From Eunapius fragilis (Eukaryota; Porifera; Demospongiae; Spongillida; Spongillidae), in assembly GCA_963681505.1 (NCBI GenBank), contig OY811982.1, forward strand, positions 6,066,683-6,130,682: 64,000 nucleotides of DNA. Direction: 5' to 3'. Positions 1 to 64,000 of the stretch are shown here, piece by piece. Under the pieces are notes generated by a model. The model made no database searches. It was not told the origin of the DNA and saw only the letters and a list, made by a program, of their open reading frames with translations. Position 1 is the stretch's first letter. Each line of letters starts with the position of its first letter. A program made the translations under genes and the position numbers.

Positions 1-36
1 AAAAAAAGATAAAAAGAAACTGCATTTGGTACATGT

Positions 37-1565
37 TCATGGCTTAATAGTCTTCTTCCCATGTGATTCACCAGCTTGAAAAAAGGAAGGAAAATACAAA
101 TATTTATGACAGTTCAATAATTAACGGGCAATTATATCAACGGGTACATGAACATAATCTCTTATAAATTTAATTGACAACCATCTATATGCTTTCGCAT
201 TATTGTCATTAACCGATTACTAATTGAGCGGCGTCAGTATTGTGTTTACCGTTCCTAAAGAATTCTTTTGCAATATTATACGAATTTGAAGTTACTCATG
301 TTCAAGGCTTCAGATTATATTGTTGAAACCCCCTTCCTGCTACGTAACATTCATCTGCTGCCTCATTTTATTTGGTTTAGTTGTACAAAAATATTTCGGC
401 GTTAATCGGTTAAGCAGACTGAAAAACTGTCCCTTTATATAAAAACAGTGTAACAATTTACAATGATCCGAGCGATATACGTGCATTTAAATCCCTATAA
501 TAGTATACATGTATGCATGCATGCATACACGTGTGCAATATATCCTGATCTATAATAGTATACCTGCATTAGCTCTTGCAGGAAGGATCTTGTAATCAAC
601 ATTATATATTTCAGCATTTGCAGCCGGGTACCAAGGGTCACCAGCGTACACGATGAGATTGCCAGTGACACGACGGGCAGGTTGTGTAGCAGTGTATACA
701 GTCGACGATCCCACAGACAGCTTTACATTAGGTCCGTTACACTCAACTATAACTTTGATGCGAACATTGAGAGGTAGGTCAAATGACTCAAGTTTCCAGT
801 TGCCGATAGAAGAATCGCCAATATAGACGCCTAGCTTAGTAGTACCGGGCATAAACCAAATAGCCGGGGCAGCACCTCCGAATTCCCCACAGCAGTCCTT
901 GCCGGTAGTAAAATGGAGAATGCTTCCCCAATCACTGACCGTACCATGAGCTACAATTTCAAAAGAAAGGATGTAGTTTCCGGTTGTCGCGGAGATTGTA
1001 CCAATTTGATTGCCGCGGACCAATACAGGATGAGCAGGAATATTAGTAGGCGGGGGAAGCGTAGTAGGAACCGTGGGAGGCTTTGTAGCAGGTGGAATAG
1101 TAGGAGGCTTGATGCAATTACCTTCGCCAAGAAAAGTGACAGGTACCGGTGTGATGAGGGTGGGGGAACATATGCATAAAATGGGTAAGCATTAATTCAT
1201 CCCTAGCTGAGTTACATAGCTGCATCATGATCACGCGCGCACACACGTATGTCGATACCGCCCGCACACATGCATGTGCAGAAGACACACATGCATAACG
1301 CACGAAACTTTGTTTAATTCAGTGCACGCGGCTATACCTGAGTAATATGCCTTCAAGCATGAAAGATAAGCTGTAACGAGAAATTGCATGCCATTATTAA
1401 TAACACCATACTTGCATGACTGGCCTTTGTTATAAATACAAGCCTATGCTTACCGTCTTGGGCCGCTTGACATATTCCAACAACCTGATTTATTTCAGAA
1501 ATTTGTTCATTGCTGACACTGTTTATCACTGCAAACATGTCAATAAATAATAAATAAATAGACAT
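37..1565 (-). CDS. Secreted Pro-rich protein with ConA/LamG-like domain, paralog 1 (4 exons)
   Basis: Exons on the minus strand: 1565-1454, 1370-1338, 1121-564 and 74-37. All borders are GT-AG, all are phase 1, and they join into about 246 residues. Exon 1 gives a short hydrophobic leader (MSIYLLFIDMFAVI) and a GICQ motif. Exon 2 encodes 11 residues with one Cys. Exon 3 starts NCIKPP, has a short Pro/Thr stretch, then a globular domain with landmarks GNYILSFEI, GSILHFTTG, CC, IWFMPGTT, IGDSSIGNW and VYAGDPW. Exon 4 is a basic tail ending KKTIKP. The domain looks like a concanavalin-like beta-sandwich, a family assignment made from pattern only. Binding partner unknown; probably secreted or extracellular. 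Upstream ATGs at 1571 and 1577 are in frame, so the start is uncertain. Exon 3 is nearly identical to that of paralog 2. Confidence 0.72.
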
Positions 1566-1657
1566 ACGCATGTACATATAAACTATGTTTGGCTCTCAGC
1601 CGGTAATGAGGTCTTTATTTTTTTTTTAAACAGAGAATAAATGCGCTCACAGGGTTA

Positions 1658-2932
1658 CTAATCATAGTATGTATTTAATTTACCTGCATTAGCTCTTGCA
1701 GGAAGGATCTTGTAATCAACATTATATATTTCAGCATTTGCAGTCGGGTACCAAGGGTCACCAGCGTACACGATGAGATTGCCAGTGACACGACGGGCAG
1801 GTTGTGTAGCAGTGTATACAGTCGACGATCCCACAGACAGCTTTACATTAGGTCCGTTACACTCAACTATAACTTTGATGCGAACATTGAGAGGTAGGTC
1901 ATATGACTCAAGTTTCCAGTTGCCGATAGAAGAATCGCCAATATAGACGCCTAGCTTAGTAGTACCGGGCATAAACCAAATAGCCGGGGCAGCACCTCCA
2001 AACTCCCCACAGCAGTCCTTGCCGGTAGTAAAATGGAGAATGCTTCCCCAATCACTGACCGTACCATGAGCTACAATTTCAAAAGAAAGGATGTAGTTTC
2101 CGGTTGTCGCGGCGATTGTACCAATTTGATTGCCGCGGACCAATACAGGATGAGCAGGAATATTAGTAGGCGGAGGAAGCGTAGTAGGAACCGTGGCGGG
2201 CCTCGTAGCAGGCGGAGGCTTGATGCAGTTAACTTCACAAATTAAGAAAAGGAGGTGATATGGAGTGTATGTGGAACATTAGTATGCATCACGTGCATGC
2301 ATAGGGCTCTACAAGTAGGTTTGTCCATACTGCCAACACACACGCACGCACAGCAGTGGCTTATCCAGGGTCAAGTAAATAAATAAATAAAAATATTTTT
2401 TATATACTTAGCTTCAAAGAGCTTAGGGTGCATGACGTAAGTCGCGCTGATGATGAAAACGTGCTGAGTGATAACAGTAGCATATATAACAACCCTTCCC
2501 CCTCTCGCAAAAAATTATAGTCTGAGTACCAGACCCTTTATTGCACTTATATAATTATAGTAACTTATTAAGTCTAGTAAAGGCAGACGAGGATCTGCCC
2601 GTGCACAGACACGCACACACAAACACACACACCACGCACACTCACACACGCAGACACATGAATATACGCATAACTTTTTATCCAGTGCGGCTACCTGAGT
2701 AGTATTGCTTCAAGCATGAAAGATAAGCTGTAAAGAGAAATGAAGAAAATTTCATGCCATGCACTATACATGTACATCACGCGTGCACACGCCGATACTA
2801 ACCGCTTTGGTCCGATTGGCATATCCCATCATTAACTTGGTTTGCGTAGAGCATTTCAGCGGTCATACCGATCGTGGACAGAGCCAAGTACAAGATGGCG
2901 GTCCAGTGCAGCGAAGCGAACACCTTTCTCAT
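1658..2932 (-). CDS. Secreted Pro-rich protein with ConA/LamG-like domain, paralog 2 (3 exons, altered 3' end)
   Basis: Exons on the minus strand: 2932-2803 (start MRKVFASLHW, a good signal peptide, then NDGICQSDQ), 2727-2695 (AYLSCLKQYYS) and 2232 to the stop at 1658-1660. Phases agree (1/1). Exon 3 carries a short Pro-rich linker and the same globular domain as paralog 1; the two differ by only a few residues, so this is a recent tandem duplication. A donor-like GTAAAT follows the domain at the position where paralog 1 splices, but no tail exon is seen before the next gene. Reading through adds KLNTYYD and a stop, and an AATAAA lies just downstream (about 1614-1620). So the fourth exon may have been lost. 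Function unknown; a secreted domain protein is likely. Confidence 0.7.
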
Positions 2933-4130
2933 TCCAAAGAGATCGGTCTGAATATTATGCATCATCTCGACAGAAGCATTCTCTTTATAAAGGTTTATCC
3001 CCAACTTTATTCAGTCATGCATGCTGATTTCACGAAAATGTAACAGACATGAGTGTTTTGTATTTACTGTGAATACAAGCAGGAACACCACAATTACACA
3101 CCACATAATTACCGTTATACCCGTATAATTATACAGTTATCTCGAGAACCTAATATATGTATACATATAAGGGATCGTTAGAGCACAAAGTCATGTTAAA
3201 ACCTTTTTTCAGAAAGGCGCATCAATGAAAGTTCACGTGTGCAATTAAAAGTGAGGATAATGAAAAATGCAGGCACTGAAATTCCATGATGGACAGTCTA
3301 ATTTTCAGTGTGTGAAGCCGACCAAACACTAGGCAACATGTTGCGCGCAACATTGTCATTTTCTAAACTGTGCGTAGGACATAATCTATAGTTATTGCGT
3401 AAAATGCTACTGCTGCTTACCTAAACATAACATAGCACCACAATTAAAGAATGCAACGACGGATGCTTGAACTGAAGACCAGGTCATGACGATCGTTCGC
3501 ATATGTGTATATCTTCTTCATGAATATACATCTGCTTAGTCTAATCATGTCTGCCATATCTGTCACATACAGCCCCATTTTGTTATGGGCCATTAATACA
3601 AGTACTTTGCTTGAATGAACAGCGTGTTGTAGCTGTGGCCATTACAGCAAACAATCATTTATCAGGAGCATCTGTGTTTGTATTTTCTAGGTATCCGAAT
3701 AACTCGTGTGGTTTTTAGTGATTGTAAGAGTTCCTTTTGTTCATTAATATTGCAACCTTTTGTCATTATGGCTTCCAATGGCGCTTTGTTTATGCCAGTT
3801 GATTACGTTGAATATATACATCTACAGTTCAGGAGAATTATAGTTACGCCTGGGTCCATTAAATGTTGGACAATTAGACCTATATGCCCCGAATTATTGA
3901 AATGTATACAGTGGCCTGGTAGTTCGAGCGTACGAGCAGCACGGTCCGAGAGCAAAAATGGGTTTAACTTTAAGTAATGGTTTGAGAGCAAAAATTGGTA
4001 GGAGCCGAGGGAAAAACTGCGTACGGTCGGAGATTAAACTTGCGTACTGTCCGTGAGCAAAAGTGCTCTAGCCCCCACACACACCCTCCGGTTTCGCCGC
4101 CGCTGTATCGTATTATCTGAATAATAATCT
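2933..4130. other. Intergenic, no gene seen
   Basis: AT-rich spacer. The only open frames are short (up to 99 codons) and show no recognisable domain or splice pattern. It probably holds the upstream region of paralog 2 at its left end. Confidence 0.5.
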
Positions 4131-4811
4131 ATATCATCCTCGGCTTTGGCAGCACTGACAGCATCCACCTTCAGCAGGCTGTAGTGGCTTTTAACTCCCA
4201 GGTCTCTCTTCCCAATGCCATCTCAGTTAATTTTGCTCTGGCCTCTCCCAGCCCTAACCAGAAGGCTATGTCAGGAATGATCGAGGACCAACTTTTGCCA
4301 ACTTGATGGATTCTTCTTCACATGCCAACAGAGCTCATCTCCTGTTAGTGGCAGCCCCTCTTGGCTATCAGTGGTTCCTTCAACTAGTTTGGGCTTGCAC
4401 CTCGAGTCCAATGAGTACCGGATGGTCATAAAGTGGTGGCTGGGACTGGACACTTCAGGTCGATCCATGTGCCCATTCTGCCCCAATACTATCCTGCCAC
4501 ACTGGACATCGCCATCACATCACCCCTCACCTGAGCCATGTCACCAAGCTGGGGTGGCAGCCCTTGCAGCAGAGGCCCATAAGCTACACTCCAATGGACC
4601 CAAATGCCAGGAGTTAGGTTGGTCCTGCATTCCATTGGCAGTTGAGGCAAAGTTGAGACAAATTGACCCATGTTACCATTTCAAGGCTGGCATCTCACCT
4701 GGCCATTCACCAGTCTTCCCCCAAGTCATCAGTGGTGGCTGAGATCTATGGGTGATTGAATACTGCTCTGATCCTATCCATTGCCAGAGCCATCCTGGCA
4801 AGAGAGCTCTT
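4131..4811 (+). mobile_element. LINE fragment A (3' part), running into (ATC)n
   Basis: Degenerate copy of the 3' part of a non-LTR retrotransposon. Recognisable pieces are the post-RT region (SNEYRMVIKWWLGLDTS), the CPFCPN zinc-like motif, and the end of the ORF (CQELGWSCIPLAVE, then LSIARAILARE). The endonuclease-like part (RPADI...FDVTV in other copies) is deleted here. The coding end meets the microsatellite directly, without the ~100-nt 3' UTR seen in copies D and F. Confidence 0.75.
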
Positions 4812-6458
<1,647 letters not shown>

Positions 6459-6806
6459 GATTGCTGTCGCATTTGCCCTCACCAGATGCAAGTTGAGCCT
6501 GCTATACAGTTCAGACAGCACAAGTGACTTTGGTTTGCCCGATATGATGGCAAGAAGGGAGGCAAGCTTCCTTTCCCCAAGCACCATAGGACTCCGTGAC
6601 CAGAGGTACACAACACCAGCCCAAAGCATTGCATTTGGGGTCATTCTCAGTATGCTTTCGCTCTTCAGTGGACTAGGCGGCTGCCCCAGCTGACAATCTT
6701 ACTACTGAAACGATTTTGGGGTTTAGCGGTGATGTCACTGAAATATCAAAGGCAGCTGGTTTGCCAAGGGCCCAGTTGGGTAGCAAAATGTCTGCAGGGC
6801 GTGAAT
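6459..6806 (-). mobile_element. LINE fragment B, inverted, tail-to-tail with A
   Basis: Read on the minus strand this is the last part of the same LINE ORF: an endonuclease-like motif (SRPADILLPNW...FDISVTSPLNP) with stops and frameshifts, then the C-terminal block ending LNLHLVRANATAI, which meets the (GAT)n strand of the microsatellite with no 3' UTR. It is the only copy in this cluster in the opposite orientation. Confidence 0.72.
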
Positions 6807-6837
6807 GATCATGCTCAGATGTAAGATTGATAATAAT

Positions 6838-7560
6838 AAGGATTTGCATCTGGACTCTGCTGAATGCCAGGTAGCTCTTAGATGGTGGTTAGGTCTTGAC
6901 ACGTCTGAAGGTTCCCAGTGCCCTCTTCGTCTCGACATTGCCCTTGACCCTCTAGGTCACCATGCAGCCTCTTGCAGATATGGTGGGGATGTGGTTGCAC
7001 GGCACAACCGCTTGCGAGATATCTTTGCCAACTTCTGTCGTTGGGCCCAACTTTCTGTGCAGGTCGAAGTGGGGTATGGCTTAGCTAGGGACCATATCAA
7101 CTCCCGTCCTGCAGATATCCTGGTTCTGGGATGGGACAGGGGAAAGCCAGCAGCATTTGATGTTAGAGTAACTTCACCCCTTACTCCCGTATCCCTGAAC
7201 AATGCCAGTGCATCGGTGGGGGCAGCAGTGTATGCTGCTGAATGCAGAAAGCATGCAGCCAATGACATCAGGTGCCAGGAGTTGGGATGGTTGTGTGTCC
7301 CCTTAGCTGTGGAAAAATATGGCAATTGGGGGAAGGAGGCTCAGAGTGTTTATTCCCGGCTCGCTTCTCAGCTTTCCATCAGCCAGGCCACCCCAAACCT
7401 AAAATGTTGTCTGAAATCTATAGCCGCCTCAACATGTCTCTGGTGAGGTCTGTGGCAAGGGCCATCATGCAAAGGGAAGCTGTCCAAGGGCAGGTTATGA
7501 AACTGTAGGTTGATTAGTTGTGTTTGTAAGTAGAACTGTAGATTCATTAAAATAAATAGT
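6838..7560 (+). mobile_element. LINE fragment C (3' end)
   Basis: 5'-truncated copy that starts just after an AATAATAAG junction. An open stretch at 6805-7446 shows the family's C-terminal architecture: a WWLGLDTS block, a zinc-like LGHHAASC, the RHNRLRD block, an endonuclease-like RPADILVLGW...AFDVRVTSPL, then CRKHAANDIRCQELGW and VPLAVEKYG. A frameshift near 7400 moves the last part (IYSRLNMSLVRSVARAI) to another frame. This is the best preserved copy of the block. In R2/R4-like LINEs the C-terminal nuclease is restriction-enzyme-like (PD-D/E-x-K type); that assignment is inference here. Confidence 0.75.
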
Positions 7561-7599
7561 ATAGCAATAATGAGTTGGTATTGTACATGTATGTAATTG

Positions 7600-8445
7600 T
7601 TGTTGGAAGCATCATCACCTGCCGACAAGACTCGGCTGCTCTCTGTGTCAGCACCTCATGCTGCATCCTGGCTACTGGTCACACCTTCTCCTGGCCTCGA
7701 CCTACACCTTGACCCTAATGAGCTGCAAATTCCATCCAATGGGGGCTAGGGATAGACACAGCTAGAGGCTCCTCATGCTCTCTGTGTCCTGGCTTAGCTC
7801 TTGACCGCCTTGGTAACCACGCTACTACCTGTAAATGGGATGGCGATGTCGTTACCCGCCACAACCATCTGCGTAATGTTGAGTTTTGCCATCATGCCCA
7901 TCTTGGACTGAGAGTAGAGTCAGGCAGTGGCATTACGACTTAAGCCGCACCTGGCCAGCGGATGTATTGGGAGAGAGGGAAACATGCTGCCCTTGACATC
8001 ACAGTGACCTCTCCCTTAATCCCTTCTATCCTAACAGCTGCAAGCTTGTCTGAAGGGGCTGCAGTGGAGGAGGCGGAGGTCAGGAAGCACAGAGCAAATG
8101 ACCCAAAGTGTTCAGAGCTGGGTTGGGTGTGTATCCCACTTGCGGTAGAGACTTATGGAAACTGGTGTAGGGAAGCCCAATCTACTTTCTCTCGCCTAGC
8201 TTCTCACCTGGCCATCATCACCTCTTCCCACAAAGGTAAGGTGCTCACAGAGTTATACAGCAGGCTGAACTTCACCCTGGTTCGGGCTATGGCTAGAGCC
8301 TTGTTGGCTCCCTCCTTTGGCCTCCAGGATATCGTTTGAATTTTTTCTATGTAATGTGTTTTCTTATGTGCTATTGTGTATTTATTCTTGTTTCTGTATA
8401 CAATATTGTACATGGCGTATGTAAATAAATAATAATAATAATAGA
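7600..8445 (+). mobile_element. LINE fragment D with 3' UTR and (AAT)n tail
   Basis: Begins near SAPHAASWLLVT-like coding (degenerate), continues through LGNHATTC, then an open stretch 7962-8339 with AALDITVTSPLIP, CSELGWVCIPLAVETYG and LYSRLNFTLVRAMARAL. A UTR of about 90 nt follows and ends in a (AAT)n tail at about 8428-8445. Copy E starts right after the tail. Confidence 0.75.
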
Positions 8446-9417
8446 TTTATCAAAACGAATTGATTATAGATTTGACCAGCTTTTCCTCACCTCAACTCCT
8501 GGTACCCGTGCCCACCTGTTATCAGTGTCTTCTTGTCATGCTTCCTCTTGGCTAGTTGTCATTCCATCTCAGAGACTAAATCTTCACTTGGAGCCAGATG
8601 AGTTCCAGGTCGCCTTAAAATGGTGGCTTGGAATGGATACATCACCACAGCTCCGGTGTCCATACTGCCCTGACCACCAGCTAGACCCTCTTGGGCAATC
8701 ATGCCTTGACATGCAAAGGGTGTGGTGATGTTGTTTTGCACCACAACAGTCTCAGAGATGTTTTTGCCCAGTTTTGTCATAGGGCTCAGCTGGGTGGTCA
8801 GCTTGAAGTAGGGCATGGATGTGGTGCTGACAGGTCTCTCAGCCGGCCAGCAGACATCTTGGTGCCAAACTGGATGATTGGCAAGCCAGCTGCATTTGAT
8901 GTCACTGTAGTCTCTTCCGCTTAACCCCATTACACTAATTGAAGCGGGAGCTAGAAGTGAGTCAGCAGCTGGTAAAGCCGAGGTTCGAAAGCACAAGGCC
9001 AATGATTCCAAGTGCAGGGAATTTGGTTGGGTCTGCATTCCCTAGGCTGTAGAAACCTATGGTTGCTGCGGAGTGGAAGCGCAGGGTTCTCTTTCTCGCC
9101 TTGCAGCTAGACTGGCGTTGCAGCTGCAATGCAGCAAGTCGAAGGCCATTAGAAGCATCTACGAGTGGCTTAACCTCACCCTAGTTGGCTGTAATGCAAG
9201 AGCCCTGCTATTCCGTGTGAGGTTTCAGCATTCAGGTGGTCAGGGCTGAGAATTCTTTGTGTTGCCTTGTACTATTCATTGGGCTGGGTTTGTGTAGTTG
9301 TTTTGCATAGTAGTGGTAGTAAGGTAGTAATATAATATTGTTCTGTATGTGCATTTATTCCTTTCATGTATTCTCTTGTAGTTCTGTATGTGCATTTATT
9401 CCTTCCAACAATAATAA
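8446..9417 (+). mobile_element. LINE fragment E with (AAT)n tail
   Basis: Starts directly after the tail of copy D. It includes DQLFLTSTPGTRAHLL-like coding, an open piece at 8525-8728 (LHLEPDEFQVALKWWLGMD), the endonuclease-like RPADILVPNWMIGKPAAFDVTV in 8691-8924, and a broken C-terminal block. It ends at AACAATAATAATAG (about 9405-9417), where copy F begins. Confidence 0.73.
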
Positions 9418-9842
9418 TAGTGTACAAAATAATGACCTCTCCGCTTAATTCACTTATCCTTTCGGAAGCGGGGGTGTCTTTGGGAGCGGCTGCTCATGCA
9501 TTTGAGATCAGAAAGCACAACAGCAATGATGCCAAATGTGGGGAATTAGGATGGGTTTGCATCCCATTGGTTGTTGAGACATACGGTGCATGGGGTCAAG
9601 AGGCTGTCAAAAGTTTTGCTCAGTTGGCATCTAGGCTGGCAATCGCCTGCTCCCAGCCAAATTTGGTCGTTATAAATGATCTTTACGGCAGGCTGAACAC
9701 TTGCCTCATAAGATCAAGTTCTTCGGCCATCCTTAGTAGGATGGTGTCCACATGAATTTTGCATTTGTGTGTTATTTATGTATCGGTGTACTGTATATAT
9801 ATCTTCATGTAATAAAAAATAAAATAGAAATAATAATAATAA
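9418..9842 (+). mobile_element. LINE fragment F with UTR and (AAT)n tail
   Basis: Strongly 5'-truncated. The open stretch 9366-9755 encodes MTSPLNSLILSEAGVSLGAA, CGELGWVCIPLVVETYG and LYGRLNTCLIRSSSSAIL. After the stop come about 80 nt of UTR (with AATAAA-like words) and the (AAT)n tail at about 9829-9842. Confidence 0.75.
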
Positions 9843-10222
9843 GCAGGTTCGGCTGCTATGGCTGCCCAGATCTGCAAGCACAGGGTTAATGATGGAAGGT
9901 GCAGTGAACTAGGCTGGGTTTGTATTCCTCTTGTAGTGGAGACATATGGATGTTGGGGTACTGAGGCTATTCAGGCACTATCAAGACTTGCCACACGTTT
10001 GTCCACCAGGCAGGGTCTCCCCAAGTCGCTAGTGTGTAATGAGCAATTTTGTAGACTAAGTTTAGCCCTTGTGAGAGCAAACTCTTGAGCCAGCCTATCC
10101 CGCTCCCTATAAACTGTGCATGTTGATGCTGTAGGTAGATTTTGTTTTGTGCATACTGTATCATATATCTGTTACTGTATATTATCAATACTCATCAATA
10201 AAATAAAAAAATAATAATAATA
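9843..10222 (+). mobile_element. LINE fragment G with UTR and (AAT)n tail
   Basis: Shortest copy. The open stretch 9858-10088 encodes MAAQICKHRVNDGRCSELGW, IPLVVETYG and FCRLSLALVRANS, then a stop. The UTR of about 110 nt ends at (AAT)n, 10208-10222. It starts right after the tail of F. Confidence 0.75.
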
Positions 10223-11624
10223 GCTATCCAGCTAATTCAGCAGTTTGATCCCTCCTTGGGGCTATATATCAATATGGCCAAGTGTGAACTCTTTTCTTGA
10301 GGGGCCACGGAGGGCTTTTCTAGCTGACATAAAGGTGTTTCATGAGCCTAACTTTGAGATCCTGGGTGCTCTTATTGGGGATGCAATATTTTGTCCAAGT
10401 TCCTCGCTCAAAAGCGAGCCAAGGCAGTCAAATTACTGTCCCAGATGTCAGAGGTGGGTTCAGTAGATCCTCAAATTCCACTCCTTCCTTTACGTCATTG
10501 TGCCACCTTTTGTAAGCTGGTCCATTTAGCTCGCTCCACTCCACCTGCCTTTGTGTCTGAAGGCCTAGCATTGTTTGATGTGGAGGTTCGTCATCACTGT
10601 TGTGACACTGTTGCAATTGATCCCTCTGACTCTAAGTGGCTTCAAGTTCAGCTGAGCCTCAGCAGGGGTGGTCTAGGCCTCCATTGGTTGGCTTTACATT
10701 GCTCGGCTGCTTATCTGGACTCAGTAAACAAAGCAGGTTGTTCAGCGCCACTGGATGAGTTCACCTTACAAGCTGTCACTTTATTCAATAGCTTGGTTCC
10801 GCCTTAAAGTTCCATCTCTGAAGAGTCTCTTCTGGAGCCCTGTTTAAGTCAAAAAGACTTATTATCCAGAATTGATGACCATCAATTTGACCAGCTGTGC
10901 CTCACCTCCACCCCGGGTAACCGTGCTCGTCTTCTTTCAGTCGCATCGTGTCATGCGTCCTCATGGCTAGCCATAATTCCATCAAGGGGTCTTAATCTTA
11001 GCTTGGATCCAGACGAGTTCCAGGTTGCGTAAGAATGGTGGCTTGGGATGGACACATTATCACAGCTACGTTCTCCTTACCACCAGCTGGATCCTCTTGG
11101 GCATCATGCCATGACGTGTTGTACCACAACAGCTTAAGAGATGTTTTTGCCCAGTTTTGTCACAGGGCAAGGCTGGGTGGTCAGCTTGAGGTAGGTCATG
11201 GGCATGGGGCTGAAAGTTCGCTCAGCAGGCCGGCAGACATCCTAGTGCCCAACTGGATGATTAGGAATCCAGCTGCTTTTGACCTAACAGTGGTCTCTCC
11301 GCTTAACTCCACTACATTGAATGAAGTGGGAGCCAGAAGTGGGTCAGCAGCTGGAAAGGCTGAAGTGTGCAAGCACAATGCCAATGACGCCAAGTGCGCA
11401 GAGTTGGGTTGGGTTTGCACACCCTTGGCAATAGAGACCTATGGTTGTTGGGGTGCGGAAGCTCAGGGTTCCATTTCTCGGCTGGCTGCCCGTCTGGCTT
11501 TGCAGCAAGTCAAAGGCCATTACAAGCATCTACCAGAGGCTGAACCTCACCCTGGTTCGCTGCAATGCCAGAGCCTTGCTATCCCGTGCTAGGTTTCAGC
11601 ATTCAGTGGGTGAGGGCTGAAATG

Positions 11625-11682
<58 letters not shown>

Positions 11683-11876
11683 ATTTTTCTCTTTCTTTTT
11701 TTGTGTAGTCTAGGTGGTAGATATATAAATAATAATAATACTATATAAGAATAATAGTCAATAATATAAACGAGATACAAGAATAGGACATTTGTGTGTA
11801 GTGTAGTGTAGTGTAGTTAGTTCTCTGTTCTTGTGAGTGGTGTACTGTTCATGTTCAATAATAATAATAATAATAA
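10223..11876 (+). mobile_element. LINE fragment H, longest copy, includes end of reverse-transcriptase ORF
   Basis: Starts after the tail of G within the RT/thumb region. Open piece 10391-10807 encodes PLRHCATFCKLVHLARSTPP, SRGGLGLHWLALHCSAAYL and FNSLVPP. After stops and frameshifts the piece 11035-11592 holds SLSRPADILVPNWM, AFDLTVVSPLNS and AELGWVCTPLAIETYG. A (GT)n tract (11627-11680) lies in the 3' UTR, and (AAT)n runs occur at about 11728-11740 and 11857-11876. A dead copy, but useful for rebuilding the order of blocks in the family. Confidence 0.75.
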
Positions 11877-13003
11877 AATTAGGAGCTACATCTGCATATC
11901 TGAGGCCTAATACAATATACAAATACCTACACCTTATCATGCAATGATGATGGTTTATTTTTTAAAATTTTTTGTTGCATCGTTATTTAATTTGTGGAGC
12001 TAGTGTTTATTGGCACTATCAACTAGCAGTCAATCAACTGTACCACTTACTGTTCACTGATTGTTCCAAGATATCACAAAGTGCATTGGTATTTCTAGGT
12101 ATCCCCTAAAGTTTGCAATCAAATGTCATTCCATTGCATATGTTCATTGCATGGTTTTAGTTAAAAATTGTGTTCTCTTATTTTCAGCAGTCATCACTGT
12201 ACACCATTTGGTCCTTAAGTTATTTTATTCGGTCTTAAATTCTGCATGGATGATGGAGAACCCGTGATAAATGCCGGCAATTCATTTACAAAAATGTAGA
12301 CGTAACAAACGCGCATGAATTTCAATCTCATGGCTGCTTCCTGTCATGGTGGGATGTTTTGCAATGAGGGACAACTGGACCACTTGTGACAGGAGTATCT
12401 TCTTTTAATTCTGTTTGGAGTGACTCATAACCAATATTCGTATCTAGCGTGGAATAAAGCCCGTAAAAACACATGTAAAAAAAAAAGCACATTGAGACTG
12501 GCTGAAGGTTTGCGGTCATCCAATAATAGAAAGCAACAACAAAATATATATGATTGCACAAACTTATGATCAATTCGCAATATAATACATGCAATTGATT
12601 TCTGCAATTGTGGTTACTTTTTCTTCATTATTGGGAGAATAATATTAAAACAAGTTCTACTGTTCCTTGGTTAAAATAAAATAAAGAGATGCGTTACGGC
12701 GCATCTATTTTACCAAGTAACAACGTAGAACGTGCGCTTTATTTCTAGGTTGTTTGCAATTAAGTGCCAAATAAGTTTGGATAAAAAAGGATTAGGGCGC
12801 CCAGCAGCATATTGGGGCTACGTGTTAGTGCTACTCCTCACCATTTTCCTCAGCATGTTTATTTAGTTAAATAAAGAAGTAAACAAAACATTTAGTAAGG
12901 TAATTTTCGGTAGCCTACATACCATGTGTATGTGTGTGTGCGTGTGCGTGCGTGTGTATGTGTGCGTGTGTGTGTGCGTGCGCGCGCGTGTGTGTTTGTG
13001 TGT

Positions 13004-13070
<67 letters not shown>

Positions 13071-13687
13071 TGTGGTTCATTGCGTCCACAATGAAACAAT
13101 GGAACATGCACAAACAAACCACAAACCCACACAACCATACAACCATATCTGGAAAAGTATTAAAAGTGTTTTTACATGCACCATACCTAGAAATACAAAT
13201 ACCTGACATACGTCTTTTCCCTTAGGAATAAATCAGGTGACACAGATAATTCATGGCCACACTGCAAGGTACAATAAGCTAACAGTGAAATGAAAAGTCA
13301 GGAAGAAGGTGGGGAAAAAAAATACAGATTTTGGTCAGCATTACTTTAAAAAATAAAATTATAAGCATTACCAGTCTATGTATGCTCCTTTGTGTTTACT
13401 GGTTTTACTTGACCTCTCTGTTCCCCTGTATATGTAAAACAGAGCCTTTTAATGCAATTATGGAAAGCGTTTCTATAATTAATATTCCTCATGAGATATC
13501 ACACACACTTATGCATTTGTATTATAATTACGCAATTCTATTATTGCAGTCGGCAATTCTTGGACATTAGCTTTTTCGATGCAGTAACACATTTTCGTGG
13601 TAAATGAAAACTCTTTGGGTAATCGCGCACATAAATAGAATGCTCCGACAGAGTCGATGCATATGCAGTCGCACTGGTCTCTTTGGA
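11877..13687. other. Intergenic spacer with a GT microsatellite
   Basis: No gene recognised. It contains a long TG-rich tract at about 12922-13072 (interrupted with CG and AT steps at its left end, pure GT at its right end). The rest is AT-rich with only short meaningless frames. The right end must hold the promoter of paralog 3. Confidence 0.6.
12922..13072. repeat. (GT)n microsatellite
   Basis: About 150 bases of TG repeat, imperfect on the left and pure on the right. It gives spurious poly-(Cys-Val) and poly-(His-Thr) frames. Confidence 0.95.
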
Positions 13688-13988
13688 ATGAAGGAGTACG
13701 CTTCGCTGTACTGGAAGGTCGTCTTGTACTTGGCACTGTCCACGATCTGTGTGACTGCGAACAAGCTCAATGTCAAGTCTGATAAGTCCATAAAAAGCAT
13801 GTATGATTTCAAAAAACAAATGAAACAGGTCGATGATGAGAAATGCTGCCAAACTGGTTAGTTATAATTAGGTCAATCACATTTATTGTTGCATTCATGG
13901 TTTTCTTTTCTCTATACAGCTTATCAGCGATGCATCGGATACACAGGTATAGCGGCAATTGCAATTATGCTGTCTGCACGTGTGTGTG

Positions 13989-14056
<68 letters not shown>

Positions 14057-15125
14057 CGCGCGCGTGCTCGTGCGTGTGTTTGGGCTGCGCGCGCGCGCGC
14101 GTTAATGTGAATGTGAATATTTGTGTGCGTGCACACATAATCACATGAATGGATACTTGTTCTCTCACCCCTCATCCACCCTTGTTGGCGTCTATAGGTT
14201 CCAAGCCTCTTCCTACTTTCCCTCCCACTAAACCTCCTACCAAGCCTCCTACCCAGCCTCCTACCCTGCCTCCTACCCTGCCTCCTACCCTGCCTCCTAC
14301 CCTGCCTCCTACCCTGCCTCCTACTCTGCCTCCTACCCTGCCTCCTACCCTGCCTCCTACACTGCCTCCTACCACCCAGCCGCCTAAGCCTCCGTCTGCT
14401 AATCTTCCTGCTGACGTAGTTTTGGCCGATAACAATCAGATTGGTGTAGTACCTGGATCGACCGGAAACTACAAACTTTCCTTTGAAATTCAACCCAGTG
14501 GAACAGTTGATGACTTTGGCAGCATTCTGCATTTTACCACAGGCGATGACTGCTGTGATCCAGGAACTCGTTCCCCTGGATTTTGGTTTTTTCCGAGTAG
14601 TACTACTATAGGCTGCTCGATAGGCGATTCTAATGACGGCAACTGGTATGTTAATACTGACGTAGACATACCTCTTAATGTTCGCACTAAGGTTACACTC
14701 GAGTGCAACGGACCTAATGTGAAGCTGACTGTGGGAGATAAAGTCTATTCTGCTACACAACCTACCTATCGCTACTCTGGCGATCTCACGGTCTATGCTG
14801 GTGATCCTTTCTGGCCGGTGGCAAATGCTCAGTTATTTAATCTAGAATACTTGATTCTTCCTGCAGGAGTTAAATCTGGCAAAGGTTTGTTCATATATAA
14901 TTAATATTCACGCGCATAGACCTGTGAGGACAATCGGGATGTATAAGGCCAGGCCTTTTGATTATCGCATGGGCTGATGGCTGTAAAAATTTCAGGCTAA
15001 TACGTAATTATAAGTAATGCTCTAAACAGTCTAAACATTTGGCTGCATTTCCCTTCACTATTTCAGCTAAAGCTGCTGGCATATCCGCTAATAACAAGAT
15101 GATGAGAAGAAAGAAAACTGAATGA
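13688..15125 (+). CDS. Secreted Pro-rich protein with ConA/LamG-like domain, paralog 3 (4 exons)
   Basis: Exons 13688-13856, 13920-13946, 14198-14884 and 15067-15125, all GT-AG and phase 1, give about 313 residues. Exon 1: MKEYASLYWKVVLYLALS signal peptide, then a charged stretch and CCQTG. Exon 2: AYQRCIGYT. Exon 3: a Pro-rich stalk of PPT(K/L/Q) repeats (about residues 70-135), then a globular domain with GNYKLSFEIQPSGTV, GSILHFTTGDDCC, FWFFPSSTT, IGDSNDGNW, VECNGP-like and VYAGDPFWP motifs. Exon 4: AAGISANNKMMRRKKTE, a basic tail. Intron 2 holds a GT/CG tract at about 13979-14100. The stalk-plus-domain plan suggests an extracellular protein; the ligand is unknown. The start was chosen at the first Met directly before the hydrophobic core, matching paralogs 2 and 4. 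Confidence 0.75.
13979..14100. repeat. (GT)n/(CG)n tract in intron 2 of paralog 3
   Basis: Alternating purine-pyrimidine tract with pure GT blocks and two CG runs (about 14048-14064 and 14088-14101). It is a candidate left-handed DNA former, and intronic by the exon model. Confidence 0.9.
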
Positions 15126-17980
15126 ACAATGTTTGCATGAATGCACCAATACATTTTTAGTGAACCCTATAATCTTAGATAGCCATAGTACTGTGTACTG
15201 TGTATAGGACTGGTGCGCATTTATGCTGAGTCATCATGCATGATCGTAAAATAATGCTGCTTAGTACTCTACTGAATGCGATCCCGAAGCTCGCGCCCTG
15301 TTCATGCACAGGTCCGTGGCCGCCGATCCCGCGTTGAACCGTTTACACATGCATAACCACCGGACCTTTCTCTCTGCCTCAGTTCCTGACCATTACCGTA
15401 CCATGGGTGAATGTACGCAACAAAATAAGTTGCATGATAAACTAACGGTTCCGTACCGGTGCACCGTTCACGCGTGTACTGAAAAAAAAAAGGACTGACA
15501 CTATATTCATAATGTGCGAGAATCGATTGCACCATTGAAGCTGGCGCTTAAAAACGGTGCCTATATATATATATACCCGTATACCCAGCTAGTTGAGCGT
15601 TTTGTCATTTCAAATAATAGGACCATGCAGGACACTTGTAGTCCTGCATGGATCGCCTGATTCAACAACCTGAAATATCCATAGCGTTGGAATCACTAAT
15701 ATCTGTCGATTTTGACTCCATTTATGTAAACGTTTCTGATATAAATAGTGCATAAAAGTATAGAACCCCTCCGTCCCCATCGGAAATCATTGACTGCACA
15801 CATGCAGCTTCCATGTAACCGTGCATGTAATCGCTTCGGCGTACCTTTTATGAAAATCGGGATCGTGTCGCGTGGAATACCGTTTTACTATAATTATTTA
15901 TTTCAAAAGGTCCGGAAGCTTAATTAAACAGTGGTTGAACGAAGTTTACACACGACTGAACCCACGTCTCTCCTCCATCCCATTATGGTTTTCATTCAGT
16001 TTAGGCTTAAACCTTAGACACGAATTGAAAATTGTGTGCGCTTTTGGAACGTACAGCATATCTTCACAACGGGCGAATAACGCTTTAATGACGATGTCCT
16101 TGGGAATAATAAAGAAATTTTCGTCCAATCAACTAAACTAGCAACAGGTTAAACAACTTCATCGTTTGTATATACACTGGCACATGCAATGAGTGGTGCT
16201 CTGCAAGGGGCAGACATTTGAACATTTCTGAAATTTGATTGCTGAAAATTGTTAAAAGATATCCTTCCCCGCGACATGTTTACGTGTTCATACTTCAAAG
16301 CCATATTCAGGTAAGGACGGCTATGGTGAGCTTGAACTTAGAGGCTGTAAAACTATGTTATCTGCCACGCAACCTGTATAGAGATTCTAAGGTCCGCGCG
16401 TTACATTATCACATACTCGAAAATGCACGCACCTGCTGCATGCAGATCTGCGACATCATGCTTTACGAGAGGGAAATGATTTGAACAGTTTGCACAAGGT
16501 CGTGCGATACAAGCAAATTGCTTACGCGTAACTGGTTGTGTGCATTTAAGCAGTGGTGAAAGGAACAGGTTATAATGTTTGTGTGGCTGTGTATGTGTGT
16601 GTCTGATTTAATTTGTGGCAAATGGGAGGTGTACGTGACCGGTTCAAGGGTGGACGCAGGGCGGGGGGGGGGGGGGGGGGGGGGGGGGTCCGGAGACCTG
16701 AAATAGGAATATAATTAACGTATGTGATTATAATTACGGTATGCCATGGCGACAAATTCGACAAAAAGCGAACGGGAAACCATTGTTACCAGCGCTAAAA
16801 CTAGTGCCACCAAATGCGGTCTCCAAGAGCTCCCGCGCCCTCCCGCCCCTTCCCCCTCATTATTATTCATGTTGGACACCCTCCTTCCAGAAATCAATCC
16901 TGTATCCGCCCCTGCCGGTTCATGGATGGATTATATTTTGAAGCTGAGCTGATCTTCTAAATACAATGCAGTGAAGGCAAACGATTATAAGCCTTCCATA
17001 TACGCATATATGCAACCCAATTATAGTCTTGTATTACAAACGATGAAACAATGGCAAATATTTGGGCATCAGAGCTGCAATATTGCTGTCGACTCCAAAA
17101 TTACTTGGAGAAAGTATATATGTGGCTGAAGCGTATGGTCCAATTCAATATGCCAGCATGCGTCAGCTTCACTCATTTCCAAACATTGCCAAGTTGTGAC
17201 ATACCAATATTGGTTGCCTGTACTTGCATGCATGTATCTTTTAAGATATCGAACAGATATTTACTGGCAATTGAATTTGAGCACGCGAACTTGAGGAGCA
17301 CAACTCGTCATGGAGTGAGGCATCAAAATTGAGGGTATAGCGGTCAATAAAATTCTCGCCTGTTACAACTCAGACGATATCCCGCAAGATGGTGTCTTGC
17401 ATGCATTGGCATAAAAACTTTATCATGCGGACAATGGTAATTGGTAGGTTGGTAGAACACCACGAGATGTAAGTTGTACCTGTCCTAGGACCATCTATGG
17501 TTATGTCAGTGGTTCAGAATATAAATGTTTCTGAATGACCATATTCCTGGATCTGTTGGGGTTTAATCCCCCAAATTGGTTTCTTTCACAGAAGTTATAT
17601 AAATGAATGTATATTGCGAATTGAATCGACATGTAGCAACCTATAGGATTGCATCGAAGAAAAGCCTCAAATGTGCATGTGTGTGTGTGTGTGTGTGTAT
17701 GTGTGTGTATGTGTGCGTGTGCATGCGTGTGAGCGTGTGTGCGTTTGTGTGTGTACGTGCGTTTGTGGTGTGTGTTTCTATGTATATGCGTGCATGTGTG
17801 CGTGTGTGCTATGTGTGTGCATGGGCGCGTGTGTGGGTGCATGGGCGCGTGTGTGTGTGCATGGGCGCGTGCGTGTGTGTGCATGGGTGCGTGCGTGTTT
17901 GTTATGTGTGTGTATGTGTGCGCGCGCGTGTGGTACATGTACAATGCATGAAGTCACTAAAAACGTAGATTAACTGTCGT
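15126..17980. other. Intergenic spacer with simple repeats
   Basis: No gene recognised. It holds a short hairpin (15623-15651), a poly-G run (16663-16688) and a degenerate TG-rich tract (about 17669-17936). Open frames are below 150 codons, most of them caused by the TG tract. Confidence 0.55.
15623..15651. repeat. Perfect 11-bp hairpin
   Basis: CCATGCAGGAC, a 7-base loop, then GTCCTGCATGG. A perfect 11-bp stem in otherwise plain sequence. No U run or partner gene explains it. Confidence 0.8.
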
Positions 17981-17984
17981 GAAT

Positions 17985-18270
17985 CGGATCACTTGACTCT
18001 GTCGCTATGGAACGATAACACGAGGGGGACGTGCGAAATGTACTATTCTTTAATGGGGGCATTTGTGTCAATTGACTTAATTGACGCAGGTGTTCTATAT
18101 GAGCTAACGAAGACCCCACAATCTGTTTTACTGTATGAAGTGTTGAAAATAGGTAGTAGCGTTTACGGCTCGGAGATTTAGCGAGTTTAAAGTTAATCAT
18201 TTTTATAACTATACATGTATTATATGCGAAGGGCCATCTTCTCGTGAACTGTCCCATATATATACCGTGT
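17985..18270 (-). repeat. Dispersed repeat, copy 1
   Basis: Read on the minus strand it begins ATATATGGGACAGTTCACG and continues through TTATAAAAATGATT, a TCTCCGAGCCGTAAACGCTA-like stretch and TTTTCAACACTTCATAC. The same order of words occurs on the plus strand at 50805-51100. The copies have diverged, so this is an old family of unknown type. Confidence 0.65.
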
Positions 18271-18440
18271 TTGTATTCACCTTGAACTTGAAGCAGCAAT
18301 CCTATGTATATGCAACTACTATTTTATTTACTTGTATAAAGGATTGAGGTGCTTAATTACCATTTGGTTTTCGTTTTGTTATGTGCAATAAAAATGGCAA
18401 GAATCGGGCCGGGGTGAGGGTGGGGACTACACCAAATCGA

Positions 18441-18520
18441 GTGGGCGTGGCGCACATGCTTGGTAGAGTTCCTATGTCTACTGGATTCGATTCCTGACCA
18501 AGCCAATTTTTACCACAGCG
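18441..18520 (+). repeat. tRNA-like promoter sequence, possible SINE head
   Basis: An A-box-like GTGGCGCACATGCTTGG (about 18446-18463) is followed about 20 nt later by a B-box-like GGATTCGATTCCTG (18483-18496). The spacing and words fit an internal RNA polymerase III promoter. No complete cloverleaf is obvious, so a tRNA-derived SINE or a tRNA relic is more likely than a working tRNA. Confidence 0.4.
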
Positions 18521-19285
18521 GTGTGAAGGCCATACCTGATTTGTTCTTCCTATCCGAGGCCTGCCCTCACGCCGAAAAATGGGTGGCCTTCATTGACACT
18601 TTTCTGTCCGATTTTATATGGCTTAAGACTTTGGTGTTCTGCATGTGCATGTGGGAGCAGGCAATTTAATAGTACGAGGACCTCATGCAACTAGTACCCA
18701 CCAAAGATGAGATAAACTACCTCCTCACCCCTACACAGAGGTGCCGTAAGTCTGCTCACAGCAAACAAAACGCGTCGATTCAATTCTTGATTTTCAATTG
18801 ATTTGTCACTTACATTCTGGTACTAAATGATAATATCAATTTGGATCGCGAGTATCCATGTAGCTTAGAATTACTTACTCCTGTCTGCTCGATTATTTAT
18901 CATTTTTAGAAAGAAAGAGTAGCCCAGCAATATATAATGACAAAAGGAAACAATGAAATAGATAAACAAACATGAAGCAAGTTTGATAACAACCGCATGC
19001 TACATGCTTCTCTACATGTTACCTAGAAGGACTCGAGCATGTAGTTATCTGCGTCGTAATACACTAGAATGTGGTAGTACCACAAAGAGACACGTTCATT
19101 TCACAGTAATTATAATTAAGCAAGTGAATCTCATGTCTGTATGCATGCAAACCCTGCATGCACATTTTCGAGAAATCCGCAATTAAAATCTGTATGAATA
19201 ACGTTAGAGGTTAATTGCGCACATAAATAGAATGCTCCGGCCACGACGATGCATGTGTAGTTGCGTAGTCAGACTGCATGGTCTC
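18521..19285. other. Intergenic, no gene seen
   Basis: The first ~150 bases may be the body of the SINE-like unit. The rest is AT-rich and has no supported gene. The right end is the upstream region of paralog 4. Confidence 0.45.
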
Positions 19286-20981
19286 ATGGAAATGAAGTAC
19301 GCCTCGCTATACTGGTCAGTCGCCTTGTACTTCGTACTGTCCACGATCTGTGTGAGCGCAAACGGGCTCTATGCTGAGACTAGCGATGAGGAGGTTGCCG
19401 AGAAAAGTTTCTTTGACATCGAAGAGCAAGCGAAGCTTGTCGATGACGGGATATGCCAAACCGGTTAGTATAGGCTTGCTATGTCAGAGTCGCACGTAAC
19501 TGTCCTTCATTTTTCCATACAGCTTATCTTCGATGCATGGCGTACATAGGTACAGTGGAAATTTGCACAACAAAAAATAAATAAATAAAACACGTCAAAT
19601 CAATTATGACGGATCGAAAATCACTTCAGTAATACCAAGTGCGCTTGATTTAACTCTCGTGTGAATCGCAAATTGATTTAACGCGTTTTATTCCTTGTAT
19701 ATCTATCTGAAAGATGCATAGAGTGTACATGTGCATGTGTATACGTGTGAGCTATTTAGTGTTGCGCGCGTGTGTGTATGTTGGTGCATGCGCGTGAGTG
19801 CATATATATGTGTGCATATGCGTGCATGTGTATGTGTGCATGTGTATGTGTGTGAGCTATATAATGTGCGATTGTGCGCGCGCGTGCGTGTGTTCGTGGA
19901 TCATTAAGCAATGTTGTGTTGCATATGCGTGTGTGCATGTGTTTTGATGTGCTAGAATATGTTTATACCCACCGCCTTTTTATTGTCGACGATGTAACAA
20001 TAAGACTGCGAGCCAACTGTCAATCCACCTACCGTGCTCCCTACCGAGCCCCCTACTGAACCACCTACCGAGCTCCCTACTGAGCCCCCTACCGAGCCCC
20101 CTACTGAGCCCCCTACCGAGCCCCCTACTGAACCCCCAACCGAACCTCCTACTGAGCCCCCTACTGAGCCCCCTACCGAGCCCCCTACCGAGCCTCCTAC
20201 TGAACCCCCCACCGAACCTCCTACTGAACCCCCCACCGAACCTCCTACTGAACCCCCCACCGAGCCTCCTACTGAGCCCCCTACCGAGCCTCCTTCTGAG
20301 CCACCTACCCAGATTCCTCTTCTTCCTGCTAACCCAGTTTTGTCCGAGAACAATCAGATTGGTGTAGTGCCTGGATCGATGAATACCGGAAACTACAAAC
20401 TTTCCTTTGAAATTCAACCCAGTGGAACAGTTGATGATTGGGGCAGCATACTGCATTTTACCACCGGCGATGACTGCTGTGCCCTAGGAACTCGTTCCCC
20501 TGGTATTTGGTTTTTTCCGGATGATACTAATATTGGCTTCTCAATTGGCGATTCTACTGACGGCAACTGGTTTGTTAACACTAATGAAGCTATTCCTCTT
20601 GGTGTCCGCACCAAGGTTTCAATTGAGTGTAACGGAAAGGATGTAACGATAACTGTGGGAGAAAATGTCTATCCTGCAACGCAACCTACTTATCGCTACT
20701 CTGGCGGCAATCTCACGGTCTATGCTGGTGATCCTTGGTGGCCGGTGGCGAATGCTGAGATATTTAATTTAGAATACTTGATTCTTCCTGCAAGCAAAGG
20801 TTTGTCCATTTACTCACGCGCACACATTTGTGACAGCAATTGAATTTAATATTTAAAGGCTTTGCATGATTATTTACTTAATGTCTTACGCATTTCGTTC
20901 CATTTTCCTTCATTTTATAACACCGGCATATCAGCTGTTAACAAGATGGACTACTTGACCAGGAGGCTACGGAAAAACTGA
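19286..20981 (+). CDS. Secreted Pro-rich protein with ConA/LamG-like domain, paralog 4 (4 exons)
   Basis: Exons 19286-19463, 19523-19549, 20005-20799 and 20935-20981, phase 1 throughout, about 348 residues. Exon 1: MEMKYASLYWSVALYFVLS signal peptide, an acidic stretch and DDGICQTG. Exon 2: AYLRCMAYI. Exon 3: DCEPTVNPP, then a long stalk of about 20 PPTE repeats encoded by a 12-bp minisatellite (about 20031-20312), then the globular domain (GNYKLSFEIQPSGTV, GSILHFTTGDDCC, IWFFPDDTN, IGDSTDGNW, VYAGDPWWP). Exon 4: tail ending RRLRKN. Compared with paralog 3 the stalk is acidic (PPTE instead of PPTL) and longer, so stalk length and charge differ between otherwise similar proteins. The intron between exons 2 and 3 holds TG-rich sequence (about 19735-19895). 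Confidence 0.75.
20031..20312 (+). repeat. 12-bp coding minisatellite (PPTE repeats)
   Basis: Tandem 12-mers of the type CCTACCGAGCCC with C/T variation at third positions encode PTEP repeats without breaking the frame. Most changes are synonymous. Confidence 0.9.
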
Positions 20982-22660
20982 ATAAACTACGTTTGCATGA
21001 ATGCACTAATACATGTGTAGTGAACCCTAATCTTAGATAGCCGTAGAATACTGCATGTGTACTGTGTATAGGTGCATGTGCATTTATGCTGAGCGCATGA
21101 TGAAATTATGCAGCATCGTTAAGACATATCACGGGTAACGTTGATACTTTGGGGATGCAATGAAATGAGGATGGGTACTATTCAGTCTGAAGAGGTAACA
21201 GGTTAGTCTTTGACCGCGGTGGTTATCCTGCAAATTAAGCTTTGCCTTAAGAGCAATCTTAGAAGCAAGCCGGCATTCTTCTAAGAGCTATTCTTCTGTT
21301 GGTGCATTAATGACAATCAGAATTTAAAGCATTACATACTGGACATGAAATGTGTCCACTTTCACCACTAAAGTACTGGATGAATTCAAAGGCACTATGA
21401 AACTCTGACTCAAATATGCATTAAATTATACCCAAGTCCTATTAAGATGTTAAGATGTTTCATACCCTTCACTAATGTTAATAAATGTGTAATGGACTGA
21501 GATAATGCGTTTAAGTTTGCGTCACCGTTTGGTACCAGCTATGAAACCAACTTCACTGTTCAGTTTATTTCCTGCAAGTAAATATTTGCTTGGTTATATT
21601 AATGTATAGATCTAAACCATTCATTATTAACAAGTCGTTTGTAATGCTCATCTATATCATTTTTGAACATTAAAAGATGGTTCCTCAGATCATTAGCAGT
21701 TCTCATTCAAAATAACAAATCAAATAGAATACATTTATCAATGTTAATGCATAGCTAGGATACACTAACATGAATATATTGTCTTGAAAAATACGCTGTG
21801 TGGGCACCATCATATTTTGATGATGCAGCTGTTTTTAATGACATGAGGGTCCATACTGTAAAATATTTTCCATAACTAACGCGTGCCTTGACGGATTCGG
21901 GGTGTATTAAATAGAAATATCACAAAACTCTTTGGTACATAAGCAAAATAGATTGTCTATGCATTGAAAATAAGTTTAATTCCCATGGCTCTAACACACA
22001 AATACCAGGTAGCAATGTTATGTATAAGCAATCCAACAGTAACAAACCGTGCCCATAAATGGATCCCTGGGCACCATCCAAAGCGCATGAAATTGTATCC
22101 TGGAATAGACTAAGACCTAATAAACATGGGAAACTCTTCCTCAAGTTAGTGCCTTAATAAACTAGGGAATGACTAATCGCGCTAGATTACTACAGAAATT
22201 AGCGAGGCACACAAAATAAAGCCAACAGTATACCATTAGTGTATGATGCAACCCCTTTTCTTCTGTAATCTAGCAATAAAGTCCTAAATACCTTGCAAAC
22301 AACTTAACAAAGCACGCGTCTTCTTAAGTACTCTTAGAGAAATCGAAAATACGGTCACAATTGATCACCAGCTTCCACCCACGCAAACGCAATTTATTGA
22401 GGTACCTCGGCAATTCAATGTGTGCACTGATTAATGGGAGGTGGGTGCCTTAATTATTCGCGCGAATCGAGCGGGACACTACACTAGGAATTCTACGTAC
22501 CGAATTTGAAGCGATTTGAACGCTTCTACCTTATGGTGTTGCCATTTAGAACCCTATGGGGTATCGGACCTTGTACGTCGGACGCCGCATCAATAAGGCA
22601 CCAAAATGTATTTTGGATATCTCCAGAGGCGTCCCTGTCCTCTTAGTCCTTACGCAGCAT
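20982..22660. other. Intergenic, no gene seen
   Basis: AT-rich spacer. Frames are at most about 75 codons. The words near 21000-21070 (TGCACTAATACATG, AGTGAACCCTAATCTTAGATAGCC-like) match the 3' flank of paralog 3 (about 15130-15190), so the duplication that made paralogs 3 and 4 included the 3' flank. Confidence 0.55.
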
Positions 22661-23035
22661 TAAATCCCCTGGACTACCATGCTGCTACATGTAAGAATGA
22701 AGATGTGGTCACATGACTCCGAGATGCCTTTGTTGATTTCTGTCACCAGGCACATCTTGGCGTCTAGTTTGAGCTGATAGGACTCGATCCCGCCCGACTG
22801 TATGATGTTTTGACTCGTGATTGGATTGCTGGTAGATTTGCTGCTTTTGATTTCACTGTGTCATTCCCCTCTCTGTTGCTTTACTGAATTAAGCATGAAC
22901 CACGTCAGGCTTCACAGCTCTATCAGCAGAAACCAGCAAGCACAAGGCTAATGATCCAGCTAGGGTGGGTGTATGTCTCTCTGGCAGTCGAGTCCTATCG
23001 GAATTTGGAGGAGGCTAGGGATACGTTTTCCCGGG
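22660..23035 (+). mobile_element. LINE relic of the 4-12 kb family
   Basis: Degenerate but recognisable: a HAATC-like block, RLRDAF-like, DWIAGRFAAFDFTVS-like endonuclease block, then ETSKHKANDP and LGWVYVSLAVESYRN, with several stops. It is cut off at its 3' side by the next repeat. Confidence 0.6.
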
Positions 23036-23159
23036 AGCGCGTCTTTTTTACTGCAAAGACACACAAAGTCACAAAAGACAAACCAGAAGGCACAAATACA
23101 CGTGAGGATGCTACAAAGAAACACAAAGACAATGAAAATGCTCGCTACTACCTGATGTA
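23036..23159 (+). repeat. KTHK-type repeat unit, fragment
   Basis: Encodes TAKTHKVTKDKPEGTNTRED and KKHKDNENARYY, matching the unit at 47905-48390 (minus). It ends where the 23160 inverted arm begins. Confidence 0.65.
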
Positions 23160-23385
23160 ATCAGTGCTACCATCTCATCAACACCTATTGGCAGTAGCGT
23201 GTGCATGGCCTAATCCAACTGGATCTTTAGTTGTGTGTGTGACCCATGCATGCACCAAATGTGTGAACCCCTCCTTTTGGTGTGTGACATGTAAGTATAT
23301 ATTTTATGTGCATTGCTGAAGAGATCAGGATATTATCAGTTGTCATTGCTATTGAGATCGGGATCTACGCTCCACTACATGTGTC
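23160..23385 (+). repeat. Inverted repeat arm, left
   Basis: About 225 bp that recur in reverse at 26029-26254 with few changes. Shared words include CATCTCATCAACACCTATTG and CTGATAATATCCTGATCTC (reverse sense). Confidence 0.85.
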
Positions 23386-23742
23386 TTTGTGTGTCTTTGC
23401 ACGCGCCCGTTAATGAGTGTAAAACTTGAACGGAAAATAGAATGATATTGAAGACTTACCTCTTCTTCACTCCATGTAAGCCCATTGATCCATAATGAAC
23501 CCATTCCCAACATCTACAACATTCAACGCTTTCTTCTAGGTATGCCTCGTGGACTTCAGACATGATATCTTTAAGTTGTTAATAAATCATGATTGATATC
23601 CGATCGGACAACTATTTTAAAACGATGTGAGGTCTAGAATGGTATTGATCTTTGTGGATGCCAATTGAATACAGACGTGTAGCTGAATGTCTTTGTGCAA
23701 ATTTTATCGAAAATTGTTATATGTCAGGTAGTAGCGAGCATG
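23386..23742 (-). repeat. KTHK-type repeat unit, second part, inverted
   Basis: On the minus strand it matches the 3' half of the 47.9-kb unit (words TTTTAAAAC, ATCATGATTTATTAACAA and AACGTTGAATGTTGTAGATG-like). It ends at the CACTG element, which is inserted in it. Confidence 0.65.
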
Positions 23743-23906
23743 CACTGTAAAAACCATGGTGGGTATAGCCAACTAAAACCTTAGCCCACCTGTCCCACCA
23801 ACGATCCAGGGTGGGCAAGTCACACCACGGACATGGTGGGACTGATTTCTTCTCGTATAATTGGAGGAAAATTTCACCCTACGGAGGGGTGATTAAAAAG
23901 AAAAAT

Positions 23907-23975
23907 GCCACAACCTGGGATCGAACCCGGTGTCTACCATCTGATAGATGGTGACTTCACGCGTCAGCCAACATG
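23907..23975 (-). repeat. tRNA-like segment (SINE or tRNA relic) inside the CACTG element
   Basis: On the minus strand: an A-box-like TGGCTGACGCG, a perfect 6-bp hairpin CCATCT-ATC-AGATGG at the anticodon-arm position, and a strong B-box GGGTTCGATCCC. The acceptor stem is not clear. It is tRNA-derived in appearance; a functional tRNA is not claimed. Confidence 0.5.
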
Positions 23976-24287
23976 ATATACATGTCTAAAGTGTGCCGTT
24001 AAATTATTAATTATATGGACAAACGTGTTCTGTTTTATGGCGGTGACGCAGATGGGTTAGTAGTCACTCTGTGTGCCCTACACTGCACAAAGCTATGGTA
24101 CAGGATATGCATATGGACATATATCAGGGTCGTAGAAAACAGGGAATAAACCCGTGTGGCTAATCATGTACTAAAGGGTGTGGCCATGATCGTTGGGGTG
24201 GCGTGAGAGGGGATAAGCCCTCCCGTCCCAGCTAGGGGGCTGTAAGCTCCCCATCAGGGTCCTCTACAACTATATTTTTTTGAAGTC

Positions 24288-25760
24288 ATGAATGATAGTT
24301 CTTCCGCTTCCGTGCCGTACTGTTGTGGCGGAAGCCATGTTTTTAATAAGAACGCGCGCATGCGTATTTGCCAGCACGTGTTTTTATTTTATTTTTTGCT
24401 GCTGCAACATGGTGGTATTCGTGTCTTATACTTTGAAAGAAATAAGACGTTTTCCGTTCCCGCCACAAAGGAACAATCGGACTTCGAGTTTCTAAGAAAC
24501 AGTTCCTCACCGCCTTTGGATTTCGTCCAATGCAAGACCACACATCCTTTGATGAAGAATTTGGTGAGTTTTTTGACACGGAGGATGATGCAGTGTTTGC
24601 TGATAAATCCAAACGTCGTTCCACTCCCAGAAGCAGCAGGTAGTCTATGTTTATATGGCAACAATACTAAGGAGGTTAGTGTTTTTTTTTTTTTAATTTC
24701 CCACGAAGTTTAGCTTTTTTACCCTCACCAGAACTCGCGGGACACGGATATTGAATCATCATCACCGCTCAGCACAACTGACAGGCAGAGCGTCATACTG
24801 TCACCTAACATTATGCCCATATGGTCTCCGAGTGCCAGTGACTTTCAATCGTGTGCGGCTTCGTCCAGCGTCAGTGACTTTAAAACGACCGTGACTTCAC
24901 TCAGCGCTAGTCACATACTTGTCTCACAAACGGTATGTCTTAAGTCCTTTTCAAGTTTATAAATAAACACAGGAAATATGACAGCTAAGACACGCAACGC
25001 ATATCTGTCACAGGTTGCATCTGCTATGTCTAATTCATGAAGAATTCATGCGTGTGGCTGGTCAAATCACCAGAATGTATCCATTTCTTCAGTCTCCTAT
25101 GCCTAATGGGTCAAAAAATGTAAGTAGAAAACTTGTTCTATTCACTATTACATAATTTTGTATTTTATATAGGGTGCCACAGTTCAAACTTTTGGTGATC
25201 GCTTCAAGGATTTTCATCGACCACTTTGTAATCATGCACCCTCCCAAAGGATCAAGACTGACCCTGGTTCTAAGAAGCAAAAGGATGTCAAGAAGTATTT
25301 CATAATCAGGTGCATCACTCCCACTATATGCCCTGTCCTGCTGCCTTGTATGCTTTGGGATCCTCAGGTAGCTCCAGATTCTTCAATGTATAAGTTTGAA
25401 TATGATGGTGCATGATACAAAAAAAAATTTGCAATATGTTCAAATGTTATTGAGTCTGTTTCATCCATTGTGTATAGGCATCAAGTCATATTTAGCAGGA
25501 GATACAGTAGAAAAAAACGCAGGATCAGCCTTACCTTCTGTGTTGTGGGGTCTCATCCTGTGCAGATCTACCTTGTCAAGGATTGTGAGGTAGAGCTCAC
25601 CCTGTATTTGCACTTTTGCACTTTGTTTTGGATTTTTAATGTACAGTACACCACTGGATGCAGTACTCTGTTCAGCTTTCTGGAGTCCTTGTTGAATTTA
25701 AAAAGCAAGCAGACGAGGCAACCATCGGTGGCTCTTTTCATGACATCATTGACTTAGCAG
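24288..25760 (+). pseudogene. Degenerate multi-exon gene carried in the CACTG element
   Basis: Pieces read like a protein with an N-terminal KTFSVPATKEQSDFEFLRNS block followed, in a shifted frame, by an acidic EEFGEFFDTEDD stretch. Further exon-like pieces lie near 24730-24930, 25170-25310 and 25470-25760 (for example LVKDCEVELTLYLHF, then QYTTGCSTLFSFLESLLNLK). Several stops and frame changes make it non-functional as written. The pieces resemble those inside the other CACTG element (55.7-57.6 kb), so a captured or element-borne gene family is possible. The product is not recognised. Confidence 0.4.
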
Positions 25761-26028
25761 AACACTAAGATTGTTTGAATTGTACTCTGTGTTTGGTGGT
25801 TGTTTTAAAAACAACGTTTTGTGCACTTTTTCTGGTTAAGTAATTACCGTTAATTTTGGAATGCATGCAGGCCTGGCCACCGATTCTAGTGGGGCTATCT
25901 CACCAAAACTCATGGGTATAGTACACGGCAACTGGTGGGTGATCCCACTGCTTATAATAGGTGTGCCAGGCGGGACAGCGCTAGCACACCAAATCTGGTG
26001 TGCTCAGCCCACCATGTTTTTTACAGTG

Positions 26029-26254
26029 TGTAGTGGAGCGTAGATCCCGATCTCAATAGCAATGACAACTGATAATATCCTGATCTCTTCAGCAATGCAC
26101 ATACAATACATACTTACATGTCACACACCAAAAGGAGGGGTTCACACATTTGGTGCACGCATGGGTCACACACACAACTAAAGATCCAGTTGGATTAGGC
26201 CATGCACACTCTACTGCCAATAGGTGTTGATGAGATGGTAGCACTGATTACACA
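26029..26254 (-). repeat. Inverted repeat arm, right
   Basis: Reverse complement of 23160-23385. Together with the inverted KTHK units it makes a palindromic structure interrupted by the CACTG element. Confidence 0.85.
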
Positions 26255-26510
26255 CGCAAAGACAAACCAGAAGGCACAATGACACGTGAGGATTCTACAA
26301 AATAAACACAAAGACACTGAAAATGCTCGCTACCTGACATATAGCAATTTTCGATAAAATTTGCACAATGACATTCAGCTACACGTCTGTATTCGATTGA
26401 CATCCATAAAGACACTTCCATACCATTCTAGACCCAACATCGTTTAAAAAAAGGTGTCCCATCGCTCGATTATAGATGAATCATGATTTATTTATAACAT
26501 TTATTGTAAT
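26255..26510 (+). repeat. KTHK-type repeat unit, degenerate
   Basis: Same words as the 47.9-kb unit (AAGACAAACCAGAAGGCACA, AAAATGCTCGCTACCTGACA, CCATTCTAGACCCAACATCG), with frame breaks. Confidence 0.65.
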
Positions 26511-28140
26511 TCCCAGACCCACTTTACAGCAGTAAATAAACTACATCATGAAATGAAATCAATAAAAAATTATTTGGCTCTGCATAATGAAATGCGAAAT
26601 TCAGCTAACAGTACTGAAACACCTGTCTGCTGCAACACTATATTATTTGTGATTTGTACGCATTTCACGACCACTGGATTTCTGCGATGGCTTCTGCATT
26701 TTGTCTGTGTAGTATGGAAAAAGAAGGTTTTTTGTGTACTTATTAGCAGGTGGATGTTTACAGCTTTCAAGAAGTTATGAAAGTGGGCATTTTGCTCTTC
26801 AGTTTTCAGACCACTTCATCCACCTGTAAAAGAAAAAGGTAATTATAGGCCACTTTAAATAATAATAATCTAAATATTAATAAACTTTGTACCTTTCAAC
26901 TGATACAAAAAGTCTTTAATGAAAAGCCAGTAGCATCCTACAGTTTCCTGTTCCATATGTTGATCTTCTATGAGATCTATCAACCTTCTTTTTACAACCT
27001 TGTACAACTTTGAAACCATTTAATGCATCACTACAGGCTTCAAATCAAAATCAGCTTTAAAGACACTGTTTATTGACTCAGTTTTTATTGATCCACATAT
27101 GAATTTTTCTTGACTTCCTTAGTTGTGGTTTTTGAACATGGTTCCACATTGTAATCTGGACATAATTTTTTTTTAAATGTTGGATACCTTCCCATCAAGT
27201 CTGATTACAATAGCTCCTCTGCTCTTGTTTCAAAACTCAGAATTATTCATACTATCTGAGCCAAAAAAAATGGTTAAAAAAGTACTGCAATCTGTTTTAG
27301 ACACCGACTTTGTCAGTGAGATATTCGATGATATTTTCACGAAGGTTCATTGGGCACAAATATACCTAGTATACGCTAGCGTATATTTTTGCGTATTTTT
27401 CGCGTATACCATCAATATACCAAGGGTAGTGTATGTTTCGAATATCCACCTGGATCCCTAGGTGACAATTATTCATTGTGCGTATTCTCGAAATAACACA
27501 TATACGCACACCGCAATGAATTATGCAACGCATTCAAATCTAAATAACTTACATGTATTATTATACCTTCGATATGAATAATTCGATGCCTCCTATGTGA
27601 ATTCGAACGTAGAGCATTATGGACGTTTACCACTTGAACTATAAGCGTCGGTACGTATCTAAGATATTAATGATGCATGGCATGGCTTAACAAGTGGTTA
27701 AGATAAGTGAGGAGGACAGGAATGGGGGGGTGTATGCCAGAGTTATGTGTTATCGCATGCGCGCGTCACGTGTGTTATGCTGTGCGATGTTGACCACTGA
27801 GTACTTTTGGCAACACTAGCTAAGTTAACGAATGCGTAATTGTATGCTGTATACCAGTGGGTCAATGTGTCTACCGGATGGTAGGAAGCATGGGAGGCCA
27901 TGTTTGACCGGGGTCAATCTTTGTAACCAGGTAGCCCAGCAGGGTGGTGAATTGGCCGCCCATGCAACCATATACTTGCAGCTCATCATTTATATCAGCC
28001 ATTGTTTTAAAGTGTATGAGGGAGCAGGAGTATGGTCACAATCCCCAGTGAGAAGGACCTAGAGTTGCAGAGGTTAGCTGATATGGTTCCTGACAAGTAG
28101 GCCAACAGTATGATCACCACTGAAATAGCAGTGAAATAGC
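26511..28140. other. Intergenic, no gene seen
   Basis: Short frames only. A patch of alternating CGTATA words at about 27355-27520 resembles the sequence at 47140-47301, suggesting a shared element end. No other feature is recognised. Confidence 0.45.
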
Positions 28141-28216
28141 AGTGACACCTTGTGGTCTTGGCACTTTATAGGTGAGTTGTACAATTTAATTTATTGTACA
28201 CTGGCACGTAATCACC

Positions 28217-28540
28217 ACCAGACGTTGAGGACAGTATGTCCCCAAAGCTTTTCATGCTTTGAGACCTTTCAACCTTGATGGGGTCATTGGAGTCACGTGA
28301 CTTTGGTGGGCGTGGCACTTGAAAGGTGAGTTGTACAATTTAATGTATTGCACACTTGCACGTAATCACTGTCCTCAAGGTCTGGTGGTGATTAAGTGCA
28401 AGTGTGCAATATATTAAATGGTACAACTCACCTTTCAAGTGCCACGCCCACCAAAGTCACGTGACTCCAATGACCCCATCAAGGTTGAAAGGTCTCAAAG
28501 CATGAAAAGCTTTAGGGACATACTGTCCTCAACGTCTGGT
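28217..28540. repeat. Long palindrome, arms of about 150 bp
   Basis: The left arm starts ACCAGACGTTGAGGACAG and the right arm ends with its reverse complement. The arms match almost fully through the TGGGGTCATTGGAGTCACGT region to a short loop of about 18 nt around 28370-28387. A partial third copy of the outer sequence lies at about 28145-28225. A foldback element with no coding content. Confidence 0.88.
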
Positions 28541-28674
28541 AGTATGTGCTTAAGCTTTTCATGCTGTCTCAGGTACACAAACTTAATTGGTGTGTGTGTA
28601 ATTAGAATATGACATCAATTGTGTGGCATCATAGATTTGCGGTCACTTCCTGTGATGTGACCATATCTTCCTTT

Positions 28675-28695
28675 CCCCCCCCCCCCCCCCCCCCC
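28675..28695. repeat. Poly-C run
   Basis: Twenty-one C followed by a CT-rich tract. Confidence 0.9.
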
Positions 28696-28881
28696 TCTCT
28701 CTCTTTCCAACTCCTCTCTTTCTATTTCACTCTTACTGGATATCCATAATGCTCCATTTATACGCAGCACCCATTTATTAATACAAAATTCAGTTAGTAA
28801 TTTCAATTGGAGCCAAGCACAACGTGGCTTGAGCGGAAAAATTACCGTTCGACGTTCTATTCGTCGAGATGAGAAACTGTT

Positions 28882-28984
28882 TGTGACATTAGAGCTTTAC
28901 CATAAAAGAATGAATCATCATACATCACGTGACACTTATGTAATACCATCTAATGATAAATATAGTCCAACAGTTAACTCCACA
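28882..28984 (-). repeat. 3' LTR (103 bp)
   Basis: Begins TGTGGAGTTAAC on the minus strand and ends AATGTCACA. It differs from the other LTR at a couple of sites (for example AAAAGAATG versus AAAAGAGTG), so the insertion is fairly young. Confidence 0.92.
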
Positions 28985-28998
28985 ACTCTCTTCTTTCA
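28985..28998 (-). other. Polypurine tract
   Basis: On the minus strand TGAAAGAAGAGAGT directly precedes the 3' LTR; this is the expected plus-strand primer site of an LTR element. Confidence 0.8.
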
Positions 28999-29033
28999 GA
29001 GTCTTTGAGGTGGAAGGATGCTTACTCCTGTCT

Positions 29034-31982
29034 TCAATCTGGTACGCGAGGCATTAGGACTGGATGGTGTTGAATAATTTGACCTCTGAATGTACCCAGG
29101 AAGTCCCATTTGGGTACTAGATGTTCACTGATCTGAGGTATGTTGGTCCGAATCAGTCGCCCCATCAAAAGCTGTGCTGGGCTTAGTCCACACCATGACA
29201 ATGGAGTTGCCCTGTAGCACAACATAGTGAGGTAGGGGTCATCTCCTGAGCTAAGTAGTCTCTTTACTGTCTGCACTGCCCTCTCGGCTTGGCCATTACT
29301 CTGGGGGTAATGAGGGCTACTAGTAGTGTGTTGAAATCTGTAGAGCTCACTGAATTCCTTCATTTCCATGGACACAAACTGTGGCCCTTTGTCGGAAACC
29401 ACAATCTCAGGGATCCCAAACCTCGCAAAAATTGATTTCAATGCAGTTATTATAGCACTGGATGTTGTACTAGCTAGTTTGGTGGTTTCCACATACCTGG
29501 AAAAATAATCAACTACAAGTAAGAGTGTTGCACCCTTCATTTCAAAGAGATCTGTTCCAACCTTTTGCCAGGGGTACTTAGGTAACTCTGATGGAATCAT
29601 AGGCTCCTTACGAGGCACAGATCTCTTTGCACAGACTAGGCATTGTTTTACGAAGCGCTCAAGGTCCTTGGAGATTCCTGGCCACCAGACACATGAACTT
29701 GCTCTATGCTGGCACCTCTGAATTCCTTGGTGACCCTGATGTAAACTCTGCATTGTCTCCTCTTGCAAAGCCGGGGGGATGACTAAGCGTTTTCCAAAGA
29801 AAAGGAGCCTATCATATACTGTTAACTCTCCTCTCAAACTCCAATATACACGTAGTTCAGATTGTAGTCTATGTTTTTCTGGCCATCCAAAACGACAGTA
29901 CTTAATGACAGCAGACGTAACTGGATCACTAGTTTGAGATGTACGATAAACATCCATGCGTGCTTTGCTTGCTGGCAAGTGTGCTATTACTTGAGCTGCA
30001 AAAAGTTCGGCATCATCCTGGAGTACTTCACAATCTTTTCCTGGAACAGAGGTAGGGGCTCTTGATAGAGTATCAGCTGTGTACATGAGCTTCCCTGGCA
30101 CGTGCTTGATATTAAAATGGTATCTCATCAAGCGTAGTCTAAATCTCAAGATCCTCGGTGGGAGGCTATCTAACTGCTTGGAACTCAGTAGTGGCACTAA
30201 CGGTTTGTGGTCTGTTTCAACTGTGAACTGTCTACCCAGGATATAAATGGAAAACTTGTCGCACACCCATGTAATTGCCAATGCCTCCTTTTCAATTTGT
30301 GCATACCTAGTCTCTGTTTCAGACATCGATCTGGATGCGAACACAACTGGTCTCCACTCAGCTTTGAATTTCTGAAGAAGGACTGCCCCTAAACCATTTG
30401 ACGAGGCATCTGCAGATACCAGGGTCTCTGCCATGGGGTTGTACAGAGCAAGTACGGTAGGCCTAGTCAACTCTGTCTTGACTGACGAAAATGCGTGGTC
30501 TTGACTGGTACCCCAAACCCATGCAGACTTTGTGCTCAATAGTTCATGTAACGGTTGTGAAATTTGTGCCACATTCGGGGAGAATTTCCCTAGTTGGTTC
30601 ACCATTCCCATAAAACGTCTGAGCTCTGTGATGTTTGTAGGTGGTTTCATCTGTAAAATAGCTTTAGTTTTATCAGGATCGGCACTAACTCCATCTCTGC
30701 TTATGACATGGCCAAGGAATTTTAGCTTGTCGACACTGAACGAACATTTCTCACTGTTCAAAGTGACTCCTGCTGCCTTGATTGCTTTGAGGACTGCATG
30801 CAGTCTAAATTCATGCTCCTGTTGATTGGAGCCAAACACTAAAACATCATCCATTTGACATAGAACACCATCAAGACCCTCCAAAATCTGGCCCATCCGC
30901 TTCTGAAAGAGCTCTGGAGCACTTGAGATACCAAACGGTAACTTATTAAAGCAGTAACGTCCAAACGGAGTTATGAAGGTTGTCAGCAACCGGGATGAGT
31001 CAGCCAAAAGAATCTGCCAAAAACCCGAATTGGCATCCAGTTTGCTGAAGACAGTAGCACCGGTAAGTTGTGCAAGGGTCTCATCCACTGTAGGGAGTGG
31101 ATACACTTCTCTTAGCACACTATCATTCAAAGCCTTTAGATCGACACAAATTCGAATATCGCCATTCCTTTTTGGTGCCACTACAATCCCTGCACACCAT
31201 GGAGTTAGTTGGTCAACCTGGGAGATTACCCCTATTGATACCATGCGTACAAGCTCCTCTTTCACTCTGTCACGTAACGGAATTGGGATGCTTCTTGCTG
31301 TGTACAGAGAGAATGGTTTTGCATTTTCTTTTAGTTGGATCTCATATGCATCTCCCAAAGTTCCAAGACCATGAAACAAAGTAGGGTAGGCCTCCACTAT
31401 CGCAGTTTTCACGTCTGTACTCCCTGAAACAGCATTGACTCTCACTATAAGGTTGAGGGCTCTGATGGCTGGAAGTCCTAACAAATTATCCTTCAGCCCC
31501 TTTACGACAAAAACGGTTTGTTTAGAGGACCTTTTCTTATACTTAAACTCTGCTATAAATTGACCTACAACACTCAAAGGCTCGTGAGATGGACCATACA
31601 GTTTTTTTGCAGGGGCTTCATATTGAACTCCTTTCAGCTCCCTAGAAGCACTTTCTGAAATTGCTGTCACCTCAGCACCAGTGTCAAGCTTAAACGTAAG
31701 CTCACTCAGCCCTACGCAAATGTTTACTAACCAAGATGTTTGTCTTTCTCCTTCTATTGTACCTAGGTAAACTGCACCCTCACAACTACTCTCTGCTTCT
31801 TCGGTGTCTGGAGTCATCTCAGAAATAGAGTTTGAATGGCACATTGGCCTGAAATGCCCCTTTATTTTGCAGCCAAAGCACACAGCATTCTGAGCAGGAC
31901 ACCTCCCATTAGCCCCGTGTTCCTTCCCGCACCGGGAACACTTCCGCTTTTTCACCACCTCGGTGTTTACTGCTTGCTCCAA
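29034..31982 (-). CDS. Pol polyprotein of the Ty3/gypsy element
   Basis: A 982-codon open frame. Order of domains: zinc knuckles (CSRCGKEHG...CPAQN, then CFGCKIKGHFRPMC), aspartic protease (KLDTGAEVTAIS), reverse transcriptase (QMDDVLVFG at the catalytic site), RNase H (SADASSNGLGAVL), integrase zinc domain (HQGHQGIQRCQHRA...CLVC), integrase core (TDLFEMKG, VSDKGPQF, the E in SNGQAERAVQT). The protein would process Gag-Pol, copy the RNA and integrate the DNA. No stop interrupts it. It overlaps the upstream gag in a different frame, so a frameshift lies between gag and the zinc knuckles. The first Met listed is an internal TTG/ATG choice; the true start is through gag. Confidence 0.92.
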   Translation of the reverse strand: MEQAVNTEVVKKRKCSRCGKEHGANGRCPAQNAVCFGCKIKGHFRPMCHSNSISEMTPDTEEAESSCEGAVYLGTIEGERQTSWLVNICVGLSELTFKLDTGAEVTAISESASRELKGVQYEAPAKKLYGPSHEPLSVVGQFIAEFKYKKRSSKQTVFVVKGLKDNLLGLPAIRALNLIVRVNAVSGSTDVKTAIVEAYPTLFHGLGTLGDAYEIQLKENAKPFSLYTARSIPIPLRDRVKEELVRMVSIGVISQVDQLTPWCAGIVVAPKRNGDIRICVDLKALNDSVLREVYPLPTVDETLAQLTGATVFSKLDANSGFWQILLADSSRLLTTFITPFGRYCFNKLPFGISSAPELFQKRMGQILEGLDGVLCQMDDVLVFGSNQQEHEFRLHAVLKAIKAAGVTLNSEKCSFSVDKLKFLGHVISRDGVSADPDKTKAILQMKPPTNITELRRFMGMVNQLGKFSPNVAQISQPLHELLSTKSAWVWGTSQDHAFSSVKTELTRPTVLALYNPMAETLVSADASSNGLGAVLLQKFKAEWRPVVFASRSMSETETRYAQIEKEALAITWVCDKFSIYILGRQFTVETDHKPLVPLLSSKQLDSLPPRILRFRLRLMRYHFNIKHVPGKLMYTADTLSRAPTSVPGKDCEVLQDDAELFAAQVIAHLPASKARMDVYRTSQTSDPVTSAVIKYCRFGWPEKHRLQSELRVYWSLRGELTVYDRLLFFGKRLVIPPALQEETMQSLHQGHQGIQRCQHRASSCVWWPGISKDLERFVKQCLVCAKRSVPRKEPMIPSELPKYPWQKVGTDLFEMKGATLLLVVDYFSRYVETTKLASTTSSAIITALKSIFARFGIPEIVVSDKGPQFVSMEMKEFSELYRFQHTTSSPHYPQSNGQAERAVQTVKRLLSSGDDPYLTMLCYRATPLSWCGLSPAQLLMGRLIRTNIPQISEHLVPKWDFLGTFRGQIIQHHPVLMPRVPD

Positions 31983-32630
31983 CTTTGTCTAAATCCACAC
32001 TCTCAGTTGATTCTTTCTGTTGCCCACCTACAGCTTCATTCTGACGCACTAAACTTTTGTTCTTGTATTCTAAATTTCCCTTAAGGACTTTCTGCTGCTC
32101 GCCTACAGCTTCATTCTGACGCACTAACCTCATTGCTTTCTCCAGCGTACGATCAGCATCAAGCTGTAAACGCCTAGACAGTGCTTTGTCTCGAATGCCT
32201 ATAACTATACGATCCCTGATAAGCTCTTCCTGGAGGGTACCATATTCACAGTTGCGAGCGAGGCTATGCAAACCTCAGAACATATTGTTCAACCGGTTCC
32301 CCCTCTAACTGGTTCCTGCTATTGAACCGAGCGCGCTCGTAAATAACGTTTCTTTTTACGCGAAAATAGGTTTCAAAGGTCTCAATGGCCTCACAATACT
32401 GTTTCTTCGCCTTTTCAAGAGAGGTAGCTGTTGCCTGCAACACCTAGAGCTCCTCCGCTCCTTCCCCCAGACAATACAGTAATGAATTGACCTGTCGACT
32501 TTCGTCTTCGTTGCACAGTCCCGACGCAACACGATACTGCTCGAACCGCTTCTTCCATCGAGGCCACGCGTCCGCCTCTGTAAAATCCAACGGAGGAGGG
32601 GGTTCTAGTCGAATTTGAGCCATGAACCGC
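31983..32630 (-). pseudogene. gag of the Ty3/gypsy element, broken
   Basis: Starting soon after the primer-binding site the sequence encodes a typical gag N-terminus rich in Trp and Arg around a DAWPRWKKRF motif, then meets a TAG stop near 32443. A frameshift near 32270 is followed by an open piece 31909-32271 with LARNCEYGTLQEELIRDR and a short internal duplication (LVRQNEAVG, twice). Another frame change separates it from the pol zinc knuckles. Gag would form the particle; as written it cannot be made in one piece. Confidence 0.75.
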
Positions 32631-32638
32631 TGCCACCA
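32627..32638 (-). other. Primer-binding site
   Basis: TGGTGGCAGCGG lies immediately inside the 5' LTR on the minus strand and starts with the usual TGG. The matching tRNA is not assigned. Confidence 0.8.
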
Positions 32639-32741
32639 TGTGACATTAGAGCTTTACCATAAAAGAGTGAATCATCATACATCACGTGACACTTATGTAA
32701 TACCATCTAATAATAAATATAGTCCAACAGTTAACTCCACA
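32639..32741 (-). repeat. 5' LTR (103 bp)
   Basis: Near-identical partner of 28882-28984, same TG...CA ends. Confidence 0.92.
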
Positions 32742-32746
32742 CTGTT

Positions 32747-33442
32747 GGTGTTGGTTAGTTGCAAAATGCATTGGCTAATTGGCGGCTCTTCATCCGACAG
32801 ATTGTACAATGCCCCATTTGCTGAGCGCGCGTGGTTGGCTTCAATCTCTAAGACCGTTTCGAATCTTGAGAACGTAACTGCATTGTGTCGCGATCAGGTA
32901 TCTCATTCTCTCACCATTATGATTTCCCGTAACACGCGGATAGTACCTCAACCGGTGGTAAGTAATCATCACCTTTTTTTTCTCGAGTCAGATATAGAGA
33001 TGTCATAAAAACTAGCAAAGGCAGAGCGGGTAAGAGATTGCGTTTTCATTCACACTTGCTGTTTATCAGTGTCTGTTGTCAGAATTGAATTGAATACAAA
33101 TTATACGAAGAGCGGAGATAGAGAAGTAACGGATTGCTTTGGAGTATAAGGTAAAGGCTTCGTTTGTTTTAACCCTGTATATTCCCTGCAGCTAGACAAC
33201 GAAAGCTCAGATTCAGCTGAGCTTGTCAAGCAATCCCGCCGTCAGTGTAGGCCTCTGTTTGCATTTGTATCGTATGGATGCTCTATTTTGCTGTAGCTAT
33301 ATGGACTATGGTGACAGTACAGGGAAGCAGTTTGAAGCCTACGCTCAACTACTACCGCGCGTTTCGTTAGAAGAGGTTGCAATGGATTTCTGAGCAACTC
33401 GTGGCAACGGCGCCGCGGGTTGGAGGGCCACTACTGGAGTAT
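32747..33442. other. No gene seen
   Basis: AT-rich; an open frame of 128 codons starts back in the LTR and has no domain. No other signal seen. Confidence 0.45.
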
Positions 33443-34333
33443 CTCCTTCCTTGATTAGTCCATAGATAGTATAGGAGAGGGATTGGAAACGGAGGCAATC
33501 AACACCAATCAACGCGTGCACTCCGTGAAGTTTTGGTGCCCAGGCCATTCTTGATTAAAATGGCTAGCTGTTTCAACTGCTGTCTTTTTGGTTTGGCTGA
33601 GAATAACGAACTAACAAAAACATACGGTGCTTAGAAAGCAGAATTGGCACACTGTCCCTTGAAATCTTCATGTGCTTTGTGCGACAAGTCAACTTGAACT
33701 TATGTTGACTTGCGTTGTACATTCTGCCAAAAGATGTATATAAATTAATTAGTCACTTCAGACGAGATCTGTACAGACGAACCCGTGTTTTTATTGACTA
33801 AAAAACCATCCAGTGGCATGTATAATTGATCGGACTATAGCGTGCACTAGTCAATTCATAGAGTGTAGTAAGCGTGTAGCCACTACACCCGTATGTATAC
33901 GAGGAGGTCAAAATCAGGTTTTTGCCATTTTTCCCGTCTATTAATGAAAATATTATCTCCAAAACTATCCTGTGGCACGTACTTATGTTAGCTCTATCAC
34001 ACTGTACTACTGTATAGTAATTACTTTCTTCTTCTAAACAGCTGCACCCGTAAGTCTCAATTTGCGTGTGTCGTCCGCCGATCGAAAAAACTGCGGTACG
34101 ATTAGCTCTATTAATGTAAAAGTTAGCTTTTTGGAATGCACTTACCAAGATCCACCAGGTACTGTTCTTAGTTTCAACGTATATCTCAGTTTAAAAAACT
34201 CGAAAAGGGGGAGAGGCTCTTACAGGCCAATTAACAACCAATTAGCAACTTCACGGAGTGCACGCTCAAGTCTCCGTACAAATGTATAGCTCACGTGCGC
34301 CGTTTCCAATCCCTCTCCTATACTATCTATGAT
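33443..34333. mobile_element. Foldback element with diverged inverted ends
   Basis: ATAGATAGTATAGGAGAGGG (from about 33462) recurs inverted at about 34310-34330, and CGTGCACTCCGTGAAGTT (about 33513) recurs inverted at about 34245-34265. The interior has no supported gene. It abuts the next element. Confidence 0.6.
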
Positions 34334-34535
34334 TAGTCTCGTACCCAGACCCTCAATCCCACAGCTGCGGGTGGATTACATCACCGCTACGTGGAAGAGG
34401 GTCTGGCGCATAGATCGAACATTTTGGTTCTGACTTTCCTCAATTTCGGAGGACCAATCAGATTGCAGCACGGTCTGACGTCACGGTCGCAACATTGTAA
34501 TTGCATTCCATAGCAATAATGAGTCAAACAGCGAT

Positions 34536-35405
34536 TAGAAATTGCTAGATGCCATTTTTATTCGTGCATCCCAAAGACTGAATGCAAGATGGAGACAACC
34601 ACAAGGACAGCAGAGAGCACCGCCCGAATGAAGAAGCTCATGACAAGGGCCTCCAAACCCACCACCACACCCACCAGGTGCACTGTCCCCTTCAAAAGCA
34701 GCACGCGATTGGTTGCCATCCCTTGCCAGGCGGCAAGGAACGCGGACCTCCGCACCCACACATAGGACCAACAGACGAGAGGCAGCGCGTAGTACCAGTA
34801 TTACTGGATGGGGGAGGATTGGTACCAAAGAACCATAACAATGGCCACCACTGTGGTTACTAGCAAGCACCCACCCTCCCACAAGAAGGGGGCAACTTCT
34901 CCTCCACCCAGCAAAAAGTTCTTGGGCAAGATTCTTGCCAAGAAGAGCAAGATCTTGGCATGAGGCCAAGATCTTGCCAGGAGGCTGAGATCTTGCCATA
35001 TCTTGGGTAAGATCTTGGCCAAAACTTGGCCGGCATAATCTTGGTAAGTTGGGCAAGATCTTGGGCAGGAATCTTGTCCAAGAACTTCTTGCTGCATCAG
35101 CCTGCATGGGGATGGCCACAAGCACACACGCCAGCCAACCCACGAAGCCTACCGTCACGGCAACCTTGAGGGGCAGCCTGTGGTAGGTGTGGTAGTACCT
35201 CATGCCCTCTTTGCACAGAGCTATGAGCCTGCTGGACAGGTCCACGGCCCGCTGTGCATGGTGGGCGTTTATTAGAGCATCAATCTCGGCCATCCTCTTT
35301 GAAAGCTCGGTGGGCAACAGCCCGGGGAAGGGTCTGAAGAGCAATGGGAGAGAGCTGTTCTGTGTGCGCTCCGTCTTGACCTTAAGCTGCGCGTACAAAG
35401 ACTAG
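34536..35405 (-). pseudogene. PIGN: PIGN-like (GPI ethanolamine phosphate transferase 1) fragment
   Basis: An open frame of 287 codons and a second frame (34558-34761) cover membrane-segment sequence that matches the C-terminal, multi-pass half of PIGN as I know the family: LFRPFPGLLPTELSKRM, then LIALCKEGMRYYHTYHRLPL, VTVGFVGWLACVLVAI, a later YWYYALPLVCWSYVW stretch and VVVGLEALVMSFFIRAVLSA. PIGN acts in the ER, adding ethanolamine phosphate to GPI anchors. The N-terminal catalytic domain is absent. No introns are seen across about 650 bp of homologous sequence, and the frame shifts between the two halves. A cluster of CAAGATCTTG words is inserted in the middle. A non-functional captured copy is the best reading; a chimeric transcript cannot be excluded. 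Confidence 0.65.
34915..35092. repeat. Cluster of CAAGATCTTG palindromic words
   Basis: At least five AAGATCTTG(G/C) words plus many CTTGGC/GCCAAG variants within about 180 bp, inside the PIGN-like fragment where the family match is lost. Confidence 0.75.
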
Positions 35406-35412
35406 ACCCGAA

Positions 35413-35434
35413 CCCCCCCCCCCCCCCCCCCCCC
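35413..35434. repeat. Poly-C run
   Basis: Twenty-two C directly beyond the 5' end of the PIGN-like fragment (minus-strand sense: a poly-G upstream). Confidence 0.9.
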
Positions 35435-36032
35435 TGGCTACGGGCCTGTAGAGTGCTGCGTATGCCTTCCCAATTGTCGTCTTTGCGAGCAGTTCGACAC
35501 AGACACCGAACAGACTTTGCAGTGGCACTTAATTACACGATGACGACACTTATGACGACACAATAATTGCATAAACATTCAAAACAAGTCAGAACCAAAA
35601 AGTTCGATCTATTCGCCAGACCCTCTTCCACGTAGCGGTGATGTAATCCACCCGCAGCTGTGGGATTGAGAGTCTGGGTACGAGACTATTCCTTGATGGC
35701 TGGAGAGCTTGAACGTTGTCTATTGATTATATTGCTTTATTTAATATTGATAACAATTTTAATACTAATCAAGCCAGTATACAACGAACATAATCGGGTG
35801 GCGTACCCAATACAGTATACGGTCAACGTAGCACAGCGAAACCGCTATCCGGAGACGGGTTCCAACGGTGCTCCGTCTCTTTCGAACATGACGGAGTTCT
35901 ACGTAAATGTCACGGAAACGTTTAGTGACGGTGCCCGTGTATATACGAACGGTAATCGACGAACACTACCGCACGGTAACGTCCTCATTGTTATTGATGT
36001 CATGGTCACGTGATACAAGTCCGAATTTAAAA

Positions 36033-39000
36033 ATGAGCGGCAAACGACGATACTGTCACCACTGTGGGGAATACGTGTGTAGAGCTACATTTTTTGAACA
36101 CCAAATGTTAGTAAAATCGTCATCCAAAGCTGATAGCTCTCTTTATGCTCAACAGCAGCTTTCTGTGGAAGGTATGTACAATCATAAACGTGCACGGTCA
36201 CGGAACACCGATGTATGCGTAGCCCTCGATATATAGCTTGCGCTGGAGGAAAGAGGGATATGACACATATTTACCCATGGGTGATTGCGCCGTTTCCCCA
36301 AGTATTGTGACCAACTTGCCCTGTAACTGATTCAGAGCTACATAGGACTTCCCCGCATGACTAAACCAAATTTGACTGTTTTTGATGAAACTAAAATTCA
36401 TATGTGATGTCATACACAGATCGTTGTTCTGGAAGCGAATGTTTAGATGCAGATCCATTTCTTAGTAGTGAAGCTTCATCTAGTGCTTCTGATAACTCCT
36501 GTACAGATGACGTGGAGCTGCAATTTCTGGTATGTTAGTAAATTGCCAACTCCTATGTTTTATTAAAATCCTATATTCTAGGAAGGAGGACTAACCGATC
36601 AGAGTTTAGATAATACTTCAAGCTCAGAATCAGAAAATGAGGTAGTACCTAATACATGTCAGTGAATAATTATAGCTTGATGTTAATCGGCATTTGATTA
36701 TCCCTTGTAAAGGATGTGGCAACAATGCAAGACAATCAGCCAATAAAAGTTCTTTTAACTTTTATTATTATGTGGCAGTTTGCTTTTGGAATATCCAATA
36801 GAGCTATATCTATGCTTGTAAAATTCTTGAGCATTTTTTTCAAGTTTCTTGGAAATGGTGGCACACTTCTTTTTAACCTGTGGGAAATGTTTCCTAAAAG
36901 TTTAAAAGGCTGTCAGAAGTTTATTGATCTCAAACTTCCACAATTTGAACAATTTGTAGTTTGCCCATCATGTGATGCTATCTATCATATCAGCAATTGT
37001 CCAACTACTTGCATTCACAAACAATATCCGAATCATCCTCAAACTCAATTCAGAAAACCATGTGGAGCACCCCTTATTACAAAGCGCAAAGGATCCATTC
37101 GGGCTATAAAGACCTATTGCTACCAACCTTTGCAATCTGCAATTGGTAGCATTATTAACCGTCCAAATTTTCTGGAAAAGTGTGAAATGTGGCGCACCAG
37201 ATACTCAAGTGCTAACTTATTATCAGATGTCTATGACGGAAACATTTGGAAAGAATTTCACACTGTAAATGAGGTTCCTTTTTTGGCTAATCGTAATAAC
37301 TTAGCCATTGGCTTAGGTTGTGATTGGTTTCAGCCATATAAACATGTTAATTATTCAGTAGGTGCACTTTATATATTTTTTTATAACTTGCCACGGGAAG
37401 AAAGAATGAAACTTGAAAATGTAGTCTTGCTTGGACTTATCCCTGGCCCCTCTGAACCTAAAAAAGTAATGAAATCATACTTGAGTCCCTTTGTAAATGA
37501 TATGTTACAATTTTGGGAAGGTGTGCCATTGTGGCATGAATGTACAAAGCAGCTAATAACAATTCGTATGGCACTTCTGTCTGTGATGTGTGATATACCC
37601 GCAACTAGAAAGCTTTGTGGCTTTGCAGGTCATAGTGCAGCACATGGTTGTTCTAAGTGTTTGAAAAAATTCAGTTGGAGTTCAACTGAAAATAAATTAG
37701 ATTATTCTGGTTATGATAGGGATTCGTGGGAAGCAAGAACCAATGCAGAGTACAAAGGTTCCTCAGAGCATTATTTGCATGCACCAACTAAAACTGCAAA
37801 GAAGCAAGTTGTTTCAGAACAAGGCGTTAGATATTCAATACTTGTCCAACTTCCATATTTTGACATCATACGTATGCATACCATTGATCCCATGCATAAT
37901 CTTTTGCTGGGTACAGCTAAACATATGCTTAGTGTCTGGATGGACGAAAAACTTATATCAAAGTCAGCACTACGGAAAATAGCAAGTGTTGCAGCTAAGA
38001 TTTGTGTACCAAGGTAAAATGGTAGATTGCCCCTCAAAATAGAATCAAATTTTGCTGGGTTTACTGCTGATCAATGGAAAAGCTGGATCACAATATACTC
38101 CTCGGTATGCCTAAAGGATCAGTTGCCTAGTGAACATTTACAGTGCTGGCTGCTGTATGTTCGAGCATGTAGCATTCTTTTGAGTACTACTGTAACAAAG
38201 GAACATGTAGCTACTGCTGATGCATATCTGACACAATTTTGCAAGGTATTTTTGAGACTATATGGTGTAAAAAATTGCACAATAAATATGCATTTACACC
38301 TTCACCTTAATGACTGCATTTTTGATTATGGTCCAGTTTACAGTTTTTGGTGTTTTAGTTTTGAAAGGTTCAATGGAATTCTAGGCAGCTATTACACAAA
38401 CAAGCACAACATTGAGACACAGTTTATGAAAAAATTTCTTCAGCACCAAGCATCTGTGTTACTTCAGCTTCCACAAGAATTTGGGAACTTGTTGGCGATG
38501 GATAAAGTAGAGAGTAGCAGTGGGTCTCTTTGGCATGGATCATTTTCACCTGAAATGTTTCAGCTACACCTTCAATTAGCCACATCTCCTATGTCTGATT
38601 TGCCACGCTTGAATTTTAGTGTCAATGAGCTATCTCTGGCAACTCTTTTGCCACCAGTGCATAGAAACTATATGACAGCCAAGATAGCGTCTGAATTAAA
38701 ATGTATCTACAAGTATCTATATACTACTATTAATGACGAAATAACTGCTGAGTATTTTACATCAGTAAAGGCATGCTTAGCTGGGCAATTGTTACATTCC
38801 ACAGAGGCAAAAACAGAAAGAGGATCAATGGTTTGTGCGTATTGGCCAAACAAAGGCTCTGAAGAATTCAATGCTCTGATTCGTTCTGGCTTACCTGGAG
38901 GTGTGCACTTTGGAATAGTACAGTATTTTATTGAGCATACTATAACGCTTGATAAAACACAGAAAAAAAAGCACATATTTGCTTTCATTAAATGGTTACA

Positions 39001-39202
39001 GCATCACACTCATCAATTCTGGTATGGGCAGTCTGCAACAATTTGCAAGCTGACATTTGAAGAATCATCTGTCTGCAATTACCTACCTCTACAACGTATT
39101 TATTCTGTTTGTGCCCATGCAAAACTTGACGTGAATTTTGGTGGTGATAATGAAGAAGTGTTTGTGGCAATTCCATCACATGTTCCGTCTCTATTACGAT
39201 AA
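36033..39202 (+). CDS. CACTA/EnSpm-type transposase (5 exons, one in-frame stop)
   Basis: Exons 36033-36171, 36420-36529, 36582-36641 and 36713-39202, GT-AG borders, phases agree. Exon 1 has a CHHCGEYVC zinc motif and a later His (FFEHQ). Exons 2-3 are Ser/Asp/Glu-rich. The large exon holds the tnp2-like transposase core: NNLAIGLGCDWFQPYK, FYNLPREERMKLENV, LLGLIPGPSEPKK, ATRKLCGFAGHSAAHGCSKC and DPMHNLLLGTAKHM, a conserved DDE-type region; then FTADQWKSW, an NMHLHLHLNDCIFDYGP segment and FECFN-like FERFNGILGSYY; the C-terminal part has FGIVQYFIEH, then CNYLPLQRIYSVCAHAKLDV. A TAA at 38015-38017 breaks the frame between VPR and NGRLPLKIE, which otherwise continues in the same frame. Either a recent mutation or read-through. 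Confidence 0.82.
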
Positions 39203-39457
39203 TGAGCTAGTATGTGTGCGTGCAAATTCACTTGGCCTGTATAATATAGACATCGGCACTGTGGCATTTAGTGCATGCAGTCACTATTCTTATGTATATC
39301 CCTTTGTCTTCACCATAGCTGTCAATGCTGAACACAGTTGTGAAACAGTGTGAAAACGCTTTCATAATGATGTCAACATGTATGAACCTTCAATCATTGC
39401 ATATGCGCGCGCATGCACGTACGCTTGCACGTGTATTGTCGCGGCATATTTGTAAGC

Positions 39458-42269
39458 ATGGATGCAGTGGGATTTTATGGAAATCGGCATGTGCAACCGA
39501 TCGCGAGAGGGGGTAGATCAGATTTAGCGTCAACCTTAGAGGAAGTGAAGACTATTTTATCTGTCGTACAGCAAGCACAAGAAAAGCAGGGTGCCGAACT
39601 TGTTCGCATAGCTGAAGAGATCGTGGTTTTGAAAGATGATGTTGACCGTATGAAACCGCATAACCCAACGTCAGGGACCGCGAATCCGCTTTCTACACCG
39701 CCTAGCAGTAGAAGAATTCCTCCTGAGTTAAGCGTATGTTTAGTTATTTATTTCACACGTTGCTCTTATGCACGCACATGTTCGTGTTCAAATTAACATT
39801 ATTCTCTCTCATAGGCTGCAGTCAGAGGGCTTTATGCCAGCCTACCAGACGACAAAAAGTTTATGGCAAAAGAAGGGTAGGTACGAGAGGTATACAACAA
39901 ATTGTAATGAATGTATCCGGCCTCAGATACAAAACGGTTCAAAATCAGCGCGTCACCGCTTATCTGATGGACCAGCTACAGATGATGGAAAGGCTGAAAG
40001 ACCACAGATTGTATTTTTCAAGTAACATTTGTATTCACCAATTGTACTAGATTCGGCAGTTACACTCTGTATCCATCAAGGAGCTGTTTATCGATATTAT
40101 GAATCAAGAAGGAGACTGCACAATGATTCTGCTGACATTAGAGAAAGTGCAGTTAGAAGTAACGAAAAAACAACTAAGAAGCGAAGAACTCAGAGAAAGG
40201 TCAGTCTTTCATGTTCAGAGCAGAACCTACATGTATTATCAATGTTCATCTCAGCTTTACATACAGCGAAGCTCTGTGGTAAAGACAAAAGTGAAGAAAT
40301 ACTGGGATGAAATAGATTATCGATATATGACAGATGAAAGTGATGGAGAGCTTGATGGAAAGACAATAAAAGATACACATCGACCATCTTGGCGATCGAG
40401 TGGTGAGTGCAAAGCATAGGATTTTATTTGTATATCAGTATCATCTGTACATGTGTTGATCTTCGATTTCTTTTAATACCACCGATATTAGCACTGAACA
40501 AACTGATTGAAAAGCTGGATAACCGCCTTGAAAAAAAAAGAGGTGCTCACTATGTGGGGTTTACAAGGTTACCACGATTGGTAGGAGTGTCATCACTATC
40601 AAATGCTCCTGAAAATGCACCAGAATGGGCTGTTACAACCAGTAATGCTTTGAAATTGAGTGAATTTATGTGTTTTACTTTCCTTTATCTGCCGCACATT
40701 ACGACAAGCTAACAGACCTGATGGTAACTGCATGACAAATGTTTTGGTATAAAATTTGTTCACGTCATTTCTATTTAGACCCTCAATTCCTAGCACTCTT
40801 AGAGGTTCAGAACTGTATGTAGTAGTTGAAAGTAAAACTCCAATTAATCTTATTTATTTATTTACAGCCAGACCCTACAGACAAATGCAAGGCAACAGAG
40901 TTCTTCAGGTGATCAGATGAGTTGCATCTTGTTTACGAACATCTATACTTTAAACTATGCAGAACTGCTGGACACACCACCTGCACCACAGAATGGCACA
41001 AAAAAAAGACGGCGCTTGACATATACTGGTAGCAGCTGCATGAATTTAATTGAGTGAAATTATAATCCTTCCCCTTCAAGCAGATAAAAGCCCTGCTCTA
41101 CAGCCTTCAAGACGAGTCTCTGCTAGTCAAGTTCCCCTTCATGACGATACAAGACCTACTCCACAGCCTTCAAGACAAGTCTCTGCTAGTCAAGTTTCCC
41201 TTCATGGCGATACAAGCCCTGGTCCACAGCCATCAAGACGAGTCTCTGCTAGTCAAGTTCCCCTTCATGAAGACACAAGCCCTGGTCCACAGCCTTCAAG
41301 ACGAGTCTCTGCTAGTCAAGTTCCCCTTCATAACGATACAAACCCTGGTCCACAGCCTTCAAGACGAGTCTCTGCTAGTCAAGTTCCCCTTCATGATGAT
41401 ACGAGCCCTGGTCTACAGCCTTCAAGACGAGTCTCTGCTAGTCAAGTTCCCCTTCATGAAGATACAAGCCCTGGTCCACAGCCTTCAAGACGAGTCTCTG
41501 CTAGTCAAGGTCCCCTTCATGACAATACAAGCCCTGGTCCACAGCCTTCAAGACGAGTCTCTGCTAGTCAAGGTCCCCTTCATGACGATACAAGCCCTGG
41601 TCCACAGCCTTCAAGACGAGTCTCTGCTAGTCAAGTTCCCCTTCATGACGATACAAGCCCTGGTCCACAGCCTTCAAGACGAGTCTCTGCTAGTCAAGTT
41701 CCCCTTCATGAAGATACAAGCCCTGGTCCACAGCCTTCAAGACGAGTCTCTGCTAGTCAAGGTCCCCTTCATGACGATACAAGCCCTGGTCCACAGCCTT
41801 CAAGACGAGTCTCTGCTAGTCAAGGTCCCCTTCATGACAATACAAGCCCTGGTCCACAGCCTTCAAGACGAGTCTCTGCTAGTCAAGGTCCCCTTCATGA
41901 CGATACAAGCCCTGGTCCACAGCCTTCAAGACCAGTCTGTACTAGTAAACTTAATAATGTATTTTTAATCTGTTTACTAAATAGCACATCTACAGGGGAC
42001 TTGGCGGGGTCAAGTGCTGTTGCCTCAAAGCTGAAAAGAAATATGTGAGTAAATTTATTTAGATTTACTTGCTTTGCTAACATGGTTTTACATGAATACA
42101 GCTCTTCCAAACGATTACAGTTTAATGGCAAGCTAAAGGTACATTTGTGTTTCCATGATAATGTCTCATTCTCACCTCAGATGTGATGGATGCTTTCACT
42201 AGTGACTCTACAACTGAACCAGATGATGATGAACTGGCATCATTGTCAGATAACAGCTACATCTCTTAA
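39458..42269 (+). CDS. Second gene of the CACTA-like element: coiled coil, basic region, 21-residue repeats, acidic tail
   Basis: Spliced model; several borders are provisional. First exon 39458-39733 (MDAVGFYGNRH, then a coiled-coil-like LEEVKTILSVVQQAQEKQ stretch). Next exon from 39815 (AAVRGLYASLPDDKKFM), then a segment ending near 40020, YRYYESRRRLHNDSADIRES with an NEKTTKKRRTQRK basic patch, a KKYWDEIDYRYMTDESDG exon (from about 40268), an ALNKLIEKLDNRLEKKRG exon (from about 40492), small exons near 40870 and 40960 (ELLDTPPAPQNGTKKRRR) and an exon with about 13.5 copies of a 21-residue repeat. Later small exons end in an acidic tail (TTEPDDDELASLSDNSYIS, stop 42267-42269). Similar second genes accompany metazoan EnSpm-like transposases; DNA binding is plausible but inferred. 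Confidence 0.55.
41083..41935 (+). repeat. 63-bp coding minisatellite (21-residue repeats)
   Basis: About 13.5 copies of a 63-bp unit encoding DTSPGPQPSRRVSASQVPLH plus one acidic or Asn residue. No indels. Variation is mostly at the acidic position (D/E/N/G) and V/G before PLH. The unit is Ser/Pro/Arg-rich, likely disordered, and carries an RRVSAS phosphorylation-like site in each copy. Confidence 0.95.
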
Positions 42270-42492
42270 GCTTATTTGGTGAATGCCAAGCGACTATTTC
42301 ACCCCCTCTGCCAGTCTTGCTCTCTGACATTTCATGTATCCTGTGCCGTTCCTGCATACGCTGATTCATAAATTCCCCAGTTAATGTTTTCAGCCTAAAA
42401 ATTATAGTCATTAAATGTTTGCGTTCAATTTAAAGCGCACTACGCGATAAATCGCATGAAAAGGCACTTACGTTAAAATTGAATGTGAAGTC

Positions 42493-45290
42493 ATGAGCGG
42501 CAAACGACGTGACTGCGGAGAGGACGTTTGCAAATCTACGTACTTCGAGCACCAGTTGGCTGGTGCGTACGAACACGTTGGTAGACTTGATCATGAATTC
42601 ACCAACGATGGTAAGGCTTCATGTAAAACCACTTCATCAGCAATGTGGCGGAGATTGTACCTCACGTCTGTGTTACTTGCTTTGTATACAGTGGACATGA
42701 ATAAACCGTACATTTCTGATTCAGAGTCAGAGATACAGAATCAAACCAGGGTAATGTTGCGTGGAGATAGGCAGAATATCCATGGCAATACATATCTTAC
42801 AAGGTTTCCATTTGTAGGCCATACCAGACCAGTTGTACTGGTTGTGGGAATGTGGCTTTGATGGGTGTGTCCAACTCAGGTGAGTCGCTAAGGGGATTTT
42901 TACGTTTCATATACTGTTGTATGGAGATAGGCACTTTTCAGAATATCCATGGCAATACATATCTTACAAGGTTTCCATTTGTAAGCCATACCAGACCAGT
43001 TGTACTGGTTGTGGGGAAGTGACTTTAATGGGTGTGTCCAACTCAGGTGAGTCGCTAAGGGGATTTTTACATTTCATGTACAGTTGTATGGAGATAGGCA
43101 CTTTTCAGAATATCCATGGCAATACATATCTTACAAGGTTTCCATTTGTAGGCCATACCAGACCAGTTGTACTGGTTGTGGGGAAGTGACTTTAATGGGT
43201 GTGTCCAACTCAGGTGAGTCGCTAAGGGGATTTTTACGTTTCATGTACTGTTGTATGGATATAGGCACTTTTGAGAATATCCATGGCAATACATATCTTA
43301 CAAGGTTTCCATTTGTAAGCCATACCGGACCAGTTGTACTGGTTGTGGGGAAGTGACTTTGATGGGTGTGTCCAACTCAGGTGAGTCGCTAAGGGGATTT
43401 TTACGTTTCATATACTGTTGTACGTAGATAGGCACTTTTCAGAATATCCATGGCAATACATATCTTACAAGGTTTCCATTTGTAGGCCATACCAGACCAG
43501 TTATACTGGTTGTGGGAATGTGACTTTGATGGGTGTGTCCAACTCAGGTGAGTCGCTAAGGGGATTTTTACGTTTCATGTACTGTTGTACGGAGATAGGC
43601 ACTTTTCAGAATATCCATGGCAATACATATCTTACAAGGTTTCCATTTGTAGGCCATACCAGACCAGTTGTACTGGTTGTGGGAATGTGGCTTTGATGGG
43701 TGTGTCCAACTCAGGTGAGTCGCTAAGGGGATTTTTACGTTTCATGTACTGGTGTATGGATATAGGCACTTTTGAGAATATCCATGGCAATACATATCTT
43801 ACAAGGTTTCCATTTGTAAGCCATACCAGACCAGTTGTACTGGTTGTGGGGAAGTGACTTTAATGGGTGTGTCCAACTCAGGTGAGTAGCTAAGGGGATT
43901 TTTACATTTCATATACTCTTGTACGGAGATAGGCACTTTTCAGAATATCCATGGCAATACATATCTTACAAGGTTTCCATTTGTAGGCCATACCAGACCA
44001 GTTGTACTGGTTATGGGAATGTGACTTTGATGGGTGTGTCCAACTCAGGTGAGTCGCTAAGGGGATTTTTACGTTTCATGTACTGTTGTATGGAGATAGG
44101 CACTTTTCAGAATATCCATGGCAATACATATCTTACAAGGTTTCCATTTGTAGGCCATACCAGACCAGTTGTACTGGTTGTGGGAATGTGATTTTGATGG
44201 GTGTGTCCAACTCAGGTGAGTCGCTAAGGGGATTTTTACGTTTCATATACTGTTGTATGGAGATAGGCACTTTTCAGAATATCCATGGCAATACATATCT
44301 TACAAGGTTTCCATTTGTAGGCCATACCAGACCAGTTGTACTGGTTGTGGGAATGTGATTTTGATGGGTGTGTCCAACTCAGGTGAGTCGCTAAGGGGAT
44401 TTTTACGTTTCATATACTGTTGTATGGAGATAGGCACTTTTCAGAATATCCATGGCAATACATATCTTACAAGGTTTCCATTTGTAGGCCATACCAGACC
44501 AGTTGTACTGGTTGTGGGAATGTGATTTTGATGGGTGTGTCCAACTCAGGTGAGTCGCTAAGGGGATTTTTACGTTTCATATACTGTTGTATGGAGATAG
44601 GCACTTTTCAGAATATCCATGGCAATACATATCTTACAAGGTTTCCATTTGTAGGCCATACCAGACCAGTTGTACTGGTTGTGGGAATGTGATTTTGATG
44701 GGTGTGTCCAACTCAGGTGAGTCGCTAAGGGGATTTTTACGTTTCATATACTGTTGTATGGAGATAGGCACTTTTCAGAATATCCATGGCAATACATATC
44801 TTACAAGGTTTCCATTTGTAGGCCATACCAGACCAGTTGTACTGGTTGTGGGAATGTGATTTTGATGGGTGTGTCCAACTCAGGTGAGTCGCTAAGGGGA
44901 TTTTTACGTTTCATATACTGTTGTATGGAGATAGGCACTTTTCAGAATATCCATGGCAATACATATCTTACAAGGTTTCCATTTGTAGGCCATACCAGAC
45001 CAGTTGTACTGGTTGTGGGAATGTGATTTTGATGGGTGTGTCCAACTCAGGTGAGTCGCTAAGGGGATTTTTACGTTTCATATACTGTTGTATGGAGATA
45101 GGCACTTTTCAGAATATCCATGGCAATACATATCTTACAAGGTTTCCATTTGTAGGCCATACCAGACCAGTTGTACTGGTTGTGGGAATGTGATTTTGAT
45201 GGGTGTGTCCAACTCAGGTGAGTCGCTAAGGGGATTTTTACGTTTCATATACTGTTGTGTGGAGATAGGCACTTTTCAGAATATCCATGA
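42493..45290 (+). CDS. Exon-array gene: zinc-motif first exon plus 15 tandem 105-bp exons
   Basis: Exon 1 is 42493-42610 (MSGKRRDCGEDVCKSTYFEH, a diverged copy of the transposase's first exon), ending phase 1 at a GTAAGG donor. Downstream, exons 42775-42879, 42942-43046 and so on every 167 bp to 45113-45217 are each 105 bp, phase 1 at both sides, with AG before and GTGAGT after. Each adds 35 residues: YPWQYISYKVSIC(R/K)PYQTSCTGCGNV...MGVSNS plus a junction Glu. Exon 16 (from 45280) gives EYP and a stop TGA at 45288-45290. A small exon candidate at about 42690-42750 (VDMNKPYISDSESEIQ) does not keep phase into the array, so its use is uncertain. Most units keep three Cys (C-x6-C-x2-C); two units lose one. 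Function unknown; metal binding is a guess. Confidence 0.5.
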
Positions 45291-45300
45291 TAAGGTTTCC
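42756..45300 (+). repeat. 167-bp tandem array, about 16 units
   Basis: Units start at exactly 167-bp steps with no indel through 15 units. Units 9-15 (about 44111-45217) are nearly identical, outer units more diverged. A further decayed stretch continues to about 45412. Confidence 0.97.
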
Positions 45301-45412
45301 ATTTGTAGGCCGTGCCAGACCACAAATTGTGGTCATGTGACTTTGAGGGGTATGTCCAACTCGTGTGAGCTGGTTGGTGGATTTTTTACGTTCCATGTAA
45401 AGTAGTATGGAG

Positions 45413-46230
45413 GACAGGTATGTGGGGAGTGAAGTTGCTATTGTGGCTCTTGCTTTTTTATTTTATTCTCTGCCTTCTCTTCTTACAGATTTTTGCTGCG
45501 ATGATGTTATGTCATTGTTTGAAATTGTGTACATGTGTATGTATGTTTTCGTATATTTCATTCATAGTGCACATTTATAATTAGTGGTGAAAGTAAATAG
45601 AAAGGCGAACGGCACCTATCCCCACCCCGACTACCATATGCAATTGTAGGCCTTATCCAGCACTGTTCTTCATGTACAGGTAGGATGGGCTTCTCCATGA
45701 GGGAGGGGCACTATAGCAATTTTTGGTAACTGTGTTCTTGGAACATGCAACCGAGTCATATATTTGTCAATCGCTTTCTACCCGCTGGTAATGCACGTAA
45801 AGGGCGAGCTTGCATAAACATGCATATGCCTAAAGTTATAAATGCATATATAATCTGATCACGCTAATAACAGACGAATGCTGCTTAATGTATATAGTTA
45901 GTTAGACCTGCCAGTTCAATTACATGGTAATCGGTACAGTCCACATAGTTATTGACGTCATGGTCACGTGATATACGTCGGCAAGCGACGTTACTGTCAC
46001 CCCTGTGGGGAATACGAGTGTAGATCTACATGTCCTGAGTGCTTCAAAATCAGCAGATGTAACACACATACTAGTCTCCTGGGAGGTGTGGACCTCATGG
46101 GCGTAGCTTTCATCAGGTTAATGTGTCGGTAGGCGCCATTTTTGTTGTGTCGAACCCCCTTCTTTCGTCTACAGGAAATCGAATAGGTTGTAACGCGAAA
46201 GTATACGTGCTTTTCGTTATGTAAGTTGAT
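45413..46230. other. Non-coding, with a third copy of the zinc-motif exon
   Basis: At about 45945-46030 the sequence TTGACGTCATGGTCACGTGA followed by GKRRYCHPCGEYECRST-like coding repeats the 5' region of the transposase gene (35990-36090). It has no start codon at the same place. The rest shows nothing recognisable. Confidence 0.55.
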
Positions 46231-46234
46231 GTCT

Positions 46235-46590
46235 GATACGTGTTTTTCCTCTCGCTTACCTTTTCCACGTCGTACTCTGGAGCGCCATGAGGTATGCCAA
46301 TGCGTCACAAGTATGTAATTTTTTTGTAACAGATGAACGTTTGCTGGCAAGAGAGTTATGCCTTTCGCATGCATTACGGTATACTCTTTCCAATCTGTAA
46401 GTTGTTGTATTATTATTGTTGGGCGTATGATTTTTGTTTCCTCGCTTACAGTGCCTTTCCGCGAAGTTACTTTGTTTGTCTTTGGAGCGCAATGAGGTAT
46501 GTGCAAAAGAATCTCTTTTTCTCACCTGCGACTTTTTTAACAGATGAAGGTTTGATGACGAGAAAGTTGTGTACTGTCGTACAGGTTTCA
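46235..46590 (+). repeat. Two-unit direct repeat with exon-like borders
   Basis: GGAGCGCCATGAGGTATG at about 46281 and GGAGCGCAATGAGGTATG at about 46484, 203 bp apart. Each is followed some 50 nt later by a TTTT(G/T)...AACAG acceptor-like word and ATGAA(C/G)GTTTG. It looks like another exon-plus-short-intron duplication, now only two units. Confidence 0.5.
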
Positions 46591-46859
46591 CGCCCGTGTC
46601 ATCACTACCGCAATTATGTTTAAGCAAGTACTTCGTGTGGTTCTCATCCTATAATCATATCTTTCAACAGGACAGAATCCTACCAGTACAGTTGTTTTGT
46701 ACATCAATACGTACAGAGATCGAGCAAAATACTTGCATTTCCCTTTCGTACATCCCTATGTATCTATTTTCAAAACTGCTTCAGAATCTGAGAAAGGTGC
46801 ATGTGATGGTGTGGTGCTGCATGGATAGAAGCGGCGCGGTTGCCTAAAACCCAACCTTA

Positions 46860-47096
46860 CGTACCGACGGTACGACACGGTAAAAAGCGAACCTCTTTAA
46901 CCGTCGATTTACCGAAGTGACGGATTAAATGACGTGAAAGAGTGACGGGGAAAGAGACGTTACCGTCCACTCTCAGTCCACAGACGGCCCGTTGAAATTG
47001 ATTTCAACGGTATCCGCCTACATCAAAGAGACGGGTAAGGTCACGTGATGAGACGTTACCGTGTCCATGTAACGGTTTCGCTGTGTAGGTACAGTG
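46860..47096. other. Right terminal region of the CACTA-like element
   Basis: Dense ACGG/CCGT words (GTACCGACGGTACG, GACGTTACCGT, AACGGTTTCGCTG) as expected for subterminal repeats of this superfamily. Confidence 0.6.
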
Positions 47097-47139
47097 TAGT
47101 ATCCGGAGACATTAATTAGAGAATCCTCCATAAGCGCAC

Positions 47140-47301
47140 GTGATACATTTGAGGATACTCGAAATATACGCAGTGCGAAATTGGTTCTATACGCAAAAAA
47201 TACCAGTGGGATACTTCGCGTATACGCACGCGTATATTCATGCGTATACTCGAAATATACGCAAAAAATACAATAGCGTATATCCTATTTTTTGCACAGT
47301 G
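47140..47301. repeat. Second CACTG-type end with CGTATA words
   Basis: Inverted, the end reads CACTGTGCAAAAAATAGG, then many TATACGC/GCGTATA words. No left partner is recognised in the window; a related patch lies at 27355-27520. Confidence 0.5.
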
Positions 47302-47844
47302 ATATGATTGGCATATCAATGACTGTTGTCAATGCCTGCATGGTCCAAGCACAAGACCAACTTTCGTTTTTAGCACAATCAACTGTAGCATGTAAATAGC
47401 TTGGACTAACTGTAAGTCTGACATTTTACTGTACATTTGTGATCTGGGTATCATTTCCAGTGCAGTTCGCACTCTGAGTTCCACAACCTTTGATTCATCC
47501 CCAAACTGTAAAATAGACACACTGTTAAAAAGATTGCCTGTTTAGTGGAGTGCTGTATACCCTTCAATACCTCCATTTCACATAATTTCTCTTGCTATTT
47601 CATCTTCCCGTGTATCAATAAAGACTGCACAGACTAACGGCTGGAGTGATAAGATTTCCATATGGTTCTAGGAAATGAGATTCGATAGCAGCATATCTAT
47701 ACATGACCTCAGGATTCATTGCTTCTCTGCTAATGAGCCAATGTGAAATCAAAGCTCCCAATACCATTTTCCCTACACAGAAAGCAGTGATTAATATAAA
47801 CTCTTGAAGACAGACCCAAAACCTATCAAAAAATGAAGACATCG
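47302..47844. other. No supported gene
   Basis: Minus-strand frames at 47329-47520 and 47615-47842 look like exon pieces (MSILQFGDESKVVELRVRTA; MSSFFDRFWVCLQEFILITA) but match nothing I recognise. They could be exons of the same repeat-family gene as the next feature. Confidence 0.3.
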
Positions 47845-47901
47845 TGCTTTTTAATAAATGTAAAACTTAAACGGAAAATAGAATGATTTTGACGAAGCGT
47901 C

Positions 47902-48390
47902 GACTTACCACTCGTTCATACCCATAATGAACCCATTCCCAACATCTACAACATTCAACGCTTTCTTCTCGGCATGCCTCGTGGCACTTTCAGACATAAC
48001 ATCTTTAATAAATGTTGTTAATAAATCATGATTGATATCAATAATCGTGCGATTGGACAACTGTTTTAAAACGATGTCGGGTCTAGAATGGTATTGAAGT
48101 GTCTTTGTGGATGCCAATGGAATACAGATGTGTAACTGAATGTATCGAGAATTGTTATATGTCAGGTAGCGAGCATTTTCAGTGTCTTTGTGTTTCTTTG
48201 TAGCATCCTCGCGTGTCTTTGTGCCTTCTGGTTTGTCTTTGTGTGTCTTGTGTGTCTTTGCAGTTAAAAGACGCGCCCCTTCAACTGCGACTGGCGGCTT
48301 AAAATCGAAGCGCATGCACAGTGCGGAAGGCGACTTTAGTTGACTTAATGTCAATTGTAGATAATGTACAAATTTACAGCTCAGTGTCAT
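47902..48390 (-). CDS. Repeat-family protein exon (KTHK type), unknown function
   Basis: An open frame of 161 codons on the minus strand, containing the Lys/Thr/His-rich TAKTHKTHKDKPEGTKTRED stretch and an ordered-looking part (YIQLHICIPLASTKTLQYH, LSNRTIIDINHDLLTTFIKD, then EKKALNVVDVGNGFIMGMNE). A strong donor GTAAGT follows the last codons, so it looks like a first or internal exon. Degenerate relatives occur at 23036-23159, 23386-23742 and 26255-26510, so the sequence is multi-copy and probably element-borne. Product not recognised. Confidence 0.45.
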
Positions 48391-50237
48391 CGTAAGTATG
48401 GGTTACCGAATGCTGCGCTGTTTACGTTAAAATCCTATCGGTACGATTGCATGGACGATATAGACTCCGACTGCAGTGATGACGAGCTCCAAGGATACGT
48501 TGACGAAGATGAAGACACGATGGATGTGAGTGATGCAAATATCTAATAGAAAGCTCAGAATAGCTACAGAATGGAACGAGAGATAAGTGTGGATGAATTG
48601 ATGATCAAGTACAAAGAATGGATATCATTGCTGCCACACAAATGGGGGTTCAAAGCATTGGCATTGGCAGAAGTTGGGAGTGGGTCCTGCTGGAATTTTA
48701 CCGTATACACCGGCAAAGATGGCCTAAGGATGATGCCCTCGGTACTCGTCTAGAATTAGACTTTGTAAAAAATCTAGCTGGGAAAGGGCACCATGTGTAC
48801 TTTGACAACTATTATACAAGCCCAACCCTTTGACATACCAGTGGCTGTTGTGGTACACTGAGATTGGACATTTCGTTCAGAGCTGAAGTGCTGAGAAAAG
48901 GTGGGGATATGATTTCAATAAAAAGCCTAAGGCGAAGCCAGGTGGCCATGTTATCGGAACCTACGCCATAAAGCAGTATCATGAAGTCATTAAAAAACGT
49001 CTCTCGCGTCTAGCGGGACAGTCAAGAGTCGGTCACTTCGCTCTTAGTGGCAATCGAGCGATATCTAATAGAACAGTTCTGTGTTGTTTCCATGTTATTA
49101 GACTGTGAGAGAACAATTACTCGTCCCCATCGTCATGGTACATCGCTAAAATGGATGGAATAGTTTCTGTATAGCGCTGTTTGAAATGTGTGTATAACGC
49201 CAAAGTTGCTTACTGACGTCAATTTGGTCATGTATTGCGGTGCATGGTTTATCTGATAATAGCGTGACATCAGTTACTTGGTATCCTATGTATTATATGG
49301 CTTCGCTTTTGCATGCTTTTAACCTTTATTACCCTTTGGTCCTCAATGGAGGGAGTCTGGGGACTAGTGTAATTTTTACAATTGCAGATTCTAAAAAAAA
49401 ACCTGTCATGATCGTGCAAGTTGTCGTTAATGCTACCTGATTCTATGCGTTTCAAGAACTAAATGCAATACCAAATCCACCAGAAAAAATAGTAATAAAA
49501 ACTTTCTCTACATGTGAAGGTTGGTGGTATATAGGAATCAAAGTATGGTGGTGTAAAAAGCAAGGGAACAAGGCTTCTGATTGAAAAGGAAAAATGAAAT
49601 AGACCTATATTAGCACGCACATTTAAATATGACAACATGTTGGTCTATTTCCTTTTTTATTTGATTCCTATATACCACCAAACTTCTCGAGTGGAGAATG
49701 TTTTTATTACTTGTAGTACAAAAACCTGCAGTAATAGATCAATATAATACACATATGGGTGGGGTAGATAGAGCAGGGCAGGAAGTGCAATTCTACGGAT
49801 ATAATAACTTTACAAAAAATGGTGGAAGAGAATGTTTTTTCACATGCTGGATGTTACACTTCTACATGCAATTGCATATATCCTCTTATTAAAGAAATAC
49901 AGGAAAACTATTGTCACATTCAGATTTTAGAATAGCTGTTGACCGGGGGATCATAGCTTCAGTAGAAAGAATAAATGGACCGACATGTCAGCCTGTTATA
50001 AATAACTGCCCAACACGACTGATAGGGCACAACCACTTTCCAGAGCCAGCGAGTGGAAAGCCTGACTATATAAGCATTGATACGTCCAAACCTTTGTACT
50101 ACTTAGCTACTTCTAAATTTTTTGCGATTCTCATAATCGATTCTGGTCCATTATGTTGCTTAACCACATCACAGCCAAAAAAGACCGCCAATCAAGATTT
50201 CATTTTTAAATCACTTGTAAAATCATTGCATGATTGA
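48364..50237 (+). pseudogene. piggyBac-type transposase, broken
   Basis: Pieces in order: an acidic N-terminal part (DDIDSDCSDDELQGYVDEDE, 48364-48546), then VDELMIKYKEW and LPHKWGFKALALAEVGSG...FTVYTGKDG (48571-48753); in a shifted frame LELDFVKNLAGKGHHVYFDN YYTSPTL (to 48833), which is the conserved DDE region of piggyBac; and later PAVIDQYNTHMGGVDRAGQE (49698-49892) and KLLSHSDFRIAV...ERINGPTCQP (49911-50237). Stops, frameshifts and an inverted-repeat insertion separate the pieces. Inactive. A piggyBac element would normally be flanked by TTAA; I did not establish the ends. Confidence 0.78.
49490..49717. repeat. Inverted-repeat insertion inside the piggyBac relic
   Basis: Arms of about 55 bp (GTAATAAAAAC..., TTGGTGGTATATAGGAATCA) at 49490-49547 and inverted at 49662-49717, with a second inner pair (AAATAGACC / GGTCTATTT). 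A MITE-like foldback. Confidence 0.7.
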
Positions 50238-50800
50238 ACATTATTCTTACGCAGGTGTGCTCAATCATCTGTAAAATCAAAACTTGATTTGACGTGTTTT
50301 TTCCTCATGCATTCTTTCCGGCCATCCTTTTATGCTGCAGGATTGAATTAAACACTACACCCTGAACGACTATGTCAATTTCACGCGTTTTTTCCCTTGG
50401 TCATGATAAAAATAGATTTCTCGTTTTGGGTTATGTCTATTGCCTTCGTATAGTTGAAGAATTCACACAGAATGCATTCCTTCAGTGGTGACTTAGAGCC
50501 CTTTCCTTAGCACATATGGTACATCCATGCATGATTCCTTTTATTCATTCAGAACAGACTTCTAATGAGGAGGACAGCAATTTCCGTAGGGAACAGTTAA
50601 ATAATAACTAGCAAAAGACCATTGTGAATCTCCATTGAGTAACAATGTACCAAAAGCTGCCAGGTTTGAGGGGAATTAAAATGCTGAATGATGTGAAGTG
50701 AAGACATTGCTTGATCGATATCTGATCTGACTGTGGTATGCAATTAAGATGTATGAAACCTTAAATAAGGAAAATATCAATAACTTTCGTCAAAACCTTT
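50238..50800. other. No gene seen
   Basis: AT-rich, no feature recognised. Confidence 0.5.
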
Positions 50801-51250
50801 ATATATATATATATGGGACAGTTCACGCGAAACTGGCGTATCACGGTTATATATATAAAGTTATAAAAATGATTCACTTTGAAATCGCTACATCTCCCGA
50901 ACCGTAAATGCTATTGACTTTCTATTTTCAACACTTCATACTACAGCATTTCTCTCTCGTAAACAAAAATTTTGGGCTCTTGCATTAGCTTTTTGCCAGT
51001 GTTGTAACGTCCGATACTCCTTGGGGTTCAAACTGGCCATATCTTTCGGCAGGACATCTCAAATAACTTCAAATTCGGTTTATACGAAGAGGGGTCCTGT
51101 ACCTATCGATTTGTCCTGTTCATTTATTTTTACTTGGTCCATTACGGAGATACAGCTATGCAAAGTAATTGCACATTTCACGTTCATTTCGCGCCATTAA
51201 CCTACTACAACCTGGTTCCCGCTACTCCGAGCACATGAATATACAATAAC
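50800..51250 (+). repeat. Dispersed repeat, copy 2
   Basis: Shares the order of words with 17985-18270 (minus): ATATATGGGACAGTTCACG, TTATAAAAATGATTCACTTT, CGAACCGTAAATGCTA and TTTTCAACACTTCATACT. This copy extends further to the right. Confidence 0.65.
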
Positions 51251-52246
51251 CTCCCGTGCCCATGCCACTACATGTATAACTGAAGTACATGTACCACCGT
51301 TAATATACGATCTTACAAACGTCAGTGGTTCTCTTCTATAACGAACAAGATTCGTTAAGCGATCAAAATGCGTGGGATTCAGCTACCATCACCATACAAA
51401 ACACGGTACGTACTACCAGTACCGATTCGGATACGCGCGCACAACAATATGTGTCCCTGTCGATTCGGTCATACTCTTTGGGTGCCACTCATTGCGTGGC
51501 CATTTATAGGCTCACAACCTATTACAGTACGTCAGAGCCATGAGATATAGTGCACGGTGTATCAGCTAAGCTATGGGAGAGGCGTGGTCGAGTTAAAGAC
51601 ACATGCAGCGCAGCTAGGCTGGAACATGTAACCCTTCCTTATTGTCGGGATTTGCATTCTGCTGGCACATATATTTTAAATGCCCACCGTTTTTAATTTC
51701 ATCTGCATGGCTGGCACACACGCACCCATGAACCAACACATACACACCTCTCGCGTCACACTTATACTCACTCTTTCCACTATTCTTTTCCCTTGCTGTA
51801 CACCCTGTAAATTGTTATGTGCTACATGGATTCACTCATAAGCTTTGTCTATTTGAACTTTTTTTGGTTACAGTGCTTTCACTGGCTTACTATCTAACCC
51901 TTTTTCTCAACTATTTATATTCTGACTGATGTGTTTTTCACGTGTGTAACTGGATTGTGTGTTTTATACACAGTGGTATAGGAGAATGGGGGCCATGGGG
52001 GCAAAGGCCCCAACAATTTTTTCAGAGGAAGGCCCCCCTCCCAACCCCTACCCCCATTGGTTGTATGTACTGGATAAATGTACTGGACTATTTGTTCCTG
52101 CCTCACAGTACCTGCCACATCATGACGTACCATGCCTCATGTCCCATATTTCATTACATGCATCCATTTACACACTCACACTCTCATTCACACAACACTC
52201 ACAACTATCCCATGCCAATCACTATATACGCTGAAGCTATGAGTGT
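51251..52246. other. No supported gene
   Basis: Short frames only. Palindromic GGGGGCCATGGGGG-type words near 51985 suggest a small element end, not resolved. Confidence 0.4.
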
Positions 52247-52393
52247 GTAGTGACATGACCAATTGGTAATAATTAGTTAGTTAATTAGACAATCGGCTGT
52301 GTATATATATTGATGTATGTGCATGCAAAATCAGTTGAATCTGTTGCTGCTCTTATGACTTTGGTTGTGACCATTTCCTTGGTGAGTACTACA
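52247..52393 (+). repeat. Presumed 5' LTR of the second Ty3/gypsy element
   Basis: The primer-binding site fixes the right border near TACTACA. The left border (TGTAGTGACATG) is a guess from the TG rule, because the 3' LTR is not in the window to compare. Confidence 0.3.
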
Positions 52394-52394
52394 T

Positions 52395-52409
52395 TGGTGT
52401 CAGGAGTGG
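52395..52409 (+). other. Primer-binding site of the second Ty3/gypsy element
   Basis: TGGTGTCAGGAGTGG, directly before the gag start. It is complementary to the 3' end of a leucine-tRNA type, as in many metazoan gypsy elements. Confidence 0.7.
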
Positions 52410-52410
52410 G

Positions 52411-53571
52411 ATGGCGGAACCCATGGATACGGCTGATAGCAAGGAACGGACCAAGGAGCTACTTCCGGAAGTACAAATGGTGAGAATGAGCTTACGGCCC
52501 CCTTCCCGTTATTCAGGAGGAACAGACCTCGTCCTTTGGTTAAAGCGCTTCGAGATGTACGTACGCAAAGCACAGGTTGACGAGAGCCAATGGACGGGCG
52601 AACTTCTTCCGTTGTTGGACGATGGGCCTTTCAGGGTTGTGTCCCAGCAAGGACTGGTCGATTCGGATGATTACGAGGCTGTGACAATGTGCCTCCGCGC
52701 TCAATACGCGCCCGAGGGAAACCATTTGGAGTGGCAGGCGAAGTTTCATAGACGAGGCCAGAAGGCGGACGAAAACTTGGTGACGTACGTTGGAGAACTG
52801 CGTGCGTTAGCGGATAAGGCATATCCTGGATGGACCAACGAACAACGGTTACAATTGGTAAGGGACCAGTTTGTGCAAGGGGTGTGCTCTTCCACTGTGC
52901 AGCTGAGACTCATGAAAGAAATGCCCAATACTCTGGACGAAGCGCTACAATTGGCGATTCAACAGGAGTCAGTGGAAATAGCACAGAGAAGACTTAGCAA
53001 GGAGTGCGGGCATGGTTCGTCGGTGGCATCCAGCGGTGTTGAGGAGTTAGCAGCGGGTAGCGGACTCGCAGCATTGTCGGTCCAACAGCTCCGGAAACAG
53101 GCCCAAGATTCTGAAAGAATGGTGGAGGACCTTAGAAAACAAGTCGAAGAGCTGAACAGACGGCTATCTGGCAAAGGAAAAACTACCGCTGCTGACCAAC
53201 AACGTCAGTCCTCTACCAGAAAGCAAGGGTCTGCAGTGATTACATGTTGGAACTGCGGGGAGCGAGGTCATGTTCGGCGTAACTGCCCTCGCAAGCGGAA
53301 GGACCATAAGGATTCTTGGCAGGCGGCAGCCGTAAGTTCCACGTTAATGGTGGAAGGTAGTATAGAAGGGCGAGTCACTAGAATGCTTGTAGACACGGGT
53401 TCGGCGGTGACGTTAGTGAGGGAGGATGTTGTTAGAATGGTACCATCGGGAAAGTCACTTACAATGCAGGTACCTGCGAATTCGGTAGTAGCAGCAAATG
53501 GGGAGAAGTTGGACATTATTGGGCAGTGTAAATTGAGCATAAAGGTCGGGGTATCAGCCAAAGATCATCCA
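52411..53571 (+). CDS. Gag and start of protease, second Ty3/gypsy element (first half of a split frame)
   Basis: About 387 codons from the ATG just after the primer-binding site. Gag capsid-like region in the first ~200 residues (WLKRFEMYVRKAQVD, FHRRGQKADENLVTYVGELR, DQFVQGV), a coiled-coil-like stretch (LRKQVEELNRRL), one zinc knuckle CWNCGERGHVRRNC at about 278-291, and the start of the aspartic protease with VDTGSAVTLV at about 326. The frame is cut at a Pro codon by the CACTG element at 53572. The four codons that follow belong to the insert. Confidence 0.9.
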
Positions 53572-54058
53572 CACTGTTAAAAAAAAGGTGTTACCGCAAC
53601 ACACTTCGGGGTGTTCGTATGGATATTTAAAAATAACACCCCCTGGGGTGTAGTGGTAACCGCTTAGGAGTGTTACAGCTAACACCCCTGAAGTGTAGCC
53701 AGTATACTCTATTGGGTGTTGACAGAGGTAACAATATCTCGTATATTTACCGTAAATTGATGATCCCAACATAAATTGATATTAATAAACTATACAACAG
53801 GTCCAATTGATTTTTATAAAATGATGATAAATAAATACAACATGAAGAACACATATATATACGAAACTTAGAAGTCTTTGCACGCCATGACGCTCGAGCA
53901 GGTTATTTCTCTGGTTCAGACACTAAACAAAATAAGATAACACATAAAGGTCAGGTTACAGTACAAGACATGTCTGACCTTAAATCTTGGCCTTCGCGAA
54001 GTAGTATACTGTAACAACGCCGTCGACCGCACTGACAGTGAAATACATTGTTCTGGCT

Positions 54059-54262
54059 TACCTCGATAGCTTGGTAGGGCATGTCCTTTTAGTCTTGCGA
54101 ACTTTGTAAAATAAAATAGGGCGTATTTGAACGCGTGAAAGGGAACTGACGTGTATGGCTTACCCCGATAGCTTGGTAAGGTATGTCCTTTTAGTCTTGC
54201 GGACTTTGTAAAATAAAATAGGGCGTATTTGAACGCGTGAAAAGGAACTTACATGTACCTGG
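54059..54262. repeat. Two tandem copies of a 102-bp unit
   Basis: The unit begins TAC(C)TCGATAGCTTGGTA and includes GTCCTTTTAGTCTTGCG and GGGCGTATTTGAACGCGTGA. The copies differ at a few positions. Confidence 0.85.
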
Positions 54263-54593
54263 ATTCCTCACGCGTATAGTGAGGTAGCGTGCGCTGTAGT
54301 AGCTGGGTAGCACGGTAGTAGAATTTTCCTTAGCGTATATGGCCGAGAAGTGGATTTGAACAGGCATTCCGAACTGCTGTACTAGTATCCCTACCAAGAA
54401 CAACTCGATGCACTCTCTTCAAGGCACCCAACTGTTGTTAATTGAACGACGCATCGCTAAATGTTTGAAGAAAACAACTGGGTTTAAACCAAGCAAAAAA
54501 ATCACCATGCCTATTACCTTTCACGAACACTTTGTATTAAAGGTCACGGAGAACGTGCTATTAAGGGTCACGCATGCGCAATGAAAAATACCC

Positions 54594-54848
54594 TGGGGTC
54601 GAGGCAGCGAAAAGGGACCTAGCTAGCGCATATTTTTTCAAGTTTTCAAAATATTTCATATTCAGAGAGACACCTCTGTCCTCTACAACTTCTTTCATAC
54701 ACACTGGAAATTAGCCTGTCCATCATGGGGTTACAGGGTCCCGAATTTTTAATTACGCGTACATTTATATTGCATGCGTGGACTTTGATGCTCCTTCCTG
54801 GAAATTTTTATAATATGCGCTAGGTCCCTTTTTGCTGCCTCGACCCCA
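54594..54848. mobile_element. MITE of about 255 bp nested in the CACTG element
   Basis: Inverted ends TGGGGTCGAGGCAGC(G)AAAA and GGGACCTAG...CGCATAT, about 38 bp with small gaps. No open frame. No target duplication is clear. Confidence 0.75.
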
Positions 54849-55672
54849 TTTACTCACTAGAAGTTCAATGTTTTTATCAACATGAACACAAAACATGGAT
54901 ACATATTAATACTGATAAAAAGTTGATCCAATTATGACATCATGCTGGTGCCAAGCTTAAGCATGCATGATATGCCAAAACCATTTCAGATATTCATACA
55001 ATATGGCACATGTGGAATCAAAATGCTACCCTGCTATTGACTGACCCATCACATGATCTTCATGGCAACCAGTCTGGTCCAAGTCACATGATCCCCTCTA
55101 TGGCAACCTTTGGTAATGGTCCCCACAGCCATTTCCTCCTCACTCGCTAAAACCTTGTCTGCATCAGGAGTCTTCTCAGTTGTCTCTTCCTTTACAAACA
55201 TGTCTTCCTTACCCTCAGTTCATCCTACATGTATACCTCAGACTACTTGCCTCTCACTATAGTTACTTAATTGCCTCTCCCTACTTGTCAACACGCTATG
55301 TAGTGCTACACATCGATAATAATTATATTCTCTTCCATAAAAATAAACAATAGATGGAGCAAGAGAAAACTAAGGGCAACCCAGATGCGCTTTTATAAGA
55401 GTTACAAGGAAGAGCAGATAAAGAAGTGGCTAGCAACTACGCACTAACGACCAACATATGCAATCAATCTGTGTACATACTTTCACATTACCACGACTCA
55501 AAAAGCTTTTGGCAGTGTGGTATAACCTCAAAGTTTGATACACATGTATTTGTTCAGCAGTTACAATAGTAACATGAATCAAAATGACAAAAAAGAATAA
55601 GCACTTAGCCAGAGTACAGAAAAAAATGATCAGTTACTATAGTCAATCCAGGCATACAGCAAAAATGATCAG

Positions 55673-55951
55673 TTACAATAGTCGATCCAGTGTTGACTTG
55701 ACACAAACAGCTAGGGTAGGTATTTTCTGACTATCCTGGATGTCTAGAATATAGAATTGTCCAAATGTAAGGAATGCTAGACTGGATTTTGGATACTCTA
55801 TATTAAAGGCAAAGTATGCTCCATACAGAGACTTGATAGCCTCCCAGCAAGTTGGCTTCTCTACCAGGATCTCTTGTTCGGTAACAACAAAGATTTGTGG
55901 GGCAGTAGAGTCATGATTCACTATAAGTATGTAGGGCCAGTTTTGTCCCAC
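55673..55951 (-). pseudogene. Gene piece in the CACTG element, unknown family
   Basis: Open frame of 92 codons with WPYILIVNHDST, FVVTEQEILVEKPTCWEAIK and YFAFNIEYPKSSLAFLTF. The pattern (PYI..., FFVV.E, YF.FNI.YPK, F.Q) recurs in many uncharacterised metazoan proteins; a similar piece sits in the other CACTG element near 25.6 kb. A further minus-strand exon-like piece lies at 56536-56775 (VGTDNEEVASERWKMMIPKV). Incomplete as seen. Confidence 0.4.
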
Positions 55952-56180
55952 AGTTTGTACAGCCCGTTCCAGTTGGGTACAAATCTGTCAGGAAAATGTT
56001 TTTCAACACCTACAGATGTTTGCTCACTCCCCTCCTCCTCCACCCCTAAGCCCCTTAGTATTTAGAAAACTCACAGACATTCGGAGCACAACGTTGATAC
56101 TTTTGCTCGCATATTTCTTGGGCGTATGTAAGGCATTGAGTAGCTCCAAAGAGTGCAGTTTGCTCAGTGTATTTGCTGTC

Positions 56181-56183
<3 letters not shown>

Positions 56184-56214
<31 letters not shown>

Positions 56215-56253
56215 CACACACACATGCACACACACATGCGCGCACACACACAC
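56184..56253. repeat. (CA)n microsatellite
   Basis: About 70 bases of CA with TG and CG interruptions. Confidence 0.9.
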
Positions 56254-57214
56254 AAATTTGAACATGTGTAAACAAACAGAAACAGTCACTACTTGTAAAT
56301 CACAAGTGTTTATGTGCATGCATTGTTATTTATACGAAAAGTTTAGCTTGCATTTAGAAAAATTCTAAATCATTTTATCAAGACCCTATATAATTTTAAA
56401 GATGGTGTTTATTATATGCCAATATACCAGAGCTATCTAACTTTAATAAAATGAAATGTGTCAAAGCCATAATATCTTTTCGTATCTGTACATAACTACA
56501 ACTACCCTTTTCACAGTCATTATTCACAGCAAAGATTATCTGTATAAACATGTAAAAATAGCCTCTTTACAATTACCTTCCTCATTTGTGCAATTCTGTA
56601 TCTCACTGAGCTGAGCTTTAAGTATAGCAGAAATATTCTCCCGACTTTCAGCTTCCTTCTTTGACAGTCTGTACACTTTAGGAATCATCATTTTCCATCT
56701 CTCACTAGCCACTTCCTCATTGTCAGTGCCAACTATAGCCACCAGTTCCCTCCAAAGCTGAAGGGTACAAAACACTAAATGAAGCTAAAGACTGTCCATC
56801 ATTAATATTTAATGCATGTTCAGAACTCGTTTTGAATGACAAATACATGTATGTGCATGAACATAAAATATTTGTAAATTCATTACTACTATCACCCGGT
56901 CCGCATCTTCCTAATCAGATTGTGGAGGGAGGATCCTCTCCCACCTTTGATTACCATACCCCTCCCCCTCCCCATTTTCTTACACCTCCCCAATCCAATT
57001 CTCCTACACTGTACCTCCCTAATCAAAACTATCATCCTCCTCACCCTCCTTCCCCCCAGCCTCCTCCCCCTTACACTTCCTGTATCATCCTCACAAGCAT
57101 CTCCATCATCCTTATAGTACACGCTCTCTTGTCCTCCCCCTGCTTACACAACAAAACTAGGTAACCCCAATTGAGTTAATGAGACGTGTTTTTCATGAGT
57201 GAAAAAAAAAAACG

Positions 57215-57580
57215 ATGTCATTGTTATATAAACACACATACATTTTTAATTGCAGGGCTAAATGGGTCACCTTTGCTGGTCAGAAGTATCAAACTATGTG
57301 TATTGTTATTCTAGGAGTGGATGAAGACTACCCTATGTTTGGGCAAGTTAAGGAACTGTACATGATTGATACCACAAAACCTATGGCAATTGTGACTGTA
57401 ATGTCAACGCTTGCATTCAACGAGCACTACCATGGCTATACATTGAGTTATTCAACCTCTACCAGGGTAATATCTCTCAAAACATTGTACAGTCCTTTTC
57501 CACTCCATGCTAGAAGATGTCCAAATGGCGACAGATTGGTGGTAATGAAGCACCATATATCTGGAACAGTTCAAAGTTAA
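57215..57580 (+). pseudogene. Gene piece in the CACTG element, transposase C-terminus-like
   Basis: An open frame with WVTFAGQKYQTMCIVILGVD, FGQVKELYMIDTTK, FNEHYHGYTLSY and LHARRCPNGDRLVVMKHHIS. The order (V.FG+++.+, then a FxxHxH.Y box) resembles the C-terminal accessory part of EnSpm-linked proteins. It may extend upstream through an acceptor near 57253. No complete gene. Confidence 0.4.
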
Positions 57581-58301
57581 AGCGTACATATACTATCCTG
57601 TATGAACTGTATTGACAGGTGATAGACATGATTTTATTGTGTTGGTACCAGATGATTACTATGCTCCTCCTTGAGCTACATGTGATAACATATGAAAAAA
57701 CTTGTGTCCAACAATATATATATGTTCCCATGTAATTTTACTATTAGGGTGTGGTCTAACTAGAATCCAGATGGAGTTTTAACACTGTGGTGCGCATACA
57801 TGAACCACTGCACGCAAGCCTTCTTAAACACAGCTTTGCTGTATACCGTTATTGCACGTTGTAAAAGCGACGCTAACGTGTACAAACGCACTAACCTACA
57901 AACCCACACCGACGAACGCCCGCCAAGGCCAGCGTTTAGTACTGTAAGTCGTGTGCGTGCGTACATACCTTAAAGATAACGTTCGGCTTTAAAGTTCAAT
58001 CCAACTACGAAGTCTGTCACAGCTGCCATAGCATCTTGCCAACCACGCCCTCAATCCGTCAAACAAACATGGCTGGGAACGCGTTCACTGGGGTGTAATG
58101 CGGTAAATCAGTGCTATGACAACACACCTTTTTAAATGTCTTAACACTCCATTATTAGTGCGGTACGGTGCTAACACTCTCGCGTAGTCTGCCAACACCC
58201 ATAGGTGTAAGCTGAACACCCTAGTGTGTTATCATAGCACCCCATGGGCTGTAACACCCCTCAGACCTAACACCCCTCGGGCCTTTTTTTTTAACAGTGC
58301 A

Positions 58302-61300
58302 GTTTTGATAGCAAAGAATTTAAACCAGGAGTGCCTTCTTGGGGCGGATTTTTTGATTAAGCGTGGTTGTATCGTTGACCTTCAACAACAAATTTTGCTC
58401 ACAAAAGAAGGTCCTGTGCAATTCTTGTCACCTATGAGAAGTGGTGTTCAAAGTTCCCCAGTTTGTTTTGTGACGTTGTCTGAAACCATAAATGTCCCTC
58501 CTTATTGTCAAATGTGCCTTCCTGCAAAGGTGTCACGGCATGCAGGTCATTGCACCAGCAGCTCCGGTGCCCTCCTGGTGGAACCAGTGGGACGGTTTAT
58601 GGATCAGCATGGCCTCTTGGTTGCTTACTCCATCATGGATGCTGCTGCTAGTCACACAATGGTCCAAGTTCTTAACCCTGGCTTCGCACCGATTACAGTG
58701 CACAAGGATGAGATAATGGGTATGTTAAAACCTATTGATGATAGTGCTGATTGTGCATCAGTACAATACCCTGCCTGTAAGCAATCCACCCAGTCTGTTA
58801 AGCATTGTATAGAGCAGATGACAGACGGCCTGGCTCCTGAGGTTCGAGAGAGAGTGACTGCCTTGCTCTGGCAGTTCCAAGACGTCATCACGTCGGATGA
58901 CAGTGACCTTGGGCGTACCCGATTGACATCCCATAAAATCAACACAGGGGATACACAACCAGTCTGCCAGCGTGCACGGAGGCTACCCTTTCATCAGCAG
59001 CAAGAGGTACGTGGGTTACTAGATGACATGCTTTCTCGAGGTATCATTGAGCCTAGTTGTGGGCCATGGGCATCACCCATTGTCTTGGTAAGGAAAAAAG
59101 ATGGCACAACTAGATTTTGTGTAGATTTTCGTCGTCTTAATGATTGCACGCGTAAGGATGCCCAGCCACTCCCTAGGATAGATGACACGCTTGATGCTTT
59201 AGGGGGTGCCCGTTACTTCTCAACTCTTGATCTGGCTAGTGGCTATTGGCAAGTAGAAGTTGATAGTAAGGATAGAGAGAAGACTGCATTTGTAACCCCA
59301 TTTGGACTCTTCCAATTTCGTGTCATGCCTTTTGGCTTGTGTAATGCGCCCGCCACGTTTCAGAGGCTCATGGAGCGAGTGCTTGCTGGCCTTCACTGGA
59401 TAACTTGCCTAGTGTATCTTGATGACATTATTATTTTTAGCAGGACAGTCGAAAAACACATCGAGCAATTGAAGGAAGTCCTGGAACGTCTGAAGGGTGC
59501 GGGGTTAAAGGTCCGGCCTAGTAAGTGTCATTTGTTGCAAACTAGTGTGCAGTACCTGGGCCATGTCATATCCGGGGAGGGCATACGTACTGACCCGCAG
59601 AAAGTTGCATGTGTTTCCAACTGGCCAGTACCACAAAATTCAAAAGAACTCCAAAGTTTTCTTGGTCTCTCGTCGTACTATAGACGTTTTGTAAAAGACT
59701 TTGCCCACGTAGCAAGCCCCTTGCATGCTTTGACACAGAAAGGAAGGAAGTGGATGTGGACAAAGGAATGCAATGATGCTTTCTTTGATCTGAAGAAACG
59801 CCTTGTATCCTCCCCTATACTTGCCTTACCTGATTTCAGTTTGCACTTTGTACTAGATACAGATGCCAGTGGGGACGGGTTGGGTGCTGTACTTGCTCAA
59901 ACTGTTGATGGGGAAGAAAGAGTGGTGGCATATGCTAGCAGAGCTCTGAGCAGAACGGAAAAGAAGTACTGTGCCACTAGGCGGGAATTGTTGGCTCTAG
60001 TATGGGCTGCTCAGCATTTTCGGCCATATCTCTACGGAAGAAATTTTACACTACGCACAGACCACCACTGCCTACAATGGCTACATAATTTTAAGGAGCC
60101 TGAGGGACAAGTTGCTCGTTGGTTGGAGTTGTTGGCAGAGTATGACTACAGCTTTCTGCATCGTCAAGGTAAGCAGCATACTAATGCTGATGCGTTATCT
60201 CGGGGTGGGTGCCAGCAGTGTGGATGGGAAGTAGAGGAAGAGCAAGAAGTCAACACTTCCGGTTGTAATGCGGTATCACACTTATTGCTGCCAACATGGA
60301 CAGAAGAGGAGATCAAATCTCTTCAGAAGGCTGATCCAGACATAAATCAGATGGTCCACTGGCTGAGAACTGACACCACACCTAGAGGATGCCCCAAGGA
60401 CGCTTCCTGGAGACTTGAATCCCTGTGGGTACAGAGACGGTATTTGACATTGCAGCATGGGGTGTTGTATCGTTGTTGGGAGGACATACCAGGGGGTGGT
60501 ACTCGTAGACACCTTCAACTAGTCCTGCCTGCAAAATTGGTGAAGGGGGTATTGGAAGGCCTCCACAATACTGTAATTGGTGGGCACATGGGGGAGCTGA
60601 AAACCTTGGAGAAGGTTCGGGCACGCTTTTATTGGCCAGGTCAGAGGAAAGAGGTGGAAAAATGGTGTAGGAATTGTGCTGTTTGTAACTCTAGGAAATC
60701 TCCCAGTCACAAGGCTAGAGCTCCAATGGAAATATGTCAAACACAGAGACCCATGCAGAGGGTTGCCATGGACATCCTTGGCCCGCTTCCAGAAACACCA
60801 AGGGGTAACAAGTATATATTGGTGATTGGTGAATACTTCACCAAATGGAAAGAAGCTTTTCCGTTGAAGGATACTGAGGCATTAACCATTGCTAAAGTGT
60901 TTGTGAATGAATTTGTATGCAGGTTTGGGGTTCCAGATTCCCTGCACACGGACCAAGGGAGAAACTTTGAAGCCAAAGTTCTAAAGGAAGTATGCCAGTT
61001 GTTGGGTGTTAAAAAGACTCGGACAACCCCTTATCATCCCCAGAGTGATGGACTTGTCGAAAGGTTTAACAGAACTTTGTTAGACATGTTAAGTATGGCT
61101 GTAAGGGATGATGAGCATGATTGGGACCTCCTCCTCCCTACCCTGTTATTTGCATATCGCACAAGCTGTCATGCAACCACTGGGGCCACTCCCTTTGAGC
61201 TGATGTTGAGTCGTGATGCCCGCTTGCCTGAGGATGTATTGTTCTCCATCCCAGCCAGCACTGAGGACCCCATTCGGTATGCTGATGTGCTCAAGAACCG

Positions 61301-61511
61301 ACTGCAGTTAGCCTATAAGCGGGTCCGTCAACATATGGAAGTGCAACGAGGACGTCAGAAGGAATCTTATGATATGGATATCAAGGGGGATCCATACTGT
61401 ATTGATGATCTCGTTTTTCTCCACAATCCAGCAGTTCGCAGGGGCCTTTCAAATAAGCTCCACAGACCTTGGCCACGGTTGTTTGCGGCTGGAAACTGTG
61501 CTAATAATTAG
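58302..61511 (+). CDS. Pol of the second Ty3/gypsy element (second half of the split frame)
   Basis: Resumes in frame directly after the insert. It encodes the end of the protease region (CLLGADFLIKRG), reverse transcriptase (FCVDFRRLND, FGLCNAPATFQRLM, YLDDIIIFS), RNase H (LDTDASGDGLGAVLAQ), the integrase zinc domain (HNTVIGGHMGELKTL...WCRNCAVC) and catalytic core (MDILGPLP, HTDQGRNFEAKV, HPQSDGLVERFNR). About 1,070 codons and no stop. The last residues leave the family pattern after SNKLHRPWPR, so the integrase tail and the 3' LTR have been lost at about 61475. The element cannot transpose as it stands because it is split and truncated. Confidence 0.92.
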   Translation, partial: VLIAKNLNQECLLGADFLIKRGCIVDLQQQILLTKEGPVQFLSPMRSGVQSSPVCFVTLSETINVPPYCQMCLPAKVSRHAGHCTSSSGALLVEPVGRFMDQHGLLVAYSIMDAAASHTMVQVLNPGFAPITVHKDEIMGMLKPIDDSADCASVQYPACKQSTQSVKHCIEQMTDGLAPEVRERVTALLWQFQDVITSDDSDLGRTRLTSHKINTGDTQPVCQRARRLPFHQQQEVRGLLDDMLSRGIIEPSCGPWASPIVLVRKKDGTTRFCVDFRRLNDCTRKDAQPLPRIDDTLDALGGARYFSTLDLASGYWQVEVDSKDREKTAFVTPFGLFQFRVMPFGLCNAPATFQRLMERVLAGLHWITCLVYLDDIIIFSRTVEKHIEQLKEVLERLKGAGLKVRPSKCHLLQTSVQYLGHVISGEGIRTDPQKVACVSNWPVPQNSKELQSFLGLSSYYRRFVKDFAHVASPLHALTQKGRKWMWTKECNDAFFDLKKRLVSSPILALPDFSLHFVLDTDASGDGLGAVLAQTVDGEERVVAYASRALSRTEKKYCATRRELLALVWAAQHFRPYLYGRNFTLRTDHHCLQWLHNFKEPEGQVARWLELLAEYDYSFLHRQGKQHTNADALSRGGCQQCGWEVEEEQEVNTSGCNAVSHLLLPTWTEEEIKSLQKADPDINQMVHWLRTDTTPRGCPKDASWRLESLWVQRRYLTLQHGVLYRCWEDIPGGGTRRHLQLVLPAKLVKGVLEGLHNTVIGGHMGELKTLEKVRARFYWPGQRKEVEKWCRNCAVCNSRKSPSHKARAPMEICQTQRPMQRVAMDILGPLPETPRGNKYILVIGEYFTKWKEAFPLKDTEALTIAKVFVNEFVCRFGVPDSLHTDQGRNFEAKVLKEVCQLLGVKKTRTTPYHPQSDGLVERFNRTLLDMLSMAVRDDEHDWDLLLPTLLFAYRTSCHATTGATPFELMLSRDARLPEDVLFSIPASTEDPIRYADVLKNRLQLAYKRVRQHMEVQRGRQKESYDMDIKGDPYCIDDLVFLHNPAVRRGLSNKLHRPWPRLFAAGNCANN

Positions 61512-61924
61512 ACTATTACGGTATTGGTTTCGAAATGGTGAAATGACTGCTAATTAAAGACACCCAATGTTTTCAAGCTGTCCATAACTCAGAACAACCA
61601 GCTAATGTATAAATGATAACAACTGAGAGCACTAGACACAATTTCTTGACATGTTCATTTTATGCGCATACCTCAAATTGCACCATAATAGTATGCGCAG
61701 GCCGTTTTTATAAGAGCACGCGGCACATTATTACGAGGTGGTTACGAAACTCGGCAGCGTGGACTCTGTGTACTGATCTATGAGGTAAGCATATAATACA
61801 AATGACCAGAAGGCGTGTGACAATCGGAATAAACAAGCCTAAAGCGCTGACGTACTCTCTATCCCACAAACAAGACTAGCGTATTTTATGAATAATCGAT
61901 AAAGTTCATGCGTACGCATTGTAC
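61512..61924. other. Upstream region of the RAG1-like gene
   Basis: About 410 bp of AT-rich sequence between the truncated gypsy element and the first coding exon. I see no CACTATG or CACAGTG word here, so no RAG-type transposon end is visible on this side. Confidence 0.5.
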
Positions 61925-64000
61925 ATGAACATGATTATAGGAATGGAGTACCACATCCAGCAAGTGCCTATGTATTGCAGAGTGTGTGGGCTGAGGCTAA
62001 AGAAGACCAGAGAGAAGCCAAATACTTGCTACCATTGCAAGGTTTTCTCAGCAGAGCTGAAAATTGCCTTTAGCATTGACACCTCGAGTGATGATGCCCG
62101 CATACAACCAGAAAGTTTCTGCATCTGTTGCAAGCATTCTATGCAGAGAATTATCAACGCAATCACAAAGGGGTTGCACTACAAGTGTGCTGTCATCCCA
62201 TTTCAGTGGCTTAAGCATGAGGAGAAGGAATGCAAGGTAGAACTATTGCTTTAAAATCATATACATGTATTTGAAATAACAGTGTTCATGCAGGTGTGTG
62301 AGCACTTCAAAATGTGTGCACATGGACATGTTAGGAGGTCGACAGTGTCTAGTGGACGACAAGCAGGCATCACTCCTAACTTGCTCATTACCCATCTGTG
62401 GAAGATTGCCCCTCCTCCAATTGTTCTACATGAGCCTTGTCCACTAACGGCAGCCAAGAACAGCATGTCAATCTTGAAGGAGCTGAAATGTGTATTATGT
62501 TCCAATATTCTCTCACAGCCACTGGAACTTGCATGCAGTTCACTCGTATGCACCAAGTGCATAGTTGATATGATAGCAGCCTCTGGTTCTGTGAACTGTC
62601 CTTTCTGCTCAGATGATGGCCCCCTTGTTCCATCTCATATCAGACCAGCATCGAATGCTATACTTCTGCTGCTATCAGAAGTTTTGGTTCATTGTACAAG
62701 TTGTGGTCAGGATGTTAAAGCTGTAGAATATGATGCACATGAATGTGTACCATCGCTTACACCTGGAGAAGAAAGACAAGCAGCGGAACTTCTGAAGAGG
62801 GCTGTATCCTGTAGTCCTGAAACAGGTGCCATACAGCTTGCTACAGGATTAGGAGGACAAGTTAAGCGTATTTAGTGATGGTATGATACTATTAGTATTA
62901 CATACTAACAATTTATCACTTAGCCAATCACATTCATACAACTTACTAAAGCCAGGCAACAAACCTCAGCTGCCTGTGCAAAGACAGTAAAGACAAGGTG
63001 CTCTGAAATGCAGTCTATACGCAGCATTATCTGTGGAGGAGATTCATCTGCCCTCATCCAGAGAGAAGTACTCACCCTCACTGATAAAGAGCGCCAATCT
63101 TTGTTGGATGAAGCAGGCATCTCATCTTCAAGAGAAATTGGGGCTGCTGAGGTATTGGCAATAAAGGCTGGGCTTGCCATGCCTTGGAATAAATTGCGAC
63201 TACTAAGACGGTATAGCTTTGCAATACAAAATAGTGCAGGTGGTATAACTCACTGTCTTTTTCAGGTGGCTGAAATCATCAGGGATTTGTCTTGCTGGGG
63301 AGGAGAGGGTGGGACACATTTCAACCCACATTGTGGGTGATAACTTGAAAGGCGAGATTGCCCCCTTTTCATTTCCACTTCCTTCTGGTGGCGAGGAGAT
63401 AAGAGGAGCCCCTTTGGTGTACATTCCACATCTTGTGGACAAGGTTGCACAACTCTTAGATGGGAATGAAAGGTAAGAGAAGTCACGACAAATGGATTAA
63501 TACTCTGATTAGATGTGTTTTTAGGGCAGGCAGGCTTACCTGGCATGAAGGTTATATACCTCTTAGCGAGGTGTGGCTAAAGATAGGAGGAGATAAGGGT
63601 GGTGGAACATTCAAGATGAATTTTCAGATTGTCAATGTTGCCACACCAAACTCAGTGCATAACACGTGTGTGTTTAGCTGCTTTGCGGCTGGTGATAGCA
63701 TCACCAATTTGCATATGGCACTTGACCGCTTTAAAGACCAGGTTGAACATCTGCATGGAATGAAATGGAGGTAGGAAATAAGGCTTACAAGTAAAAATGC
63801 ATTTTATTAATTTTTTATTAATTTGCAGGCAGTACACGACCAAGGTATTTGTGTGTGGTGACTATGAGTTTCTGTCCAAGATGTATGGCATATCTGGAGC
63901 CAGTGGTATGTGAAGTGGACTCAATACAAATTTAACTGATGTAAAATCATGAACATGCAATAGGATGCTACCCTCGTCCATACTGCATCATCAAGAGTGA
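61925..64000 (+). CDS. RAG1-like protein, 5' part (7 exons in window, continues beyond)
   Basis: Exons 61925-62236, 62294-62860, 62924-63210, 63266-63472, 63525-63770, 63829-63905 and 63964 to the edge; introns 57, 63, 55, 52, 58 and 58 nt, all GT-AG and phase-matched. Exon 1: a zinc-binding region (CRVCGLRLKK, PESFCICCKHSMQRI, WLKHEEKECKVC) laid out as in the RAG1 non-core N-terminus. Exon 2: a RING finger (CVLCSNILSQPLELACSSLV, CTKCIVDM, CPFC), then PASNAILLLL and LVHCTSCGQDVKAVEYDAHEC, matching the zinc finger after the RING in RAG1. Exon 3: FIQLTKARQ and LAIKAGLAMPWNKLRLLRR (nonamer-binding/dimerisation area by position). Exons 5-6: catalytic core start (EVWLKIGGDKGGGTFKMNF, CFAAGDSITNL, VFVCGDYEFLSKMYGISGAS). 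The two Asp in GGD and AAGD are candidates for the first DDE acids; the Glu lies beyond the window. The start could be any of the Mets at 61925, 61931 or 61943. A nuclear recombinase/transposase role is inferred from family. Confidence 0.82.

Follow-up and report, generated by a model that had tools for sequence, protein, structure and literature searches.

Chapaev transposons are described as having CAC/GTG ends, target site duplications (TSDs) of 3-4 bp and transposases with C(2)C, LH and H(4)H motifs (PMC4079192). Two Chapaev subgroups combine a Chapa domain with a RING finger and were used to infer the history of RAG1, and the transposase of RING-bearing Chapaev (CMC/CMCT group) is distantly related to Transib and RAG1 (Kapitonov and Koonin 2015, PMC4411706). 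The C(2)C and H(3-4)H motifs are common to CMC, Transib and RAG1 (PMC12730594). Transib lacks RING and Chapa domains and generates a 5-bp TSD (PMC4411706, PMC8355894); its ends are mostly symmetric (PMC8289069), with 12/23-like asymmetry in a few insect Transibs (PMC8355894). ProtoRAG has 27/31 spacers and a 5-bp TSD (PMC8289069), RAGL transposons carry a RAG1L/RAG2L pair (PMC7204232, PMC8355894), and N-RAG-TP of Aplysia is a transposon with a protein resembling the N-terminus of RAG1 (PMC8355894).

The window analysed here is a 64,000-nucleotide stretch of the genome of the sponge Eunapius fragilis (contig OY811982.1, positions 6066683-6130682), at the right edge of which the original prediction placed a RAG1-like gene. 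The tempting reading of a sponge RAG1 gene is corrected here to one of a transposon family. The feature is, with little room for doubt, the left half of an inactivated cut-and-paste transposon of the RING-bearing subgroup of the Chapaev group, inserted in a sponge Gypsy element, and its single multi-exon gene is predicted to encode a transposase with a RAG1-homologous N-terminus and a RAG1-fold DDE core. The element is of an ordinary kind and is not a new immune gene.

Boundaries, target site and copies of the element

Compared by blastn with 17 other 10-kb loci, the window locus (L009) shows sharp element boundaries. The window copy ends beyond the window at position 7462 of its locus and measures 6806 bp, ~2.28 kb of which is a later insertion. 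Its termini read CACGG...CCGTG, with CACGGTTGTTTGC at the left and CACGGTGGTTTGC, inverted, at the right. The frame 58188-61511, identified by Pfam as a Gypsy pol with RT, RNase H and integrase, is cut by the insertion at 61473/61474 (Table 1). The empty site exists elsewhere: the joined 26 bases of the Gypsy flanks are intact, with 0 mismatches, at 11 other genome sites (control, 0). A perfect 4-bp TSD flanks 22 of the 28 copies that have both ends (26 of types A-D and two of type E), and a perfect 5-bp TSD flanks none of them; L011, L020, L022, L023 and L025, which lack one end or in which it was not located, were excluded from the TSD and identity counts. In copy L012, 6 bp are duplicated, adjoining a rearranged end.

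Table 1 Coordinates of the transposon, its insertion site and its gene in the window.
Feature	Position	Strand	Remarks
Gypsy pol ORF broken by insertion	58188..61473	+	Pfam
4-bp TSD TGGC	61470..61473	.	second TGGC follows right end, beyond window
RING-bearing Chapaev-type transposon, left part	61474..64000	+	edges from blastn with 17 other loci
Left end, outer box CACGGTTGTTTGC	61474..61486	+	
Left end, inner box TGGAAA	61490..61495	+	starts at base 17 of end; base 28 in right end
Exon 1	61925..62236	+	N-terminal zinc region (Chapa / RAG1 importin-binding-like)
Exon 2	62294..62860	+	remaining zinc region, RING, then zinc finger
RAG1 dimerization-domain match within exon 2	62444-62740	+	
RING, Pfam stretch within exon 2	62489-62608	+	
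Exon 3	62924..63210	+	
Exon 4	63266..63472	+	
Exon 5	63525..63770	+	DDE core start; DUF1280 match
Candidate first catalytic Asp, exon 5	63592-63594	+	in GGDKGGG
Exon 6	63829..63905	+	
Candidate second catalytic Asp, exon 6	63860-63862	+	in GDYEF
Exon 7, cut by window end	63964..64000	+	C(2)C zinc motif
Arg replacing first Cys of C(2)C, exon 7	63975-63977	+	

Searches of the 218.9-Mb assembly (24 contigs) yielded 138 left and 98 right ends with at most two mismatches, and 0 with reversed-pattern controls. Both the cut Gypsy frame and the repetition of the unit across the genome were overlooked in the original prediction. A 561-base query from exon 2 gave at least 41 genome matches, with 40 of 108 candidates scored; among the matches listed, 31 are at 90-100% identity and eight at 74%, and two at 88-89% are pieces of one copy. 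The other two-ended copies are mostly 4.2-4.6 kb long, with one of 3.4 kb. Pairwise identity divides 26 copies into the subfamilies A, which includes the window copy, B and C, and a single D copy. Identities are 96-99.6% inside the subfamilies and 61-75% between them, apart from L014, a rearranged A copy with 84-87% identity within A. With copies mostly this alike the subfamilies are young, and many informative copies are therefore available. Two further copies of ~3.0 kb, L040 and L041 (family E), have the same ends around an interior that is mostly unrelated apart from one 123-base stretch; the RING-bearing transposase may have mobilized them in trans.

Gypsy sequences at 52339-61473 (+) comprise a gag-like ORF (52339-53580) and the pol ORF that served as the insertion target. 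A further Gypsy pol ORF lies at 29034-31988 (-), and a Transposase_21 element (EnSpm-type) at 36698-39202 consists of two same-frame ORFs with a single stop between them, the second with a weak DUF4218 match only. Tandem arrays of the window comprise a perfect (ATC)549 trinucleotide array (4812-6458; 1647 bp, 100% matches), a satellite-like array with a 167-bp unit (42772-45289; 15 copies, 97% matches) and a 63-bp minisatellite (41069-41946; 13.9 copies) that contains ORFs of 332 and 300 aa in two forward frames. Four ORFs, at 550-1191 (-), 1658-2278 (-), 14149-14904 (+) and 20004-20843 (+), share a similar domain ending in IYNVDYKILPA or FNLEYLILPA, which follows Pro/Thr-rich linkers, with 12-bp repeats in two of them; by their predicted sequences they are a small local gene family.

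Gene structure and state of the copies

From 61925 to the end of the window, seven exons, separated by six introns of the GT-AG type, form one reading frame of 577 residues with zero stops, and the protein runs off the window end. The in-frame joining, the six clean introns and the absence of stops claimed by the original prediction are thereby confirmed, as is the RAG1-type order of domains, since the N-terminal zinc region, the RING, the finger, GGD and AAGD all occur in the translation. Its conclusion that these features point to a maintained gene and away from a dead transposon does not hold, because the gene is part of a repeated unit with ends and TSD that is damaged in the window copy; clean introns without stops are compatible with a young insertion.

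The damage is of three kinds. In 17 aligned copies the first Cys of C(2)C is retained in 14, replaced by Arg in the window copy, deleted in one and without data in one. The run of exon 7 beyond the window lacks one base relative to most sister copies, equals that of L010 in length and is hence out of frame there. Finally, the 2.28-kb insertion splits the last part of the copy. The window copy is thus dead. No intact copy was found in the read-through, which covered L010 and L012 with one spliced model each: both models contain stops, some of which may stem from the chosen exon borders. Seven more subfamily A copies were unmappable with exact anchors, and seven copies, L012 among them, were compared exon by exon via tblastn. 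In the first six exons (508-562 codons), six comparisons between subfamilies give a dN/dS of 0.15-0.17, with dS close to saturation at 1.0-1.7; four comparisons within subfamily A, where changes are few, give 0.37-0.68. The low ratios between subfamilies and the relaxed ones within A indicate selection while the lineages were active and little afterwards.

The low ratios between subfamilies, together with the frame that stays open across seven exons, might also be read as the mark of a transposon-derived host gene, domesticated and under selection at the window locus. However, constraint between subfamilies is expected of an active transposon and is relaxed within A, the ends and TSD are intact with nearly identical copies elsewhere, and the locus has lost a zinc-ligand Cys, the frame of its exon 7 run and, through the 2.28-kb insertion, its continuity. 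A maintained host gene was rejected on copy number, ends, TSD and damage, and its probability is close to nil.

The N-terminal region of the transposase

Pfam assigned the window protein to DUF1280 (PF06918) with an E value of 1.4e-12, and RING (E 0.019) and RAG1_imp_bd (E 0.12) scored below the cut-off. The single window sequence matches the RAG1 dimerization domain (1rmd) with E 3e-7, ahead of generic RING proteins (E 1e-4 onwards). The profile built from 12 relatives matches residues 150-373 of full-length mouse RAG1 with E 1.2e-14, and hhalign of 22 N-termini with 11 RAG1, a one-against-one comparison, yields Prob 99.5 and E 2.3e-23 over 259 columns. Sequence comparison of the predicted proteins shows homology of the transposase N-terminus to the non-core N-terminus of RAG1, a resemblance that lies beyond chance. 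By analogy with RAG1, the RING may serve as an E3 ligase or as a dimerization domain.

At least 84 protein relatives were found among the 8000 best candidates, which were the ones scored; of those listed, 81 of 84 are labelled Ephydatia muelleri or carry an 'Em' identifier, and one is from a sea anemone. A second search from one relative gave 27 proteins including the query, among them proteins of 1000-1100 residues with RAG1_imp_bd and DUF1280, some of which also have the RING. Among 12 aligned relatives (E<=0.1), DUF1280 is present in all 12, RAG1_imp_bd (PF12560, taken as equivalent of the Chapa region) in 10 and the RING family PF15227 in nine; PF12560 scores above the cut-off in P0088, P0086 and P0098. 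Three transposase relatives of Ephydatia muelleri contain other Pfam domains, namely P0037 (PF00530 and PF15494), P0069 (PF00443) and P0073 (PF05699), and these predicted proteins are either host fusions or annotation errors.

The catalytic core and its relation to RAG1

Motifs were counted in 30 aligned relatives out of 110 found. The first catalytic Asp is present in 30/30 and the second in 28/30, the first Cys of C(2)C in 28/30 and the second in 28/28 with letters, the His of LH in 23/23, and those of H(4)H in 25/25 and 22/22. Glu 1002 is present in 22/22 and Glu 1006 in 22 of the 23 with letters.

At E<=1, the RAG1 core family PF12940 matches neither the window protein, which is truncated within its core, nor full-length P0088, P0086 and P0098; a true RAG1 (P0111) scores E 0 in the same library. 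Plain sequence comparison did not return the RAG1 core among the best 60 of 64 matches of the single sequence, nor did the profile of 12 relatives among the best 60 of 186. Alignment of core with core by hhalign (24 against 11) resulted in Prob 39-45 and P 2-3e-4, whereas five decoys, two of them reversed and three shuffled, gave P 0.13-0.36; the sequence similarity of the putative core to that of RAG1 is weak. The best structural match to the predicted structure of a relative is a RAG1 core chain, starting at RAG1 residue 458, and Transib matches more weakly, so that a RAG1-like core fold is strongly supported by the model. The nonamer-binding domain of RAG1 was not detected by hhalign (P 0.39; shuffles, 0.37-0.68), and a likeness of GGxP...GGD to this domain, noticed by eye, was dropped since that P value is similar to those of shuffles. 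In copy L010, none of eight non-exon ORFs has a Kelch, PHD or RAG2 match, leaving the RAG2-like neighbor suggested by the original prediction without a candidate in that copy; its longest ORF outside the transposase frames is antisense, with 125 residues. A genome search with PF03089 (RAG2) gave 0 matches, with the positive controls equally silent.

By family the protein is not RAG1: Pfam reports DUF1280 in place of the RAG1 core family, the TSD has 4 bp in place of 5 bp, and hhalign did not detect the nonamer-binding domain. The HMM search suggested as a refutation places the protein outside RAG1/Transib at the Pfam level and not outside it at the level of the fold. A RAG1-like transposon or gene proper (RAGL / ProtoRAG / TransibSU), sister to vertebrate RAG1, would explain the collinearity of the N-terminal homology, the ranking of the RAG1 core chain above Transib and the CAC ends. 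It is nonetheless very improbable in light of the TSD, of 4 bp and in 0/28 copies of 5 bp, the weak similarity between the cores, the nonamer-binding domain undetected by hhalign, the eight L010 ORFs devoid of RAG2 likeness and the core match to DUF1280 where true RAG1 matches PF12940. The element has the Chapaev hallmarks of 5'-CAC...GTG-3' termini, a 4-bp TSD and, in the relatives, C(2)C, LH, H(4)H and the DDE residues, and its Chapa zinc domain precedes a RING finger, as in RING-bearing Chapaev; this assignment follows published hallmarks.

Bipartite and unequal ends

The inner box starts at base 17 in 100/100 exact left ends, with the gap left free between 0 and 16, and at base 28 in 64/65 exact right ends, one having it at 32; the first 23 bases were constant in the right-end pattern, which left freedom to vary to just the last part of the right spacer. 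Searched without a fixed spacer in the 26 full copies, the box stands at 28 in 26/26 right ends and at 17 in 25/26 left ends; the remaining left end, that of L021 (CACAG), stands at 17 by offset scan. The two positions differ by 11 bp, which is one helical turn of DNA and the spacer difference between the 12- and 23-RSS.

The scan of left against inverted right ends gave 0 and +11 as the two best offsets in subfamilies A-D. The inner box TGGAAACTAGG of B and C matches between the ends at 12/13 positions; among 2000 shuffles, 2 (B) and 1 (C) attain this value, and among 2000 interior pairs, 13 (B) and 26 (C). The match is 10/13 in D (143 of 2000 shuffles, 344 interior pairs) and 8/13 in A (1828 of 2000 shuffles, 1901 interior pairs), and A, being not above shuffles, proves nothing on its own. 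Among subfamilies A, B and C, 33-38 of the left-most 40 bases are identical, and the following windows up to base 440 have 13-30 identical bases of 39-40; the right-most 80 bases have 32-35 of 39-40 per window. Both family E copies have TGGAAACTTAG at both ends; the inner box stands at 17 in either left end and, in the right ends, at 28 (L041) or 32 (L040), and it is altered (CTTAG for CTAGG) at both ends alike.

In the proposed mechanism, the transposase would bring together one left and one right end, with inner boxes at bases 17 and 28 respectively, cut at CAC and insert with a 4-bp stagger. It is conceivable, if doubtful, that the ends are two-part recombination signals (outer CACGG, inner TGGAAAC) of which the transposase, without RAG2, pairs only unlike ones, a 12/23-type rule in a sponge sister branch of the RAG1/Transib superfamily that would predate the RAG1-RAG2 pair. 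The unequal spacing may instead be a functionless accident of one ancestral element, to which we give a serious chance, somewhat short of even. All subfamilies share ancestry, hence the counts are not independent; the right spacer is itself conserved in sequence and was mostly fixed in the search pattern; and the inner matches of A and D are those reached by 1828 and 143 shuffles. Such an accident is harder to reconcile with a best inner match at +11 in each of A, B, C and D, the rarity of the B and C values among shuffles, the constancy of the position in left ends with a free gap and in all but one of the right ends, and the change of the family E inner box at both ends. Should unlike ends indeed be paired in the absence of RAG2, a simple one-protein system would be available for studying how the 12/23 rule arose, and the rule, or a readiness to evolve one, would be older than the RAG1-RAG2 pair.

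Comparison with known systems

The sponge element resembles RING-bearing Chapaev in its Chapa zinc domain followed by a RING and in its Transib/RAG1-related transposase, and differs from the published description, as far as the available text of PMC4411706 goes, in its sponge host and in its bipartite ends with an 11-bp inequality, which are unmentioned there. Neither unequal Chapaev ends nor RING-bearing Chapaev in sponges appear in the open-licence PMC titles and abstracts searched. The original prediction saw in the locus a bearing on the age of the RAG1 architecture; since a zinc N-terminus with a RING is already in print for Chapaev (PMC4411706), an ancient origin of this arrangement is no new inference. 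The present contribution is that the RAG1 architecture, except for the nonamer-binding domain that hhalign did not detect, occurs with the non-core N-terminus and the predicted core fold together in transposons that are neither Transib nor RAGL, and that a near-invariant 11-bp difference between the ends bears on how the RAG system arose.

With vertebrate RAG1 the element shares, by homology, the N-terminal zinc region, the RING and the next finger and, by prediction, the core fold; like the RAG1 signals, its ends begin with CAC and are unequally spaced. Unlike vertebrate RAG1, it is a transposon with a 4-bp TSD, its core is weakly similar in sequence, the nonamer-binding domain was not detected, and copy L010 has no RAG2-like ORF. 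CAC ends and a RAG1-type core are also features of Transib, from which the RING and Chapa domains, the 4-bp TSD and the weaker structural match set the sponge element apart; the 12/23-like asymmetry described for insect Transibs gives the 11-bp asymmetry a precedent in that group. The bipartite asymmetric ends recall ProtoRAG, and the RAG1-type core ProtoRAG and RAGL, although the offset is 11 bp in place of the 27/31 spacers and the TSD is 4 bp in place of 5 bp. By description, the element is also like N-RAG-TP of Aplysia, reportedly the work of Panchin and Moroz in 2008, as a transposon with a protein that resembles the N-terminus of RAG1.
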